From Candidatus Methanoperedens sp. (GTDB lineage Archaea > Halobacteriota > Methanosarcinia > Methanosarcinales > Methanoperedenaceae), in contig JAPZAP010000110.1 of the NCBI GenBank assembly GCA_027460585.1, positions 1 to 54,280 of the forward strand: 54,280 bases of DNA, read 5' to 3'. Position numbers and translations under genes: made by a program. Positions 1 to 54,280 of the stretch are shown here, one piece after another (position 1 is the stretch's first letter; every line of letters starts with the position of its first letter). A model generated the notes under the pieces. The model was not told the DNA's origin, searched no databases, and worked only from the letters and a program-made list of their open reading frames with translations.

Positions 1-423
1 ATACCATTGTCGCTGCAAGAAGGATATTACTACGAACCTACGGTTCTTACTGGAGTTACTCCTGAAATGAGTGTAATGAATGAAGAAGTGTTCGGACCTG
101 TCGCAGTTATTTCAGTTTTTGAAACTATGGATGAAGCCATTGCTCTTGCAAATAAAACCAGATATGGATTGGGAGCATCTGTGTGGACAAAGAACCTGGA
201 TGCCGCAATGACCATGTCCTCGCGGCTGGAGTGCGGCATGGTATGGGTAAATGAAATATGCACATTACACCCGCAATGTCCCTGGGGCGGGATCAAGCAT
301 AGCGGGATGGGGAAAGACTTATCCCGATATGGTATCAGGGAATTTGTCAGCATCAAGCATGTAAATATTAATTCAGGAACTGACAAAACAAGACCCTGGT
401 GGTTCCCGTATGGAGGAAGATAA
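1..423 (+). CDS. Aldehyde dehydrogenase, C-terminal part (cut by window edge)
   Basis: The reading frame is already open at base 1, so the start and the catalytic half lie outside the window. The remaining 140 codons match the C-terminus of the NAD(P)-dependent aldehyde dehydrogenase superfamily: an EEVFGPV motif that helps bind the nicotinamide ribose, the GLGASVWT segment, and the PWGGIKHSGMGKDLSRYG block that closes the catalytic domain and leads to the oligomerisation strand. The family oxidises aldehydes to acids. The active-site cysteine is not visible, so the substrate cannot be assigned. The gene converges on the minus-strand operon that follows, with about 60 bp between them. Confidence 0.9.
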   Translation: MPLSLQEGYYYEPTVLTGVTPEMSVMNEEVFGPVAVISVFETMDEAIALANKTRYGLGASVWTKNLDAAMTMSSRLECGMVWVNEICTLHPQCPWGGIKHSGMGKDLSRYGIREFVSIKHVNINSGTDKTRPWWFPYGGR

Positions 424-487
424 ATAAGGTCAAAGCAGGCAGCACGCAAACATTTTTTATAAAGTAATGGAATCTCCATGCAGGAAT

Positions 488-1486
488 TCATTTTCTTGCC
501 ATATATATCCCGTCAACAACCCTCTCTATCCTTACTGATATTTCCTTTCCCACAGGAATATTGCCAGCATCCACAACCGTCAATACCCTGTCTCTCGCTA
601 TCGCAAGTTTCTCGCCTTTCATCCAGCCAGGTCCTTTGACCATTACTTTTACTTTTTCATCCCTCCTGAACATCCGTGGCAGCGCCTTACACTCATGACT
701 TCCAAAATCCTCCGGCTTGAGAATCAGCTTCGTTTTGTAAATCTTTTCCCATTCACCAAGCTGCCAGTAGAATTTCTCCCAGTTCATGACCTTCGCATCG
801 GGTTTTCGTCCATTCTTGTGCGGCAGTAATTTCTGGATGCCAATTGCGGGCCATTTTTTTCCAGCCCCGATCTTGAGTGCGAATTCAATCAATTTTGGCA
901 TCTCATCATCATTAATTCCAGGAATCCAGACAGGCGCGATAAGAAGGTCGATACCAGAATTCCTGGTGATATATTCAGCATTCCTGAGAACCTTTTCAAT
1001 ATCGTAATGATCAATTCCTGCGATCTTCTTTGCAAGCTGGGGGTCAAGCGCCTCAATGGACATATTGATCCGGGAAAGCCCTGCTTCATCCAGTTTATCA
1101 ATGAGTTTTTCGTTCAATAAAAATCCATTAGTCTGCATGGAAACGGTCTTTACATGTTCATTTCCAGAAAGCCTCCCTACAAGTTCAACAAGCTGCGGAT
1201 ACATGGAAGGCTCACCCACCGTGTCGATATGCGCTTCGATATCATCGACTTCTTTATATGCGGCAGCCCATTCGAAAGCCTCTATCAGCTGCCCCAGATC
1301 AACCATATATTCTGATATACGCTGCTGTGAATAAGGGCCTGCATCGGTTGAGCAGAATATGCATGATAGTGGGCATTCGCTAATAGGCCGCACCTGCAAG
1401 ACATTCGTCCCGCGGTCGATGATACCGAATGCGATGCACCCAAAAAGAGGAATGTCGCGGATCAGGATATTGTTACATTTTGCCAT
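488..1486 (-). CDS. Archaeal radical SAM protein with C-terminal TRAM-like domain
   Basis: The 332-residue protein carries the radical SAM cluster motif CPLSCIFC near residues 38-45, which would bind a [4Fe-4S] cluster and S-adenosylmethionine. A TIM-barrel region follows (TVGEPSMYP, then MQTNGFLL, then NMSIEAL). The last 60 or so residues are rich in basic and beta-forming residues and end like a TRAM domain (GPGWMKGEKLAIARDRVLTV), a fold that often binds RNA. This agrees with the uncharacterised archaeal group COG2100. A tRNA-modifying role is an inference from the TRAM tail. It is the last gene of a four-gene minus-strand operon and overlaps the glycosylase gene by 14 bp, which suggests translational coupling. 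Confidence 0.85.
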   Translation of the reverse strand: MAKCNNILIRDIPLFGCIAFGIIDRGTNVLQVRPISECPLSCIFCSTDAGPYSQQRISEYMVDLGQLIEAFEWAAAYKEVDDIEAHIDTVGEPSMYPQLVELVGRLSGNEHVKTVSMQTNGFLLNEKLIDKLDEAGLSRINMSIEALDPQLAKKIAGIDHYDIEKVLRNAEYITRNSGIDLLIAPVWIPGINDDEMPKLIEFALKIGAGKKWPAIGIQKLLPHKNGRKPDAKVMNWEKFYWQLGEWEKIYKTKLILKPEDFGSHECKALPRMFRRDEKVKVMVKGPGWMKGEKLAIARDRVLTVVDAGNIPVGKEISVRIERVVDGIYMARK

Positions 1487-2078
1487 TTTCTACCAGTATG
1501 CATTCAGAGCATCTTTTTTTCCCGCAAAATCGCTTTCCATATTCCACGATCAAGGCATGGAATTCCTTATAGAGGGGCACATCCACTGGCAGTGATCCCT
1601 CAAAAATAGATTGTAATTTCCTGTAATTCCCATCGATCCCCATGCATTTACACATCCTTTTTGTGTAAGCGTCAATTACGAATTTGGGTTTATCGGCTGC
1701 GTATAATACGATACTATCGGCTGTTTCCTCACCAATTCCATTCAATGATAGCAGCACGTCTCTGAGTTCCTCCACGGGTTTTTCAAAAATATCAGGATTT
1801 TGATAAAAAAAAGTTGAAATATTTTTCAATCTATTTGATTTCTGCCTGAAAAACCCGGTGCATCTGACAAGCTCTTCAAGTTCCACGGTATCAACTTTTG
1901 AAAGGGGCTCTGCTTCTATCAATCCCCTTACTTTTAAGTTCTGTATCGCCTTTTCCACATTTTCCCATTTGGTCTGCTGTGTAAGGACAGCCCCGACAAT
2001 TACTTCAAAAGGCGTATCAGCAGGCCACCAGTTCTTTGGTCCGAGTTCACAAAGCAGCTTATTATAAACTTTGATCAT
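1473..2078 (-). CDS. HhH-GPD DNA glycosylase, endonuclease III / MagIII-like
   Basis: The protein of 201 residues has the endonuclease III fold: an N-terminal helix bundle with FEVIVGAVLTQQTKWENV, a helix-hairpin-helix LNGIGEETADSIVLYA around residues 113-128, and the catalytic aspartate in FVIDAYTKR. The lysine used by bifunctional AP lyases is not evident between hairpin and aspartate, which fits monofunctional 3-methyladenine glycosylases of the MagIII type. The C-terminal FCGKKRCSEC keeps only three clustered cysteines, so an intact [4Fe-4S] cluster is doubtful. The role would be excision of damaged bases. It overlaps the downstream radical SAM gene by 14 bp and the upstream reductase gene by 4 bp. 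Confidence 0.85.
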   Translation of the reverse strand: MIKVYNKLLCELGPKNWWPADTPFEVIVGAVLTQQTKWENVEKAIQNLKVRGLIEAEPLSKVDTVELEELVRCTGFFRQKSNRLKNISTFFYQNPDIFEKPVEELRDVLLSLNGIGEETADSIVLYAADKPKFVIDAYTKRMCKCMGIDGNYRKLQSIFEGSLPVDVPLYKEFHALIVEYGKRFCGKKRCSECILVENGKM

Positions 2079-2731
2079 ACGAACTTTACGCCAAGGTCAG
2101 ACAGACCATTTCGGATAGCAAGATTGATCAGGAAAGGTGTCAGTGATTCGATCATATATGAGGATGCCAGCCCTCCTCCATCAAGAGGGCGAAGGTTCTT
2201 GATCTCATGTGTTAAATCCATCACCGTTTTCTTGGCTTTGTCATCATCCCCGCAGACAACCACATCATAATCAAGGCTTAATTCTAAATTAGCTAATTTT
2301 CGTGCTGAAACATTATGGTATGATGAAATGACCTTCACGGTTTTTGGTAGAATTTCCTGGATCTCAAGTGCTGCACTTCCCTGTTTAGGAGGTGTATATT
2401 CAAACCATTTGTTCTTCTTCATGGGTACAACAAGTGAGATCACGATCTGGTCCTTAAAAAGGGGACTTAGTTTTTCTAAAAGTGATATTACACCCTGGTA
2501 GGGCACGGAAAGAACTACCACATCTGCGTCCTTAATAGCAGCTTCATTCCCGCATCCTGTAATTGTGCAACATTGTATTCCCTTATTTGAAAGTATATTT
2601 GTATAATCACAGGCAACATTGACAGCCCTTTCAATTTCACGGGAACATACAAGTATTTCGTGTTTTTCAGCCCAGCGAAGAACGAATCCTTCCCCGATGC
2701 TGCCTGTTCCCCCAAGCATTGCTATTTTCAT
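2075..2731 (-). CDS. fno: F420H2:NADP+ oxidoreductase
   Basis: The 218-residue protein starts with the dinucleotide-binding motif MLGGTGSIGEGFVLRWA and continues with CSREIERA, which reads the NADP phosphate, and VVVLSVPYQGV. The central SYHNVSA and the C-terminal DGGGLASSYMIESLTPFLINLA are typical of archaeal F420-dependent NADP reductase. The enzyme moves hydride between coenzyme F420H2 and NADP+, supplying NADPH for biosynthesis in methanogens and relatives. Its presence supports an F420-using archaeon. It overlaps aglJ by 4 bp (ATGA), and the glycosylase by 4 bp, inside one operon. The alternative symbol npdG is used for the same family. Confidence 0.9.
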   Translation of the reverse strand: MKIAMLGGTGSIGEGFVLRWAEKHEILVCSREIERAVNVACDYTNILSNKGIQCCTITGCGNEAAIKDADVVVLSVPYQGVISLLEKLSPLFKDQIVISLVVPMKKNKWFEYTPPKQGSAALEIQEILPKTVKVISSYHNVSARKLANLELSLDYDVVVCGDDDKAKKTVMDLTHEIKNLRPLDGGGLASSYMIESLTPFLINLAIRNGLSDLGVKFV

Positions 2732-3654
2732 TTTTTTTCCATTTCCTTAAGGATTTTTCGCATTACGTGCATGTTTTCCCTGTGTAGTGAGACGATCAGG
2801 TCACTAAGAACTGCGAATATGAACATCAGTATTCCAGTGACTATAAGAAGTGTTGCCAGAATGGTAAGAGGAACATGGGTAATATTTTTCAAAAACCATT
2901 CATTCAAGACGTATATGCCAACAAGTACACCGCTTACGGACAATAGCGCCCCGATAATATTAAAGTAAAAAAGAGGATTATGGGTCCGGGCAAGAAGAAA
3001 AATTGTTGAAGCGATCCTGAAGCCATCCCTGACAGGTCTCAGTTTGGTAGCCGCGCCATTTATTCTTGCAAGGTACGTAATAGGGACTTCTACGATCTTA
3101 AAATCTTTTTTCACACATTCAACCGTAATTTCGGTCTCAACTTCAAAACCTGTCCTGTTCAATTCAATTTGTTTATAAGCATTATAATTAAATGCCCTGT
3201 ATCCTGAAAGAATGTCATTTAACCATACGCTGTAGGCTAAGCCGAAAATCTTATTCAATATATTGTTCCCAAAAAGATTGAAACGGGTGAAAGCACCCTT
3301 CTCGTAATTCGCAAACCGGTTGCCGATCACATGGTCGGCTTCCCCTGAGCGGATGGGTTCAAGCATTTTTTCGATCTCTTCAGGAAGGTAGGTTCCATCA
3401 CCATCTATCATCACTACATATTTACTCGATAACAGGTGGAATGCCTGGTTGATAGCCTGTCCTTTTCCCTTTCCAGTCTGGAGAACTACTCTTGCCCCGG
3501 CATTCTGGGCTTGCGATGCCGTATCATCTGTGCTGTGACCATCGATAACAAGGATGTCAGTATACCCCATCGTTTTGAATTCACGTACTAATCCAGCTAT
3601 TGTCTTACCTTCGTTTAGCGTGGGAATCAGTATGCAGACTTCATCTTTATTCAT
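2728..3654 (-). CDS. aglJ: Dolichol-phosphate glycosyltransferase, AglJ family
   Basis: The 308 residues begin with a GT-A family 2 domain: IPTLNEGKTI, then VIDGHSTDDT, then a DGDGTY metal/nucleotide motif near residue 88. The N-terminal DVLVIDGHS-like and QTGKGKGQA segments are characteristic of archaeal AglJ. Two hydrophobic helices follow near residues 235-285. AglJ family enzymes charge dolichol phosphate with the first sugar of the S-layer N-glycan at the cytoplasmic face of the membrane. The gene is first in its operon. The promoter should lie just above base 3654, where A/T-rich sequence is seen (tatatacttaatatta near 3675-3690 on the plus strand). Other GT2 polyprenol sugar transferases are possible. 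Confidence 0.85.
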   Translation of the reverse strand: MNKDEVCILIPTLNEGKTIAGLVREFKTMGYTDILVIDGHSTDDTASQAQNAGARVVLQTGKGKGQAINQAFHLLSSKYVVMIDGDGTYLPEEIEKMLEPIRSGEADHVIGNRFANYEKGAFTRFNLFGNNILNKIFGLAYSVWLNDILSGYRAFNYNAYKQIELNRTGFEVETEITVECVKKDFKIVEVPITYLARINGAATKLRPVRDGFRIASTIFLLARTHNPLFYFNIIGALLSVSGVLVGIYVLNEWFLKNITHVPLTILATLLIVTGILMFIFAVLSDLIVSLHRENMHVMRKILKEMEKK

Positions 3655-3851
3655 TCGTGGTCTTTATTTGCCTGTATATACTTAATATTACTCTAAACCG
3701 GGGAAATAATTCCGAGACATTTTATTATCTTATGGTTTGTAAAACCATAGAATGCAGAGTCTGGAAAAAATTGGAAGGTCTCATGATTAGCGAATGAAAA
3801 TAACATGTTGTGTAAAGTTATGACTGATGGATGTATGGGAAAGCAATGTCC

Positions 3852-3933
3852 TTAGACACGGATTTCGCGGATTAACACAGATTAATGCCAATGCTATCGA
3901 AATCCGTGTGAATCTGTGTTAATCCGTGTCTAA
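3852..3933. repeat. Inverted repeat of the CGGAT / ACAGAT family
   Basis: The left arm starts ttagacacggatt (3853-3865) and contains cggattaacacagatt (3868-3883); the right arm contains aatctgtgttaatccg (3911-3926) and ends aatccgtgtctaa (3921-3933). Both pairs are exact reverse complements, so the unit can fold into a long interrupted hairpin. Its words (ACGGATT, ACACAGATT) recur in the repeats near 25192, 26520 and 45580. It is not coding. Confidence 0.8.
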
Positions 3934-4116
3934 TAAGAATAAATCCAACTATCCATGGAGCTTTTTATTATATCCTGTCATGAAATGGATTCATTAACCC
4001 AGAAAAAATTAAAAAATATCTGAAAATTTCATTTCCGACAACATTCTTCTTGTTGGTGACAGCGCGGGAATGGCCGTCCCTACAACCGGCACCGGAATAC
4101 ACAATGCGATCTGGTA

Positions 4117-4240
4117 TGAAAAAAAATAGCAACGAACACAACGAACTCTATACGAACTCACGCCGCCAGAGTTCGTTTTAGTTCGTACCAGTTCGTACCA
4201 GTTCGTTGCTTTTTTCATGTTCGTTTATGAACCAGAGTTC
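4117..4240. repeat. GTTCGT-type hairpin element, copy A
   Basis: Exact inverted arms agcaacgaac (4128-4137) and gttcgttgct (4201-4210) enclose further GAACTC units on the left and GTTCGT units on the right, giving a long imperfect hairpin. The left flank is a run of A, the right a run of T. A second copy, with similar arms and flanks, lies just upstream of herA (26683-26808). Shared right-flank words are tttat/ttata followed by gaaccagag/aaccagag. The likely nature is a dispersed palindromic repeat of the MITE type, but target duplications are not evident. Confidence 0.7.
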
Positions 4241-4582
4241 ATAGTCGACTTTGCTTGCGAGGTCGCCGGGAAAACGATAATAGCCGCGCTGGAACAAGAT
4301 GATATTGGACTGCTTTCCAATTATGAAACACGAATTTGCAGGCTGCCTGGGAAGCCGACTGGAAGGGCGCTGGGGAAAAGAACGAAAATGGATGCCTGTT
4401 TACAAAATGAGGTATGCAGGATCAATTGGCGGAATTGATGTTTTTCTCCATGTTTTTGCAATTCTCATTGTTTTTAAAACCGAGATCGTTTCGATTCTTG
4501 GTCGTGAATTGAAATGAGCCTAAAAAAATTAATATAATAAGTTTATACGCAGTAATACGAGTTGGATTGTCTCTAAGACAGG

Positions 4583-4593
4583 TTATAAATACT
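4583..4593 (+). promoter_or_regulatory. TATA box for the DGQHR gene
   Basis: The sequence ttataaatact lies 20-30 bases before the ATG at 4613. Archaeal TATA boxes centre about 25 bases before the transcript start, so the mRNA would begin at or very near the start codon and may be leaderless. No Shine-Dalgarno sequence is seen before the ATG, in keeping with this. Confidence 0.6.
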
Positions 4594-4612
4594 TAAAACT
4601 AATAATACGATT

Positions 4613-5743
4613 ATGACAAAGAAAATTAGAAGACCTGCTGCTCTCGTTAAACAAGGTACTTTGACACTTTATACAACATCGTTAAAAGTTTCCGAGTTGC
4701 TGATTCCAGACTTTTATAGCATAGAGAGACTTGATCCGGAAAACCCAAATGACAAGGGTTATCAAAGATTGTTAAGCACAGCAAGAGCAAAAAAACTTGC
4801 GGCCTATATTGTTGATGGATTAGACAAAAAGGATGCTTTTTTGCCAACAAGTATTCTCATTGCAACGCACAAAAACATTGAATTTAACTCGACTAATAAC
4901 ACCATTGAAATTGACATTGATGAAATTGGACCTTTTAGTATTGTTGATGGACAGCATCGTGTTGAAGGTTTAAAAATGGCCGCTGAGAAAGACAATAGAG
5001 TTTTAGATTTTGAAGTTCCAGTAAACATAGCAATCAACCTTTCTAACATAGCACAGATGACTCACTTCTTAATTGTGAATACAACACAGAAGAGTGTTGA
5101 GAAGGGTGTTGAGCAAAGAATTTATGCGAGATTAACAGGATTATTAAAAGTTGAAGATATTCCAAAATTACCAAAATGGATATTAAAATACGTCCAAAAA
5201 GGGGAAGATCAAAAAGCCTTACAATATGTTGACTATTTAAACTCAGAAAAAGAAGGTCCTTGGTTCAACAAAATTGAAATGGCAAATGAGGTCAATAAAG
5301 AGTCAAGTGTTAAACAAAAGAGTTTTGTAAAAGCAATTAAAGATTATGTTTTAGTCGCAAACAATCCAATATACACTCTTTATGATGAGGATGTGCAACA
5401 TAAAATTTTCTTAAACTACTGGAAAGCTATTTCAAATATCATAAGCACTGATGAGGAAACAGTATTATTGAAAACAAATGGAATTGAGCTATTCTGTAGG
5501 TTCTGTGTTCCATTTTTCAACAAAGTGGAAAATATGGCTGACTACAAAGTTTCAACAATGCAAACATTGTTACAAGAAATCTTTGACAATGTTGAAGGCG
5601 ATGGTGCAATAGGTATCGGGCATACAGAATTTTGGAAAGTAAGCAGTACGGCAAGTGGTTTAAATTCTGGGGCAATTGGCAAGATTAATACTGAAATGGT
5701 GAAAGCACTTCTCAAATCAGGTAAAAAAGAAATTAAGTTATGA
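4613..5743 (+). CDS. DGQHR-domain protein (DndB-related)
   Basis: The 376-residue protein contains the diagnostic motif VDGQHRVEGL at about residues 111-120, preceded by a ParB/DUF262-like region (KGYQRLLSTARAKKLAAYI). This defines the DGQHR family, whose best-known member DndB regulates DNA phosphorothioation; many others sit in defence or mobile islands with unknown roles. No dndCDE genes are nearby. Composition is much more A/T-rich than the flanking aglJ and hdrA operons, which suggests transfer. It overlaps the next gene by 4 bp (ATGA), so the two are probably co-translated. Function beyond nucleic-acid transactions is not assignable. Confidence 0.8.
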   Translation: MTKKIRRPAALVKQGTLTLYTTSLKVSELLIPDFYSIERLDPENPNDKGYQRLLSTARAKKLAAYIVDGLDKKDAFLPTSILIATHKNIEFNSTNNTIEIDIDEIGPFSIVDGQHRVEGLKMAAEKDNRVLDFEVPVNIAINLSNIAQMTHFLIVNTTQKSVEKGVEQRIYARLTGLLKVEDIPKLPKWILKYVQKGEDQKALQYVDYLNSEKEGPWFNKIEMANEVNKESSVKQKSFVKAIKDYVLVANNPIYTLYDEDVQHKIFLNYWKAISNIISTDEETVLLKTNGIELFCRFCVPFFNKVENMADYKVSTMQTLLQEIFDNVEGDGAIGIGHTEFWKVSSTASGLNSGAIGKINTEMVKALLKSGKKEIKL

Positions 5744-6081
5744 AACTTGAAGAACTTATTCCCCTACCTAAAGACAAAGTGCATTTTAAACTTGCATCTT
5801 TTAAATTTGTGCCTAAAGAAACAGGTTGTTATGTTCTCACGAGTTTTGAGAATGACATTCTTTACATTGGACTTTCAGAAAACCTGAACTATAGATTTAA
5901 ACAGCATATTGACAATCCAGAAAAAACAAATCCAACCAAGGAGGGAAAGGCGGTTTGGTTTCATTTCTCAACTTACGACTTTAAGGATTTAACTAGCATT
6001 GAAAGGACTTGGATACATCAATTTGCTGCAATGCATGGACGACTTCCAATATTGAACAAGGTAAATTCACCTTTAATCTGA
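5740..6081 (+). CDS. GIY-YIG domain protein
   Basis: This 113-residue protein is almost only a GIY-YIG nuclease domain. Residues 29-34 (GCYVLT) replace GIY and residues 42-46 (YIGLS) give YIG; the helix has NLNYRFKQH with arginine 52 and histidine 56; the metal-binding glutamate is probably E88 in SIERTW, and a late asparagine is in ILNKVN. All expected catalytic positions seem present. It is coupled to the DGQHR gene by a 4-bp overlap. The pair could act as DNA recogniser plus nuclease, which is inference. Standalone GIY-YIG proteins also occur as homing or repair nucleases. Confidence 0.8.
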   Translation: MKLEELIPLPKDKVHFKLASFKFVPKETGCYVLTSFENDILYIGLSENLNYRFKQHIDNPEKTNPTKEGKAVWFHFSTYDFKDLTSIERTWIHQFAAMHGRLPILNKVNSPLI

Positions 6082-6193
6082 CAGAATAAACGACATGGTT
6101 TCAAGAATATATTCGTCCATGAGCTCGAATTGAAATCCGAAAGCCATCTATCGAATGCTCATGGGTTAAATATTATATACTCTTGATAAAATT

Positions 6194-6619
6194 TCATTTC
6201 ATATGTGATATTTCTATAATTTTTATTGCTATTTTTTCATGAAGAGGACGAACCGCCCATCTGAAAAAAGGAGGAAGATGATTTAATCTACCCTTAATCT
6301 CTGAAACTTTTATGGCTTTTTCTGGTTCGATATCTGGATTTATTTGCCAATTGAATTTAAGTGGAATGAAATATTCTTCATTTTTGTCTCCTGCAAAATC
6401 CTTTATCTTATAAGAATCAATTGCTTTCCCAAAAGCTATAACACCTACACGATTATGATATAAGAAAACTGTATCCCCTTTATTAATTTTTATAATCTCC
6501 TCTTTTCTATCGTAATAGGCAGCAGCTTTCTTTTCTTGCAACATTTCTTTATAACTGTTTGGCCTATAAGTTCGATTAGTATTTACGGAGAAATATTTTT
6601 CAGCCATAGGTAATTTCAA
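6194..6619 (-). CDS. Small protein, possibly EVE/PUA-like
   Basis: The protein of 141 residues is basic and beta-rich. INKGDTVFLYHNRVGVIAFG (about residues 45-64) is the kind of strand pair found in EVE and ASCH domains, which bind modified bases in DNA or RNA, and the N-terminal KYFSVNTN is also EVE-like. This assignment is by eye only. It lies convergent to the DGQHR/GIY-YIG pair, shares its A/T-rich composition, and may belong to the same island. There is no clear partner on its own strand. Confidence 0.5.
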   Translation of the reverse strand: MKLPMAEKYFSVNTNRTYRPNSYKEMLQEKKAAAYYDRKEEIIKINKGDTVFLYHNRVGVIAFGKAIDSYKIKDFAGDKNEEYFIPLKFNWQINPDIEPEKAIKVSEIKGRLNHLPPFFRWAVRPLHEKIAIKIIEISHMK

Positions 6620-7095
6620 TGCCTTTTCAGAGCTTTAATTTATCCTTAATCTTAACATTAGTCGAGACGACGGAATGATCTTTGAGAGCGTCACAACGAA
6701 GAACGACCCGAAAAAAAGGTTATATGGGGACGTTGTTGAGTTGTTCTACTGTTAATAATTAACAAACACGCCGGACGACGCAAGCGTTTCGCACTTCGCC
6801 GCTAAACGGACGAACGCCTTTCGTATAAGCCATGAGCACGGGAAACGAACGGGTAGTCCGAGCATAAGCACTGATAACGAATGAAGATTGCCCCGTAAGT
6901 TGTGCCTTCGCAGACTTCATTATATTTTCAAGATTTTTTTTCCGTGTCCTTCTTCCCCGCCCCGTTTTTCTCATTCTCAACCTTCTTCTGTAATTCGATG
7001 AAATTACAGTGTAGGCACCCGATATCCCAGGGACGCTTTCCTTTGTTGATTATCTTGAGGTTATCTTTATAATCAAATAAATCAACTAAATAACT
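6620..7095. other. Intergenic island with a G/C-rich core, no convincing gene
   Basis: About 475 bp without a supported gene. Bases roughly 6750-6900 are strikingly richer in CG dinucleotides (acgccggacgacgc and similar) than the A/T-rich genes on both sides. Short inverted words acaacg (6693-6698) and cgttgt (6731-6736) bracket the start of this segment. Frames on the minus strand here are low-complexity and arginine-rich and look spurious. A promoter for the toxin pair may lie in the A/T-rich run 7050-7095. Confidence 0.5.
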
Positions 7096-7305
7096 ATGAG
7101 AAACAAGAAACACACTGATGAAAAATCAGATCTTCATGAAATCGCAGCCGTGCAATTAAAAAATAAGGATCTGGTAGAACTTTCACAGAAAGCCAAAGAA
7201 AAAAGTATGCTATTATTGGAGGAACAGGGAATATCTACAATAGCATTGGCATTATCCAGAACTTTAGTCGATTTTGTTGCGCATCCTGAGAAAATAAAGG
7301 CGTGA
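7096..7305 (+). CDS. Probable antitoxin of the PIN toxin pair
   Basis: This 69-residue protein directly precedes a PIN-domain gene with only 4 bp between them, the usual antitoxin-toxin order. It is charged and helical (ELSQKAKEKSMLLLEEQG) with a C-terminal hydrophobic helix, but it lacks a clear ribbon-helix-helix or AbrB motif, so the antitoxin role rests on context. It would bind and neutralise the nuclease and probably repress the operon. Confidence 0.6.
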   Translation: MRNKKHTDEKSDLHEIAAVQLKNKDLVELSQKAKEKSMLLLEEQGISTIALALSRTLVDFVAHPEKIKA

Positions 7306-7309
7306 TCCG

Positions 7310-7741
7310 GTGCGGATATATCTGGATACTTCAATACTTGTAGAGTTATGTTTTGGTATGAAATTAGAGCCAAATAGATATAAATCTGTAAAGGCTCTAT
7401 TTGATAAAATAAATTCAGATAAGATCACTGGAGTTGTATCTTTTTATTCTCTTCATGAATTATTCATATTCGCACGTGAAAATTTTTCTTCGGATATATC
7501 AAGATACATCGGTAAAACTGCTCTTGAAGAAATACTGAAGAATAGGGTTGAAATAATTCCTCTTCTTAACAGAGAGGACAGGATTCGTTATTCCAATAGT
7601 ATAAAGTTGAATGATGCTTCGGATATACCGCATGCAATATTAGCAATTATTGAAAAATGTGACTGCATTGTGACTTATGATTCACATTTTGACGATATAA
7701 ATATGATAATTAAAATATTCCGGCCAGAAGAATTGCTATAA
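7310..7741 (+). CDS. PIN-domain ribonuclease toxin, VapC-like
   Basis: The start is GTG, just after the antitoxin stop. The 143 residues have PIN hallmarks: MRIYLDTSILVEL with aspartate 6, a central glutamate in SLHELFIF, and the acidic segment NDASDIPHAILAI followed by CIVTYDSHFDDI, which supply the metal-binding quartet. VapC toxins cut tRNA or rRNA. The sequence is not the shortest VapC type but keeps all catalytic acids and looks intact. Confidence 0.8.
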   Translation: MRIYLDTSILVELCFGMKLEPNRYKSVKALFDKINSDKITGVVSFYSLHELFIFARENFSSDISRYIGKTALEEILKNRVEIIPLLNREDRIRYSNSIKLNDASDIPHAILAIIEKCDCIVTYDSHFDDINMIIKIFRPEELL

Positions 7742-7840
7742 ATTAACGAGTGCATTTTCTCAGAGCATGGAATCCTTAAAATTGAAGGGATAAAGACGGA
7801 TGAATAATATAAACAACATAATGTATATATCATAACCAAA

Positions 7841-7852
7841 ACCTATATATCA
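7841..7852 (+). promoter_or_regulatory. TATA box upstream of hdrA
   Basis: The stretch acctatatatca lies 31-42 bases before the hdrA ATG at 7883. A second A/T-rich box (atgtatatat) lies 20 bases further up. A Shine-Dalgarno-like ggag sits at about 7872-7875, close to the ATG, so a short leader with a ribosome site is likely. Confidence 0.5.
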
Positions 7853-7882
7853 CGAATAACCATTAAGAATTTGGAGAACTGA

Positions 7883-10225
7883 ATGCAAATAGGTGTATAC
7901 ATCTGCCATTGCGGGTCGAACATAGCAGGGACTATAGACGTTGAAGAAGTCAGGAAACATGCATCTGCCCTGAAAGATGTCGCCATAGCCAGGGATATTG
8001 AATTTGCATGCGGCGATTCGGGACAGGAACAAATCAAAAAAGACATCCTTGAATACAAGATCGACAGGGTAGTTGTTGCAGCATGCTCGCCCCGCCTCCA
8101 TGAAGTCACTTTCAGGCGGGTTCTTGAACAATCGGGCTTGAATAAACATCTCCTTGAAATGGTAAATATCAGGGAACAAGGCTCATGGGTGCATACAAAT
8201 CAGGGAGGTTTGGCAACACAGAAAGCAAAAGAGCTTGTGGCTATGGGTGTGGCAAAAGCAGCGCTACTTTCACCGCTTGAAAAAAAGACGATCCCTGCAA
8301 ATAAGGATGTGCTTGTCATTGGCGCGGGTGTGGCAGGGATTGAAGCAGCACTTAATCTTGCAAATATTGGAATAAAGGTACACCTGGTTGAGAAAGAGCC
8401 CACAATTGGCGGAAAAATGGCGCTTATGAGTGAGGTTTTCCCCACGAATGATTGCTCCATGTGCGTTCTTGCTCCCAAAATGTCAGATGTCCAGAACCAT
8501 CCCAACATCACTCTTTATACGAATTCTGAAATAACAGGAATAAGAGGGCGGGCAGGGAATTACAGGATATCGGGAGAGACAAGACCGCGCTATGTTGACC
8601 CGAAGAAATGCAAAGGTTGCATCGATATCTGTGCAAAGGTCTGCCCCATTGATGTCCCGAACCAGTTCGATTATGGCATAGGCCAGCGAAAATCAATATA
8701 TATCCCATTCGCCCAGGCTGTGCCACAATGTGCATTAATCGATGAGCATTGTGTGGGGTGCGACCTGTGCAGACTTGCATGTCCGGCTGAGGCGGTTGAT
8801 TTTAACCAGAAAGTTGAAGAATTCAAATTCGATGCCGGAGCAATCATTGTTGCGACAGGATACCAGCCTTTCGATGCACGAAGAAAAGAAGAATACGGAT
8901 ATGGACGCTATAAGAATGTTGTAACCAATCTTGAACTTGACAGGATGCTAAATGCTTCAGGTCCAACACATGGAAGGGTTGTATCACCATCAACAGGAGT
9001 AGATATCAAAAGCGCTGCATTTCTCCTTTGTGTAGGTTCACGTGATGATCAGGTGGGAAATCCTTATTGTTCCAAAGTATGCTGCATGGCCTCAATAAAG
9101 AATGCCATGAAGCTTGCGGAAAATTATCCACAGGCCAGGATATCGGTACATTATATAGACATCCGCGCGGCTGGTGAGATGTATGAGGAATATTATAAAC
9201 GTGCCCAGGAGATGGGCGTCTTATTCGTTCGCGGGCGGGTTGCAGAAGTTGAGGAATCGGATGGCAAGACATTAATTAATTATGAAGATACACTAAGTGG
9301 TGAAAAGATCCAGGAGGAATGCGATCTTGTTGTTCTGGCAGTAGGAATGGAAGCAAGCAAAGATTCAGATGCAATAGGGAAGATGTTGAAACTTTCAACC
9401 CGCCCTGATCGCTTTTTCCAGAGCGCCCACCCAAAAATGCGTCCTGTGGAAACGCACTCAAAAGGAGTATTCATAGCAGGATGCGCAGGCGGTCCGAAGG
9501 AGATCCAGGTTTCCATAGAACAGGGAAGCGCAGCGGCTTCAAAAGCAAATGCCCTTCTTCATAAAGGGGAGCTTGAGATAGAACCATATAGCGCGTATGT
9601 TAATCCCGATCTTTGCGACGGATGCATGATATGTGAGTCCGTATGCGATTTTGGACGCATCAAAGTAAAAGACAAGAAAGCATGCGTGGATGAAGTCGCA
9701 TGCAGGGGATGCGGGGCATGTACTGCCAGCTGCCCGAATGGCGCAATCCAGATCAGGAATTTTACGGACGAGCAGATCATTGCCCAAATAAAGGAAGCAA
9801 CGCGTGAGATCAGCGAATTTCCCCTTATTATCAGTTTCCTGTGTCACTGGTGCAGTTATGCGGCAGCTGATCTTGCAGGATCTTTGAGAATACAGTATCC
9901 ATCTAACATGAGCAACATAAGGGTACTGTGCGCTGGCAGGGTCAACCCGTCTTTTATTCTTGAGGCTTTGCGCCGTGGAGCAGACGGCGTGCTAGTTGCC
10001 GGATGCAGGCTTGGTGAATGCCATTACACCATGGGGAACATCTGCGCAATACAGAGGATGAGCGTACTTTCAAAATTACTCGTAGAACTGGGTTTTGATG
10101 AAAGGCGCCTGCGTGTGGAATGGATCGCAGCAAGTGAAGGCGAGAAGTTTGCGGGGATAGTAAAGGACTTCGTTGCCCAGCTAAAAGAAATAGGTCCGGT
10201 AGGCAGCGAGCTCAAGCAGGGATAG
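7883..10225 (+). CDS. hdrA: Heterodisulfide reductase subunit A fused to MvhD-like domain
   Basis: The 780-residue iron-sulfur flavoprotein has an N-terminal cysteine domain (YICHCGSN, residues 7-14), an FAD-binding Rossmann motif VIGAGVAGIEAAL (145-157), the HdrA cysteine loop CSMC (191-194), two ferredoxin-type clusters (C243-C254 and C290-C300), and a C-terminal pair (C578-C588 and C601-C617). Residues about 640-780, with CHWCSYAAADLAG, LCAGRV and GCRLGECHY, are an MvhD domain, which normally brings a [2Fe-2S] cluster as a separate subunit. HdrA bifurcates electrons between ferredoxin and CoM-S-S-CoB. The fusion is known from Methanosarcinales HdrA2-type proteins. No hdrB or hdrC is in the window. 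The polyferredoxin gene follows after one base. Confidence 0.93.
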   Translation: MQIGVYICHCGSNIAGTIDVEEVRKHASALKDVAIARDIEFACGDSGQEQIKKDILEYKIDRVVVAACSPRLHEVTFRRVLEQSGLNKHLLEMVNIREQGSWVHTNQGGLATQKAKELVAMGVAKAALLSPLEKKTIPANKDVLVIGAGVAGIEAALNLANIGIKVHLVEKEPTIGGKMALMSEVFPTNDCSMCVLAPKMSDVQNHPNITLYTNSEITGIRGRAGNYRISGETRPRYVDPKKCKGCIDICAKVCPIDVPNQFDYGIGQRKSIYIPFAQAVPQCALIDEHCVGCDLCRLACPAEAVDFNQKVEEFKFDAGAIIVATGYQPFDARRKEEYGYGRYKNVVTNLELDRMLNASGPTHGRVVSPSTGVDIKSAAFLLCVGSRDDQVGNPYCSKVCCMASIKNAMKLAENYPQARISVHYIDIRAAGEMYEEYYKRAQEMGVLFVRGRVAEVEESDGKTLINYEDTLSGEKIQEECDLVVLAVGMEASKDSDAIGKMLKLSTRPDRFFQSAHPKMRPVETHSKGVFIAGCAGGPKEIQVSIEQGSAAASKANALLHKGELEIEPYSAYVNPDLCDGCMICESVCDFGRIKVKDKKACVDEVACRGCGACTASCPNGAIQIRNFTDEQIIAQIKEATREISEFPLIISFLCHWCSYAAADLAGSLRIQYPSNMSNIRVLCAGRVNPSFILEALRRGADGVLVAGCRLGECHYTMGNICAIQRMSVLSKLLVELGFDERRLRVEWIAASEGEKFAGIVKDFVAQLKEIGPVGSELKQG

Positions 10226-10226
10226 C

Positions 10227-11537
10227 ATGGTAGAAGAGGAACTGGATGTCTCGGTAGAAAGTGAAATTAAGGATACGCATTTTCTTTTCACCCAGAAGAC
10301 AGGAAAATCAAAGAAACTCCTTGATTATGATTACAAGCGCTGCAACGGATGCGGCATCTGCATTGATATCTGCCCTAAGAAAGCCATCGAGCCAGGACCT
10401 CTAATAGAAATAGCCACCGGATTGGATGCACCGCCGGTTATCATAGACCATACAAAATGTTCTTTCTGCGGCATGTGCGCTGCTTTCTGTCCTGTGCGTG
10501 CGGTCAGGATGACCGTGAATGATAAGGATATCCTGGAACTTTCGCAGTTTCCGCATCTTGATTCAAGGGTCGTGTTCAATGATAAGTGTCTCCCCTGCAT
10601 GATATGCATGAAATCGTGCCCCGAAGAAGCAATATCGGTTGATCTGACATTTCCGAAAAAGGAGACGCTTGCGCCGTTTAAAGCGGGTAAGACCGGGGAG
10701 ATCACAGTTGACATGAAAAAATGCACCTTATGCGGCGCCTGCGCGGTGTTGTGTCCTGCTTTTATCCTTGTTGAGAAAAAAGCAAAAGCAGACGACCTGA
10801 TGCCTTTTGATGATCTTGTCGTTGATAAGGCAAAATGCGATTATTGCGGCCTGTGTGTGCCTTTCTGCCCTGAAGATGCCATCACGGTAAAAGGGGACTT
10901 TGACCTTGAAGAAATAAAAAAAATAGCGCCCAAAATAACTGGTACGATCAAAGTGGATGATAACAAATGCACACGCTGCGGATGGTGTGAAGCGGTTTGC
11001 CCGTATGATGCGGCAAAGGTCACAAAACCATTTGAGGGTGAGATCGAGCTATTAGATGAAAAACTCAAAGGGTGTGATCCTGTTGGCTGCCATGGATGTT
11101 TCAATGTCTGCCCATCAAAGGCATGGATAATCCCAAAGGACAAGAAAATAGATGTAGTGAAGGATTTTTGTACCTATTGCGGAGCCTGTGAGAAGGCATG
11201 CCATGTCAAGGCAATAGGTGTAAAACGAAAATCTGCGAAACATACGGATGTTGTGGATTCGGCCTGGGCGAATGACTGGAGAAAGGCAATTGTCGCCCTT
11301 ACCTCGCAGGAAAGGGCGCGCCCGGATGTATCAAGGACGTTGCAGGTTGAAAAAGCGCAAAAGAAAATCGAGCAGGCAATAGTAAAGCCTGTTATCGATC
11401 TCAAGTTCAGGAAACTTGTGGATGAAAGGATCGAAAAATTGTCTTCTGTTCTTGGTAATAAACAGGTTAGGCACGTTTGGGAGAGAAAGGATACACAGAC
11501 AGCTTTGCAGGAAATAAAGAAAAGGATGAAAAAGTGA
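10227..11537 (+). CDS. Polyferredoxin with eight [4Fe-4S] motifs
   Basis: Eight cysteine motifs can be counted between residues 39 and 326: CNGCGICIDICP, CSFCGMCAAFCP, CLPCMICMKSCP, CTLCGACAVLCP, CDYCGLCVPFCP, CTRCGWCEAVCP, an irregular CDPVGCHGCFNVCP and CTYCGACEKACH. The last lacks the proline after the fourth cysteine. The length and eight-cluster layout resemble FwdF/FmdF-type polyferredoxins. It begins one base after hdrA, so the product likely wires electrons to or from the HdrA-MvhD protein, as in methanogen clusters where hdrA and a polyferredoxin gene are paired. The C-terminal 100 residues are charged and helical without cysteines. Confidence 0.9.
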   Translation: MVEEELDVSVESEIKDTHFLFTQKTGKSKKLLDYDYKRCNGCGICIDICPKKAIEPGPLIEIATGLDAPPVIIDHTKCSFCGMCAAFCPVRAVRMTVNDKDILELSQFPHLDSRVVFNDKCLPCMICMKSCPEEAISVDLTFPKKETLAPFKAGKTGEITVDMKKCTLCGACAVLCPAFILVEKKAKADDLMPFDDLVVDKAKCDYCGLCVPFCPEDAITVKGDFDLEEIKKIAPKITGTIKVDDNKCTRCGWCEAVCPYDAAKVTKPFEGEIELLDEKLKGCDPVGCHGCFNVCPSKAWIIPKDKKIDVVKDFCTYCGACEKACHVKAIGVKRKSAKHTDVVDSAWANDWRKAIVALTSQERARPDVSRTLQVEKAQKKIEQAIVKPVIDLKFRKLVDERIEKLSSVLGNKQVRHVWERKDTQTALQEIKKRMKK

Positions 11538-11658
11538 CATATTCTTCATTACCACGCGCCGTCCAGTCGCGCGCGCGAGGGGGCGCCCAATTACAACATA
11601 CGGCGCCAAGCATTCGAATATAAAAGAGCTATTTTTACGCATTAAAAAACTACATGCT

Positions 11659-11672
11659 TATATATATTTAAG
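11659..11672 (+). promoter_or_regulatory. TATA-like box upstream of hsdR
   Basis: The run tatatatatttaag lies about 70-85 bases before the hsdR start. It is the strongest A/T-rich promoter-like word in the 205-bp gap after the polyferredoxin gene. The rest of that gap has a short CG-rich run (gtcgcgcgcgcgagg, near 11564-11580). Confidence 0.4.
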
Positions 11673-11742
11673 GTATATCTATTGCCTTGTCAAAGGTCAA
11701 ATAAATCTTTAGAAATCAGGAAAAAATGCAGTGAGGTAGAAA

Positions 11743-14094
11743 TTGGGATTAAACGAAGCAGATACAAGAGCTAAACTAATTGATCCAACACTCCATAGAC
11801 TTGGTTGGACTGAAGATTTAATCAGAAGAGAGACCACTGCCGGAACTATTGAGATTATTAATGGGAAAACAAAGCGAAAGAAAGGAAGAACGGATTATCT
11901 TTTATGCCTTCCTGTAAAGGAAAGGGAAAATCCGTTATCTATAGGTATATTGGAAGCTAAGAATGAAGGGGAGCATGCAACTCTCGGATTGGGGCAGGCT
12001 AAAGAATATGCAAAAAGTCTTAATGTTCCATTTGTGTTCTCAACGAATGGTCATCTTTTTGTTGCATACGACTCTTTTGGCGAGAAAGTCACCGAAGAGC
12101 TTCCTATAGAAAGCTTCCCTGAACCGGAATTACTAAAAAAGTTATATGAAGAAAGCAGAGGTTTTTCACTTGCTGATGATAATGCTAAACCTCTGTTTGT
12201 TCCATACAGGGGGGGGCAATCTGAAAGGAGATACTATCAGGATGCTGCCATAAGGGCGGCGCTTGAAAAAATTGCAGGAAAGAAAGAAGGCTGGAACAGA
12301 GTCTTGCTTTCTCTGGCGACGGGTTCAGGAAAGACACGAATAGCTGTCCAGCTTTTGTATAAACTGGCTGAGGCAGGACATTTGAGAAGAGCTTTATTTG
12401 TCTGTGATCGAAACGAACTCAGGAAGCAGGGATTTGGGCAAATGTTCTCTGTTTTTGGCGATAATGCGGCGTTTGTTGAGAATAAAGACCCTAAAAAGAA
12501 TGCCAGGATTATTGTTTCAACATACCAGGCGCTGGGTATTGATGAAGATGGTGACATATCATTCTTTTTGCAAAATTATCCCAGGAATTATTTCAGCCAT
12601 ATAATTATTGATGAATGCCACAGGAGCGCATGGGATAAGTGGAGTGTCGTTCTTACAAATAATCCCGATGCTGTGCAGATTGGATTGACGGCGACTCCAA
12701 GGAAAATAACTGGCGAGAAATCCCCTGAAAAGGATAAAGATGAGAAAATCAGCAGGAACAATCTCACGTATTTTGGCGAGCCTGTGTATGAATATCCATA
12801 TTCAAAGGGATGGGAGGACGGTTATCTGGCTGCGTGTGAGATTGTCAAAAGGAGCGCCAGTATAGATGAGCGCCAGTTAACCAGGGAAGAACTGCTGGAA
12901 AAAGGCGTTTATGATTCAAAAACGGGAAAGCCAATGGGCACAGGCGATGTTAAAGATGTTTACAGCAAAGAAGATTTTGATAAGCGACTGATACTTCCCG
13001 ATAGAAGAAAAGCCATGTGTAAGGATTTGTTGGAGCAGTTTGAAAAAACAGGTGGTTTGAGACAGAAGACGATTATTTTTTGTGCGAATGACAAACACGC
13101 TGAAGACGTGGAAATTGAACTGAATAATATGTACAAGGATACAGGGCTGCCAAATTGTGAAAAGTTTGCATTCAAGTGCACGCAAAAAGGAATAGCAAGC
13201 GGTTCTTTAGGAGAGAGCCAGGAAGTTCTGATTGCGAACATGCGTGGAGGAAAGAATTCCCATTTCATAGCAACAACCGTTGATTTGCTGACAACGGGCG
13301 TTGATATCCCCTGCGTCCAGAACATTGTGTTTTTCACTTATGTAAAATCACCGATTCTCTTTTACCAGATGGTCGGGCGCGGTATGAGAATCGATGAAGC
13401 CTTCGGTAAGTTCATGTTCAGGATTTACGATTATACCAATGCGACAAGGTTATTTGGAAAGGAGTTTATTTCAACGCCAAGGACTGAGCCTTCAATATCT
13501 CCCCCAGGAGAAAAAAAGAAGATTGCTAAGGTTCGGGGATATTATGTTGAAATCAGAGACGAAGGGACATTTATTTTGATGAAAGACGAAATAACAGGCA
13601 AAGAGCGACCATACACGATTGAAGAATACAGGCAAAAGCTGGCAGCTTCGCTGCTTAAACAAGTTGAGAACATTGAACTGTTGCGCGAAATGTGGGTTAA
13701 TCCGGAGGAGAGAAAGCACCTGATTTCAGCGCTGCCCGGCGGCGAAAAAGGCGCCTTGCTGCTTCGGGATTTATTGAAGCTGAAAGATTGCGATTTATTT
13801 GACCTGTTCGCTGAAATTGGCTTTGGCGTGCTTGCAAAAACGAGGGGGGAAAGGGTTCTTGCATTTGATTATAAGAATAAAGAATGGTTGATGTCGCTGC
13901 CCGGAGATTCGGCGAATGTTATCAAGGCACTGGCGAGACAATTTGAAGAGAATGGCATCGAGGAGCTTGAAAGTCCAGAAATTTTTGATGTGGTTGAGAT
14001 AAAGAGGGCTGGCGGGATTAAGGCTCTGGCTAAGACTGGTTTTAATCTTGGACATGTGGTATCTGAGGTAAAGATGGGGCTGCTGGCGGCATGA
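11743..14094 (+). CDS. hsdR: Type I restriction endonuclease, R subunit
   Basis: The start is TTG: an in-frame TAG lies two codons upstream, and gaggt (11733-11737) gives a ribosome site 5 bases before it. The 783-residue protein has an N-terminal PD-(D/E)xK nuclease (D51 in GRTDYLL, E71 and K73 in GILEAK), then a superfamily 2 motor: ATGSGKT (192-198), IIIDECHRSAW with DECH at 290-293, GLTATPRK, and QMVGRGMR. It translocates DNA and cuts it when unmodified. It is shorter than the roughly 1000-residue EcoKI type, similar to the compact HsdR/EcoEI group. It overlaps hsdS by 4 bp. Confidence 0.93.
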   Translation: MGLNEADTRAKLIDPTLHRLGWTEDLIRRETTAGTIEIINGKTKRKKGRTDYLLCLPVKERENPLSIGILEAKNEGEHATLGLGQAKEYAKSLNVPFVFSTNGHLFVAYDSFGEKVTEELPIESFPEPELLKKLYEESRGFSLADDNAKPLFVPYRGGQSERRYYQDAAIRAALEKIAGKKEGWNRVLLSLATGSGKTRIAVQLLYKLAEAGHLRRALFVCDRNELRKQGFGQMFSVFGDNAAFVENKDPKKNARIIVSTYQALGIDEDGDISFFLQNYPRNYFSHIIIDECHRSAWDKWSVVLTNNPDAVQIGLTATPRKITGEKSPEKDKDEKISRNNLTYFGEPVYEYPYSKGWEDGYLAACEIVKRSASIDERQLTREELLEKGVYDSKTGKPMGTGDVKDVYSKEDFDKRLILPDRRKAMCKDLLEQFEKTGGLRQKTIIFCANDKHAEDVEIELNNMYKDTGLPNCEKFAFKCTQKGIASGSLGESQEVLIANMRGGKNSHFIATTVDLLTTGVDIPCVQNIVFFTYVKSPILFYQMVGRGMRIDEAFGKFMFRIYDYTNATRLFGKEFISTPRTEPSISPPGEKKKIAKVRGYYVEIRDEGTFILMKDEITGKERPYTIEEYRQKLAASLLKQVENIELLREMWVNPEERKHLISALPGGEKGALLLRDLLKLKDCDLFDLFAEIGFGVLAKTRGERVLAFDYKNKEWLMSLPGDSANVIKALARQFEENGIEELESPEIFDVVEIKRAGGIKALAKTGFNLGHVVSEVKMGLLAA

Positions 14095-15377
14095 AGCAAG
14101 AGATAGTGAGTATCGAGGAGAAAAGATTGCCTAAAACTTGTCAGAATTTAACTTTAGAGCAAATAGTATCAAATCCAAAATCTGATATTAAGCGCGGACC
14201 TTTTGGCAGTTCAATAACAAAAGATATGTTTGTTCCATCTGGATATAAAATATATGAACAGAAAAATGCAATACAAAACAATTTTGAGATTGGTTCATAT
14301 TTTATAGACGAAATAAAATTCGAACAAATGAAAGATTTTGAAGTCAAAGAAGATGATTTAATTATCAGTTGTTCTGGAACTATCGGAAAAGTCGCAATAG
14401 TCCCAAAAAATGCTCACAGAGGAATAATAAATCAAGCATTACTTAAAATAACGTTAGATACAAAAAGGATGCTTCCGACTTATTTTAAATATCTTTTTGA
14501 ATCTGAATTCTTACAAAAAAAATTTGTAGATAATACAATGGGTGGAACAATTAAGAATGTTGCATCTGTCAAGGAATTGAAAAAAATAAGCTTTCCTGTA
14601 CCTTCAATAATAGAACAGCAAAAAATCGTCGATAAACTCAACAATCAAATGGCTCAAATTGAGATGATGAAAAAAGAAGCTGAGAGGCAGTTAGAAGTCA
14701 GTGAAGTTTTATTTGATAGTATCATAAATTCAACAATAAAGTTTTTTGAGCCTGAAAAAAATACCGAATGGAAATTGATTAAGCTTGGAAAAATATGTCA
14801 AATAAATCCCAGAATACAAGAAAAAATAACAAGCTCGGATAATCAAAATACTTCTTTCATACCGATGGAATCTGTAAATGAAGAACTTGGAATAATTGAT
14901 GCTATCAAAATAGTTCCATTTATAAAAGTCAAGAAAGGATATACCTATTTTGAAGAAAATGACATTTTATTTGCAAAAATAACTCCTTGTATGCAAAACA
15001 AAAAGAGTTGTATCGCTAAAAACCTTATCAATGGTTTTGGTTTTGGCACTACAGAATTTCATGTTATGAGATGCCTTAACAATGTTATCCCCGAATGGAT
15101 TTTCTATATAATTAGAAGTCACAAATTTATTGAAGATGCTAAAAAACATTTTACGGGTGCAGTAGGTCAACAAAGGGTATCTAAAGATTTTTTGGAAAAT
15201 TATCCCATATTTATTCCACCAATTTCAGAACAAGAAAACAATGTCAAATTCTTAAATAAAAAATCTAAAGAGAATGAATATATTAAAAAGCAAATTCGCG
15301 TTCAAGTTCACGCAATCAACCAGCTCCCCGCCTCCATCTTGAATGAAGTCTTCGGACAATATCAAATCAATAGCTGA
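14091..15377 (+). CDS. hsdS: Type I restriction-modification specificity subunit
   Basis: The 428 residues show two target-recognition domains, each with the family pattern: DIKRGPFGSSITKDMFVPSG and later ISCSGTIGKVAIVP in the first, ILFAKITPCMQNKKS and FGTTEFHVMR in the second. Each is followed by a conserved helical spacer (PSIIEQQKIVDKLNNQMAQI at about 180-200 and PPISEQENNVKFLNKKSKEN near the end). The protein selects the bipartite DNA site for HsdM and HsdR. The coding sequence is A/T-rich, as target-recognition domains often are. It overlaps hsdR by 4 bp (ATGA). Confidence 0.9.
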   Translation: MKQEIVSIEEKRLPKTCQNLTLEQIVSNPKSDIKRGPFGSSITKDMFVPSGYKIYEQKNAIQNNFEIGSYFIDEIKFEQMKDFEVKEDDLIISCSGTIGKVAIVPKNAHRGIINQALLKITLDTKRMLPTYFKYLFESEFLQKKFVDNTMGGTIKNVASVKELKKISFPVPSIIEQQKIVDKLNNQMAQIEMMKKEAERQLEVSEVLFDSIINSTIKFFEPEKNTEWKLIKLGKICQINPRIQEKITSSDNQNTSFIPMESVNEELGIIDAIKIVPFIKVKKGYTYFEENDILFAKITPCMQNKKSCIAKNLINGFGFGTTEFHVMRCLNNVIPEWIFYIIRSHKFIEDAKKHFTGAVGQQRVSKDFLENYPIFIPPISEQENNVKFLNKKSKENEYIKKQIRVQVHAINQLPASILNEVFGQYQINS

Positions 15378-15470
15378 TGATATTATGAAACGAGATCAAC
15401 AAATGACAGCGCCACTTGAAAAAGAAATAAAAATCATATTGACTTCAATTAAATATGGATACCATGCAGT

Positions 15471-15502
15471 AAATCTGCGTTTATCTGCGTTTATCCGCGG
15501 TT
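15471..15502. repeat. Short CTGCGTTTAT repeat array
   Basis: Three near-identical 10-base units (aaatctgcgt, ttatctgcgt, ttatccgcgg) sit in tandem in the gap after hsdS. The same units, in both orientations, occur near 26589, 44791 and 45368. No gene overlaps them. Here only one array is seen, not a bracketing pair. Confidence 0.75.
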
Positions 15503-15607
15503 CGTTTTTAATCTATCTCCGCTTAATTAAAAAAGAACTTCATCTGATTATTACTTTCACCCTGCTATCCAAACCGTTTTTAACCCGGATAACACAGAGC
15601 TATTAAT

Positions 15608-15760
15608 ATGGATTCAAAAGAAGCACTTGTTGTTTTTGAAGGAAATAAAATAAGAAGAACGTGTCCAGCACCAAGGCAATATTGGCGCAAAATAAAAGAC
15701 AGAGAATTCCAACAACTTGAGTTGTCCCCAATTTGGGTACAACTCTGTAATAGAAGGTGA
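15608..15760 (+). pseudogene. BRO-N / DinD-like remnant (50 codons)
   Basis: An ATG at 15608 opens a 50-codon frame. It begins MDSKEALVVFEGNKIRR, which is the usual start of BRO-N/antirepressor proteins and DinD-like proteins. It then jumps to APRQYWRKIKDREFQQLEL, resembling the later PRKYW...LK segment of the same domain. The intervening strand with the YFSVVDV-type motif is missing, so an internal deletion is likely. It stops at TGA overlapping the GTG start of the Fic gene. It may survive as a translated leader for that gene. The identification is by motif memory; a profile search should confirm it. Confidence 0.55.
15721..15743. promoter_or_regulatory. Imperfect palindrome before the Fic gene
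   Basis: The sequence gttgtccccaatttgggtac followed by aac reads almost the same on both strands (gttgt..ccca..tggg..acaac). It lies 14 bases before the GTG start. The Fic protein ends in a winged helix-turn-helix, so an autoregulatory operator is possible. It overlaps the BRO remnant frame, so it could also be chance. Confidence 0.4.
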
Positions 15761-16803
15761 ATAAAATATTTAACCCGAACTTCAAGTACACTCACAAGAT
15801 AGTCAAAAATCTCGTTGATATAGCCTCAGCCAGAGAAACCATTCTTAACGCCTATCTCGTCCCAAAATGGGAAATCTCACTCAGGAGAGATGCGCTGATA
15901 AGGGCAGCACATGCATCCACAGCAATTGAAGGAAATCCACTAACCTTAGAAGAGGTCAGCCAGCTTGCTCAGGGTAGAAAAGTCACAGCAACAAGAAAAG
16001 CGCAGCAGGAAGTCATTAATTATCTTAAAGTTTTAGAAAATATAGAAAAGTATCAGGAGCAGGAGAAGATAACTGAAAAAACTGTTTTGAAATTACAGAG
16101 GGATATAACAAAAGAAACTTTAGAAAATCCTGAGCATGAGGGAAGATATAGAGAACTTCAGGTATATGTTGGCAACAGGATAACAGGGGAAGTTATTTTT
16201 ATGCCTCCACCCCTTGAAGAAGTGCCGGAGTTAATGAGCGAGTTCATAGAATGGCTCAACTCAAGCGCCTCATCCCAACTCAGCCCTGTACTTGTCGCAG
16301 GCATATCCCATTATGAATTTGTAAGAATCCACCCTTTTATTGATGGTAATGGCAGGACAACAAGGGCGTTAGCTACGCTTATCCTTTCTCTCCGGGAATT
16401 TGACATAAAAAAATTTTTTGCTCTGGACGACTATTACGATAGCGAAAGAACTGCATATTACCGCGCTTTAAAATCAGTTGAACAGAAAACGCTTGATCTT
16501 ACAGACTGGCTCGAATACTTTACAGATGGCGTTCTTCTCTCCATCGCAAAGGTACAAGAGAAGGCACTGCATCTTTCTCTGGAAAAACATAAAAAAGAGT
16601 CAAAAGGACAGATTGCTCTCACGGAAAAGCAAATGAAAATTATGGAAATTATAATTTCAAATGGGCAAATAACAAGCGGTGAAATTCAAAAGATGTTTAA
16701 AATATCACGCCAGGCAGCGCATAAGGAAATTATAAAGCTAATCGAATTAAATCTTATAGAGCAAAAAGGTGCTGGTAAGGCAATACATTATGTCATTAAA
16801 TAG
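15757..16803 (+). CDS. Fic-domain protein with C-terminal winged helix
   Basis: The 348-residue protein has the full Fic motif HPFIDGNGRTTR at residues 192-203, with catalytic histidine 192. An N-terminal inhibitory motif S54-x-x-x-E58-G59-N60 (STAIEGN) marks a self-inhibited class II Fic protein. Residues 285-348 look like a winged helix (MKIMEIIISNGQITSGEI, then SRQAAHKEIIKLIELNLIE). Fic enzymes usually AMPylate proteins. The GTG start at 15757 is set by the aagg ribosome site. It sits between hsdS and hsdM, a location repeatedly seen for Fic or other accessory proteins in type I loci, where its role is unknown. Confidence 0.88.
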   Translation: MNKIFNPNFKYTHKIVKNLVDIASARETILNAYLVPKWEISLRRDALIRAAHASTAIEGNPLTLEEVSQLAQGRKVTATRKAQQEVINYLKVLENIEKYQEQEKITEKTVLKLQRDITKETLENPEHEGRYRELQVYVGNRITGEVIFMPPPLEEVPELMSEFIEWLNSSASSQLSPVLVAGISHYEFVRIHPFIDGNGRTTRALATLILSLREFDIKKFFALDDYYDSERTAYYRALKSVEQKTLDLTDWLEYFTDGVLLSIAKVQEKALHLSLEKHKKESKGQIALTEKQMKIMEIIISNGQITSGEIQKMFKISRQAAHKEIIKLIELNLIEQKGAGKAIHYVIK

Positions 16804-17007
16804 GTTGACGCAAGAGTTGACGGAAAGGTTGACGCAAGATTACTGGAATAGGGTTGAAAACCGAAACGCTGCCGATTACTGGTACATACTTAAAAAACGC
16901 GAAGCTGAGTCAAACGGTATAGAGTTATCGAAATTTTGTAGACGACTTAAATTGTCATTTAACTTGTCATTTAGGTTGTCATTTCAAAATCTTAAAGAGA
17001 TATTAAC

Positions 17008-18555
17008 ATGGTAAAAAACAATAATGGAAGAATGGTTAATGGTCAGTCCAGCATGAACGCATACATCAAATCAGTCTGTGACATCATGCGCCGCGACAGG
17101 ACAAAAGGCGCCCTGGAGTACATTCCTGAACTTACCTGGATGATGTTCCTGCGAATACTGGATGAAAAAGAGCAGGAAGAAGAGTTAAAGTGCCAGGCAG
17201 TCGGAAAGTCGTTTACCCCCTCTCTAAAAGAACCATACAGATGGAGGGACTGGGGGAATACATACGGCAAGAAAAGAGTGGAACTGCAAAACAGCAAAAT
17301 GGGAGATTTCCTCAATTTTGTGAATAACGAATTGATTCCATACTTAAAATCATTCCAGGAAAAACCATCAGCAAACATAAAACAAAAGCTCATCTCGCAA
17401 ATCTTCAGGAACAACAACCAGACAAAACTTGCAAGTGAGACGAACCTGCTTGATGTTCTGGACAAAATAGACCATCTCACCTCAGAAAACATCGATGAAA
17501 CCCACCAGTTCCCGCTCTCGCAAATCTACGAAGGCTTGTTGTTAAAGATGGGTGAGAAAAACAATGACGGTGGGCAGTTCTTTACTCCAAGGGAAGTAAT
17601 CAGGGCGATGATTAGGGCAGTAAAGCCTGAAATAATCAAAGACGGCGCACCCGTAACGATCTATGACCCATGCTGCGGGACAGGCGGCTTCCTCGCCGAA
17701 AGTTATGCTTATTTTACTAATCCTGAACTATCAGGCAGAGAACTGAACGCAACTGAAATCGAACATTTAAAGCATGATGCTTTCTGGGGACTGGATAACA
17801 GCGACACAGCATTCCCGATCGCGCTGGCAAATTTAGTCCTGCACGGTATTGATTATCCCCATATCGGCTTGAAAAACACGCTCAGCGGCAGGGATACATA
17901 TATGGAGCTATTCGAAGGCGCACAAAGTAAATTTGATTACATATTCACAAATCCTCCTTTTGGAGGAAAAGAAGGGGAAGACGCCAAGACAAACTTTGTT
18001 TTCAAGACTGGCAATACCCAGATTTTGTTCATCCAGCATATTATAAACCATCTTGCGGATGGTGGAACATGTTCAATGGTTATCGATGAAGGAGTACTTT
18101 TCAGGACAAATGAACTGGCTTTTGTCCAGACAAAGAAAAAGCTGCTGGAAGAATGTAATTTGTGGTGTATCATAAGCTTGCCGCAGAACGCTTTCCTAAA
18201 TGCCGGCGCAGGTGTCAAGACGAACCTGTTATTCTTTACGAAAGGAAAGCCAACCCAAAAGGTCTGGTATTACGACATGTCTGATATCAAGATTCTAAAG
18301 AAAAACCCTCTGACGCTTAATAAATTCGATGACTTCCTGCACAGGCGCTGTTCTCCAAAAGAAGAAGATAAGATCAGTGAAAAAAGCTGGTTTATCGATA
18401 TAGAGACGATAAAAAGTAAAAATTATGACATAAAAGCTGTCAATCCCAATGTCAAAGAAAAAAGCATACCCAAGCCGGAAGAGCTTATCAAGATTATCGA
18501 GGATTCTCAAATTAAAATAAACGAGGGTTTAAAGAAATTGAAAGAGATTAGTTAA
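17008..18555 (+). CDS. hsdM: Type I restriction-modification DNA methyltransferase
   Basis: The 515 residues contain an N-terminal helical HsdM domain, then the adenine-N6 methyltransferase core: SAM-binding DPCCGTGGFLAES (220-232) and catalytic NPPF (315-318) in FTNPPFGGKEG. The protein methylates the site read by HsdS and protects the host. The C-terminal tail (KPEELIKIIEDSQIKINEGL) is a coiled-coil-like helix that meets HsdS. The start is ATG at 17008. It is about 200 bp downstream of the Fic gene, in a gap with short tandem words (gttgacg; ttgtcattta) and no clear gene. All three type I subunits look intact. Confidence 0.93.
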   Translation: MVKNNNGRMVNGQSSMNAYIKSVCDIMRRDRTKGALEYIPELTWMMFLRILDEKEQEEELKCQAVGKSFTPSLKEPYRWRDWGNTYGKKRVELQNSKMGDFLNFVNNELIPYLKSFQEKPSANIKQKLISQIFRNNNQTKLASETNLLDVLDKIDHLTSENIDETHQFPLSQIYEGLLLKMGEKNNDGGQFFTPREVIRAMIRAVKPEIIKDGAPVTIYDPCCGTGGFLAESYAYFTNPELSGRELNATEIEHLKHDAFWGLDNSDTAFPIALANLVLHGIDYPHIGLKNTLSGRDTYMELFEGAQSKFDYIFTNPPFGGKEGEDAKTNFVFKTGNTQILFIQHIINHLADGGTCSMVIDEGVLFRTNELAFVQTKKKLLEECNLWCIISLPQNAFLNAGAGVKTNLLFFTKGKPTQKVWYYDMSDIKILKKNPLTLNKFDDFLHRRCSPKEEDKISEKSWFIDIETIKSKNYDIKAVNPNVKEKSIPKPEELIKIIEDSQIKINEGLKKLKEIS

Positions 18556-18692
18556 GAGGTCTATAAAGATTGGATTGAGACAATGGACAAAACTAAAATG
18601 AAGAGGCAAGGGTAATCTGTGGAATCAATAATGTTTTTATTTAAAATTATGAAACCGAAAAAACAAAAAAATGGTCTAAATTTTAGGTGTCT

Positions 18693-19988
18693 ATGAACTT
18701 CATCCATGCCAGCGATCTCCATCTCGGCTATGCGCAATACGGCCTCGAAGAGCGCTTCCGTGACTACGCCCGCGCGTTCCAGTCAGTCATTAAATATGCC
18801 ATTGACCACAAAGCAGAATTCATACTGATCTCAGGCGACCTTTTCCACAAGCGAAATATTAATGCGCCTACGTATTTGCAGGCATACAAAGTGCTTCTGG
18901 AACTCAAGGAAAGAAGCCCGTCCACGCAGGTTTATGCTATTGAGGGAAATCATGACCTTGCTTTTCACCAGGACGGAAAAAGCTGGCTAGAGATACTGAA
19001 TTCCCAGGGTCTGCTAAGACTCCTCAGGCTAAAAGAAGCGGATGGTGTGAAGCTCATGGGAGATCATGTGGAACTTGATAATGTCCGCATATTCGGGGTA
19101 AGATACATCGGCGCCAATACCGCCTCTTCAATCCAGCAGATAGCGGATGAAATTAAAAAAATCGAGGCCGGACATGGTAAGAAATATACGATCCTGATGA
19201 TGCATTTTGGCATGGAAGGGCAGGTCAGGCAGGCTGAGGCTGGCGAAATCCCATATAGTTCGCTGATGCCATTGAGGGAAGTTGTGGATTACCTTGCGTT
19301 GGGGCATTATCATATGCAATACGAGATGGACGGCTGGATATTCAATCCCGGAAGTATTGAAATGATATCCATGAACGAGTACGGGCTGCCCAAAGGTTTC
19401 TATCATGTCAAAGACAGCGGCGCAAAACTCATAACGCCGGTGACGCGAGGTATCAGGAGAATAAAACTGGATATAAGCGGAATTGAAACGCCAGATGCGC
19501 TTTATTCAAGCATTAATAACCTGCTGGAACGACAGACATCTAACCTTTCCGATAATAAACCCATTGTCGAACTTCTGCTTTACGGGGAATTGAGTTTTCC
19601 AAAATCGGATATCGATATCGACAAGATCAGGAAAATGCTTGAAGAAGAGTTCAAACCCCTATCAAGTGAAGTGAAAATAGAGAAAACCAATTCACAATAT
19701 GCCGTCAATCCTGGCGATGTGAGAGGACTATCACGAGAGCAGATCGAACTTCGGGTTTTTTCGGAACAGGTTAAGCTTGACACCAGGTACAGGGATAATG
19801 CGGATGCTATCGTTAATACCATGATCGAGGTTAAAAAGAAAGCTGCTGCGGGAATTGAAGAAGGTGAAATAAGGGCTGATCTTCGATGGTGCTTTGAGAA
19901 AGTCTGCTCGCCGACATCTGATACCGTTAAGAAAGGTGAGAAAACACAGACATCGCAGCAGACGCTGCTTTCACGCATGGGGGACTAA
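18693..19988 (+). CDS. mre11: Mre11-type DNA repair nuclease
   Basis: The phosphodiesterase core shows all metal-binding motifs: HASDLHLG, GDLFHKR, GNHDLAFH, MMHFG and GHYHM (about residues 8, 50, 88, 173 and 206, counted from a GTG at 18687). I prefer the ATG at 18693 because aggtg (18685-18689) fits as its ribosome site; the GTG overlaps that signal. The protein cuts DNA ends with Rad50. The C-terminus ends QTLLSRMGD, a short conserved tail after a helical Rad50-binding stretch. It is first of the mre11-rad50-nurA operon; the rad50 ATG overlaps its stop by one base. Confidence 0.92.
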   Translation: MNFIHASDLHLGYAQYGLEERFRDYARAFQSVIKYAIDHKAEFILISGDLFHKRNINAPTYLQAYKVLLELKERSPSTQVYAIEGNHDLAFHQDGKSWLEILNSQGLLRLLRLKEADGVKLMGDHVELDNVRIFGVRYIGANTASSIQQIADEIKKIEAGHGKKYTILMMHFGMEGQVRQAEAGEIPYSSLMPLREVVDYLALGHYHMQYEMDGWIFNPGSIEMISMNEYGLPKGFYHVKDSGAKLITPVTRGIRRIKLDISGIETPDALYSSINNLLERQTSNLSDNKPIVELLLYGELSFPKSDIDIDKIRKMLEEEFKPLSSEVKIEKTNSQYAVNPGDVRGLSREQIELRVFSEQVKLDTRYRDNADAIVNTMIEVKKKAAAGIEEGEIRADLRWCFEKVCSPTSDTVKKGEKTQTSQQTLLSRMGD

Positions 19989-22900
19989 TGCTGATAAAAT
20001 CCCTTGAACTTAAGAACATAAAGTCCTATTCCAATGAGACCATTGACTTTTTTGAGGGCATAAACGGCATCTGCGGTGAGAACGGGCACGGGAAAACGAC
20101 TATTCTTGAGGCAATTGGCTTTGTGCTATTTGATTTCTTGCCTTTTAATAATGCGGATTTCCTGCGCCATGGTGAAAAATCAGGTGTTGTGTCTGTAACT
20201 GTGGAAGGAAAAGATGAGGTAGAATATACGATATCCAGGAAGATCGGAAGTGGTAGCGACTATTTCATAAGAACGCCGGTAGGTGAAATAAAAGGAAAGA
20301 AGGATGTTCAGGCATGGCTTGCAGGGAATCTTTTCCGTAGCATCAAGTCGGAAGAAGAACTGCCATCGCTGTTTGAGAATGCGATAGGTGTACCGCAAGG
20401 CACGTTCACGACCGCTTTTCTTGAGGCTGCAAGGAACAGGAAAATAATATTTGATAATATTTTGAAGGTCGAAGAATACAAGACCGCATTTGATAATTTG
20501 CTCCCGGTAGTGAATGCGATCAAGAAGACCATCGAGGAAATTGAGAGAGAGATCATCCCGCTGGCAACCCGCACGGAAAAATATCCTGAATTGAAAACTG
20601 AAAAAGAGTCGATGCAAACTGAAATCGATAGATTGAAAAAAGAGATTAATGAAATAAATATCAGGATATCGGCGCTTGCCCTGAAAAAAAAGGATCTGAC
20701 AGAAAAAAAGGCGCAGCTGGATGCTCTTAATACTCAGATCGCAAATGAACGAATCCATCTTGCAGGTCTTTCAAACCAGCTTCAAAAGGCGCGCTCTGAC
20801 CTCGCGCGAGCAAAATCTGCAAAGGATGTCATCAATGAACTTGACACAACTGAAAAGAAGTTCCATAAAGAGACGGGGAAGCTAAAAGAACTCAATACAT
20901 CACGCGTAGGACGAGATAAATTAAAAGATAAGTATGCAAAGATCGAGCTTGAAATTAGCCGCCTTAATGAAAAAAATGAGCGCATAAAAATATTGTCTAT
21001 CGAAAACGAGGGACTTGAAGAAGGCGAGAAACTCCTTATTCCGAAAATAGAGGCTGCGCGCCAGCTTGAAGAATCGATACAATTCCTTCAAAAAGAACTG
21101 AAAGACCCGATGACCGACATTATTTCGCGCTTATCAAACCTTCGCGAGAAATCGGCGCTTATCGAGAATATGAAACAGGAGATCGAGCGGCAAAACCAGA
21201 AGATATCAACACTTTTGCCATTAAAAAACAAACAGGTCGAACTTGAGAACAGGATCAAAGAATTGAAAGATATCGAAAAATCATTGATGAATCTTTCCCA
21301 GGAAATATCAGCTTTAAGAGAAAAGGAAGTTCTTGCCGAAAAACTTCGTGATGAGATCATTCGCCTCGAAGCAAGAAAAAATGAACTTTCTCCAGCAATG
21401 GAAAATCAAAAAGCCCTTTCTGACGAGATAAAAAAATTGTCAACCCTGCTTGAATCACTAACTGCTATTAATTTTCAATTAAAGACGGCGCATGAAAAAG
21501 AAGGGCGTGCAAAAACAATCAAAGCTGAGATAACAAAGCTTGAAACAGAGATCACTTCTCTTATGCCGCTTGCTGAAAAGCAGATTGCCCTTGAACAGAC
21601 TCATCAGGAGCTTAACAGTAAGCATGCTGTTGTAAAATCCTCAATTACACAGACAAAGAAAAATATGAAGCTTGCAGGAACTCAGGGCATCTGTCCGATA
21701 TTAAATGGCGTCAAATGTTCCTCAGTAAGTGATTTTAATAAATATTTCATTGACGAGATCGATCTGAAGAACAGGGAGTTGGAAGAGTTAGAAACAAGTT
21801 TGGAAAACAACAAAAAGGAACTTGATAAACTCGATGATCCACAAAAAAAGACACAGGAAAAACTTGTGCTTATCGCCTCAAGAAAAAAGGATCTTGAACT
21901 ATATAAAGAAATAGAAAAAGAGCTTGACTCAATCCGGGAAAAACTGGATTCCCTATCCTCATCAACCGGGGCATTAACAGGAAGCGACGAGGAACTCAAA
22001 GAGATATCACAAAACCTTCGCTCCAGGAAAAAGGAATTTGATGACCTCACAAAATCCGTCACTGAATTTCAAAATATTACAGCATTGGCAGGATCAAAAA
22101 ATAAAGACCTTGAAGATCTGACGGATATTCCTTCAGGACTTATTGGATTACAGGAAAAATTAGCCGCAATAAACGAAAAATTCAACCTTGATATCGAGAT
22201 CAATTCTGTCAATAATCACCTTGATACTGTTGTTTCAGAGATCAAATCAAGCGAAAAAGACCTGAAATATCTCAATAACCCTGTGCAGCAAATTGCCATC
22301 ATTGAAAACCTCATAGCTTCAAAGAGATCAGATATTGAATCCCACAAAGACATTCCGCAATTGATCGATGATTGTTTGAATCAACTCGATGAACTCAATC
22401 TAAAGTTCCATTTGAAAGAATCATTAAAGGGCGAAAAAGGTGAGATCGAACTTGTTGACAAATTGATATACGAAAAAGAGCAAGAACTAAAATCACTTGC
22501 ATCCCCCGATAAGCAATTTGACGCCTTGAATGAAAACATCAAGAAAAACCTTAAGGAACTGAAAACTCTCGAAAAAGTACCGGAACTTCGGGATTCGACC
22601 AATAAGGAACGAGATGCATTGATTCAAAATCTCTCAAAATTCGAAGGCCTTGATGAAAATATAGCCTCGGTTGAGGAAATCATAAATAAACTTGAATCGC
22701 TGCATAATAAATATCTGCAAGCTCTGCCGCTTGCTTCCAAATTCGATGAATATACACAAGAAACGCTGGGATTTGAAAATACGATCGCTGTGACGGGAGC
22801 ATCGTTAAAAAAATTGATTAATAACCATGAGGCGATTTCAAAAGAATTCAGGGAATCCGATCTTGATGAAACTACCATAAAACTTGATGACCTTGGAAAA

Positions 22901-23509
22901 TCCGCAAGCGGGATGATGGAAGCCGTAAAACAGAACAATAAGAATCTTCAAAAAATAGCAAAGGAACTTTTACTTATGGAAGGCATCCTCATCAAAATAA
23001 AGGAAAACCAAAGAAATCTTGAAAAGGAAAAAGATTTCCTATCGTTCTCGAATTTCATCCGCGATACAATCAAATCCTCTTCTGAATTCGTGATAAACGA
23101 ATTTATCGGGGAAATAAGCAGCGAAGCCAACAATATCTATTGCGAAATAATGGATGACCACAGCGCGTCCCTGAAATGGGCAAATGATTATGATATCAGG
23201 ATCGAGTCTGGCGGTGAAATTTGCACATTCAAGCAATTAAGCGGCGGAGAACGCATGAGTGCAGCGCTTTCCGTTCGCCTTGCACTCTTAAAATCCCTTT
23301 CCAACTGCGATTTCGTTTTCCTTGATGAGCCCACGCAGAACATGGATGAGATACGGCGAGAGAACCTGTCCGAGCAAATCACAAAGATCAAAGGATTCAA
23401 ACAGGTTTTTGTGATATCCCATGATGATACTTTCAACGAGAAATATTCGCATGTGATAAAAGTACAGAAGATCAACGGGGAAAGCAGGGTTGAATCATGC
23501 TTGACTTGA
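19988..23509 (+). CDS. rad50: Rad50-type SMC-like ATPase
   Basis: At 1173 residues this is longer than usual archaeal Rad50 (near 900). It has a Walker A GENGHGKT at 30-37, two long coiled-coil arms, the signature LSGGERMSAAL near 1083 and a Walker B FVFLDEPTQNMD near 1106. The apex at 569-577 reads CPILNGVKC, so the usual zinc hook CxxC is replaced by a wider C-x7-C pair. Similar CP-spaced hooks are known in some SMC-like nuclease partners, but zinc binding here is not certain. Rad50 bridges and opens DNA for Mre11. It overlaps nurA by 13 bp. Confidence 0.92.
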   Translation: MLIKSLELKNIKSYSNETIDFFEGINGICGENGHGKTTILEAIGFVLFDFLPFNNADFLRHGEKSGVVSVTVEGKDEVEYTISRKIGSGSDYFIRTPVGEIKGKKDVQAWLAGNLFRSIKSEEELPSLFENAIGVPQGTFTTAFLEAARNRKIIFDNILKVEEYKTAFDNLLPVVNAIKKTIEEIEREIIPLATRTEKYPELKTEKESMQTEIDRLKKEINEINIRISALALKKKDLTEKKAQLDALNTQIANERIHLAGLSNQLQKARSDLARAKSAKDVINELDTTEKKFHKETGKLKELNTSRVGRDKLKDKYAKIELEISRLNEKNERIKILSIENEGLEEGEKLLIPKIEAARQLEESIQFLQKELKDPMTDIISRLSNLREKSALIENMKQEIERQNQKISTLLPLKNKQVELENRIKELKDIEKSLMNLSQEISALREKEVLAEKLRDEIIRLEARKNELSPAMENQKALSDEIKKLSTLLESLTAINFQLKTAHEKEGRAKTIKAEITKLETEITSLMPLAEKQIALEQTHQELNSKHAVVKSSITQTKKNMKLAGTQGICPILNGVKCSSVSDFNKYFIDEIDLKNRELEELETSLENNKKELDKLDDPQKKTQEKLVLIASRKKDLELYKEIEKELDSIREKLDSLSSSTGALTGSDEELKEISQNLRSRKKEFDDLTKSVTEFQNITALAGSKNKDLEDLTDIPSGLIGLQEKLAAINEKFNLDIEINSVNNHLDTVVSEIKSSEKDLKYLNNPVQQIAIIENLIASKRSDIESHKDIPQLIDDCLNQLDELNLKFHLKESLKGEKGEIELVDKLIYEKEQELKSLASPDKQFDALNENIKKNLKELKTLEKVPELRDSTNKERDALIQNLSKFEGLDENIASVEEIINKLESLHNKYLQALPLASKFDEYTQETLGFENTIAVTGASLKKLINNHEAISKEFRESDLDETTIKLDDLGKSASGMMEAVKQNNKNLQKIAKELLLMEGILIKIKENQRNLEKEKDFLSFSNFIRDTIKSSSEFVINEFIGEISSEANNIYCEIMDDHSASLKWANDYDIRIESGGEICTFKQLSGGERMSAALSVRLALLKSLSNCDFVFLDEPTQNMDEIRRENLSEQITKIKGFKQVFVISHDDTFNEKYSHVIKVQKINGESRVESCLT

Positions 23510-24645
23510 AAAATATCTCTCTTCAATTCGATGAGAAACTTTCAGCGATAAAATCCTATGATGTTGAGCGCTCTGAATTGACCCTTGAATACAGGGCGCA
23601 GCTTGAAAAAATGAAAATACTCGATCCCGCCCTGAATGAAAAACTTCCTCCTTACAGCGGCGCAAAATTTCTCGAAACGGGAAAGCTCATCCACACGTTC
23701 CCGTTTAACTGGAAAAATCGGATTGAATCGATGGAGTGGGTGGATTCGGTTCTATCAGGCGTTCCTGTGGGAGCAGTTGATGGGAGCCAGATATATTCTG
23801 ATAAGAATTATGAGATACCACTTGCAGTCATACAGATATCCAGGATATTTAACAGGCATACCAGTGACCGTGATTACAGCCAGGATACGGATGCCATGAT
23901 AATCACGCCGGATGAGTTCGAGGCTGCAAGCGTTTATTCTTTTGGCAGCGAATATATTGATGCGCGACGGTTTTCGATGGAATGCGAAGGGATCATCCGC
24001 TTAATGAACGACCACAAAAGTCTTTTCATACTGCTTGACGGCGCCCTTATTCAATCTCACATAAATGTCCTCAACAAGAACATCCGGGACATTTATATAA
24101 AAGCGATCACAAAGCTTCTTGATTCGTGTGAAAAAACACGAAATCCCTTAATTGGTTTCATCGATACAACCATGCCCAGGGACATTACGTTGATGATGCA
24201 TCATCTTTTAGGATTGAAAAAAAGTAAATTATCAGATACGCACATTTTTTCAAATATGCTATGGGGAGAACGGACAGCGGCATTTCTCTGCAACCGTGAT
24301 GACAGGCGCGGCGAGGAGGCACGGTCAGTTCTTGACAATTACGGCAGATTCAAGAGTGAGATAGCGTTTTGTTACATGCGGCTGGGAAGCGGTCTTCCTG
24401 TGCGCATAGAATTTCCGGCATGGGTTCATAAGGAAGGGTTGATTGATAAAATAGCAGACATAATCAGGGCGCAATGTGTCATTCGCGGCAATTATCCCGA
24501 TATATTGATGCGGGCGCATGATGCCTGTGTGATCAGGACGGGTGAACATGATCTCTTTTACGGGATGCTTGAAAATTTCTGCAAAGTTCATGGGATCAAG
24601 ATACACAGGAGCGCAAAGGATTTTCACAAACGTATGAACAGGTGA
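23497..24645 (+). CDS. nurA: NurA 5'-3' nuclease
   Basis: This 382-residue protein matches NurA, the nuclease that works with HerA to resect DNA ends in archaea. The catalytic motifs are GAVDGSQIY (aspartate 95), FILLDGALI (aspartate 181) and GFIDTT (aspartate 223), all present. The N-terminal region is helical. It begins inside the end of rad50 by 13 bp, indicating coupled translation. The physical partner herA is 2.2 kb away because of the DUF1016 insertion. Confidence 0.9.
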   Translation: MLDLKNISLQFDEKLSAIKSYDVERSELTLEYRAQLEKMKILDPALNEKLPPYSGAKFLETGKLIHTFPFNWKNRIESMEWVDSVLSGVPVGAVDGSQIYSDKNYEIPLAVIQISRIFNRHTSDRDYSQDTDAMIITPDEFEAASVYSFGSEYIDARRFSMECEGIIRLMNDHKSLFILLDGALIQSHINVLNKNIRDIYIKAITKLLDSCEKTRNPLIGFIDTTMPRDITLMMHHLLGLKKSKLSDTHIFSNMLWGERTAAFLCNRDDRRGEEARSVLDNYGRFKSEIAFCYMRLGSGLPVRIEFPAWVHKEGLIDKIADIIRAQCVIRGNYPDILMRAHDACVIRTGEHDLFYGMLENFCKVHGIKIHRSAKDFHKRMNR

Positions 24646-24649
24646 TTAC

Positions 24650-25165
24650 ATGGCAATTGGAGAAATAATAAAGGTCGAGGATGCACAGACTTATGTGGTG
24701 AAAGTACCGCCCGATGCTAAGAAAGAACGCATAGGCAGGTTTGTAAAAATAACAAAAGATGACGGGTTTATAGTTGGTGTGATAAAGAACATCACAAATT
24801 CAATACGCGAAGACCTCATTCCATATATTGAACCTGATATGGCGCCCAAGTATGCTCCTTTTAATGAGGATTTCAGGAACAGCTATTATGTTCTTCACGG
24901 ACTTGGAACGATATGCAGCGGGATCATAAAATACTATGTTGATTCACCTCCCGATGCCAGGGACAAGGTTGAGATCCTGGGCAATGAGGAACTGAGATCA
25001 TTTCATACCAAGGATGGAAAGCCGTGTATTGCATATTTTAACACGAACCGCGAACTTCCGGTGAATGTTCTTCTTTCCATGCTTGACCATGTCGAGGCGG
25101 CATATCCTGAATGTGGGGCGATGCTGAAGCTTGTTAAGAAATATATCAGGAGGGATTTACATTAG
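24650..25165 (+). CDS. Small HAS-barrel-like protein of the NurA-HerA operon
   Basis: The protein has 171 residues and starts 5 bases after nurA. Its first half (VEDAQTYVVKVPPDAKKERI, then FVKITKDDGFIVGVIKNI) is a small beta-barrel of the HAS type found at the N-terminus of HerA/FtsK-like ATPases. The second half is helical. Similar small proteins occur between nurA and herA in euryarchaea. It may bind or load HerA, which is an inference from position and fold. No catalytic motif is visible. Confidence 0.65.
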   Translation: MAIGEIIKVEDAQTYVVKVPPDAKKERIGRFVKITKDDGFIVGVIKNITNSIREDLIPYIEPDMAPKYAPFNEDFRNSYYVLHGLGTICSGIIKYYVDSPPDARDKVEILGNEELRSFHTKDGKPCIAYFNTNRELPVNVLLSMLDHVEAAYPECGAMLKLVKKYIRRDLH

Positions 25166-25191
25166 TCATCTTTCCAAATTTAGTCTAAATA

Positions 25192-25251
25192 GAACACGGA
25201 TGACGCGGATTGCGCGGATTTTCACAGATATGCGCGCATCTGCATCATCCG
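25192..25251. repeat. CGGATGACG-type repeat, left of DUF1016 gene
   Basis: The array begins gaacacggatgacgcggatt and goes on with gcgcggattttcacagat and a partly complementary tail (atgcgcgcatctgcatcatc). CGGAT words recur with about 10-base spacing. The same core, with a ..ttttcacggatccg.. centre, is found right of the DUF1016 gene (26530-26580) and in the VWA operon (45574-45640). The inverted half here is more decayed. It lies in the 138-bp gap between the HAS-like gene and the DUF1016 gene. Confidence 0.75.
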
Positions 25252-25303
25252 AGCTTCATTATCAGCAGTTAATATTTAGCAGAAAGACGCAGGTGCTGAC
25301 ATT

Positions 25304-26407
25304 ATGAAGAAACAATCTGAAAAGATGGAAATTGTTACAGTCACAAATACTCAAGATATGGTCAGCAGACCTGAAACTATGGCTCTCTTGAGCGATATCC
25401 GTTCACTCATAGAAGCTGCGCGAATGCGTGTATCTACAACAGCGAACGTAGAAATGGTATTGCTCTACTGGCATATAGGAGATTGTATCCTGAAAGATAT
25501 TCTCCGCATGGAACGTGCCGATTACGGGAAACAGATTGTCCAGACACTGTCTGGAAAATTGATAGTGGAATACGGACGAGGCTATAGCAGAACCAACCTC
25601 TTTCATATGATCCAATTTGCAGAGGTTTTTAGAAATCTGAAAATTGTCCAGACATTGACTGGACAATTGGGCTGGAGCCATTTCGTGCAGATAATTGCTC
25701 TTGATGACCCGCTGAAGCGCGATTTTTATGCTGAAATGTGTAGAATCGAACGCTGGAGCACCCGGACCCTCCATGCAAAGATACAGGGCATGCTCTATGA
25801 GCGAACTGCCCTCTCAAAAAAATCTGAAAAACTCATTAAGCAGGATATAACCACACTTCGCGAGGAAGACCTTATGACTCCTGATCTTGTGTTTCGCGAT
25901 CCGTATTTTCTTGATTTTCTTGGCTTATCTGATTCATTCAGCGAGCACGATCTGGAATGTGCTATCCTCCGGGAACTTGAACGGTTTTTGCTGGAACTTG
26001 GAACGGATTTTACATTTGCAGCGCGCCAGAAGAGGATTATCATAGATAATGAAGACTATTATCTCGACCTGCTGTTTTATCATAGAGGGATGCGTCGTTT
26101 GGTGGCGATAGAACTCAAACTTGGCAAATTCCAGGCACAAGACAAGGGGCAAATGGAACTTTACCTGCGTTGGCTGGATAGATATGAGAAGCGCATGGGA
26201 GAGGAAAGTCCGCTGGGGTTGATACTGTGCGCAGAAAAGACGGCAGAGCATGTTGAGCTTTTACAACTGGAAAATACAGGGATACGAGTCGCTGAATATT
26301 TGACTGAGCTCCCTCCGCGAATATTGCTAGAAGGTAAACTTCATGAGGCAATCCGCATAGCACGCGAACAGATTGCAGTTCATGATGTTAAAAGGCTGGA
26401 GGAATGA
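25304..26407 (+). CDS. DUF1016 (YhcG-type) PDDEXK nuclease
   Basis: The 367 residues show the DUF1016 layout. An N-terminal helical domain has VEMVLLYWHIGDCI and YGRGYSRTNLFHMIQFAEVF, the segment LGWSHFVQIIALDDPLKR follows, and the C-terminal PDDEXK core has DYYLDLLFYHRGMRRLVAIE and LKLGKF (residues about 252-275: D, E, K present). Such proteins are abundant in islands and are thought to be structure-specific or defence-related nucleases; no firm role is known. It is not part of the conserved repair operon. Repeats lie on both sides (25192-25251 and 26460-26640), so it probably arrived as an insertion that separated herA from nurA. Confidence 0.88.
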   Translation: MKKQSEKMEIVTVTNTQDMVSRPETMALLSDIRSLIEAARMRVSTTANVEMVLLYWHIGDCILKDILRMERADYGKQIVQTLSGKLIVEYGRGYSRTNLFHMIQFAEVFRNLKIVQTLTGQLGWSHFVQIIALDDPLKRDFYAEMCRIERWSTRTLHAKIQGMLYERTALSKKSEKLIKQDITTLREEDLMTPDLVFRDPYFLDFLGLSDSFSEHDLECAILRELERFLLELGTDFTFAARQKRIIIDNEDYYLDLLFYHRGMRRLVAIELKLGKFQAQDKGQMELYLRWLDRYEKRMGEESPLGLILCAEKTAEHVELLQLENTGIRVAEYLTELPPRILLEGKLHEAIRIAREQIAVHDVKRLEE

Positions 26408-26682
26408 ACATAAACATCGGAAATTCAACTTATTCTGGAAATGGTCAGATCAAATCACCACAAAGTAAGCAAAAATCGCAAAGCTCTGCAATCCCTGCAA
26501 ACAAGCATGAAACGGCGCGGCCATCACGACGAGGAACACGGATTGCGCGGATTTTCACGGATCCGCGCGTATCCGCGTTCTATCGTAATCCATCTGCGTT
26601 TATCTGCGTTTATCTGCGGCTAATATTCGTTTCATTGAGCGATAGAATCCAGGAAATTCAATTTAAACTATTCCCCATAATT
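26408..26682. repeat. Composite repeat block right of DUF1016 gene
   Basis: The block contains, in order: a GCAAAG array (caccacaaagtaagcaaaaa, then tcgcaaagctct), a CGGAT hairpin (gaacacggattgcgcggatt, then ttcacggatccgcgcgtatc), a CTGCGTTTAT array (26589-26617) and the tail ctaatattcgtttcattgag. The same parts, in nearly the same neighbourhood but differently ordered, make up 45363-45690. The frames that run through it are repeat translations, not genes. With the GTTCGT element it fills the gap up to herA. Confidence 0.8.
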
Positions 26683-26808
26683 AATGAAAAAAATAACAAC
26701 GAACTCGTGCGAACTCCATACGAACTCACACTAACGGAGTTCGTTTTAGTTCGAACAAGTTCGTTGTTTTCTCGATATTTGTTTTCATATTCAGTTATAA
26801 ACCAGAGA
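26683..26808. repeat. GTTCGT-type hairpin element, copy B
   Basis: Exact 11-base arms aacaacgaact (26695-26705) and agttcgttgtt (26758-26768) bound internal GAACTC and GTTCG units. The sequence resembles copy A at 4117-4240, including the A-run before it and the aaccagag word after it. It ends at the herA promoter, so it may influence herA transcription. Confidence 0.7.
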
Positions 26809-26818
26809 ATATGGAGGT
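26794..26818 (+). promoter_or_regulatory. TATA box and ribosome site of herA
   Basis: A TATA-like word gttataaacc (26794-26803) lies about 20 bases before the preferred ATG at 26823, and ggaggt (26813-26818) is a strong ribosome site 4 bases before that ATG. This favours 26823 over the ATG at 26811, which overlaps the ribosome site. The TATA word sits at the edge of the GTTCGT repeat, so herA may now use a promoter delivered or shaped by that repeat. Confidence 0.5.
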
Positions 26819-26822
26819 CCTT

Positions 26823-28391
26823 ATGATAGGAATAGTAAATCATTCAGACGAAGAGGGATTCACCTTCATTTCAAGCGAGCGGCTTCCTTCTGGCATGTTC
26901 GCATGTTACCACGAATCTGACAGGAAAATCCTGTGCAGGGTGAAGCACGCAGAGCCAATTAACGAGTACCCCCAGGAATTCCTCATGGATATGGAGCTAT
27001 CTGCCGATGACGTTTCTGCGTTTTACGGGCTTGACCCGCAGGATTTTAAATATTATTCATATTCAGCCTCAGTCGTGGGTTATTTTGATTCATCGATGGG
27101 TGAATTCGTACACCCAAGGACAAATCCCGCAAGCGGCATGAAGATCCAACGCGCAGGTGAGGATGTCCTGAAAGACATAAGCAAAATAAAGGCCGGTGAG
27201 CCTGGCTCTGCGTTTATCGGGAACGTGCTTGGTGAAAATACCGGGATCGCGCTATCTGTGCGTGATATCGTGAGCCAGCATGTGTCTGTCATTGCCTCCA
27301 CAGGCGCCGGGAAATCATACACGGTGGGCGTTCTTGTCGAAGAACTCCTGAAACCGCAGAACATGGCTCCTGTTCTTATTTTTGACCCTCACGGGGAATA
27401 TGCAACACTTGCTGAGATTTCAAACACGGCAGAATTCGTAACCCCATCCTATCGCCCCTTTGTCCGGACGGTCAAACCAAAGGATATAAAAATAAGGATA
27501 AGTGACCTTCTCGTTGGTGATTTTATCAGTATAATGGATGACGGAACCATGTCTGATAAGATGAAGACCCTCTTTCGATCCGCATATCATAATCTCAGGA
27601 ACGACAAGAAAAAGCAGTTTACGCGAAATGAATTGAAACTCCAGATCGAATCTCTCCGGGATTCGAATAATGAATCCACGATCGAAGGCATCAATTGGAG
27701 ATTCGGGAAGCTACATGCATCCATTTTTGATGATTTCCAGACTATCCCGCTTGCAGATTACTTCAAAGTCGGACAGCTTACGATAATGGATGTTTCAGGC
27801 ATTGAAGAAGGATTCCAGCAGTTGATCGCATCAGTCATGCTTCGGCGCCTGTTCGATGCGCGGGAGGGCACCGAGAACAACAGGTATAATGAAACTCATA
27901 TCGATAAATTCCTTCCTTATCCTGTATTTGTGGTCATAGAGGAAGCGCACAGGTTCGCGCCGCAAAGCGGTGAGGCAAAATCAAAGAGTATCTTAAAGAC
28001 CATTCTTTCAGAAGGCAGGAAATTCGGGATTGGCGTCTGCATGGTGTCGCAGCGCCCAAGTAAACTGGATGCAGATTCCCTCTCCCAGTGCATGACCCAG
28101 ATCACGATGCGGATAATCAATCCCACTGACCAGCAGCAGATAGCCCAGAGCATAGAATCAGCAAGCAGGGAACTTATTTCAGAGCTGCCCTCGCTTGCAA
28201 AAGGCCAGGCGATAGTTTCGGGTGTTGCGATTAATACTCCCACGCTTGTGAAGATCAGGAAGAGGCTTACAAGCGATACAAAGGGAAGGAGCAAGGATGC
28301 GCCGGCGCTGTGGGCGGCTCAGAAGAAGTATGAAGAGAAGCACAAGGCGCCGGAAGTGAGGGCGGATGAGGAGATGGATGTGGGAGTTTAA
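26823..28391 (+). CDS. herA: HerA bipolar DNA helicase/translocase
   Basis: The protein has about 522 residues: an N-terminal HAS barrel (IGIVNHSDEEGFTFISSE), then an FtsK-like ATPase with Walker A STGAGKSYTV (about residue 159), the LIFDPHGEYATL segment, Walker B FVVIEEAHRFAP (about 369), and sensor/arginine motifs GIGVCMVSQRPSKLD and IINPTDQQQI. HerA forms a hexameric ring that moves DNA and activates NurA during end resection. It belongs with mre11-rad50-nurA but is separated from them by the DUF1016 gene and repeats. It looks intact. Confidence 0.92.
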   Translation: MIGIVNHSDEEGFTFISSERLPSGMFACYHESDRKILCRVKHAEPINEYPQEFLMDMELSADDVSAFYGLDPQDFKYYSYSASVVGYFDSSMGEFVHPRTNPASGMKIQRAGEDVLKDISKIKAGEPGSAFIGNVLGENTGIALSVRDIVSQHVSVIASTGAGKSYTVGVLVEELLKPQNMAPVLIFDPHGEYATLAEISNTAEFVTPSYRPFVRTVKPKDIKIRISDLLVGDFISIMDDGTMSDKMKTLFRSAYHNLRNDKKKQFTRNELKLQIESLRDSNNESTIEGINWRFGKLHASIFDDFQTIPLADYFKVGQLTIMDVSGIEEGFQQLIASVMLRRLFDAREGTENNRYNETHIDKFLPYPVFVVIEEAHRFAPQSGEAKSKSILKTILSEGRKFGIGVCMVSQRPSKLDADSLSQCMTQITMRIINPTDQQQIAQSIESASRELISELPSLAKGQAIVSGVAINTPTLVKIRKRLTSDTKGRSKDAPALWAAQKKYEEKHKAPEVRADEEMDVGV

Positions 28392-28475
28392 GGTACATAA
28401 CCTTTGCAGAATTGGGACATTTTCAAATTGTGTTGGTAGTTATGCCAAAATGAAATATTTACCTTATGCGGGATT

Positions 28476-29234
28476 ATGGTAATAGGTATGTTGACTATCA
28501 ACAATAATATTTATCATCTTTTGGTTCAGGCAAAGAATCAGATGGGCAAAATCAAAGTACAATTTATCGGAATAAAAGATCTCCCAAAATATAAAGATGA
28601 TGAAACTTTCAAAGTAAGAAAAGTTAGACGGCTTAAATACCAACAAGGTTATTCAAGCGCAGAGGACGTATCGTTTCATGATTATAATATTGTTTTCATC
28701 AATTATCCCCATAAACTTCCTTACCCATCAGAACCAACCGGATTCATGGATTATATTTATAGTGGAGGAATTGTAGTTCTATTCTTAGGTCCTTCGGAAA
28801 ATTACCCATGGTGGGACGATTTACTGGGAACATCAATAAGTAAAGGCGATTCTGTAGTTCCTAATCCAGATCATTAGCTAAAAACCATTTTAAAAAAGCA
28901 TCCTTTTGTTTGGTACTGCCTGATAGAACCAGGCTATTTCCCGGAAAAACCACCAATACGTCTAAAATTTGAAAATGTGGGAACCGCTGTTAGTGATAAG
29001 TGCGTATCTTCAATAGTCCATTATGGAAAAGGTAAATTAATTTTACTCCCAATTCCTGAAAATCCCAAAAATATGTCAGTTGATTTGATATGTGATCTGC
29101 TGGATGGGATTAAGAACAATTATTTCAAGAAAGATGAGACACAGGAGATAAGGACCCAATCGATTGAAATATGGTACTTACAACCTGAATTAAAAATGAA
29201 GGGTCAAATGGATCAATCGATAATCAAAATATAG
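28476..29234 (+). pseudogene. Unrecognised protein with an in-frame TAG at codon 134
   Basis: One frame runs from 28476 to 29234 but contains TAG at 28875-28877. After the amber codon the same frame continues without other stops for 118 codons (LKTILKKHPFVWYCL and onwards), so this was a single 252-codon gene. It has alternating beta strands (YNIVFINYPHKL, GGIVVLFLGP, KGKLILLPIPENP) like an amidotransferase-type alpha/beta fold, but I do not recognise a family. hdrA, the Fic gene and the HAS-like gene end in TAG, so TAG acts as a normal stop here. A nonsense mutation is more likely than pyrrolysine. It directly precedes a broken TIR gene. Confidence 0.65.
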
Positions 29235-29245
29235 AAATTAAAGAA

Positions 29246-29430
29246 ATGGATCACGAAAAGAAAATTTTCATTTGTTACGAAACGACAACGGGATTGAGTT
29301 ATGCTAAACACCTCAAGGTATCGCTTAAAAAGATAAAATGTCATCTTTTGTGGCTGCTGAAGACTTAAAGGCAGGAGATACACATGAAGATGTTATTAGA
29401 GAAAAAGAAATAAAAGAGTGCAAATATTTT
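29246..29430 (+). pseudogene. TIR-like domain fragment, frameshifted
   Basis: The frame opens MDHEKKIFICYETTTGLSYA and reads to a TAA at 29366. Near 29340 the homologous reading moves to another frame, which gives FVAAEDLKAGDTHEDVI and EIKECKYF. Together these match the first half of a TIR domain (KIFISY-like strand, then EDIKPGD-like loop, then the helix ending C-x-x-F). TIR domains of prokaryotic defence systems consume NAD+. The match stops at about 29430, where a different protein begins. It is therefore a remnant with a one-base shift and a missing 3' half. Confidence 0.6.
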
Positions 29431-30316
29431 CGTTTCAGGTTCATCCGCAAGGCTGTTAAGCAAAGAGCTTGGAAGCGCTTTGACGGGAAGACATGTAGAT
29501 ATTCATATAAATCCATTGAGCTTCAGGGAATTCCTGGATTTCAATGACCTGAAAATAAACACAAGATTGGAACTTTTGTCCAGCAAGACAAAGATACGGC
29601 AAATGCTGCGTGAATATCTTGAGTCTGGCGGTTTTCCCGGCGTTGTACTGTCCGGTGAAAAGAAGGAACAACTTTCAAGATATTTTGAGGATATAATATA
29701 TCGGGACATTGCGGATAGGCATAACATAATAAAGATAGATAAACTCAAAAGCCTTGGAAAATATTATTTAACGAACATCGCTTCACCAACCTCTTTCAGG
29801 AAAATAGCCGAGGTTATCGGGATAAGCCTTGATAGTATAGAACGATATTCGTATTTTTTCCAGGATGCATATCTTATTTTTTTGATAAATAAATTTTCAT
29901 ATTCACTGAAAGAACAGGAAATAAATCCGAGGAAAGTTTACGCAATCGATCCTGGGCTTCGAAACATTGTGAGCTTCAGGTTCAGCGAGGATATTGGAAA
30001 ACTCTATGAGAACATGGTTTATTTGGAATTGAACCGGAAAGGGAAGGATGTCTATTACTATAAAGATAAGCATGAATGCGATTTTATAGTAAAAACAGGC
30101 GAAAAGATCAGGGAAGCTTTCCAGGTCTGTTATTCCTTAACCAAGGAAAACCGCGAACGTGAGATAAATGGTCTAATGGATGCAATGGTTGAATTTGACC
30201 TTGAAGAAGGAACTATAATAACCGATGATCTCGAAGCCAATGAAGAACATAATGGAAAATGCATCAAGTTCGTGCCGCTCTGGAAGTGGCTGTTTGAAGG
30301 ACAGTTATCAGGATGA
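29414..30316 (+). pseudogene. AAA_14/DUF4143 ATPase, C-terminal fragment
   Basis: The frame is open from 29414 and reads IFVSGSSARLLSKELGSALT, then the NPLSFREFLDF motif, YLESGGFPGVV, the winged-helix part (SPTSFRKIAEVIGISLDSIE) and the DUF4143 nuclease-like tail (YENMVYLELNRKG, then CDFIV). These are the later parts of a typical 400-residue AAA_14/DUF4143 protein. The Walker A and B region is absent. A TTG at 29480 could start a 278-residue product lacking the ATPase core. The 5' edge joins the TIR remnant at the shared bases aaatatttt, pointing to a deletion that fused two genes. Confidence 0.75.
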
Positions 30317-30363
30317 AAATTCCCCTCATTTGTCATCAGCTGGTGTCATAATGCTCTTGTTTT

Positions 30364-30933
30364 TCAATCCATTTCCACCATTTCTATCCAGTTGATCTTC
30401 CCAGGCAAGAACTCCTCCGGAACTTTTCCCTGCTTTATGCCTTCTATTATTGAAATAACAGATTTCACAACGGAAAATAAATTCTTATCCGTTGTATTTA
30501 TTTCAAAAACATTCTTATTCAATTCAACGGATTCCACAAGAATGACATCAAGCGCCTCTGCATTGGCATTTTCCCTGACTTTTTCAAATGAGTAATTCTT
30601 CCTTTTGCCAAGCCTTTTGCGCAGAGCCACAGGATGCGCCCTCAGGACGATAATAGCATCCACAGGCAACATATGCGAAAGATGCCCCTCCATAATAATA
30701 TCCATGCCATGGGGAACTTTGCGTATCTCTAACTCAATGCGCTCTTTGAGCTTATCCATATCAGCTTCATAGGTATCCCTCGCTTCATCTTTCCCGGTAT
30801 AGAGCTTTTCACTAAGGACAATTTTATTCACATCTATGATGCCGTATTGCTTTTTGTATTGGGAGTGCTCTTTTATAACTTCACATACTGTTGTTTTTCC
30901 CGTTCCGGGTGTGCCCGTTAGTGCAATTATCAT
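30364..30933 (-). CDS. Adenylate kinase of the AK6/Fap7 type
   Basis: The 189-residue protein starts MIIALTGTPGTGKTTV (Walker A, residues 7-14) and has an NMP-binding region EGHLSHMLPVDAIIVLRAHP and a lid RLGKRKNYSFEKVRENANAE. These are signatures of the archaeal/eukaryal AK6 (Fap7) group, which combines adenylate kinase and ATPase activity and helps mature the small ribosomal subunit. It is the last gene of the hisC-argD operon, overlapping hisC by 4 bp. Archaeal orthologues are commonly annotated as putative adenylate kinase. Confidence 0.85.
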   Translation of the reverse strand: MIIALTGTPGTGKTTVCEVIKEHSQYKKQYGIIDVNKIVLSEKLYTGKDEARDTYEADMDKLKERIELEIRKVPHGMDIIMEGHLSHMLPVDAIIVLRAHPVALRKRLGKRKNYSFEKVRENANAEALDVILVESVELNKNVFEINTTDKNLFSVVKSVISIIEGIKQGKVPEEFLPGKINWIEMVEMD

Positions 30934-32021
30934 AAAAGCTCATGAAAAGCAGCAATTACTAACTCATTTTGCTCTTTTGTCCCCACTGTTATCCTTATCA
31001 GCGACTTACCTGCTCCCCTGAAAGATGTACAGTCCCGGACTATTATCCCTTTTTCCAGTAATGATTCGCATATCTGTTTTGCACTTCTGGGAAAGACATC
31101 CACTAGGACAAAATTCGCATCCGATGGATATACTTTACATAATTTCCCAAGTCCGCCCGAAAGCTGCACGCGCCCGTTTTTCACCATTTTTATACTCTTA
31201 TCCAGGTATTTCTCATCCTCCAGGGCTGCAATGCCTCCTGCTGTTGAAAGAACATCCATTGAGAACGGCGTCATCACTTTCAGATAATCCCTGGCGATCC
31301 ATTCAGGCACCACGGCATAGCCCATGCGCATCCCGGCGAGCCCGAAAGCTTTTGAAAACGTGCGCCCCACTATGAGATTATCATATTCCTTCACGAGTTT
31401 TGTAATACCAGTATCTGCGAATTCCACATACGCTTCATCTATGAATACGATAGCATTGACTGATTCCAGGATCTTTCGCGCATCTTTCTCGGATATGGAA
31501 TTGCCCGATGGGTTGTTCGGGGAGCAAAGAAATATCATCCTTGTATCTTTATTTACTTTATCAATGATTTTTTTCGGGTCGATATTAAAATCAGGCTCAC
31601 GTTCCACAAAAACCGGTTTTCCCCCATTGGCAAGAGTTGCTATCTCATAATAAGAGAACGTGGGTATTGGTATTATCGATTCGGCACCAGGCGACATAAA
31701 AAGCCGCATCATCGTATCAAGTATCCCGTCCATGCCGTTCCCTGAAACAACGATATTGCCGGCAGGATAGCTGGTATAAGCACCGATAGCATTCCTCAAT
31801 TCAAGCGCATCCGGCTGTGGATACAGGTGGACTCTTCCTGCTTTTTCCTTAATGGCTGCAACTGCAAGCGGCGATGGACCAAGCGGGTTTTCATTTGAGC
31901 CCAGTTTGATAATGGTTTCTGGATCGAGTCTGTATTTGCTTGCTATCTCCTCTATGGATTTGCCCGGAACATACTCCTTTATGTCCTTGACCGAAGGGCG
32001 AACCAGTTTTTCAAATCTCAT
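30930..32021 (-). CDS. hisC: Histidinol-phosphate aminotransferase
   Basis: This 363-residue fold type I PLP enzyme has the HisC features LGSNENPLGPSP (residues about 38-49), FLCSPNNPSGN, FIDEAYVEF and RTFSKAFGLAGMRMGY with the PLP-binding lysine. It converts imidazole acetol phosphate to histidinol phosphate in histidine synthesis. It overlaps argD by 11 bp and the AK6-like gene by 4 bp, so the three are one operon. A broader aminotransferase activity is possible in this family. Confidence 0.92.
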   Translation of the reverse strand: MRFEKLVRPSVKDIKEYVPGKSIEEIASKYRLDPETIIKLGSNENPLGPSPLAVAAIKEKAGRVHLYPQPDALELRNAIGAYTSYPAGNIVVSGNGMDGILDTMMRLFMSPGAESIIPIPTFSYYEIATLANGGKPVFVEREPDFNIDPKKIIDKVNKDTRMIFLCSPNNPSGNSISEKDARKILESVNAIVFIDEAYVEFADTGITKLVKEYDNLIVGRTFSKAFGLAGMRMGYAVVPEWIARDYLKVMTPFSMDVLSTAGGIAALEDEKYLDKSIKMVKNGRVQLSGGLGKLCKVYPSDANFVLVDVFPRSAKQICESLLEKGIIVRDCTSFRGAGKSLIRITVGTKEQNELVIAAFHELL

Positions 32022-33168
32022 TCAGCACCGACACCACCGTATCGACCTGTTTTTCCGTGATCGTAAGGGGCGGAACAAAACGAAGTACGGATTCTGATGT
32101 ACAATTAAGGAGAACTCCGCTGTCGCGTGCTTTTGCCACGATATCTTCGCATTTTATCGAAAGTTCCATGCCAATCATCAGTCCTTTGCCCCTGATCTCC
32201 CTGACATAATCCTTCTTAAGTCCTTTAAGTTTATTAACAAGATAATTTCCCATATCCTGTGACCTTTTCACAAGCTTTTCTTTCCTGATAACTTCGATAT
32301 TTGCAAGAGCCGCCGCGCATGCGAGAGCACTGCCGCCAAATGTTGATGCATGGTCGCCGCGCACGAAATTTGCTGCAACCTCTTCTTTTGCAAGCATCGC
32401 TCCCATGGGGAAACCTGCACCCATTGCTTTTGCTGTGGTCATGATATCAGGAGTGATTCCTGAATGCTCCCGCCCGAACCATTTCCCTGTTCTTCCAAAC
32501 CCTGTCTGGACTTCATCCAGTATTAACAATGTGCCTTTTTCGTCGCATATTTCCCGGACTTCTTTCAAATAATCATCAGACGGTATGATCACTCCGGCTT
32601 CACCCTGGATGGGTTCGAGGATGACTCCTGCCGTGTCGCTTGTAATCGCAGACCGTATGGCATCTGCATCGTTATACGGGACAAATATTGCCGGAGCAAG
32701 CGGTTCAAAAGGTTTCCTGTATTTTTCTTTGTGCGTTACACTCAGAGCTCCGCGGGTGCGTCCATGGAATGCATGTTCTGTGGCGATAAATTCCTTTTTG
32801 CCAGAGGCTTTGCGTGCCAGTTTCAGGGCGCCTTCAACGGCTTCAGCTCCTGAATTGCAATAGAATACCCGGTCCATTCCCGAAAGAGTGACAAGTTCTT
32901 GCGCAAGAAGCGCCTGGTTCTCGGTATAATATAGGTTAGAAACATGAATTAACTGCTCTGCCTGCCGTTTTATGGCATCAACAACAACGGGATGGCAGTG
33001 TCCTACGTTATTGACTGCTATACCTGCCACGCAATCAATGTATTCTTTTCCATTAACATCTGTCACAAGCGCACCTTTTGCGCTCTTAATAGCTATTGGT
33101 TGGCGCGTATATGTCTGGAATATGTATTTTTCATATTTCCGGGTTATTTCATCATAATTAAGTGCCAT
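32011..33168 (-). CDS. argD: Acetylornithine aminotransferase
   Basis: The 385 residues have class III aminotransferase motifs: GKEYIDCVAGIAVNNVGHCH, NSGAEAVEGALKLARK, FHGRTRGALSVT, LILDEVQTGFGRTG and the PLP lysine in TTAKAMGAGFPMGA. It makes N-acetylornithine from the semialdehyde in arginine synthesis; LysN-type activity is possible in archaea. It lies first of the argD-hisC-AK6 group. The ATG at 33168 is preceded by a ggag-like site (cggag in reverse complement, about 33176-33182). Confidence 0.92.
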   Translation of the reverse strand: MALNYDEITRKYEKYIFQTYTRQPIAIKSAKGALVTDVNGKEYIDCVAGIAVNNVGHCHPVVVDAIKRQAEQLIHVSNLYYTENQALLAQELVTLSGMDRVFYCNSGAEAVEGALKLARKASGKKEFIATEHAFHGRTRGALSVTHKEKYRKPFEPLAPAIFVPYNDADAIRSAITSDTAGVILEPIQGEAGVIIPSDDYLKEVREICDEKGTLLILDEVQTGFGRTGKWFGREHSGITPDIMTTAKAMGAGFPMGAMLAKEEVAANFVRGDHASTFGGSALACAAALANIEVIRKEKLVKRSQDMGNYLVNKLKGLKKDYVREIRGKGLMIGMELSIKCEDIVAKARDSGVLLNCTSESVLRFVPPLTITEKQVDTVVSVLNEI

Positions 33169-33249
33169 CTTTTATTTCTCCGTGTTTATTTCCTTCTAAT
33201 AATTCATCAAGAACGGGGATAGAGATTTTTATTTTGCCCATTCATGTCC

Positions 33250-33459
33250 TCATGGGTGGGCCAGAAATCGGTTTTTTATGAACTCATTAAGAACAAGTTC
33301 TTTTGCGGGAATGTCTTCTTCCTTGCATTTTTCTTCTTTCCATGCCTCTATCGAACGAAAAATAAAGAACATTCCGTCTTTTTTCTTTGAAGCCTGAAGA
33401 TTCGGGTCATCGGCGGCATCAAAAAATGATTTGTATCCTTCTAATACGGTCATTCCCAC
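33250..33459 (-). CDS. Small uncharacterised protein (69 residues)
   Basis: The frame encodes a charged helical protein (MGMTVLEGYKSFFDAADDPN, later FIFRSIEAWKEEKCKEEDI) with no recognised domain. It sits about 80 bp upstream of argD on the same strand and could be the leader gene of that operon. Composition is consistent with real coding sequence, but there is no independent support. Confidence 0.45.
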   Translation of the reverse strand: MGMTVLEGYKSFFDAADDPNLQASKKKDGMFFIFRSIEAWKEEKCKEEDIPAKELVLNEFIKNRFLAHP

Positions 33460-33470
33460 ATATTATTGAG

Positions 33471-33755
33471 CTAATCGGATATGAATTTTACTGAAATTAA
33501 TTTTGGGTCTAGAATCCTGATATTTCTTTTCCCGGATCGATCCGATAGCCAGCCGGATACGACTTTCAATATACTTGCCGTGCTTTCCGCTATTCCCTCT
33601 ATTATTCCCACAATGGTCAATGGCGCGCCAAGGACTGCTGTGAGGAAAATAGGGATAATGGGATAGAACATTTCGCTGCTGATATCTGTGAAAAAACTGA
33701 CCAGGCTCAGGACGAATACGTTTTTCTTTATGCCTTTAATGATATCTTTTTCCAT
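33471..33755 (-). pseudogene. MFS transporter, truncated N-terminal fragment
   Basis: The first 80 codons match the start of a major facilitator transporter: FVLSLVSFFTDISSEMFYPI (helix 1), a second helix with GAPLTIVGIIEGIAESTASI, and the family loop GWLSDRSGKR. After KR the sequence changes to NIRILDPKLISVKFISD and stops, instead of the ten further helices expected in a protein near 400 residues. It is therefore a 3'-truncated gene. What replaced its 3' part is not clear. Confidence 0.8.
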
Positions 33756-33899
33756 TTTTCCTCCAGTTAAACTGATATGTTCTGAACTATTCCATCAAAA
33801 TGAGAATCAAACCCAAAGAATTTCTCTATTTTGAGGTCCTTAATGATTTTAATAGATATTGCATCTAAAGCTTAAGTTTCTGTGTGAACCCATTGCGCC

Positions 33900-34208
33900 T
33901 CATACCTTCAAAAGTTCTAGCTCTCTTTTTAAATCCGAAGTTGAATACTTTGATCGGTAGCCTTTCCTGACCATATATTCTTCAATTTCCCCAACCGTCA
34001 ATCCCGTGTCTTCTGCAGCTTTTGATATGCTGATTTTACCTTGATCATATTTTTGCAGGACTTTATTCCTCCTGTAATTCTCAATGGAATCAGCTATAAG
34101 TTTTCTGATAATAGTCGTCCTGTCCACATGTTCTTCATCCGCTATCTGGCTCAGTTCTTCAACAATTTTTTTATCAAGTCGTATCCCCAGGGATACCAAT
34201 CCGGACAT
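33900..34208 (-). CDS. Antitoxin with RHH and UPF0175-like helix-turn-helix
   Basis: This 102-residue protein begins with a ribbon-helix-helix type segment (VSLGIRLDKKIVEELSQIAD) and ends with a helix-turn-helix like UPF0175 proteins (ISISKAAEDTGLTVGEIEEY). It follows the DUF3368 gene by 4 bp on the same strand. The usual role is to bind the PIN toxin and its promoter. Here toxin precedes antitoxin in transcription order, the reverse of the common arrangement. Confidence 0.75.
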   Translation of the reverse strand: MSGLVSLGIRLDKKIVEELSQIADEEHVDRTTIIRKLIADSIENYRRNKVLQKYDQGKISISKAAEDTGLTVGEIEEYMVRKGYRSKYSTSDLKRELELLKV

Positions 34209-34212
34209 TTAT

Positions 34213-34719
34213 TCACCTCTTTTCGATTTGTTGTTTCATCTCGTTTATGACCTCTATATCAAACCAGCCGATTGTTTCAAGGGAAGAAATACAATCGAGT
34301 GCTTTATTTCTCGTTATCAAGGCATTTCTAAACAGCATAATAACAATTGCCGGCGAACCAATGATATTGATTCCTAATATGATTCTGTTTTTTCTGCAGG
34401 TATCATCGTCGGTTGCAAGAAAGTGAGCAATCTCCTGAAAATATAACACTACAGCCTCAGCTTCCCCAAGATGTAATCCAAATATTCTTAACTCATCTAC
34501 TTTCTTTTTATTTTTGACTCCCTTTATTTTTATCAGGTTATCAGTAACTGCCTGTTCAATTATTATTGAATCCGGATGACCGTTTTTCTTTCCATTAATT
34601 ACAGTCTCTTCATATACTTTTGTCGGAATGAGAACATTACCAAAATGCCGACAGGAATCAGTAAGTATCTGCATTTTAGCCAAATGGATCAATATCATTG
34701 AATCTTTAATTATAAGCAT
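34213..34719 (-). CDS. DUF3368 PIN-like toxin
   Basis: The 168 residues match the DUF3368 branch of PIN domains: IIKDSMILIHLAKM with the first aspartate, VIPTKVYEETVINGKKNG-like helix, LGEAEAVVLYFQ, and FLATDDDTCRKNRIILGINI with the final acidic cluster. The family is paired with UPF0175 antitoxins, as here. It probably cuts RNA. The start is ATG at 34719; alternatives inside the first helix would remove the catalytic aspartate. Confidence 0.8.
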   Translation of the reverse strand: MLIIKDSMILIHLAKMQILTDSCRHFGNVLIPTKVYEETVINGKKNGHPDSIIIEQAVTDNLIKIKGVKNKKKVDELRIFGLHLGEAEAVVLYFQEIAHFLATDDDTCRKNRIILGINIIGSPAIVIMLFRNALITRNKALDCISSLETIGWFDIEVINEMKQQIEKR

Positions 34720-34876
34720 ACTATGTGCACAATGTAATACGTCATGATAAATAAAGTTTACTTACGAATTATAAAACGGGTTTGGATAGGAACCCCAAAC
34801 TGGTTAGTTTGTAGGTGATGGTTGATTAAATGTCTTAGGATATTGTTTTCTGGAAAAAATCTGTCAAAACACTTTT

Positions 34877-35143
34877 TCAGGTTTCAGTATAGATATATTC
34901 GTCCACTTTACTGGCATCTGCGCTGATTCCCCAATCCATGGGCGGTTTCATCGCAGGGTCTTTTTCAAGGGGTGGTAATTTCCCGGATTCCAGGAGCTCA
35001 TCTTCATGCTTCAAGGCAATCCGCGTTATTGCATCAACAAGCTCAGTGAGAGTCTTTTTCTTTTGAAATTTAAGGGTCATTCTTGCCTGGAGCATATCAA
35101 GATGCTGTTTTGTCTCATCTGAAACTTTGATGGTGGTTGTCAT
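34877..35143 (-). CDS. VapB-like antitoxin without a visible partner
   Basis: The 88-residue protein starts MTTTIKVSDETKQHLDMLQA, a ribbon-helix-helix DNA-binding motif, and ends in an extended tail (DWGISADASKVDEYIYTET) of the kind that wraps a toxin. No toxin gene adjoins it: downstream lies a 157-bp gap to the DUF3368 gene. It is an orphan antitoxin or a remnant of a lost pair. Confidence 0.6.
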   Translation of the reverse strand: MTTTIKVSDETKQHLDMLQARMTLKFQKKKTLTELVDAITRIALKHEDELLESGKLPPLEKDPAMKPPMDWGISADASKVDEYIYTET

Positions 35144-35250
35144 AGACAGAAAATATTCTTTTTATATTTAATATACTTTTCCACTTGTATTCTACCTTCA
35201 ATTGATTGGTAATAATTATGTACTTTTCCGACCATCTATCTGTATGAAAT

Positions 35251-35264
35251 AAAATTTAATAAAA
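35251..35264 (+). promoter_or_regulatory. A/T-rich promoter-like word before the AAA/PIN pair
   Basis: The word aaaatttaataaaa lies 43-56 bases before the TTG start at 35307 in a very A/T-rich gap. It is the best TATA candidate for the two-gene unit that follows. No strong ribosome site is seen at the TTG. Confidence 0.35.
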
Positions 35265-35306
35265 ATGTTTTGATTTTATCTATGATTGAAATAAGGATGT
35301 CAGAAA

Positions 35307-36683
35307 TTGATTACGAAAATAAAAATTGTGAATTTTAAAAGTATAAAGAGGCTAGAGATTAAATTAGCACCTCTTACTATATTTGTTGGCCCGAATGGCT
35401 CAGGAAAGACCAGTATTCTTCAAGCAATAGCATTAATGAGTCAGGCTGCAACAAAAAACTTTAGCTTAATTAATGCAAGAAAGGGCGAGATGGTAGACTT
35501 TGAGGATGTAAATAGCTTATTTCATAATAAGAAAATAAGAGATTGGCTATCCTTGGGATTTGAGATACAATTAAATAAATCTGACCTCATGAACATTAAA
35601 GATGGAGCTTCGAAGGATTTAGAGAATACTAAAGAACAAATATCTAGATATTTTATTGATTTCCTGAATGATTTAAATGATTTAGATGAAAAGAATATGA
35701 ACACAGTAAGATATGTTAACAAAATAAAAACATCTGATGATGGCCAAAATTATGACTTTAAGCACACTTATTTTATAAATAAGATGAAAACCGGATGTAA
35801 AAGTGAAATAAATAGAGTCATAAGTTTCCCGGTAGATGAGAACTTATCCAATTGGTCCCCAAATTTTTTATCTATTCCACACTGGAATCTCTCACCAAAA
35901 CCTTTTATAGATTCGGAATTTTATAAAATATTATATTATATTCTTAGAAAGAGAATTGGTAGCGTCTACTTTTTATCTCCTGAAAGGGGAGGTATTCCCT
36001 GGTATTATGCTACTAAAGAAAAACATGATTATGTAGGGAGAACTGGGGAATATACATTAGAAATCCTGAGTGAACTAATGAAAGCTGAAAACGATGAAAA
36101 ACGGTTGCCATACGAACTATTATCTAAAGAGTTTGGAATAGAAAATATTTGGAGTGGTTGGGAAAGAGAAAATATTCTAACTTCAAGTTATAATGACCCT
36201 TGGCTCAAGAGTGGACATAAATTTCCGTCTTTGGGTCACGGTTCTAAGCAATTGCTTCCAGTTCTAGCTCAATTAGCTTATAGCAAACCGGGCAGCATAA
36301 TATTAGTTGATGAACCAGAAATAAGTTTGCATCCTGAGTATCAGGCAAAACTTCCTATTCTATTTGGAAATGCTGTTCATGAAGGAAAACAAATTTTGGT
36401 AACATCTCATAGTTCATACTTTCCTCTCTCTATTCAGCAGATATTCGAAGGAATTAAGTTGGTAGGACAAACGACGAGAGGTAGTAGTGCAATAAAGTTT
36501 AAGCTTGATGTGAAGGACGTGATGATTTACCAAGTTGTTCGAGGAAAAGATGGCGGTACTGAAGTAAAATTACTAGAATTAAATAAAAATGGATTGAAAG
36601 AAGCTATCCCTTCTTTTGCAGATGTAGAAAGAGGGCTTCTTGAAAGATTCATGAAAACGGAAGAAGTGGAAGATCAAATATAA
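35307..36683 (+). CDS. AAA_15/21-type ATPase of a two-gene unit
   Basis: The 458 residues form an ABC/SMC-like head. The opening MITKIKIVNFKSIKRLEIKL is the first strand, so the TTG start is preferred although weak. Walker A is GPNGSGKTS (28-36). A charged insert of 200 or so residues follows. Then come LGHGSKQLLPVLAQL (signature-like), SIILVDEPEISLHPE (Walker B, about 330) and ILVTSHSSYF (H-loop). This is the class seen in OLD, PtuA, AriA and other defence ATPases. There is no TOPRIM domain. The next gene follows after 11 bp and encodes a PIN-like nuclease. A defence role is inferred from architecture. Confidence 0.75.
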   Translation: MITKIKIVNFKSIKRLEIKLAPLTIFVGPNGSGKTSILQAIALMSQAATKNFSLINARKGEMVDFEDVNSLFHNKKIRDWLSLGFEIQLNKSDLMNIKDGASKDLENTKEQISRYFIDFLNDLNDLDEKNMNTVRYVNKIKTSDDGQNYDFKHTYFINKMKTGCKSEINRVISFPVDENLSNWSPNFLSIPHWNLSPKPFIDSEFYKILYYILRKRIGSVYFLSPERGGIPWYYATKEKHDYVGRTGEYTLEILSELMKAENDEKRLPYELLSKEFGIENIWSGWERENILTSSYNDPWLKSGHKFPSLGHGSKQLLPVLAQLAYSKPGSIILVDEPEISLHPEYQAKLPILFGNAVHEGKQILVTSHSSYFPLSIQQIFEGIKLVGQTTRGSSAIKFKLDVKDVMIYQVVRGKDGGTEVKLLELNKNGLKEAIPSFADVERGLLERFMKTEEVEDQI

Positions 36684-36694
36684 TTAGAAGCAAT

Positions 36695-37132
36695 ATGAAT
36701 GATTTAGTTTTAGATACCAATGCATTAAGATTGCTTCTGCAAAATATCTATGTAGATAGGATACTAGCAAGTAAAGATGAAATTTTTGTTTGTAAAAAAT
36801 GGAGGAAGGAATCTGGAGGAATTAAAGAGTTGCAGCTCGGTTTTAATATATTCTCTGAATCTTTAAAAAAACTCATGAAAAAAAATAAATTTCATGAGAA
36901 AAGTGCAGGTGGTACTGCTCTGCCACAGTCTCTTAAAAAAGCACTAGAGGAGCATGGAGCAGATGAGGTGGATCTTGATGTTGCTTCTATTGCCTATAAT
37001 CGTAGTATCAGTGGACAGGTAATATTTTTAGTCTCAGACGATCACCCTTTTGAAAGGGCTCAACCGCTTTTTGAAAAATATAATATAAATTTTGAGCGTC
37101 GTAAGGTCGAATTAAATAGGATGGGACTTTAA
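36695..37132 (+). CDS. PIN-like nuclease partner of the AAA ATPase
   Basis: This 145-residue protein has a PIN start (NDLVLDTNALRLLL, aspartate 7), a middle acidic stretch (HGADEVDLDVASIAYNRSIS, about residues 88-106) and a terminal VSDDHPFERA (about 113-122) that may complete the acidic metal site. It differs from VapC in its long basic insert (CKKWRKESGG to MKKNKFHEKSAGG). It is encoded 11 bp after the AAA ATPase on the same strand, so they likely act together, the ATPase controlling the nuclease. No known named system was recognised. Confidence 0.65.
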   Translation: MNDLVLDTNALRLLLQNIYVDRILASKDEIFVCKKWRKESGGIKELQLGFNIFSESLKKLMKKNKFHEKSAGGTALPQSLKKALEEHGADEVDLDVASIAYNRSISGQVIFLVSDDHPFERAQPLFEKYNINFERRKVELNRMGL

Positions 37133-37360
37133 GCCGTTAAAAACTCCATATAACTATTATAGATGAAAATTACTTCATCAATTACATAGCAATGAGCGCA
37201 TTCTAAGGTACTAAGGTAAGAAGGATTTTCAAATGAATCTCTTATGAAAAGACGATAAATATTTAAAAAAGTAATAATAATTAATATAATATATTTATGA
37301 CATGCTTTTGACGGTTTCAAAATCGTAACATTCATGGCAATATAAAGCCTACAGGTAATC

Positions 37361-38515
37361 ATGATAGAGACGAAGGAAATAATTGAAGTAGTATCTGAAT
37401 ATGATCTCAAAGAAGCTACTATAGGCGTTCTTGCATCGCACTCAGCTCTTGATGTATGCGATGGCGCGGCAGAAGAAGGGTTCAGGACATATGCAGTATG
37501 CGAGAAAGGACGGGAAAAAACATACACTCAATACTTTAAGGCGCAAAGAGCGAATGGTTCACTCGTGCGGGGAATAGTTGATGATGCGGAGGTTTATTCA
37601 AAATTCAATGAAATAATGAAGCCGCAGAACCAGGAAAAGATGAGAAAAAAGAATACTATCTTTATCCCGAATCGCTCTTTCACATCCTATTGCGGGATAG
37701 ATGAAATAGAAGATGATTTCAGAATTCCCATGTTCGGAAGCCGAAACCTCCTGCGAAGTGAAGAACGCGGAGGAGATCGGGATTATTACTGGCTCCTTGA
37801 AAAAGCGGGACTTCCATATCCTGAAAAGATCGCAAATCCTGAAGATATCGACAGTCTTGTCATGGTGAAATTGCCTCATGCGGTAAAGAAACTTGAGCGC
37901 GGCTTCTTCACCGCAGCATCTTTTGAAGAATACAAAAAAAAATCCGAAGCTTTCCTGAAACAGGGAGTGATCACAAAAGAAGCGCTGGCTGAGGCAAGAA
38001 TTGAAAGATACATTATAGGCCCTGTTTTTAACCTTGATATGTTCTATTCACCCCTGGAAGATGAGATGAGCAAAATTGAACTCCTTGGCATTGACTGGCG
38101 ATTTGAAACAAGCCTGGACGGGCACGTTAGATTACCCGCGCCTCAGCAAATATCGCTGAACGAACGGCAGATCACTCCCGAATACACTGTTTGCGGTCAC
38201 AATTCAGCGACCCTTCGCGAATCATTGCTGGAGGACGCTTTTGAACTGGCTGAGAAATATGTCAAAGCCACACAGAAATATTACAAACCCGGCATTATCG
38301 GACCTTTCTGCCTCCAGACATGTGTTGACAAGGATCTCAATTTCTATGTTTACGATGTTGCGCCGCGCGTTGGCGGTGGAACAAATGTTCATGTTTCGGT
38401 AGGGCATCCTTACGGCAATACACTCTGGCGCAAACCCATGAGCACAGGTCGCAGAATGGCGATGGAGATAAGAAGGGCGATCGAACAGGAAAGAGTGGAA
38501 GAGATAGTGACGTGA
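37361..38515 (+). CDS. purP: Formate-dependent FAICAR synthetase
   Basis: The 384 residues match archaeal PurP, the ATP-grasp ligase that makes FAICAR from AICAR, formate and ATP in purine synthesis, replacing the folate-dependent PurH step. Recognisable blocks are GVLASHSALDVCDGAAEEGF, FIPNRSFTSYCGIDEIE, MFGSRNLLRSEER, IGPVFNLDMFYSP and the end DVAPRVGGGTNVHVSVGHPY. A ribosome-site-like aggt lies 4-8 bases before the ATG. Its presence supports an archaeal host. Confidence 0.93.
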   Translation: MIETKEIIEVVSEYDLKEATIGVLASHSALDVCDGAAEEGFRTYAVCEKGREKTYTQYFKAQRANGSLVRGIVDDAEVYSKFNEIMKPQNQEKMRKKNTIFIPNRSFTSYCGIDEIEDDFRIPMFGSRNLLRSEERGGDRDYYWLLEKAGLPYPEKIANPEDIDSLVMVKLPHAVKKLERGFFTAASFEEYKKKSEAFLKQGVITKEALAEARIERYIIGPVFNLDMFYSPLEDEMSKIELLGIDWRFETSLDGHVRLPAPQQISLNERQITPEYTVCGHNSATLRESLLEDAFELAEKYVKATQKYYKPGIIGPFCLQTCVDKDLNFYVYDVAPRVGGGTNVHVSVGHPYGNTLWRKPMSTGRRMAMEIRRAIEQERVEEIVT

Positions 38516-38531
38516 GATAGAAGAGAAAATC

Positions 38532-39932
38532 GTGATACAGAGACAGAAGGTGGAAAAGAGCATTAAATCCATAATTCTCGCTGGAGGCTCCGGCACTCGC
38601 CTCTGGCCATTGAGCAGGGAGCAGTATCCCAAACAATTCTTAAAACTTGGCAAGACATCGCTTTTCCAGGACACGGTGCTTCGATGCCTGAAGTTATCTG
38701 CCATTTCAGAGATATTTGTGGTCACAAATGAAGCCCAGAAGTTTTTTGTTTCAGGACAGGTGGAAGAACTGGGGCTGGATGTGCCAGGTGAGAATATATT
38801 GATTGAGCCACTGGGAAAGAATACGCTTCCAGCAATTTGTTTTGGGATGCATGAGATAAAAAAACGTTTTGGCAAGTGCTCTGCAGCTGTGTTTCCATCA
38901 GACCATGTACTTGACATGAAAGCCATGGAAAAAATAAAACGCGCTGAAGTATTATGTTCCAAATATCTAGTTACATTCGGAATCACACCATCAGCTCCCA
39001 ATACAGGCTATGGTTACATAAAACCAGGAAAAAACCTGGATATCGGCTCAAAAGTTCTTGAGTTCAGGGAAAAACCCACCTCGGAGGCTGCAAAAAAATA
39101 CATCCTGGAAAACTGTCTCTGGAACAGCGGTATGTTTATGTTAGATACCGGAGTTTTTTTCAAAGAACTAAAAAAATATGCGCCAGATATCATGGCAGCC
39201 TTTACTGAAAATGATATGAAAATCGAAGAATTATATGATGAACTTCCATCTATTTCGATCGACTACGGAATTATGGAAAAATCAGATAAAGTTGCTGTTG
39301 TGCCGCTAGAATATAAATGGAGCGACCTTGGCGACTTTGATTCCCTATTCCAGGAAACGCAAAAGAACGAACATGGGAACGCTTCATATAATTGCGACGA
39401 TATCCCGCTTAATTCAAATGGCAATCTCATCTATTCCAAAAAAGACAAGATCGTTTCTCTAATAGACGTAAAAGATATGGTCGTGGTAGATACACCCGAT
39501 GCTCTCCTTGTTTGCCCAAGGAAAAGCTGCCAGAAAGTCAAAGAGATCGTAGCTTCGCTCAAAAGCGAGAATAATGAAAAGGCGTTTTTCCACAGGACTG
39601 TTTACAGGCCATGGGGCTCATATACGACCATGGAGGAGTCGCAAAGGAGTAAGATTAAAAATATAACCGTTATGCCTGGAAAGAAACTAAGCCTGCAGTT
39701 GCACAACCACAGGAGTGAACACTGGGTGGTAGTAAGAGGAATGGCATGGATAAATGTCGATGGCAAGGAATTTTACCTGCGCCAGGGGGAAAGCACTTTC
39801 ATTAAGGCTGGAATAAAACACAGATTATCAAACCCGGGGACGATACCGCTTGAAATTATTGAAGTGCAACTTGGGGATTATGTCGGGGAAGATGACATTG
39901 AACGATTTGAGGATGATTTCGGAAGGGGTTGA
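38532..39932 (+). CDS. Mannose-1-phosphate guanylyltransferase / mannose-6-phosphate isomerase
   Basis: This 466-residue protein has an N-terminal nucleotidyltransferase with the signature LAGGSGTRLWPLSREQYPKQ and the later FREKPTSEAAKKYI and WNSGMFM motifs. A cupin-type C-terminal domain (PGKKLSLQLHNHRSEHWVVV) is the type II isomerase part. Together it would turn mannose-6-phosphate to GDP-mannose (ManC/AlgA type), feeding glycan synthesis such as the AglJ pathway. GTG at 38532 is the longest start; GTG at 38550 is equally plausible. It follows purP by 16 bp. Confidence 0.9.
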   Translation: MIQRQKVEKSIKSIILAGGSGTRLWPLSREQYPKQFLKLGKTSLFQDTVLRCLKLSAISEIFVVTNEAQKFFVSGQVEELGLDVPGENILIEPLGKNTLPAICFGMHEIKKRFGKCSAAVFPSDHVLDMKAMEKIKRAEVLCSKYLVTFGITPSAPNTGYGYIKPGKNLDIGSKVLEFREKPTSEAAKKYILENCLWNSGMFMLDTGVFFKELKKYAPDIMAAFTENDMKIEELYDELPSISIDYGIMEKSDKVAVVPLEYKWSDLGDFDSLFQETQKNEHGNASYNCDDIPLNSNGNLIYSKKDKIVSLIDVKDMVVVDTPDALLVCPRKSCQKVKEIVASLKSENNEKAFFHRTVYRPWGSYTTMEESQRSKIKNITVMPGKKLSLQLHNHRSEHWVVVRGMAWINVDGKEFYLRQGESTFIKAGIKHRLSNPGTIPLEIIEVQLGDYVGEDDIERFEDDFGRG

Positions 39933-39964
39933 ATAAAACAAATAATACACGGATGACAATTAAA

Positions 39965-40216
39965 TTACCACGACACTACTTTATCAAATTCGAATAGCAA
40001 CTGTACTATTCTCTTATAATCTACACATTCATGCCGTATGACACCCCTCGCCTCGGCATCTGCTGAACATATATATACCTTAAATTGACCGTCTGGGATT
40101 TCATAAACAGCATCATGCAAAAGAAGAACAGCAACCTCATGTTCTTCACTCTGGGATCTAGCAATCTCAAAGGGCGTTTCATCATTGGGGTTCCGGATGA
40201 TATGGAGTAGTTTCAT
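39965..40216 (-). CDS. DsrE/TusB-like sulfur relay protein 1
   Basis: The 83-residue protein shares with its two neighbours the [YDH]D[GA]VY block (LLLHDAVY) and a single conserved cysteine, C50, in VYICSADAEARGV. This is the DsrE/TusBCD family, whose cysteine carries persulfide sulfur. It is last of a five-gene minus-strand operon, 2 bp after the next gene. The shortest of the three, closest in form to TusB/DsrH. Confidence 0.7.
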   Translation of the reverse strand: MKLLHIIRNPNDETPFEIARSQSEEHEVAVLLLHDAVYEIPDGQFKVYICSADAEARGVIRHECVDYKRIVQLLFEFDKVVSW

Positions 40217-40218
40217 AA

Positions 40219-40563
40219 TTAAAATGGTATAATAATATCCGATTCGTTCATTGTCCGAACTATTTCTTCACGGTCAGCCTTTTTTATGTTCTCGATCAAT
40301 TCCTTTATTCCCCTTTTATCCATTGAAGGTTTATCAGCAAGTAGCGTACATTTAAGCATCCTGAGCGCCCCGAATTCCCTATCCATGGAAGGGTAATTGA
40401 TCCTTTCGGGTTTTTTGCTAGTTGCCGTGTAAACCCCATCATCCATGAAAATGACCGTGACCTTATCCTCACGCAGCGTCAATCCCACGCTCATGCGCAG
40501 CGCCTCGGCATTTCTTCGCGTGTTAAAAGGAAGGTTTCTTACAATTACTGCGATCTTTTTCAT
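40219..40563 (-). CDS. DsrE-like sulfur relay protein 2
   Basis: This 114-residue protein has FMDDGVY followed by a conserved cysteine, C72, in LKCTLLADKPSMDKRG, the equivalent of the persulfide cysteine of the family. The N-terminal KIAVIVRNLPFNTRRNAEAL is a Rossmann-like start of DsrE proteins. It likely passes sulfur among its two paralogues and the TusA-like protein. It lies 2-3 bp from both neighbours. Confidence 0.75.
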   Translation of the reverse strand: MKKIAVIVRNLPFNTRRNAEALRMSVGLTLREDKVTVIFMDDGVYTATSKKPERINYPSMDREFGALRMLKCTLLADKPSMDKRGIKELIENIKKADREEIVRTMNESDIIIPF

Positions 40564-40566
40564 GAT

Positions 40567-40869
40567 TCACCCAAACGATATGAACCTGTCAACATCACTC
40601 GCGATACATGCATGGTCGTACTGGCTTCCAAACAAAATGCCATCTACTTTACCTATTTTTCTCTGTTCAGCATTAAATGCGCATATTGCTATGTCAACGC
40701 CTTTTCCGGCCAAATCTGCAAATTCTTTTTTATTTATATTATAAACGCCGTCGTACATTAAGAAAATAGATACTTCATGGCCTTCTTCCCTGGCAGCTTT
40801 GATTATTTCAATAACAGTATTTGTATTCTCATTCTCAGGACTTGTCGTCAGGAGGATCCCAAGTTTCAT
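40567..40869 (-). CDS. DsrE-like sulfur relay protein 3
   Basis: The 100 residues start MKLGILLTTSPENENTNTVI and keep FLMYDGVYNI and the cysteine C63 in DIAICAFNAEQRK. The layout equals TusD/DsrE, in which this cysteine receives sulfur from TusA. A second cysteine is present in YDHACIASD. It overlaps the tusA-like gene by 4 bp (40866-40869), so the two are probably translated together. Confidence 0.8.
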   Translation of the reverse strand: MKLGILLTTSPENENTNTVIEIIKAAREEGHEVSIFLMYDGVYNINKKEFADLAGKGVDIAICAFNAEQRKIGKVDGILFGSQYDHACIASDVDRFISFG

Positions 40870-41090
40870 GCTTTGCGTATCCTTACGTTCCAGAGATGGT
40901 CGCCTTTTTGCTCTATTCCCATGATCTTATGCCCCTCATTTTTCAGGCTTCGCGGGACATTCTCAACAGCTGGAGCATGGTCAAAAATCACGATGAGTTC
41001 CTCTCCGCTTTCTACGTCTTCAAGTTTGAGTTTCGTTTTTACGAAGGTGTAAGGGCAAACTTCACCCCTTAGGTCAAGTTCTGTTGTCAT
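40866..41090 (-). CDS. TusA-family sulfur carrier
   Basis: The 74-residue protein has the TusA/SirA hallmark RGEVCPYTFVKTKLKL with cysteine 12 (CPxT in place of the more usual CPxP). It binds sulfur as persulfide and hands it to DsrE-like proteins or to tRNA thiolation or cofactor synthesis. It sits between the E1-like gene and the three DsrE-like genes. Length and the GEELIVIFDHAPAVENVPR segment are normal for the family. Confidence 0.88.
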   Translation of the reverse strand: MTTELDLRGEVCPYTFVKTKLKLEDVESGEELIVIFDHAPAVENVPRSLKNEGHKIMGIEQKGDHLWNVRIRKA

Positions 41091-41096
41091 TTATAT

Positions 41097-41906
41097 TCAC
41101 CATATTCTGCATGAATCACCATATATTTCTTCCTGGATTGAGGTTATCTTTGGTTCTTCTCCGCAAATCGGGCAGTTCTTGTTCCAGCGCATTTTTATTT
41201 CCTGGAATGTCATGTTCAGGGCATCATAATATACAAGGCGCCCAACGAGCAATTCGCCAATCCCCAAGAGATATTTCACAACTTCAGTTGCCTGAATCAC
41301 TCCGATTATGCCCGGCAGGACCCCAAGCACCCCGGCTTCCTGGCAGCTTGGTACCATGCCTGGAGGTGGCGCATGTTCGAACAGGCACCTGTAGCAGGGC
41401 CCCTTGTGCGGGATAATAGTCGTAACCTGTCCCTCAAACCTGTAAATGCTGCCGTGTGATAATGGTTTATTGGTAATTACACATGCATCGTTCACAAGAT
41501 AACGTGTTGCAAAATTATCAGAACCATCAACTATTATATCATATTCATTGAAAATATCGATAACATTATTGGCATTCAGCCGCTCAATGTATGTTTTCAC
41601 ATCTACATCAGGATTGAGATTATTAACAAATTGTTTTGCAGATTCTGCTTTGGATTTTCCAACATTGCCGCCGTGTATGACCTGTCTCTGGAGATTGCTT
41701 AAGTCCACAGTATCATCATCGATAATTCCAATGCTGCCAATACCCGCAGCCGCAAGATATTCGATGACCGGGGAGCCAAGTCCACCTGCGCCTATGCATA
41801 ATACTTTTGATGAAAGCAATTTTTTCTGCCCTTTTCCGCCAACTTCAGGCAATATGATATGTCGTGAGTATCTTCTTATTTGTTCTTCATTGAATCCGCC
41901 GATCAT
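41097..41906 (-). CDS. E1-like adenylyltransferase, MoeB/ThiF family
   Basis: This 269-residue protein carries CIGAGGLGSPVIEYLAAAGI (nucleotide binding, about 36-55), DDDTVDLSNLQRQVIHG, the acidic VDGSDNF loop, and paired zinc cysteines CYRC and CPIC. A further cysteine in VPSCQEAGVLG occupies the active region. E1-like enzymes adenylate the C-terminus of ubiquitin-like sulfur carriers such as MoaD, ThiS or SAMPs. It heads the operon with TusA- and DsrE-like proteins, which points to sulfur transfer. The exact carrier is not in the window. Confidence 0.88.
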   Translation of the reverse strand: MIGGFNEEQIRRYSRHIILPEVGGKGQKKLLSSKVLCIGAGGLGSPVIEYLAAAGIGSIGIIDDDTVDLSNLQRQVIHGGNVGKSKAESAKQFVNNLNPDVDVKTYIERLNANNVIDIFNEYDIIVDGSDNFATRYLVNDACVITNKPLSHGSIYRFEGQVTTIIPHKGPCYRCLFEHAPPPGMVPSCQEAGVLGVLPGIIGVIQATEVVKYLLGIGELLVGRLVYYDALNMTFQEIKMRWNKNCPICGEEPKITSIQEEIYGDSCRIW

Positions 41907-41929
41907 TGTTTTATCACCATATTATTACT

Positions 41930-41964
41930 GCTGGTATTATTTACACCATAAAAGTATTACCAGC
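41930..41964 (-). promoter_or_regulatory. Inverted repeat at the sulfur-relay operon promoter
   Basis: The words gctggta (41930-41936) and taccagc (41958-41964) are exact inverted copies 28 bases apart. On the minus strand the A/T-rich word aattatttatgc just outside the second copy may be the TATA box. This could be an operator for the E1-TusA-DsrE operon. The regulator is not in sight. Confidence 0.4.
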
Positions 41965-42122
41965 ATAAATAATTTTTGGTAATGACATGACCAGCTTTGC
42001 ACATAAAGTCGCACCTGTACCTAAGTCATGAAGTTGCACCTAAAGTCGTTCAAAAACAACGCTTTAAGTGCAAAAATGAGATGAGCGCAAACTATTTATT
42101 CTCAGCCGTATAATTTGTCTGT

Positions 42123-42197
42123 GTTCGTGTAATAACGAACTAGATAAGCGGGTTCATTTTTTCAACGATACCACCCACTCCCCTTCCCGCTTATCTA
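42123..42197. ncRNA. Two adjacent hairpins, possible structured RNA or regulatory region
   Basis: In the 410-bp gap between the sulfur operon and the DUF504 gene, gttcgt (42123-42128) pairs with acgaac (42135-42140). Directly after it, tagataagcggg (42141-42152) pairs perfectly over 12 bases with cccgcttatcta (42186-42197), leaving a 33-base loop with ccacccactcccc. No gene lies here. A small RNA, a divergent regulatory site or a terminator structure are all possible; C/D box motifs are not seen. The rest of the gap shows nothing recognisable. Confidence 0.4.
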
Positions 42198-42316
42198 ATT
42201 AATAATATCATTATATGTTTTTTGACATTATTCTTGTATTATCAGGAAATTTTTATTTTATATGGATAAAGTTCGTGAAGAAATCTATTAAATATGATGC
42301 AAAATGATATTCTCTT

Positions 42317-42571
42317 ATGTTCAAGTCGAAACATCCGAGGGATATTTTCAACGAGATAAAATGGAGATTTGACCTTGCAAAATGCAAAATATATTATATC
42401 CACAGGGGTGCACCAGGGGATGTGAAAATAGTTGAGGGAAGCACTATCAAGAATATTGAAAGTTCATTCCTTGTTCTTGAGGGGGATTTCGAGGATGTGT
42501 ATATCCCGTATCACAGGATATTCAGGATCGAGTTCGATAATGAGATTATCTTTGAGAAGATACGCAAATAA
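42317..42571 (+). CDS. DUF504 / UPF0248 protein (MJ1316-type RNA-end domain)
   Basis: This 84-residue protein has the compact DUF504 pattern: PRDIFNEIKWRFDLAKCKIY, then YIHRGAPGDVKIVEGSTI and PYHRIFRIEFDNEIIFEK. The domain is widespread in archaea and has been proposed to recognise cyclic phosphate RNA ends. Length is normal for the standalone archaeal form. It is monocistronic and lies next to the tRNA-Phe gene, which may be chance. Confidence 0.85.
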   Translation: MFKSKHPRDIFNEIKWRFDLAKCKIYYIHRGAPGDVKIVEGSTIKNIESSFLVLEGDFEDVYIPYHRIFRIEFDNEIIFEKIRK

Positions 42572-42647
42572 TATGTCAAAATAGAGTCTTAAATTGTTAA
42601 AATTTGTTATTGTTATAAAGGTAAGGCACAGGATAGAATAAAACCTA

Positions 42648-42721
42648 TGCCCAGACCCGGACTTGAACCGGGGACTTCTGCGTCTTCAGCGCAGCGCTCT
42701 CCCAGGCTGAGCTATCTGGGC
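42648..42721 (-). tRNA. tRNA-Phe (anticodon GAA)
   Basis: On the minus strand the sequence folds as a standard tRNA: acceptor gcccaga paired with tctgggc, D arm tagctcagcctgggagagc, anticodon stem ctgcg/cgcag with loop ctgaaga (anticodon GAA), and T arm ccccggttcaagtccgggt-like with the TTCAA loop. The discriminator base is A and CCA is not encoded (TAGG follows), as is common in archaea. No intron is seen. Confidence 0.95.
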
Positions 42722-42739
42722 ACAACAGGTGCTAATTGC

Positions 42740-42757
42740 CGACATCGTATATGTAGG
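42740..42757 (-). promoter_or_regulatory. TATA-like box of the tRNA-Phe gene
   Basis: On the minus strand tacatatacgatg is centred about 25-30 bases before the tRNA 5' end at 42721, the expected distance for an archaeal promoter. Next to it, a short perfect hairpin aggcttcggaagcct lies at about 42753-42767. Confidence 0.5.
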
Positions 42758-42874
42758 CTTCGGAAGCCTCCTGGAATAGTCCGAAATAAGTCTGGGCAAA
42801 GAAAAACCTTTCGGTAGCGGTCATACCAAGTATTAATATAATCAAAACCAATAAAGCCGAAGAAGGTGACTGAA

Positions 42875-43750
42875 ATGGAAGATTTTCTTGATAAGCTTCA
42901 AAAAACCCGGGCCGGGTTTTTTAGTCGTACAAGGTTGGTATTTTTTCTTGACCTGATCGCTATTTTCAGCATTCTCTATGCTATTTTCATTATCGTCAAT
43001 CTTGAATATCTCTTAAGCAAGTCATCAATACCTTCATCGATCCCGATCAATATAATACCACCCGCAGTTTCGATAATTATTGCTTTAATTACTTCCGCCT
43101 TGTTGCACAAAAAAGATAAAAAAACAAATGTCATCAGGCTGATTGAAAAGAAATATCCTGAACTTAAGGAAAAACTGAGTACTGCTTATGACAACCGTGA
43201 TGAATCCAACATAATAGTTGACTCTTTAAAAACCCTTGTTTCAGAATCCATGACTTCAGTTTCACCATCGATGCTGCTTTCAAAAGGCATAATTATCTCA
43301 AAGATCATGATCACAGTTATTTTCCTTGCAGGAATGGCTTATATTTCGTTTAATCCCCAGGGGATCCAGATACCGCAAAATACCCTGGACAATGTGACAA
43401 AAGCCATTACGGGCCAAGACCAGAATAATACAGGAATAATAGATATCACAGGTCGCCCTGAGAATATGGACAATATCGGGACAAAAGGAAGCGGGGACAT
43501 TTTAGGCAAGCCAAAGATAGCATCCATTGAAGGGAAGAATATTGATCTTACACTATTTCCGGGAGATACTACGGGTACGATCGTAACTGATTATAATCCG
43601 ACCAGCAACCAGTTCATCAAGTCGGGAGCTTTCCCCGTGGATGTCCTGGGTTCAAATGTTTCTGATGGCGGCTACAGCATGCTTATGACAAAATCTGAAA
43701 CTGAAAAGCAACTAATCAATCAATACGCAATCAAAAGGAGTCAAATATGA
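42875..43750 (+). CDS. Membrane protein preceding MoxR, unknown family
   Basis: I prefer the ATG at 42875, since ggtga (42865-42869) fits as its ribosome site; a GTG at 42866 would overlap that signal. The roughly 291-residue protein has two transmembrane helices near residues 20-45 and 60-80 and a third near 145-165. A soluble tail with beta-like repeats follows (GDILGKPKIASIEGKNIDLT). It is the first gene of the MoxR/DUF58/VWA operon and likely anchors or regulates the complex. No known catalytic motif is seen. Archaeal MoxR clusters often start with such a protein. Confidence 0.7.
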   Translation: MEDFLDKLQKTRAGFFSRTRLVFFLDLIAIFSILYAIFIIVNLEYLLSKSSIPSSIPINIIPPAVSIIIALITSALLHKKDKKTNVIRLIEKKYPELKEKLSTAYDNRDESNIIVDSLKTLVSESMTSVSPSMLLSKGIIISKIMITVIFLAGMAYISFNPQGIQIPQNTLDNVTKAITGQDQNNTGIIDITGRPENMDNIGTKGSGDILGKPKIASIEGKNIDLTLFPGDTTGTIVTDYNPTSNQFIKSGAFPVDVLGSNVSDGGYSMLMTKSETEKQLINQYAIKRSQI

Positions 43751-43762
43751 GAGAGGTAAAAT

Positions 43763-44710
43763 ATGAGTAATGAGACATATTCAAGCTCGACAAGGATTTT
43801 CAAAGATCTTCTGGATGAGATAGGGAAGGTGGTAGTAGGGCAGCATGAAGCGGTTGAACAGATGATGATCGCAATTCTATGTAACAGCCACGCGCTTGTG
43901 GAAAGCAATCCAGGCCTTGCAAAAACACTTACTATAAGCACGATTTCAAAAGCGCTTGACCTTAAATTCAACAGAATACAGTGTACGCCCGACCTTATGC
44001 CATCGGATATCACAGGCACCTATATCATAGAAGATGTCGGCGGCAAGAAGCAGTTCAGGTTTGAACCAGGCCCTGTGTTTGCCAATATCGTTCTTGCCGA
44101 TGAGATAAACAGGGCATCGCCAAAGACCCAGAGCGCCATGCTTGAAGCAATGCAGGAAAAACAGGTGACTGTAGGCAATAAGACCTATCTGCTGGACAAG
44201 CCTTTTTTTATACTTGCCACGCAAAACCCGATTGAAATGGAAGGTACGTACCCCCTTCCGGAAGCGCAGCTTGACAGGTTCCTTCTCAAAATATTGATGG
44301 ATTACCCTACATTTGAGGATGAGAACGAGATAGTGAATAGATACACTAAAAATATCATTCCTGCGGTAAGAAACGTGGTCTCAAAAGCCGAAGTCCTTGA
44401 ACTCCAGAAGCTCACCCGCGATGTTCCAATCGCAGAAGATATCAAAATTAGGGCTATAAAGATCGTCGGCGCCACAAGGGCAAAAAATGACAATATCGAA
44501 TACGGCGCCTCACCTCGCGCATCGATTGGCATTATTCTTGCGGCTAAAGCCAGGGCGCTTATGAGAGGCAGGAATTATGTCAGCAAGGAAGATATCGATG
44601 AAATGGCATATCCTGTGCTGCGGCATCGTGTTATACTGACCTTTGAGTCAGAGCGCAAAGGCATGACGACCGACCATGTAATCGCGGATATTTTGAAAAA
44701 TGTGAAGTAA
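43763..44710 (+). CDS. MoxR-family AAA+ ATPase
   Basis: The 315-residue AAA+ protein shows Walker A SNPGLAKT (48-55; the usual EGVPGLAKT is changed to ESNPGLAKT), Walker B IVLADEINRASPKTQ (about 109-123), sensor FILATQNPIEMEGTYPLPEA and the arginine DRFLLKI. MoxR proteins act as chaperones with VWA proteins, for example in metal insertion or envelope functions. It would work with the downstream DUF58 and VWA genes, from which it is split by the GxxExxY insertion. Confidence 0.92.
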   Translation: MSNETYSSSTRIFKDLLDEIGKVVVGQHEAVEQMMIAILCNSHALVESNPGLAKTLTISTISKALDLKFNRIQCTPDLMPSDITGTYIIEDVGGKKQFRFEPGPVFANIVLADEINRASPKTQSAMLEAMQEKQVTVGNKTYLLDKPFFILATQNPIEMEGTYPLPEAQLDRFLLKILMDYPTFEDENEIVNRYTKNIIPAVRNVVSKAEVLELQKLTRDVPIAEDIKIRAIKIVGATRAKNDNIEYGASPRASIGIILAAKARALMRGRNYVSKEDIDEMAYPVLRHRVILTFESERKGMTTDHVIADILKNVK

Positions 44711-44790
44711 GATGATTCATAAATCAAAGCACGAATCCACTAATCGATATCAATATCCAAGTCATTCTTGTCTGGGTTTATTGGAAAACG

Positions 44791-44821
44791 AACCGCAGAT
44801 AAACGCAGATGAACGCAGATT
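44791..44821. repeat. CGCAGATRAA array, left of the GxxExxY gene
   Basis: Three tandem 10-base units (aaccgcagat, aaacgcagat, gaacgcagat) lie 90 bp before the GxxExxY start. The reverse complement of the same array, 32 bases, lies at 45368-45399 on the other side of the gene. The two arrays thus form inverted flanks. The only differences are in the order of the R base. Confidence 0.85.
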
Positions 44822-44910
44822 AATTAAGTCGGGTGAAGAAACCTATTTCTTAAACAGGAATTCTATCGCCAGTCATCATGTTTTTGAAGTGACTTACTCA
44901 TAATAATATT

Positions 44911-45324
44911 TTGAAAAATATGAACCCACTAATAAACGCAAATGAAACCCAATTGAATGAATTATCAGAGAAAATCATAGGGGCAGCATTCGAAGTCAGT
45001 AATATCCTTGGTGTGGGTTTCCTTGAAAAAGTATATGAAAATGCTTTAAATGTAGAACTTGAATTAAGAGGATTACAAGTGCAGCAACAGGCACCATTGA
45101 AAGTTTATTATAAGGATGAGTTGGTTGGGGATTATATTGCAGATATTCTGGTTAACAATGAAATTATTATCGAGTTAAAAACAGTTAAAGAATTCGATGA
45201 TATCCACATTGCTCAATGCCTGAATTACCTTAAAATTACAGGTTTAAAGCTCTGCCTGCTTATTAATTTCAGCAAACCAAGGGTAGATATAAAAAGGATA
45301 GTGAGAGGAATTGGAAATAAATAA
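44911..45324 (+). CDS. GxxExxY-family PDDEXK protein
   Basis: The 137-residue protein starts at MKNMNPLINANETQLNELSE and has the name-giving GVGFLEKVYENAL (G-x-x-E-x-x-Y), followed by a restriction-nuclease-like core: VGDYIADILVNNEIIIELK (D, E and K of the PDDEXK pattern). The family is common in environmental genomes, often next to CTGCG-type repeats, and its role is unknown. Here it interrupts the moxR-DUF58 operon and is bracketed by inverted CGCAGAT arrays. The gene is intact and shorter than the DUF1016 type. Confidence 0.85.
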   Translation: MKNMNPLINANETQLNELSEKIIGAAFEVSNILGVGFLEKVYENALNVELELRGLQVQQQAPLKVYYKDELVGDYIADILVNNEIIIELKTVKEFDDIHIAQCLNYLKITGLKLCLLINFSKPRVDIKRIVRGIGNK

Positions 45325-45362
45325 CCAACATCAAATAAAACAAAACAACCGCAATTTATATG

Positions 45363-45690
45363 GACAAATATCTGCGTTTATCTGCGTTCATCTGCGGTTG
45401 ATATTCGTTTCATTGCGCGATAGAACCCAAGAAATTAGATTTGAACTATTTCCCATTCAAGAAAAGATAGAATCTGCAAATGGTTTTATAAAATCACCGC
45501 AAAGTACGCAAAGAGCGCAAAGCTCAGCCATACCTGTTACCATGTATGAAACGTCAGCCCAATCACGAATTAGAACACGGATGACGCGGATGACACGGAT
45601 TTTCACGGATCCGTGCGTCTCCGCGCAATCCGCGTTCTATTACATCCCATCTTTGTCCTGTGTTCATCCGCGGCTAATATTATCAATGCA
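45363..45690. repeat. Composite repeat block right of the GxxExxY gene
   Basis: The block holds a CTGCGTTTAT/CTGCGTTCAT array (45368-45399), the tail gatattcgtttcattgcgcg, a GCAAAG array (caccgcaaagtacgcaaaga, then gcgcaaagctc, near 45496-45526), a CGGAT array with hairpin (gaacacggatgacgcggatg, then acacggattttcacggatcc, near 45572-45640) and the word catccgcggctaatatt. It matches the block near 26408-26682 part by part. Frames reading through it are not genes. It fills the gap before DUF58. Confidence 0.85.
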
Positions 45691-45764
45691 AGAAAAAACG
45701 GCAGCATTTTACCATGCCTCAATAAATAAAGCTATTACAATATTTTATCAAAAAAGTGACCTAA

Positions 45765-46625
45765 ATGATCGACACTTCCTTCTTCAAAGAACTTGACCGG
45801 TTCTCATTCATGGTGCGAAAGCGGGTTTCGACCGCATATAGCGGAAGCCGCCGTTCCATACTTAAAGGAAGGGGCATGGAGCCGGTGAGCTACCGGGAAT
45901 ACACGCAGGGGGATGATTTCAAGATAATCGACTGGAAAGTGTATGGCAGGACTGAGAAGTTTTATGTCAAGGAATTCGAGGAAGAAAAAAGCTTAACAAC
46001 ACACATATTACTTGACACCAGCAAGAGCATGGATTTTCGGAATAAATTTAACTATGCGGCAATGATGGCTCTGGGATTTGCTTATCTTGTGACAAAAGAC
46101 AACGAGAAATTCAGCGTTGCGGCTTTCGGCGAAGAGATAAATATCACAAAACCCAAGCGAGGGAGAAAATATCTTTCCCAGATCATAGACCTTCTCAACA
46201 GCACCGAGCTTACCGGACAAACGCGTTTTGATTATTGTATGGAAAAATATGCAAGCGTAATAAAATCAAGGTCGCTCGTAATAATCATTTCAGATTTCAT
46301 GGCTGATACTGAGGGAATCAAGAATTCGATATTCAGGCTTGGGGATAACGAACTTTTGCTCGTCCAGGTACTCGACCCGATCGAGAAAAACCTGGATCTT
46401 GGCGGAGAAGCAAAATTGATCGACCTTGAGACCGATGCGAAAATGGATATTTACACAAGCCCAAGGCTTCGCGCCGAATACCAGAAGAAGCTGAATGACC
46501 ACAATGCGAAGATAAAAGAAACATGCAATGCAGTAGGGGCGGATTTTCATACGGTAACGACGGATAAGCCTGTTTTCGATTCTATTTTTGAAGTAGTGAA
46601 CAGAAGAGAAGGGGCAAAACAATAA
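45765..46625 (+). CDS. DUF58 protein with VWA-like domain
   Basis: This 286-residue protein has the DUF58 start GSRRSILKGRGMEPVSYREY followed by GDDFKIIDWKVYGRT, and a metal-ion-dependent adhesion site LLDTSKSMDF (D84-x-S-x-S). DUF58 proteins work with MoxR ATPases in assembling or regulating envelope complexes. The last base overlaps the first of the next gene. The family is found in almost all moxR operons, which makes the assignment safe. It is cytoplasmic by lack of transmembrane helices. Confidence 0.9.
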   Translation: MIDTSFFKELDRFSFMVRKRVSTAYSGSRRSILKGRGMEPVSYREYTQGDDFKIIDWKVYGRTEKFYVKEFEEEKSLTTHILLDTSKSMDFRNKFNYAAMMALGFAYLVTKDNEKFSVAAFGEEINITKPKRGRKYLSQIIDLLNSTELTGQTRFDYCMEKYASVIKSRSLVIIISDFMADTEGIKNSIFRLGDNELLLVQVLDPIEKNLDLGGEAKLIDLETDAKMDIYTSPRLRAEYQKKLNDHNAKIKETCNAVGADFHTVTTDKPVFDSIFEVVNRREGAKQ

Positions 46626-48505
46626 TGGCACTTTTAGATACGATAACCGCCAATCCGATGCAATTCGCAAATCAGGCAGGGCTTTACGCTCTCCTTTCAA
46701 TAATCCCGCTTATCATAATTTATCTTCTAAGACCGCGCGCAAAAAAATTAAAGATCCCTTCACTGATGTTCCTTCTGGATATTGAAAAAAAGAAACGGCT
46801 CAATATTTTCAGGAAATTCCTGAAAGACCCGCTCTTCCTGATCCAGCTCCTTGCACTTATCATAATATCGTTAGCTATTGCCGCGCCTTTTATCATGGCT
46901 AACCAACAAGCGGGTGGCGGCTCAACCGTGATCATACTTGACGCATCCGCAAGCATGCAGGCCGACGGCAGATTCGGGAAAGCTGTGGTTGAAGCGAATA
47001 AATTCTTAAGCTCTAAAAATACCATCATTCTTGCCGAGAGCATTCCCGTAATGGTAATGAAGGATTCCCCATCAAGCAGCGCTTCGGATGCACTTTCCAA
47101 ATTAAAGGCAAAAGCCACAGATGTTGACCTTTCAAGCGCCATTCTCCTTGGGCGGCGCATGCTTCCTCAAGGAGGAAGGATTGTTGTGCTTTCCGATTTT
47201 ATCAGTTCAAGCGGGGACAGCCCGGCTGTCGCTAAAAAACTGGCTGAATCAAATGGCATAACAGTGGATTTTATACCAGTTAGTGGAAGGACGGATAATA
47301 TCGGGATCATTAACGGCTGGTTTGAATCAAATGGGGATTATAAAATAGTAATAAAGAACTTCAAAAAAGCAGACCAGGATGTCAAGATAGATGTTACCAT
47401 TAATGATAAGAACGCCCTCTCAAAAACTATCAACATAAAAGCGCAGTCAAGTGAATATTTCAGTGTCAGCGACCTGACTGTGAATCCTGGTGTCACCAAA
47501 ATATCAATCGATTCCCCGGATGCTCTTGCTGTTGATAATAATGCCTTTGTATTTATTCCGCCATCGGTGCAGCGTGATGTTCTCTACATAACTGATAATC
47601 CAAAATCCCCATCGCTTGTCGCTCTTGGTCTTATTCCAAATACAAAATTGACACAGGCAAATCCCAAAAGCATACCTTCTATGTCGGGAAATATCGTCAT
47701 AGTGAGCGCGGCTCTTTCTCCGGCTGCCATCAAGAACCTGGGAGATTATGTCAGCAGCGGAGGGACAGCGGTAATAATTGCATCTGCTGGTTTAAAGGAT
47801 ATGGATTTGTTGCCTGTTACACTATCATCGTTTGGAAATAAAACGTCCCTGAATATCGCCCGCCAGACTACAATAACAGCAGGCATAGACATCGAAAATA
47901 TCAATGTTAAGAAGTATTTCAAGTCGAATCTTAAGACTGGCGCCGTGGCTCTTGTCACAAGCGGAGATAAGGATAAATCATCAATGCTTGCATACTGGAA
48001 ATTCGGGACTGGTACAGTTATATATTCAGGTCTTTCCGACCCGCAGGGGAATATTTATGATCCCCTGAATGAAAATGTATGGAACGATTTCCATACGAGT
48101 TCCACCTATCCTCTATTCTGGAAACAGCTGCTTGAGTGGATAAAAGGAAGTCTTGATGTGACTGAGTATAATGCAAAGACCGGAATGCTGATGAAATTCC
48201 CTGCATCAGTAACCGTGAAAACCCCGGGGGACAAAGAGACAACCGATACGCTGCTTTTTGATGAAGTGGGTATTTATGAAGTTCCGGGGAAAAGCATTGC
48301 TGTTAATCTTTATGATGAAAGGGAGTCAAACCTTGAATCGGGAGGTCTTGAAGCTATGACCTCGAATGTTTCAGCATCGAAGGAGCCAGTATATTCGGTT
48401 GAAACCGTGCGGAAGCCACAGAACCTTGATATTTATTTTATAATTGGAGCGATGTTCCTTGTTTTCCTTGAACTTTATTACTTGCACTGGAGAGGTGAGC
48501 TTTAA
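46625..48505 (+). CDS. BatA-like VWA membrane protein
   Basis: This 626-residue protein has an N-terminal BatA-type anchor (GLYALLSIIPLIIIYLLRPRA, first helix near 20-36, second near 70-92), then a von Willebrand A domain with VIILDASASMQ (D106-x-S-x-S), then a long beta-rich region and a C-terminal helix (DIYFIIGAMFLVFLELYYLH). It is a membrane-bound partner of MoxR/DUF58. The domain after the VWA is like a CARDB/glutamine-amidotransferase-like mixture with no catalytic residues seen. It overlaps the next gene by one base. Confidence 0.85.
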   Translation: MALLDTITANPMQFANQAGLYALLSIIPLIIIYLLRPRAKKLKIPSLMFLLDIEKKKRLNIFRKFLKDPLFLIQLLALIIISLAIAAPFIMANQQAGGGSTVIILDASASMQADGRFGKAVVEANKFLSSKNTIILAESIPVMVMKDSPSSSASDALSKLKAKATDVDLSSAILLGRRMLPQGGRIVVLSDFISSSGDSPAVAKKLAESNGITVDFIPVSGRTDNIGIINGWFESNGDYKIVIKNFKKADQDVKIDVTINDKNALSKTINIKAQSSEYFSVSDLTVNPGVTKISIDSPDALAVDNNAFVFIPPSVQRDVLYITDNPKSPSLVALGLIPNTKLTQANPKSIPSMSGNIVIVSAALSPAAIKNLGDYVSSGGTAVIIASAGLKDMDLLPVTLSSFGNKTSLNIARQTTITAGIDIENINVKKYFKSNLKTGAVALVTSGDKDKSSMLAYWKFGTGTVIYSGLSDPQGNIYDPLNENVWNDFHTSSTYPLFWKQLLEWIKGSLDVTEYNAKTGMLMKFPASVTVKTPGDKETTDTLLFDEVGIYEVPGKSIAVNLYDERESNLESGGLEAMTSNVSASKEPVYSVETVRKPQNLDIYFIIGAMFLVFLELYYLHWRGEL

Positions 48506-51000
48506 TGGATTTTGCCATCCCCCAGTTTGAATATCCGCTTGCCTTATTGCTCATAAGCCCCCTGATTCTTGCAGGGATTTATGCGATCAGGCGAGGAGTA
48601 TCGAAATGGATAGTATTTTCGCGAATTATTATTCTGAGCCTCCTGATAATAGCCCTTGCATCACCTTATTCGCTGGGAATAAGCACAGTGAGGGATGATG
48701 CGCCCAGGATCACTGTGATATCAGATAAGACTCTGAGCATGGATCTATTTAATATGGATTTGGGAAAGAAATTATTCGATGCCATACAACCCAAGACCCC
48801 AACGAAATTCGATGAGTTCGCGGGAGTAAAATCCCCTATCGGCGATGAGGTTATAGGCGCGTCTGAGAATAATAATTTAGTCCTGGTCACAGACGGCAAC
48901 AACAATTATGGAAAAGACCTCTTCAATGCTATCTCGTTCGTTTCCCGCGCTGGCACGCGAGTGTTCGCGGTAAAACTAAAACCGCTGCACAATGATGCAA
49001 GCGTGGAAATAGACAGCGCAAAAAATATCATCATCGGAAATGAGAATGTTTTCAACGTAGTTGTCAGGCAGGCTGGAACCGATATAAGTTACAGGCTTGA
49101 CGTCGTGATCGATGGTACATCTGTCATGAGCAACTCTTTCACACAAAAAGAACGTGAAAAGGTCATTCCTGTCTCATACACATTTACCACACTTGGTTCG
49201 CACAAGATGACAGCAACGATAACTCCGAGCACAGAGGACAGGTTCAATCAAAACAATGTCTTCTATAAATCAGTGTTCGTTGTGCCTAAACCAAAGGTCC
49301 TGGCGGTGACTGGAGATACAGCTTCAGCCCTTTACACCGTTACAAAAAGCTTGTATGATGTCACTACAATGACCTCGCTGCCATCTGACCTTTCATCCTA
49401 CAAGGCCATAATAATAGACAATAAGGGGGCTGGTGAGTTACCTGCTGACACTTTGCGAAATTATGTGGGAAATGGAGGTGGGCTTGTTGTGGTAGGCGGA
49501 GATTCGTCGTATGATAAGGGCACTTATAATAATTCTCCCGTTGAAGCGATCCTGCCGATAATTTCAAGAGCGGGAGAGTTTACAGGGGGTAAGAATATTG
49601 TAATATTAATTGATTCGTCTGGTAGCACTAGAATAGGGTCCCCTAATTCGTACAATTCTCTTATTAATCTGATGGCAACGAATATAGTTAATAAAATCGG
49701 AAGTGATACTAGCGTTGGTGTTGTGGCATTTAGCGGAATTACAGAACAAACTGCTATACTACGGATGAGCAGTGAAACCAATAAAGCAGAACTCAAAAAT
49801 TTTATTAACATGATTGCTCCAGGGCAAGGAGAAAATCCGACTGACCTTGATAGTGGGCTTAGAGCCTCGGAAAAACTATTGAATTCAATCTCTGGAACAA
49901 AACAGATAATAATAATTTCAGATGGAGGGGTTAAATACGAAAGCCTAATACAAACTAAAAATACCGTGATAGAAATGAAAAGTGAAGGCATAAATTTCAA
50001 TTTTGTACAAATAATTCTAACACAAGCGGCACGCATGTCGGATCCTAATTATGATATACTTGCAAAAGCAGCAGGAGTCGACGTGGATATTAGATATCCA
50101 GATGAATTAGGCATTTCAGTTATTACAGAACCTTCTGCGACACCAACCCCACCAACCCCAACTGCAACCCCTGAAATTACATACCAATATCCTCTCATAG
50201 CAATAGACTCGAACCATTTCATTACAAAATATGTCAATATTACTGCATCTGTCACAGGATACAATGACGTCACACCAAAACTCGGCTCCGACAGTCTTGT
50301 AGCTACCACGCGCGGCAAACCCATCCTCACGACGTGGGGTTTCGGGCTTGGGAGAGTCGTCTCATTTACAACCGACAATGGCGCTAATGAAAATAACTGC
50401 TATTCAGGAAGTCCGGTCACCTGCTGGGCAAGTGAAGTTTACAGCGGCAGGAACTCGCAGCTTATCTCTTCTATGATAAACTGGGCTATCGGCGACCCGC
50501 GCCCTACGGGGGGGGTCGTTATACAGGCTGATGATATATGGGCGGGAACCGCAGGCAGGGTCATTGTCACATCGGATACGCTGCCGCAGGTGCAACTTGA
50601 TAAAGCCCCGCTTGATCTTTCAAGGACGGGACCGACAACATACGAAACTTCCATTAACCTTGAGACAGGGGATTTCCATGACATATCTGGATACGGCATT
50701 GCGGTGAACTATCCTCTTGAATACAGGGAGATAGGATTCAACGATAAACTCGTCCAGGCTATTGAATCAAATGGCGGGAGCGTGTATCCTGAGGATACGG
50801 CCCAGGGGCTGTTGTTCATGGATATCAAAGAAAAAGCGGTGCGAACGGTAAATGAGCCAAAAAGCGAGAAAGAACCTTTCCTTCTTGCGGCGCTCGTGTT
50901 ATTCCTGGCTGAAGTGATAATCAGGAGACTCAAAGATTACAGGAAGGACAGGCCGGTCATTGAGGAGAATCCGCCGAGAACAGCGCAGGTGGCGGAATAA
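48505..51000 (+). CDS. Large VWA / GATase-like membrane protein
   Basis: The 831-residue protein has an N-terminal two-helix anchor (residues about 10-55), a degenerate VWA domain (VISDKTLSM), a Class I amidotransferase-like fold (GGGLVVVGGDSSYDKGTYNN) into which a second VWA with IVILIDSSGSTRIG (about residue 370) is placed. A proline/threonine linker (PTPPTPTATPE) and a C-terminal helix LLAALVLFLAEVIIRRLKDY follow. The nesting is known for large VWA/GATase proteins. Bases about 49585-50265, encoding the inner VWA, are visibly more A/T-rich than the flanks. The last 251 bp recur twice downstream. Confidence 0.85.
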   Translation: MDFAIPQFEYPLALLLISPLILAGIYAIRRGVSKWIVFSRIIILSLLIIALASPYSLGISTVRDDAPRITVISDKTLSMDLFNMDLGKKLFDAIQPKTPTKFDEFAGVKSPIGDEVIGASENNNLVLVTDGNNNYGKDLFNAISFVSRAGTRVFAVKLKPLHNDASVEIDSAKNIIIGNENVFNVVVRQAGTDISYRLDVVIDGTSVMSNSFTQKEREKVIPVSYTFTTLGSHKMTATITPSTEDRFNQNNVFYKSVFVVPKPKVLAVTGDTASALYTVTKSLYDVTTMTSLPSDLSSYKAIIIDNKGAGELPADTLRNYVGNGGGLVVVGGDSSYDKGTYNNSPVEAILPIISRAGEFTGGKNIVILIDSSGSTRIGSPNSYNSLINLMATNIVNKIGSDTSVGVVAFSGITEQTAILRMSSETNKAELKNFINMIAPGQGENPTDLDSGLRASEKLLNSISGTKQIIIISDGGVKYESLIQTKNTVIEMKSEGINFNFVQIILTQAARMSDPNYDILAKAAGVDVDIRYPDELGISVITEPSATPTPPTPTATPEITYQYPLIAIDSNHFITKYVNITASVTGYNDVTPKLGSDSLVATTRGKPILTTWGFGLGRVVSFTTDNGANENNCYSGSPVTCWASEVYSGRNSQLISSMINWAIGDPRPTGGVVIQADDIWAGTAGRVIVTSDTLPQVQLDKAPLDLSRTGPTTYETSINLETGDFHDISGYGIAVNYPLEYREIGFNDKLVQAIESNGGSVYPEDTAQGLLFMDIKEKAVRTVNEPKSEKEPFLLAALVLFLAEVIIRRLKDYRKDRPVIEENPPRTAQVAE

Positions 51001-51011
51001 AGCCTGATTCC
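50761..51011. repeat. VWA-gene 3' tail, copy 1 (within the intact gene)
   Basis: This 251-bp unit begins attgaatcaaatggcggg, encodes the C-terminal 80 residues including the membrane helix, and ends with the stop codon plus agcctgattcc. Copies 2 (51523-51773) and 3 (52684-52936) follow. Copies 1 and 2 have the same length and are identical over about the last 98 bp, whereas the first half differs at many, mostly silent, positions. Confidence 0.9.
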
Positions 51012-51016
51012 AAATT

Positions 51017-51282
51017 TTATTTATAAACGTTGCCTCTATAATCGACTCTATGGATTAGAATAAGCTTTTGCTCCCATATAACTTCATAAACAATTCTGAA
51101 ATCTCCTTTACGTATTCGATACTTATTCTTTTCACCTTTAAGTTTGGTAATATCAAGGGATTTTATGGGAACGGGTCTTCTTTTAATACAAGGATAGCCT
51201 CTTTAAGACGCTCCCTATCCTTTATTTGCAGGGAGGAAATAAATTTAAAAGATTTGTCTTTGATATTTATTTCAAAATTCAT
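51017..51282 (-). pseudogene. RelE/ParE-like toxin with a frameshift
   Basis: From ATG at 51282 the minus strand reads MNFEINIKDKSFKFISSLQI, then KDRERLKEAILVLKEDPFP and a stop. In the next frame it continues IKSLDITKLKGEKNKYRIRK, then GDFRIVYEVIWEQKLILIHR and VDYRGNVYK. Joined, these make a complete RelE-type toxin (LKG...YRIRKGDFRIVY motif). The shift lies near 51166-51172. A one-base change there, real or sequencing error, inactivates it. It overlaps the antitoxin stop by 4 bp. Confidence 0.75.
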
Positions 51283-51467
51283 GCGTCCAGTGCCTTAAAA
51301 AGTTCGGATTCTGAAACTATTTTATCCTTACTCCGAATTGATTTGAGGTCTTGCTCCTCAGGTTCTTCTTCTGGAATAAGCCTGTCAATGAGTTTTGCAT
51401 ACAGATTCGTGAGCATATCAAGATCTGCACGAATCTTTCTTAATTCGGTTACAGTTTCAGTTTCCAT
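51279..51467 (-). CDS. RelB-like antitoxin
   Basis: The 62-residue protein starts METETVTELRKIRADLDMLT and ends KDKIVSESELFKALDA. It is a charged helical protein encoded directly before the RelE-like toxin with a 4-bp ATGA overlap. Such small proteins partner RelE toxins in archaea. I chose the ATG at 51467; the frame upstream of it reads back into tail copy 2 on the other strand and is not coding. With its partner frameshifted it may be the only working half of the pair. Confidence 0.65.
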   Translation of the reverse strand: METETVTELRKIRADLDMLTNLYAKLIDRLIPEEEPEEQDLKSIRSKDKIVSESELFKALDA

Positions 51468-51522
51468 GATATATTCATTTATACATTCTAACTTATAAGA
51501 TTTTCTAGAGCTCACATCGGTC

Positions 51523-51773
51523 ATTGAATCGAATGGCGGGAGCGTGTATAACGAAGAAGATGTCCAGGGGCTGCTCTTCGTGGATATCAAGGAAAAGGCG
51601 GTGCGAACGGTAAATGAGCCAAAGAGCGAGAAAGAGCCTTACCTCCTTGCGGCGCTGGTGTTATTCCTGGCTGAAGTGATAATCAGGAGACTCAAAGATT
51701 ACAGGAAGGACAGGCCGGTCATTGAGGAGAATCCGCCGAGAACAGCGCAGGTGGCGGAATAAAGCCTGATTCC
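51523..51773. repeat. VWA-gene 3' tail, copy 2
   Basis: A 251-bp partial duplicate of the end of the large VWA gene, starting attgaatcgaatggcggg. The frame stays open and encodes SNGGSVYNEEDVQGLLF through PPRTAQVAE and the stop, followed by the same agcctgattcc. It differs from copy 1 in YNEEDVQ (copy 1 has YPEDTAQ) and in EPY (EPF in copy 1). A 72-codon frame (51544-51762) within it could be translated, but the body of the gene is missing. Confidence 0.88.
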
Positions 51774-51866
51774 GAGACTCTCTATTATTTTCTGGTTTGA
51801 AAACCGCCGGGAAAATGGCAATCCTCTGCATTCTGTATGTACTCCTGGGTTGCGAGAATAAAGTCG

Positions 51867-52061
51867 CTATCTCCTGATAGTCTTCAGGTACTTTTCAGGT
51901 GTTAACGAAAAATTCTTCGCATTGTCAAAAAGGCTGTCAATGAACTCAGCCTGCTGCTTGCTCCATATCTCATTTGGAACGGTTTTAACCCATTTAGCAT
52001 AAAAACTAATAAATCTTAATCTCTCCTTCAGATTTTGTTCCCTGTCAAATTTCGAATCCAT
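51867..52061 (-). CDS. Small partner of the nucleotidyltransferase (64 residues)
   Basis: The protein is helical and charged (FDREQNLKERLRFISFYAKW, then TPEKYLKTIRR). It overlaps the end of the nucleotidyltransferase gene by 17 bp and follows it in transcription. It has no family I recognise. Its position suggests it is the second part of a nucleotidyltransferase-type toxin-antitoxin module. Confidence 0.55.
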   Translation of the reverse strand: MDSKFDREQNLKERLRFISFYAKWVKTVPNEIWSKQQAEFIDSLFDNAKNFSLTPEKYLKTIRR

Positions 52062-52644
52062 AATCTTCTCTTTTTACTCCCAGAATATCCATAAAATGTT
52101 TAATTTTAAATTTAGAAAGATGAGCACTGAATATCTCACATAAATATGCTGCATCCTCGATGTCCTTATCGCTTCCAAGATATAGCTTAAACGCTATTTG
52201 AAGTTCAAGGGGTGATATATTAATGCCATACGTGTCCAATTGAGCTACCTTATGTTCTTTCAGGGAAATCCTATCAAGCTGGTTCTTAACAAACTTGATT
52301 TCTATATTCGGGATAACATTATCTTTTACAGCGGCACGAATTGCAAGCCCGTCTTCAAGCATTCCAAAAAGTTCAATAGGATTTTCTGCATTTAAGAACC
52401 AGTAATTATTTTCGATAAGTTCATTATGAAATTTAAGGAATGTGTCCATATCGATCTTATTGATAAGGAGATCAATATCTTCAGTCCCTCGCGACCTTCC
52501 AAAAAGTATTGAAACATACCCGCTGACAACGACATAATCCGTATATTTTTTCAGGATATTGATAAAATCTACTACAAAGAGATCTAGTTTTGAAATCACT
52601 TTATTTTTTAAATAAATATTTTCCGCTTCAATTTCAATATCCAT
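52045..52644 (-). CDS. Nucleotidyltransferase-fold protein (AbiEii/MNT-like)
   Basis: The 199 residues contain VVSGYVSILFGRSRGTEDID, a nucleotidyltransferase signature in which the acidic pair (E-D-I-D) binds metal, and KDIEDAAYLCEIF later. Such proteins act as toxins or antitoxins that transfer nucleotides to RNA or protein (AbiEii, MenT, MNT families). It is coupled to a 64-residue protein. Composition is A/T-rich. It lies between tail copies 2 and 3, so it is probably cargo. The exact family is uncertain. Confidence 0.7.
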   Translation of the reverse strand: MDIEIEAENIYLKNKVISKLDLFVVDFINILKKYTDYVVVSGYVSILFGRSRGTEDIDLLINKIDMDTFLKFHNELIENNYWFLNAENPIELFGMLEDGLAIRAAVKDNVIPNIEIKFVKNQLDRISLKEHKVAQLDTYGINISPLELQIAFKLYLGSDKDIEDAAYLCEIFSAHLSKFKIKHFMDILGVKREDYGFEI

Positions 52645-52683
52645 TGATGGAATAAATTATTTTACAATATATTAAATATATAG

Positions 52684-52936
52684 TTTGGTTCAAATGGCGG
52701 AAGCGTGTATAACGAGGAAGATGTCCAGAGGCTGCTGTTCATGGATATCAAAGAAAAAGCGATGCGAACGGTAAATGAGCCAAAGAGTGAGAAAGAGCCT
52801 TACCTTCTTGCGGCGCTTGTGTTATTTCTGGCTGAAGTGATAATCAGGAGACTCAAAGATTACAGGAAGGACGGCCATTAATTGAGGAGAATCCGCCGAG
52901 AACGGCGCAAGTAGCGGAATAGAAAAGCAAGATTCC
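52684..52936. repeat. VWA-gene 3' tail, copy 3 (decayed)
   Basis: A third copy, beginning near ggttcaaatggcggaagcg. It shares YNEEDVQ and EPY with copy 2 but has lost bases near gacaggccggtcattgag (now gacggccattaattgag), so the frame ends early at KDGH. The post-stop word is still recognisable as agcaagattcc. It is the most degraded copy and the most distant from the intact gene. Confidence 0.85.
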
Positions 52937-52989
52937 CATTGACAATCATAGAATTTTGTCAACGTGCGGTGTATGACTCCCATCAGCAC

Positions 52990-53562
52990 TTACACATTTT
53001 TAAATATTTTTACGAAAAGGCTACTTTCAGAAATCTGGCTTTCGGTTTTGACCCCGTAAGTTTCAAACACGCTTTCAATCACGATATTAAGCATTTTAGA
53101 ACTATTAATGCCCAGGGTATGGGTCATTTTCAGCGAATATTGGTCGCCATCGTCTGTGTAATTTATTGTATCGAACCAGTTTGAAATCCTGGCATTGATG
53201 ATTATTCCATCAATAACTTCTTTCAAACTACATTCTTTAAGAGACTTTTGATAATAATACTCTATAACACATTCTATAGGTTTCTGGCCGGTTACATACT
53301 CTATGTACCGCCCAATATCAGCGGTCCGTATTAGCTCTTTTAAGCCATCCTTCTGGATAAGACATGTTGATTTTACTTCCCTCCCGATACGCATCCAGAG
53401 TTCCTCTTCCCGTGACATCGCATGAGTATGTTTTGCGCCGTTCTCAAGGCCCTCAAGCGCATATTCTATTACCTTTTGCTGGGTCTCAAACTCTGCTGAA
53501 TGCTTTTTGAGTAATTCCCAGTGCTTCGGGGAGATGGTAGTGGAGATACGACGTTTTTTCAA
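52990..53562 (-). CDS. RHH-containing protein of unknown function
   Basis: The 190-residue protein opens with RRISTTISPKHWELLKKHSA and continues to KVIEYALEGLEN, a ribbon-helix-helix type DNA-binding region. A longer alpha/beta part follows (MRIGREVKSTCLIQKDG, IECVIEYYYQKSLKECSL, GDQYSLKMTHTLGINSSK). I recognise a resemblance to multi-copy methanogen proteins but no named function. A transcriptional regulator is possible. It starts just beyond tail copy 3, on the opposite strand to the VWA gene, like the other modules there. Confidence 0.6.
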   Translation of the reverse strand: MKKRRISTTISPKHWELLKKHSAEFETQQKVIEYALEGLENGAKHTHAMSREEELWMRIGREVKSTCLIQKDGLKELIRTADIGRYIEYVTGQKPIECVIEYYYQKSLKECSLKEVIDGIIINARISNWFDTINYTDDGDQYSLKMTHTLGINSSKMLNIVIESVFETYGVKTESQISESSLFVKIFKNV

Positions 53563-53707
53563 AATATCTTACCTTGCATTTAGTAAATTCTTTTTACAGT
53601 TCATATATCTTTCCATGCACATGCCATACACACGCTGTGGGGATAACCTATATGACACTGTGTATAATTCTTGCTGATTATTTCTCTGTGTAAATTAAAA
53701 ATGTGGA

Positions 53708-54280
53708 ATGATAAGTGTGGAAAAAAGATTTGCGTCAAAAAATTGCGCAGGATGCGCCCTCGGAATCGCTGTTGGAGTAACGGTGATGCTGCTCTTGGTG
53801 GCGGGAGGCGCGGGCGCCGTCCCTGTTGAAGAGTGGAACAAGACATTCGGTGGCAAAAATCAGGACGGGGCTAAATATGTCCAGCAGACGCGGGATGGCG
53901 GATTTATAATCGCAGGAGATACAAACTCCTTTGGAGCGGGCGGTTACGATATATGGCTCATTAAAACAGATTTCAAAGGTAATGAGCAGTGGAGTAAGAC
54001 ATTCGGGGGTACTGGAACTGATATTGTATGGGATGCCCGGCAGACCTCGGATGACGGGTATATCGTAGCAGGACAAACTAATTCATATGGCGGCAAAGAC
54101 CAGGTATGGGTTTTTAAAACTGATGACTCCGGCAACCAGCAGTGGAGCAAGACGTTCGGTGGAAATTACGGGGACACCGCTAGCTCTGTCCAGCAGACTT
54201 CTGATGGCGGTTACATCGTAGCGGCATATTCGGGTGGATATTCGGTTTCATGTACAGATAGTGTTAAAGGCAGTGCCTGG
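53708..54280 (+). CDS. Secreted repeat protein, 5' part (runs off the window)
   Basis: From ATG at 53708 the frame is open to the last base (191 codons). Residues 1-38 form a signal peptide (basic start EKRFASKNC, hydrophobic core GIAVGVTVMLLLVAGGAGA, cleavage after AGA or GAV). Then come repeats of about 50 residues with the pattern W-x-K-T-F-G-G, V-Q-Q-T-x-D-G-G-Y-I-V-A-G and a D-x-W-L/V-x-K-T-D strand: WNKTFGG, WSKTFGG, WSKTFGG. This is a beta-propeller-like surface protein of a type frequent in Methanosarcinales. The 3' end is missing. No clear ribosome site is seen. Confidence 0.85.
   Translation, partial: MISVEKRFASKNCAGCALGIAVGVTVMLLLVAGGAGAVPVEEWNKTFGGKNQDGAKYVQQTRDGGFIIAGDTNSFGAGGYDIWLIKTDFKGNEQWSKTFGGTGTDIVWDARQTSDDGYIVAGQTNSYGGKDQVWVFKTDDSGNQQWSKTFGGNYGDTASSVQQTSDGGYIVAAYSGGYSVSCTDSVKGSAW

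Follow-up and report, generated by a model that had tools for sequence, protein, structure and literature searches.

GxxExxY nuclease genes are associated with cognate palindromic repeat arrays in an archaeal order and many bacterial phyla

Introduction

In a 54,280-nucleotide stretch of DNA from Candidatus Methanoperedens sp. (hereafter the window, contig 110 of a 2.47 Mb genome that is 84% complete), a gene for a nuclease of the GxxExxY family lies between moxR and a DUF58 gene, enclosed by two arrays of a short repeated unit in inverted orientation. This arrangement raises the question of what constitutes the unit: do the repeats define it, or does the enzyme act on the repeats that surround its gene? 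The initial annotation put forward both alternatives, after noticing that a DUF1016 gene, of another nuclease family, appeared to have the same flanks. We analysed the locus, its relatives and a wide sample of GxxExxY genes, together with control genes.

Results

A nuclease gene in the loop of a palindrome

The initial annotation had described a GxxExxY gene that separates moxR from the DUF58 gene and is bounded by inverted three-unit arrays of CGCAGATRAA, and both statements were confirmed by the features of the locus:

43763-44710: MoxR-type AAA_3 neighbour gene
44731-44793, + strand: left outer flank, common to the copy L046 in genome G003 at another genomic site (left edge approximate, extended by eye beyond the blastn match)
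44794-44823, + strand: left arm, a three-unit array, CGCAGATAAA CGCAGATGAA CGCAGATTAA (pattern and repeat search)
44911-45324, + strand: GxxExxY (PDDEXK_3) nuclease gene (profile matches TIGR04256 and PF13366)
about 44926-44952, + strand: inner CGCAGAT array in decayed form, read in frame at the 5' end of the gene (by-eye alignment)
45370-45399, - strand: right arm, an inverted three-unit CGCAGAT array (pattern and repeat search)
45400-45460, + strand: right outer tail, GGTTGATATTCGTTTCATT..., common to L046 and to the array beside the DUF1016 gene (right edge approximate)
45765-46625: DUF58 neighbour gene

A repeat finder placed the arms at 44784-44820 and 45370-45406, with 86% complementarity and a perfect core of 17 nt. 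CGCAGATRAA occurs 18 times in the window with at most one mismatch, against 8.5 expected, a number reached in 0 of 100 shuffles. The units are directly adjacent with a period of 10 bp; a CRISPR array was ruled out, since no unique spacers separate them. The nuclease gene, whose start is a TTG as listed (the first ATG is at 44920), is the sole open reading frame of at least 80 aa wholly between the arms, and no transposase is encoded inside the element. The decayed inner array codes for the N-terminal peptide of the protein and may be compared, by eye, with MEPQINADERRLN of L054. An Rfam scan of positions 40000-50000 returned nothing relevant (a tRNA and one sub-threshold match).

The protein scores 148.7 bits against TIGR04256 (cut-off 35) and 145.2 bits against PF13366 (cut-off 22). 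Residues G20, E23, Y26, D62, E72 and K74 are invariant in the 12 sequences of a first alignment (A1) and intact in the window copy; in a second alignment of 58 sequences (A2, which drew 52 of the 78 stop-free loci of the GTDB sample described below and excluded L094 and L133 for their in-frame stops), D75, E85 and K87 are invariant. The window copy is under purifying selection against L046 (dN 0.026, dS 0.323, dN/dS 0.08; dS was computable in 1 of 12 comparisons). The predicted model of the 134-residue protein has a mean pLDDT of 93, and the solved folds nearest to it are of the Cas4/lambda-type exonuclease kind: Foldseek ranked first SSO0001 (4ic1), which we take to be a Cas4, as a weak match (E 3.5e-4, TM 0.55, rmsd 12 Å), followed by LHK-Exo (E 8.0e-4) and lambda exonuclease (E 6.0e-3), all with a TM of 0.55 or less, and, at rank 33, by a Holliday junction resolvase (E 0.095). 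A sequence search of the PDB with the window protein found no relative at E ≤ 1. Such a fold would be compatible with an enzyme that works at DNA ends or junctions.

GxxExxY genes lie between matched inverted arms

We assembled a sample from GTDB genomes of many phyla, consisting of the best 80 of at least 556 confirmed GxxExxY loci; these were ranked by likeness to a 12-sequence alignment from the archaeal order of the window, so that distant GxxExxY clades are under-sampled in it. Two loci were dropped for short flanks. Among the 78 testable loci, the two 150-bp flanks hold an inverted arm pair in 58 at p ≤ 0.01 and in 64 at p ≤ 0.05 (dinucleotide shuffles), leaving 20 without arms at the stricter level. 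The identical test gave p ≤ 0.01 for only 2 of 144 other open reading frames (100-300 residues, from 76 of these loci). The arrays are thus not distributed independently of this nuclease family. In the 58 loci, the arms lie at a median of 38 bp before and 29 bp after the region matched by the HMM. They mostly comprise 2-4 units of 9-10 bp; the two arms of one locus match each other, and the sequences differ between loci.

This pairing was apparent from the arrays as well. In 34 of the 80 loci, a three-unit array (score of at least 19 of 21) lies no more than 110 bp upstream of the HMM start, compared with 7 of 800 control segments. An upstream array with a score ≥ 17 is present in 48 loci, 46 of which had enough downstream sequence for comparison with their own or a swapped array: the array recurs as its own reverse complement within 400 bp downstream in 37 of these 46 and as a direct copy in 7, whereas arrays swapped between loci match in 17.8%, and the observed sum was reached in 0 of 20000 permutations. 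Hence there is a strong association, in position and in sequence, between GxxExxY genes and cognate-arm palindromes, in this archaeal order and in many bacterial phyla.

Two loci deserve separate mention. In L278 (G056:C58), the inverted arms extend well past the unit array, over about 57 nearly matching bases. L094, on a contig titled Brocadiaceae (a bacterial MAG), carries a relative 85% identical to the window's GxxExxY, with CGCAGAT-type arms and an in-frame stop; this suggests either a recent transfer between domains or mis-binning. Only 8 of 72,556 plasmid records match the window protein used as query.

DUF1016 genes do not share the association

The idea that two different nuclease families have the same flanks did not survive this comparison. 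At a fixed score of 14, inverted matches between the flanks were seen for GxxExxY genes in 48 of 78 loci (direct ones in 12), for DUF1016 genes in 1 of the 28 loci that could be tested among 30 fetched (direct repeats in 4), and for DUF58 genes in none of 27 loci used of 30 fetched (direct ones in none), the flanks being measured from the open frame for DUF1016 and DUF58 and from the HMM edges for GxxExxY. The scarcity of arms at DUF1016 genes is not for want of arrays, since 21 of the 30 loci belong to genomes with at least 10 of them. A survey of how often both nuclease families are bounded by arrays thus came out positive for GxxExxY only, and DUF1016 was ruled out as an equal user of the arrays.

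The window holds the following further repeat features:

15473-15499, - strand: CGCAGAT array, no GxxExxY gene there (pattern search)
26589-26618, - strand: CGCAGAT array downstream of DUF1016, without a GxxExxY gene (pattern search)
26695-26768, + strand: CGAACT-unit palindrome, the arm type of the GxxExxY clade of L059 (read by eye)
45473-45681, + strand: composite block of a CGCAAAG array, a CRCGGAT palindrome and a CGCGGCTAATATT remnant, outside the CGCAGAT element

The composite block, said initially to recur beside the DUF1016 gene, does so (158 of 217 alignment columns match 26434-26627), and the right arm with its tail (45367-45465) matches 26587-26690 in 88 of 104 columns. The block is built of other palindrome families, CGCAAAG and CRCGGAT, which are arm types found with other GxxExxY clades.

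The surroundings of these arrays were recorded as well. The lone array at 15473-15499 lies within a type I restriction-modification locus (11743-18555; HsdM by Pfam, with helicase-nuclease, specificity and Fic-like open reading frames named by eye). Between 18687 and 28391, the DUF1016 gene and strings of palindromes part genes for a Mre11-like phosphoesterase, a Rad50-like ATPase and NurA from HerA. Enzymes of the Mre11-Rad50 type cut hairpins, and the location may be of interest in this respect.

The arm type goes with the protein clade

Separate clades of the GxxExxY protein in this archaeal order pair with about eight types of arm. We typed the arms of 71 loci from relatives (31 returned by searches and 40 picked from the genome match list, weaker matches being omitted) and assigned clades, here and in the test in trans below, by the best tblastn match. 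The clade of the window has CGCAGAT arms in 14 of 15 near-full-length loci, including L051, whose arms are oriented the opposite way; L283, the only one of the 15 without them, runs into a contig edge. Among 3 short fragments, 1 bears such arms. In the clade of L034, all 10 loci have CACAGAG or CGCAGAG variant arms. CGCAAAG arms accompany the clade of L001 in 4 of 5 loci by the strict pattern and in all 5 if variant units and a longer distance are allowed. CGAACT arms are clear in 3 of 6 loci of their clade (inverted score ≥ 14), weaker in L059 and L060 and absent from L280. We inspected 27 of the 71 loci, mostly chosen for want of the three common arm types, and the same score revealed further pairings: CRCGGAT (3 of 5), CAGGATT (2 of 4), CACAGATT-like (7 of 7) and CACGAAT (2 of 2); none of the inverted arms reached it in L053 and L275. 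Many GxxExxY genes of relatives have three-unit arrays, with differing units, directly at the start codon.

Across the 58 loci of the GTDB sample that entered the distance test (stops in L094 and L133 set to X), protein and arm distances are correlated (Mantel r 0.36, reached in 0 of 5000 permutations), a correlation that could be explained by linked inheritance alone. We also asked whether the gene predicts its arm type in trans. Among 31 genomes of the genus, those with a near-full-length gene of the CGCAGAT clade (8) have 16.3 CGCAGAT arrays per Mb against 6.6 in those without (23), p 0.0023, and possession of a CGCAAAG-clade or a CGAACT-clade gene makes no difference to the density of CGCAGAT arrays; the corresponding own-type tests were no more than suggestive for CGCAAAG (p 0.054) and CGAACT (p 0.057), all these p values ignoring kinship among genomes. 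Since 58 of 78 loci have inverted arms and the arm type tracks the protein clade, a partnership between enzyme and array is favoured.

Most arrays are free of the gene

The genome of the window holds 125 matches to two adjacent CGCAGAT units with at most one mismatch (overlapping ones included, each three-unit array giving two), where the reversed control gave 0, and 2 GxxExxY genes, one of which has CGCAGAT arms. Nearly all its CGCAGAT arrays are therefore gene-free, and, being mostly without a nuclease gene, the arrays are units in their own right. The initial reading was thus supported in part: the repeats exist as units of their own, and the arms are tied to the GxxExxY clade; the extension to DUF1016 is what falls away.

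In 119 related genomes, own included, exact two-unit arrays reach maxima per genome of 67 (CGCAGAT), 100 (CGCAAAG), 111 (CACAGAG) and 145 (CGAACT), with reversed-pattern controls of 0-2. Many arrays are paired at close range in inverted orientation around a short loop, and both of the gene-free palindromes that we folded are strong hairpins (z -9.1 and -7.0). At least 10 array matches were found in 40 of the 45 genomes where GxxExxY matched above the cut-off against 17 of 74 without such a match (odds ratio 27), outside the genus in 18 of 23 against 8 of 65, and outside both the genus and family f5 in 18 of 22 against 6 of 21 (p 0.0007), all counts ignoring kinship within families. The 17 genomes are part of 57 array-rich ones, and many genomes are incomplete; some of the other 40 hold only GxxExxY fragments. 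Fragments and in-frame stops are frequent among GxxExxY matches, as expected if the elements spread and decay, and some of the fragments are contig ends.

Some gene-free palindromes form part of longer repeats that have their own inverted ends, so that a different transposase could be what moves them. In L244-L248 and L250 (G067 and G054), the units that enclose the CACAGAG palindromes have outer inverted ends resembling GAGACTTTTTAATTTATTCTGG / CCAGGAAATAATAAAAAGTCTC, some of them truncated, which suggests MITE-like carriers.

Insertions at intergenic sites and probable exchange of the core

We fetched 30 loci to compare the moxR-DUF58 junction and found both genes in 28, own included. The gap between them measures 0-13 bp in 10 of the 28, two of these from another genus; CGC[AG]GAT units occupy it in 10, own included, and other gaps hold unlike repeats. 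Among the 30 loci, a GxxExxY gene is present at the junction in the genome of the window only. The closest relative, G002, has no moxR within 1.5 kb of DUF58, and a comparison of 20 stretches of our genome (G000) with G002 gave no usable palindrome site. Two further contents of the junction were noted. In L064, L067, L073 (838-1407) and L075, an open reading frame (MDIKGELHFSPKY... in L073) and similar ones adjoin CGCAGAT arrays; its RNGLVHEGR stretch in L073 recalls, to our mind, HEPN proteins. In L068, L070, L071, L074, L081, L082 and L089, the gap is taken up by repeats of another family (GCGCCGCTTTACTTCGC ... AAAGCGAGGTGTCGCTTT and variants), so that unrelated repeats seem to have a hot spot at this junction.

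At L001:1463-3060 (G000:C89), the other GxxExxY gene of the genome lies beside a SIR2_2 gene, of a defence type, between thiC and a gene that we take to be cofE, and CGCAAAG arms enclose both the nuclease and the SIR2_2 gene. In 21 of 30 fetched loci, thiC and cofE are at most 26 bp apart, and in 2 the distance is 64 and 91 bp; the stretches fetched for the remaining 7, own genome included, showed no cofE. The insertions are thus derived. The search for empty sites and target duplications that the initial annotation had proposed was productive as to the former, with the moxR-DUF58 junctions of 0-13 bp and the thiC-cofE junctions of at most 26 bp, and no clear case of the latter was seen by eye at moxR-DUF58, at thiC-cofE or at the ends of L034, L044, L261, L038, L041, L043 and L046. 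No unique genomic site was found at which the palindrome occurs both with and without the gene.

Comparison of copies revealed which parts travel together. The window sequence 44749-45456 is 85.7% identical (blastn) to L046, which lies elsewhere in G003, a genome whose moxR-DUF58 junction is empty. The more distant L052, L054 and L094 align with the window element in the gene and arms only; outer flanks align in close relatives only. The gene-free L261 (G052) and the gene-bearing L034, from another family, match in their outer flanks (41 of 45 and 52 of 56 columns), possibly at separate genomic places, while the core of L261 matches four other G052 palindromes in 70-73 of 77-81 columns, and the outer flanks of those four differ. 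L041 and L043 apparently combine, as judged by eye, the left flank of one type with the right flank of another. We read the two patterns, from these alignments, as probable exchange at the arms.

Discussion

How does a nuclease gene come to lie in the loop of a palindrome whose gene-free forms abound in the same genome? The reading we favour, to which we would give an even chance, is that of a nuclease-bearing palindromic repeat element: a PD-(D/E)XK gene in the loop, gene-free copies spread in the manner of REPINs or MITEs, and homing-like spread driven by the nuclease. We infer that the nuclease acts on the palindromes around its gene and is the motor of their spread. Arms of its own type would be what it recognises, probably in cruciform or hairpin form (an arm unit of 9-10 bp corresponds to about one turn of DNA), and palindromes with such arms what it cuts. 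Another copy, aligned on the arms, would then serve as the template for repair, and the arm-loop-arm core would be copied, gene-bearing or gene-free and at times with cargo such as a SIR2-like gene. The outcome would be a homing-like gene conversion that spreads the gene and leaves gene-free and decayed copies behind. Such a mechanism would cover spread among palindromes already in place.

The nuclease gene could instead be a passenger, riding in the loop or helping indirectly while the palindromes owe their spread to a DDE transposase that works on outer terminal inverted repeats, or to replication errors at hairpins. Units ending GAGACTTTTT...AAAAAGTCTC enclose the CACAGAG palindromes of G067 and G054, outer inverted ends are apparently present in the L034-type element too (both by eye), close copies have outer flanks as well as arms in common, and the 17 array-rich genomes of 57 without a GxxExxY match would be explained. 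The alignment of L052, L054 and L094 with the window element in gene and arms only and the tracking of nuclease clade by arm type argue the other way, as does the prediction of the own arm type in trans, which is unexpected for a pure passenger and clear for one type of three; we hold this account possible but rather unlikely. If, on the other hand, the arms were recombination sites shuffling small defence genes, with the nuclease as an anti-phage effector or a resolvase of the cassette, one would understand why the second GxxExxY gene shares its loop with a SIR2_2 gene, which PADLOC models match too, with the inverted CGCAAAG arm beyond it, why L033 has an inverted arm at a similar distance, and why an inverted arm lies 0.4-0.7 kb out in L103 (481 bp), L120 (701 bp), L127 (506 bp) and L129 (400 bp). 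With a downstream arm at a median of 29 bp after the HMM end in 58 loci, however, most loops hold GxxExxY alone, and the window protein has no match among PADLOC models at E ≤ 0.01, making this explanation improbable. It is likewise quite improbable that nothing moves at all, the arms serving as an autoregulatory operator or a long-range mRNA hairpin and the gene-free palindromes as terminators or decoys. An arm does often abut or overlap the start codon, and the two folded gene-free palindromes do form strong hairpins; but dozens of gene-free copies per genome, the species-specific occupation of the same intergenic sites and the nesting of unlike palindromes need a spreading process.

The palindromes resemble REPINs, which, according to PMC3116915, are dispersed intergenic inverted doublets that form hairpins, fall into several sequence groups per genome and are linked to specific enzyme genes, the RAYTs. 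That they are ordinary REPINs moved by Y1 (RAYT) transposases, with the nuclease association incidental, is nevertheless very unlikely. Y1_Tnp genes occur in 92 of 119 relatives, but had matched inverted flanks in 0 of 30 loci, a set drawn mostly from array-poor genomes (7 from genomes with at least 10 arrays), and again in 0 of 20 further loci from array-rich genomes, 2 of which hold an array somewhere within 1.7 kb. Besides, G002 and G016 have arrays without a Y1 match, and Y1-rich genomes of family f5, such as G105, have none of four array types. With 0 of 50 Y1 loci, Y1/RAYT was ruled out as a linked driver and, the defining enzyme not being linked, the GxxExxY elements are not members of the REPIN-RAYT class. 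They differ from it further in that the enzyme is a PD-(D/E)XK nuclease and not a Y1/HUH transposase, that each arm consists of 2-4 direct units of 9-10 bp, and that the gene lies inside the palindrome. As for chance or base composition, short A/G-rich units might recur near any small intergenic gene and units of this kind are common in these genomes, but the reversed control (0 against 125), the control open reading frames (2 of 144) and the swapped arrays (0 of 20000) already refute an explanation that we regard as scarcely credible.

Among other known systems, homing endonucleases, which include enzymes of the PD-(D/E)XK type, come close: a small nuclease gene lies within a sequence that also occurs without it, and fragments and in-frame stops are frequent. 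No intron or intein was seen at GxxExxY genes, however, and the presumed target is a repeated, multi-copy palindrome. MITEs and other IS-derived non-autonomous elements likewise have many short inverted-repeat copies per genome, and some palindromes sit in units with outer inverted ends; unlike these, the window element lacks a transposase and has arms made of tandem units matched to a nuclease clade. As to DDE/IS traits, outer inverted ends were seen by eye for some copies, and no clear target duplication. The family of 23S rRNA intervening sequences (four-helix bundle, TIGR02436) is present in 2 of 119 relatives only. Finally, the Rpn proteins (YhgA-like, PF04754) are PD-(D/E)XK nucleases too, proposed to act in gene acquisition, with a discussion of the site specificity of gene location (PMC5350276). 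They form a different family, as the window protein matches only PF13366 and TIGR04256 (no PF04754 in a Pfam scan at E ≤ 0.001), and the excerpts of that account name no cognate palindromes.

In the literature searched, at the level of titles and abstract openings, we found no function for GxxExxY nucleases, no repeats with these unit sequences and no link between the two. Tentatively, and with somewhat less confidence than for the element itself, we propose that a large class of selfish palindromic elements, as yet undescribed and found in archaea as well as many bacterial phyla, may be driven by GxxExxY proteins. Each nuclease clade would cut palindromes with its own repeat-unit arms only, repair from a further copy would spread the loop, and a genome would hold several parallel nuclease-palindrome lineages, much like RAYTs and REPINs though by an unrelated chemistry. 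If so, many short palindromes of environmental genomes would be the non-autonomous progeny of GxxExxY elements. If the nuclease acts on its own arms, the origin of many intergenic palindromes in environmental archaea and bacteria would be explained, a nuclease-driven system would stand beside the RAYT-REPIN elements, and one order would offer about eight natural enzyme-target pairs for the study of DNA palindrome recognition.
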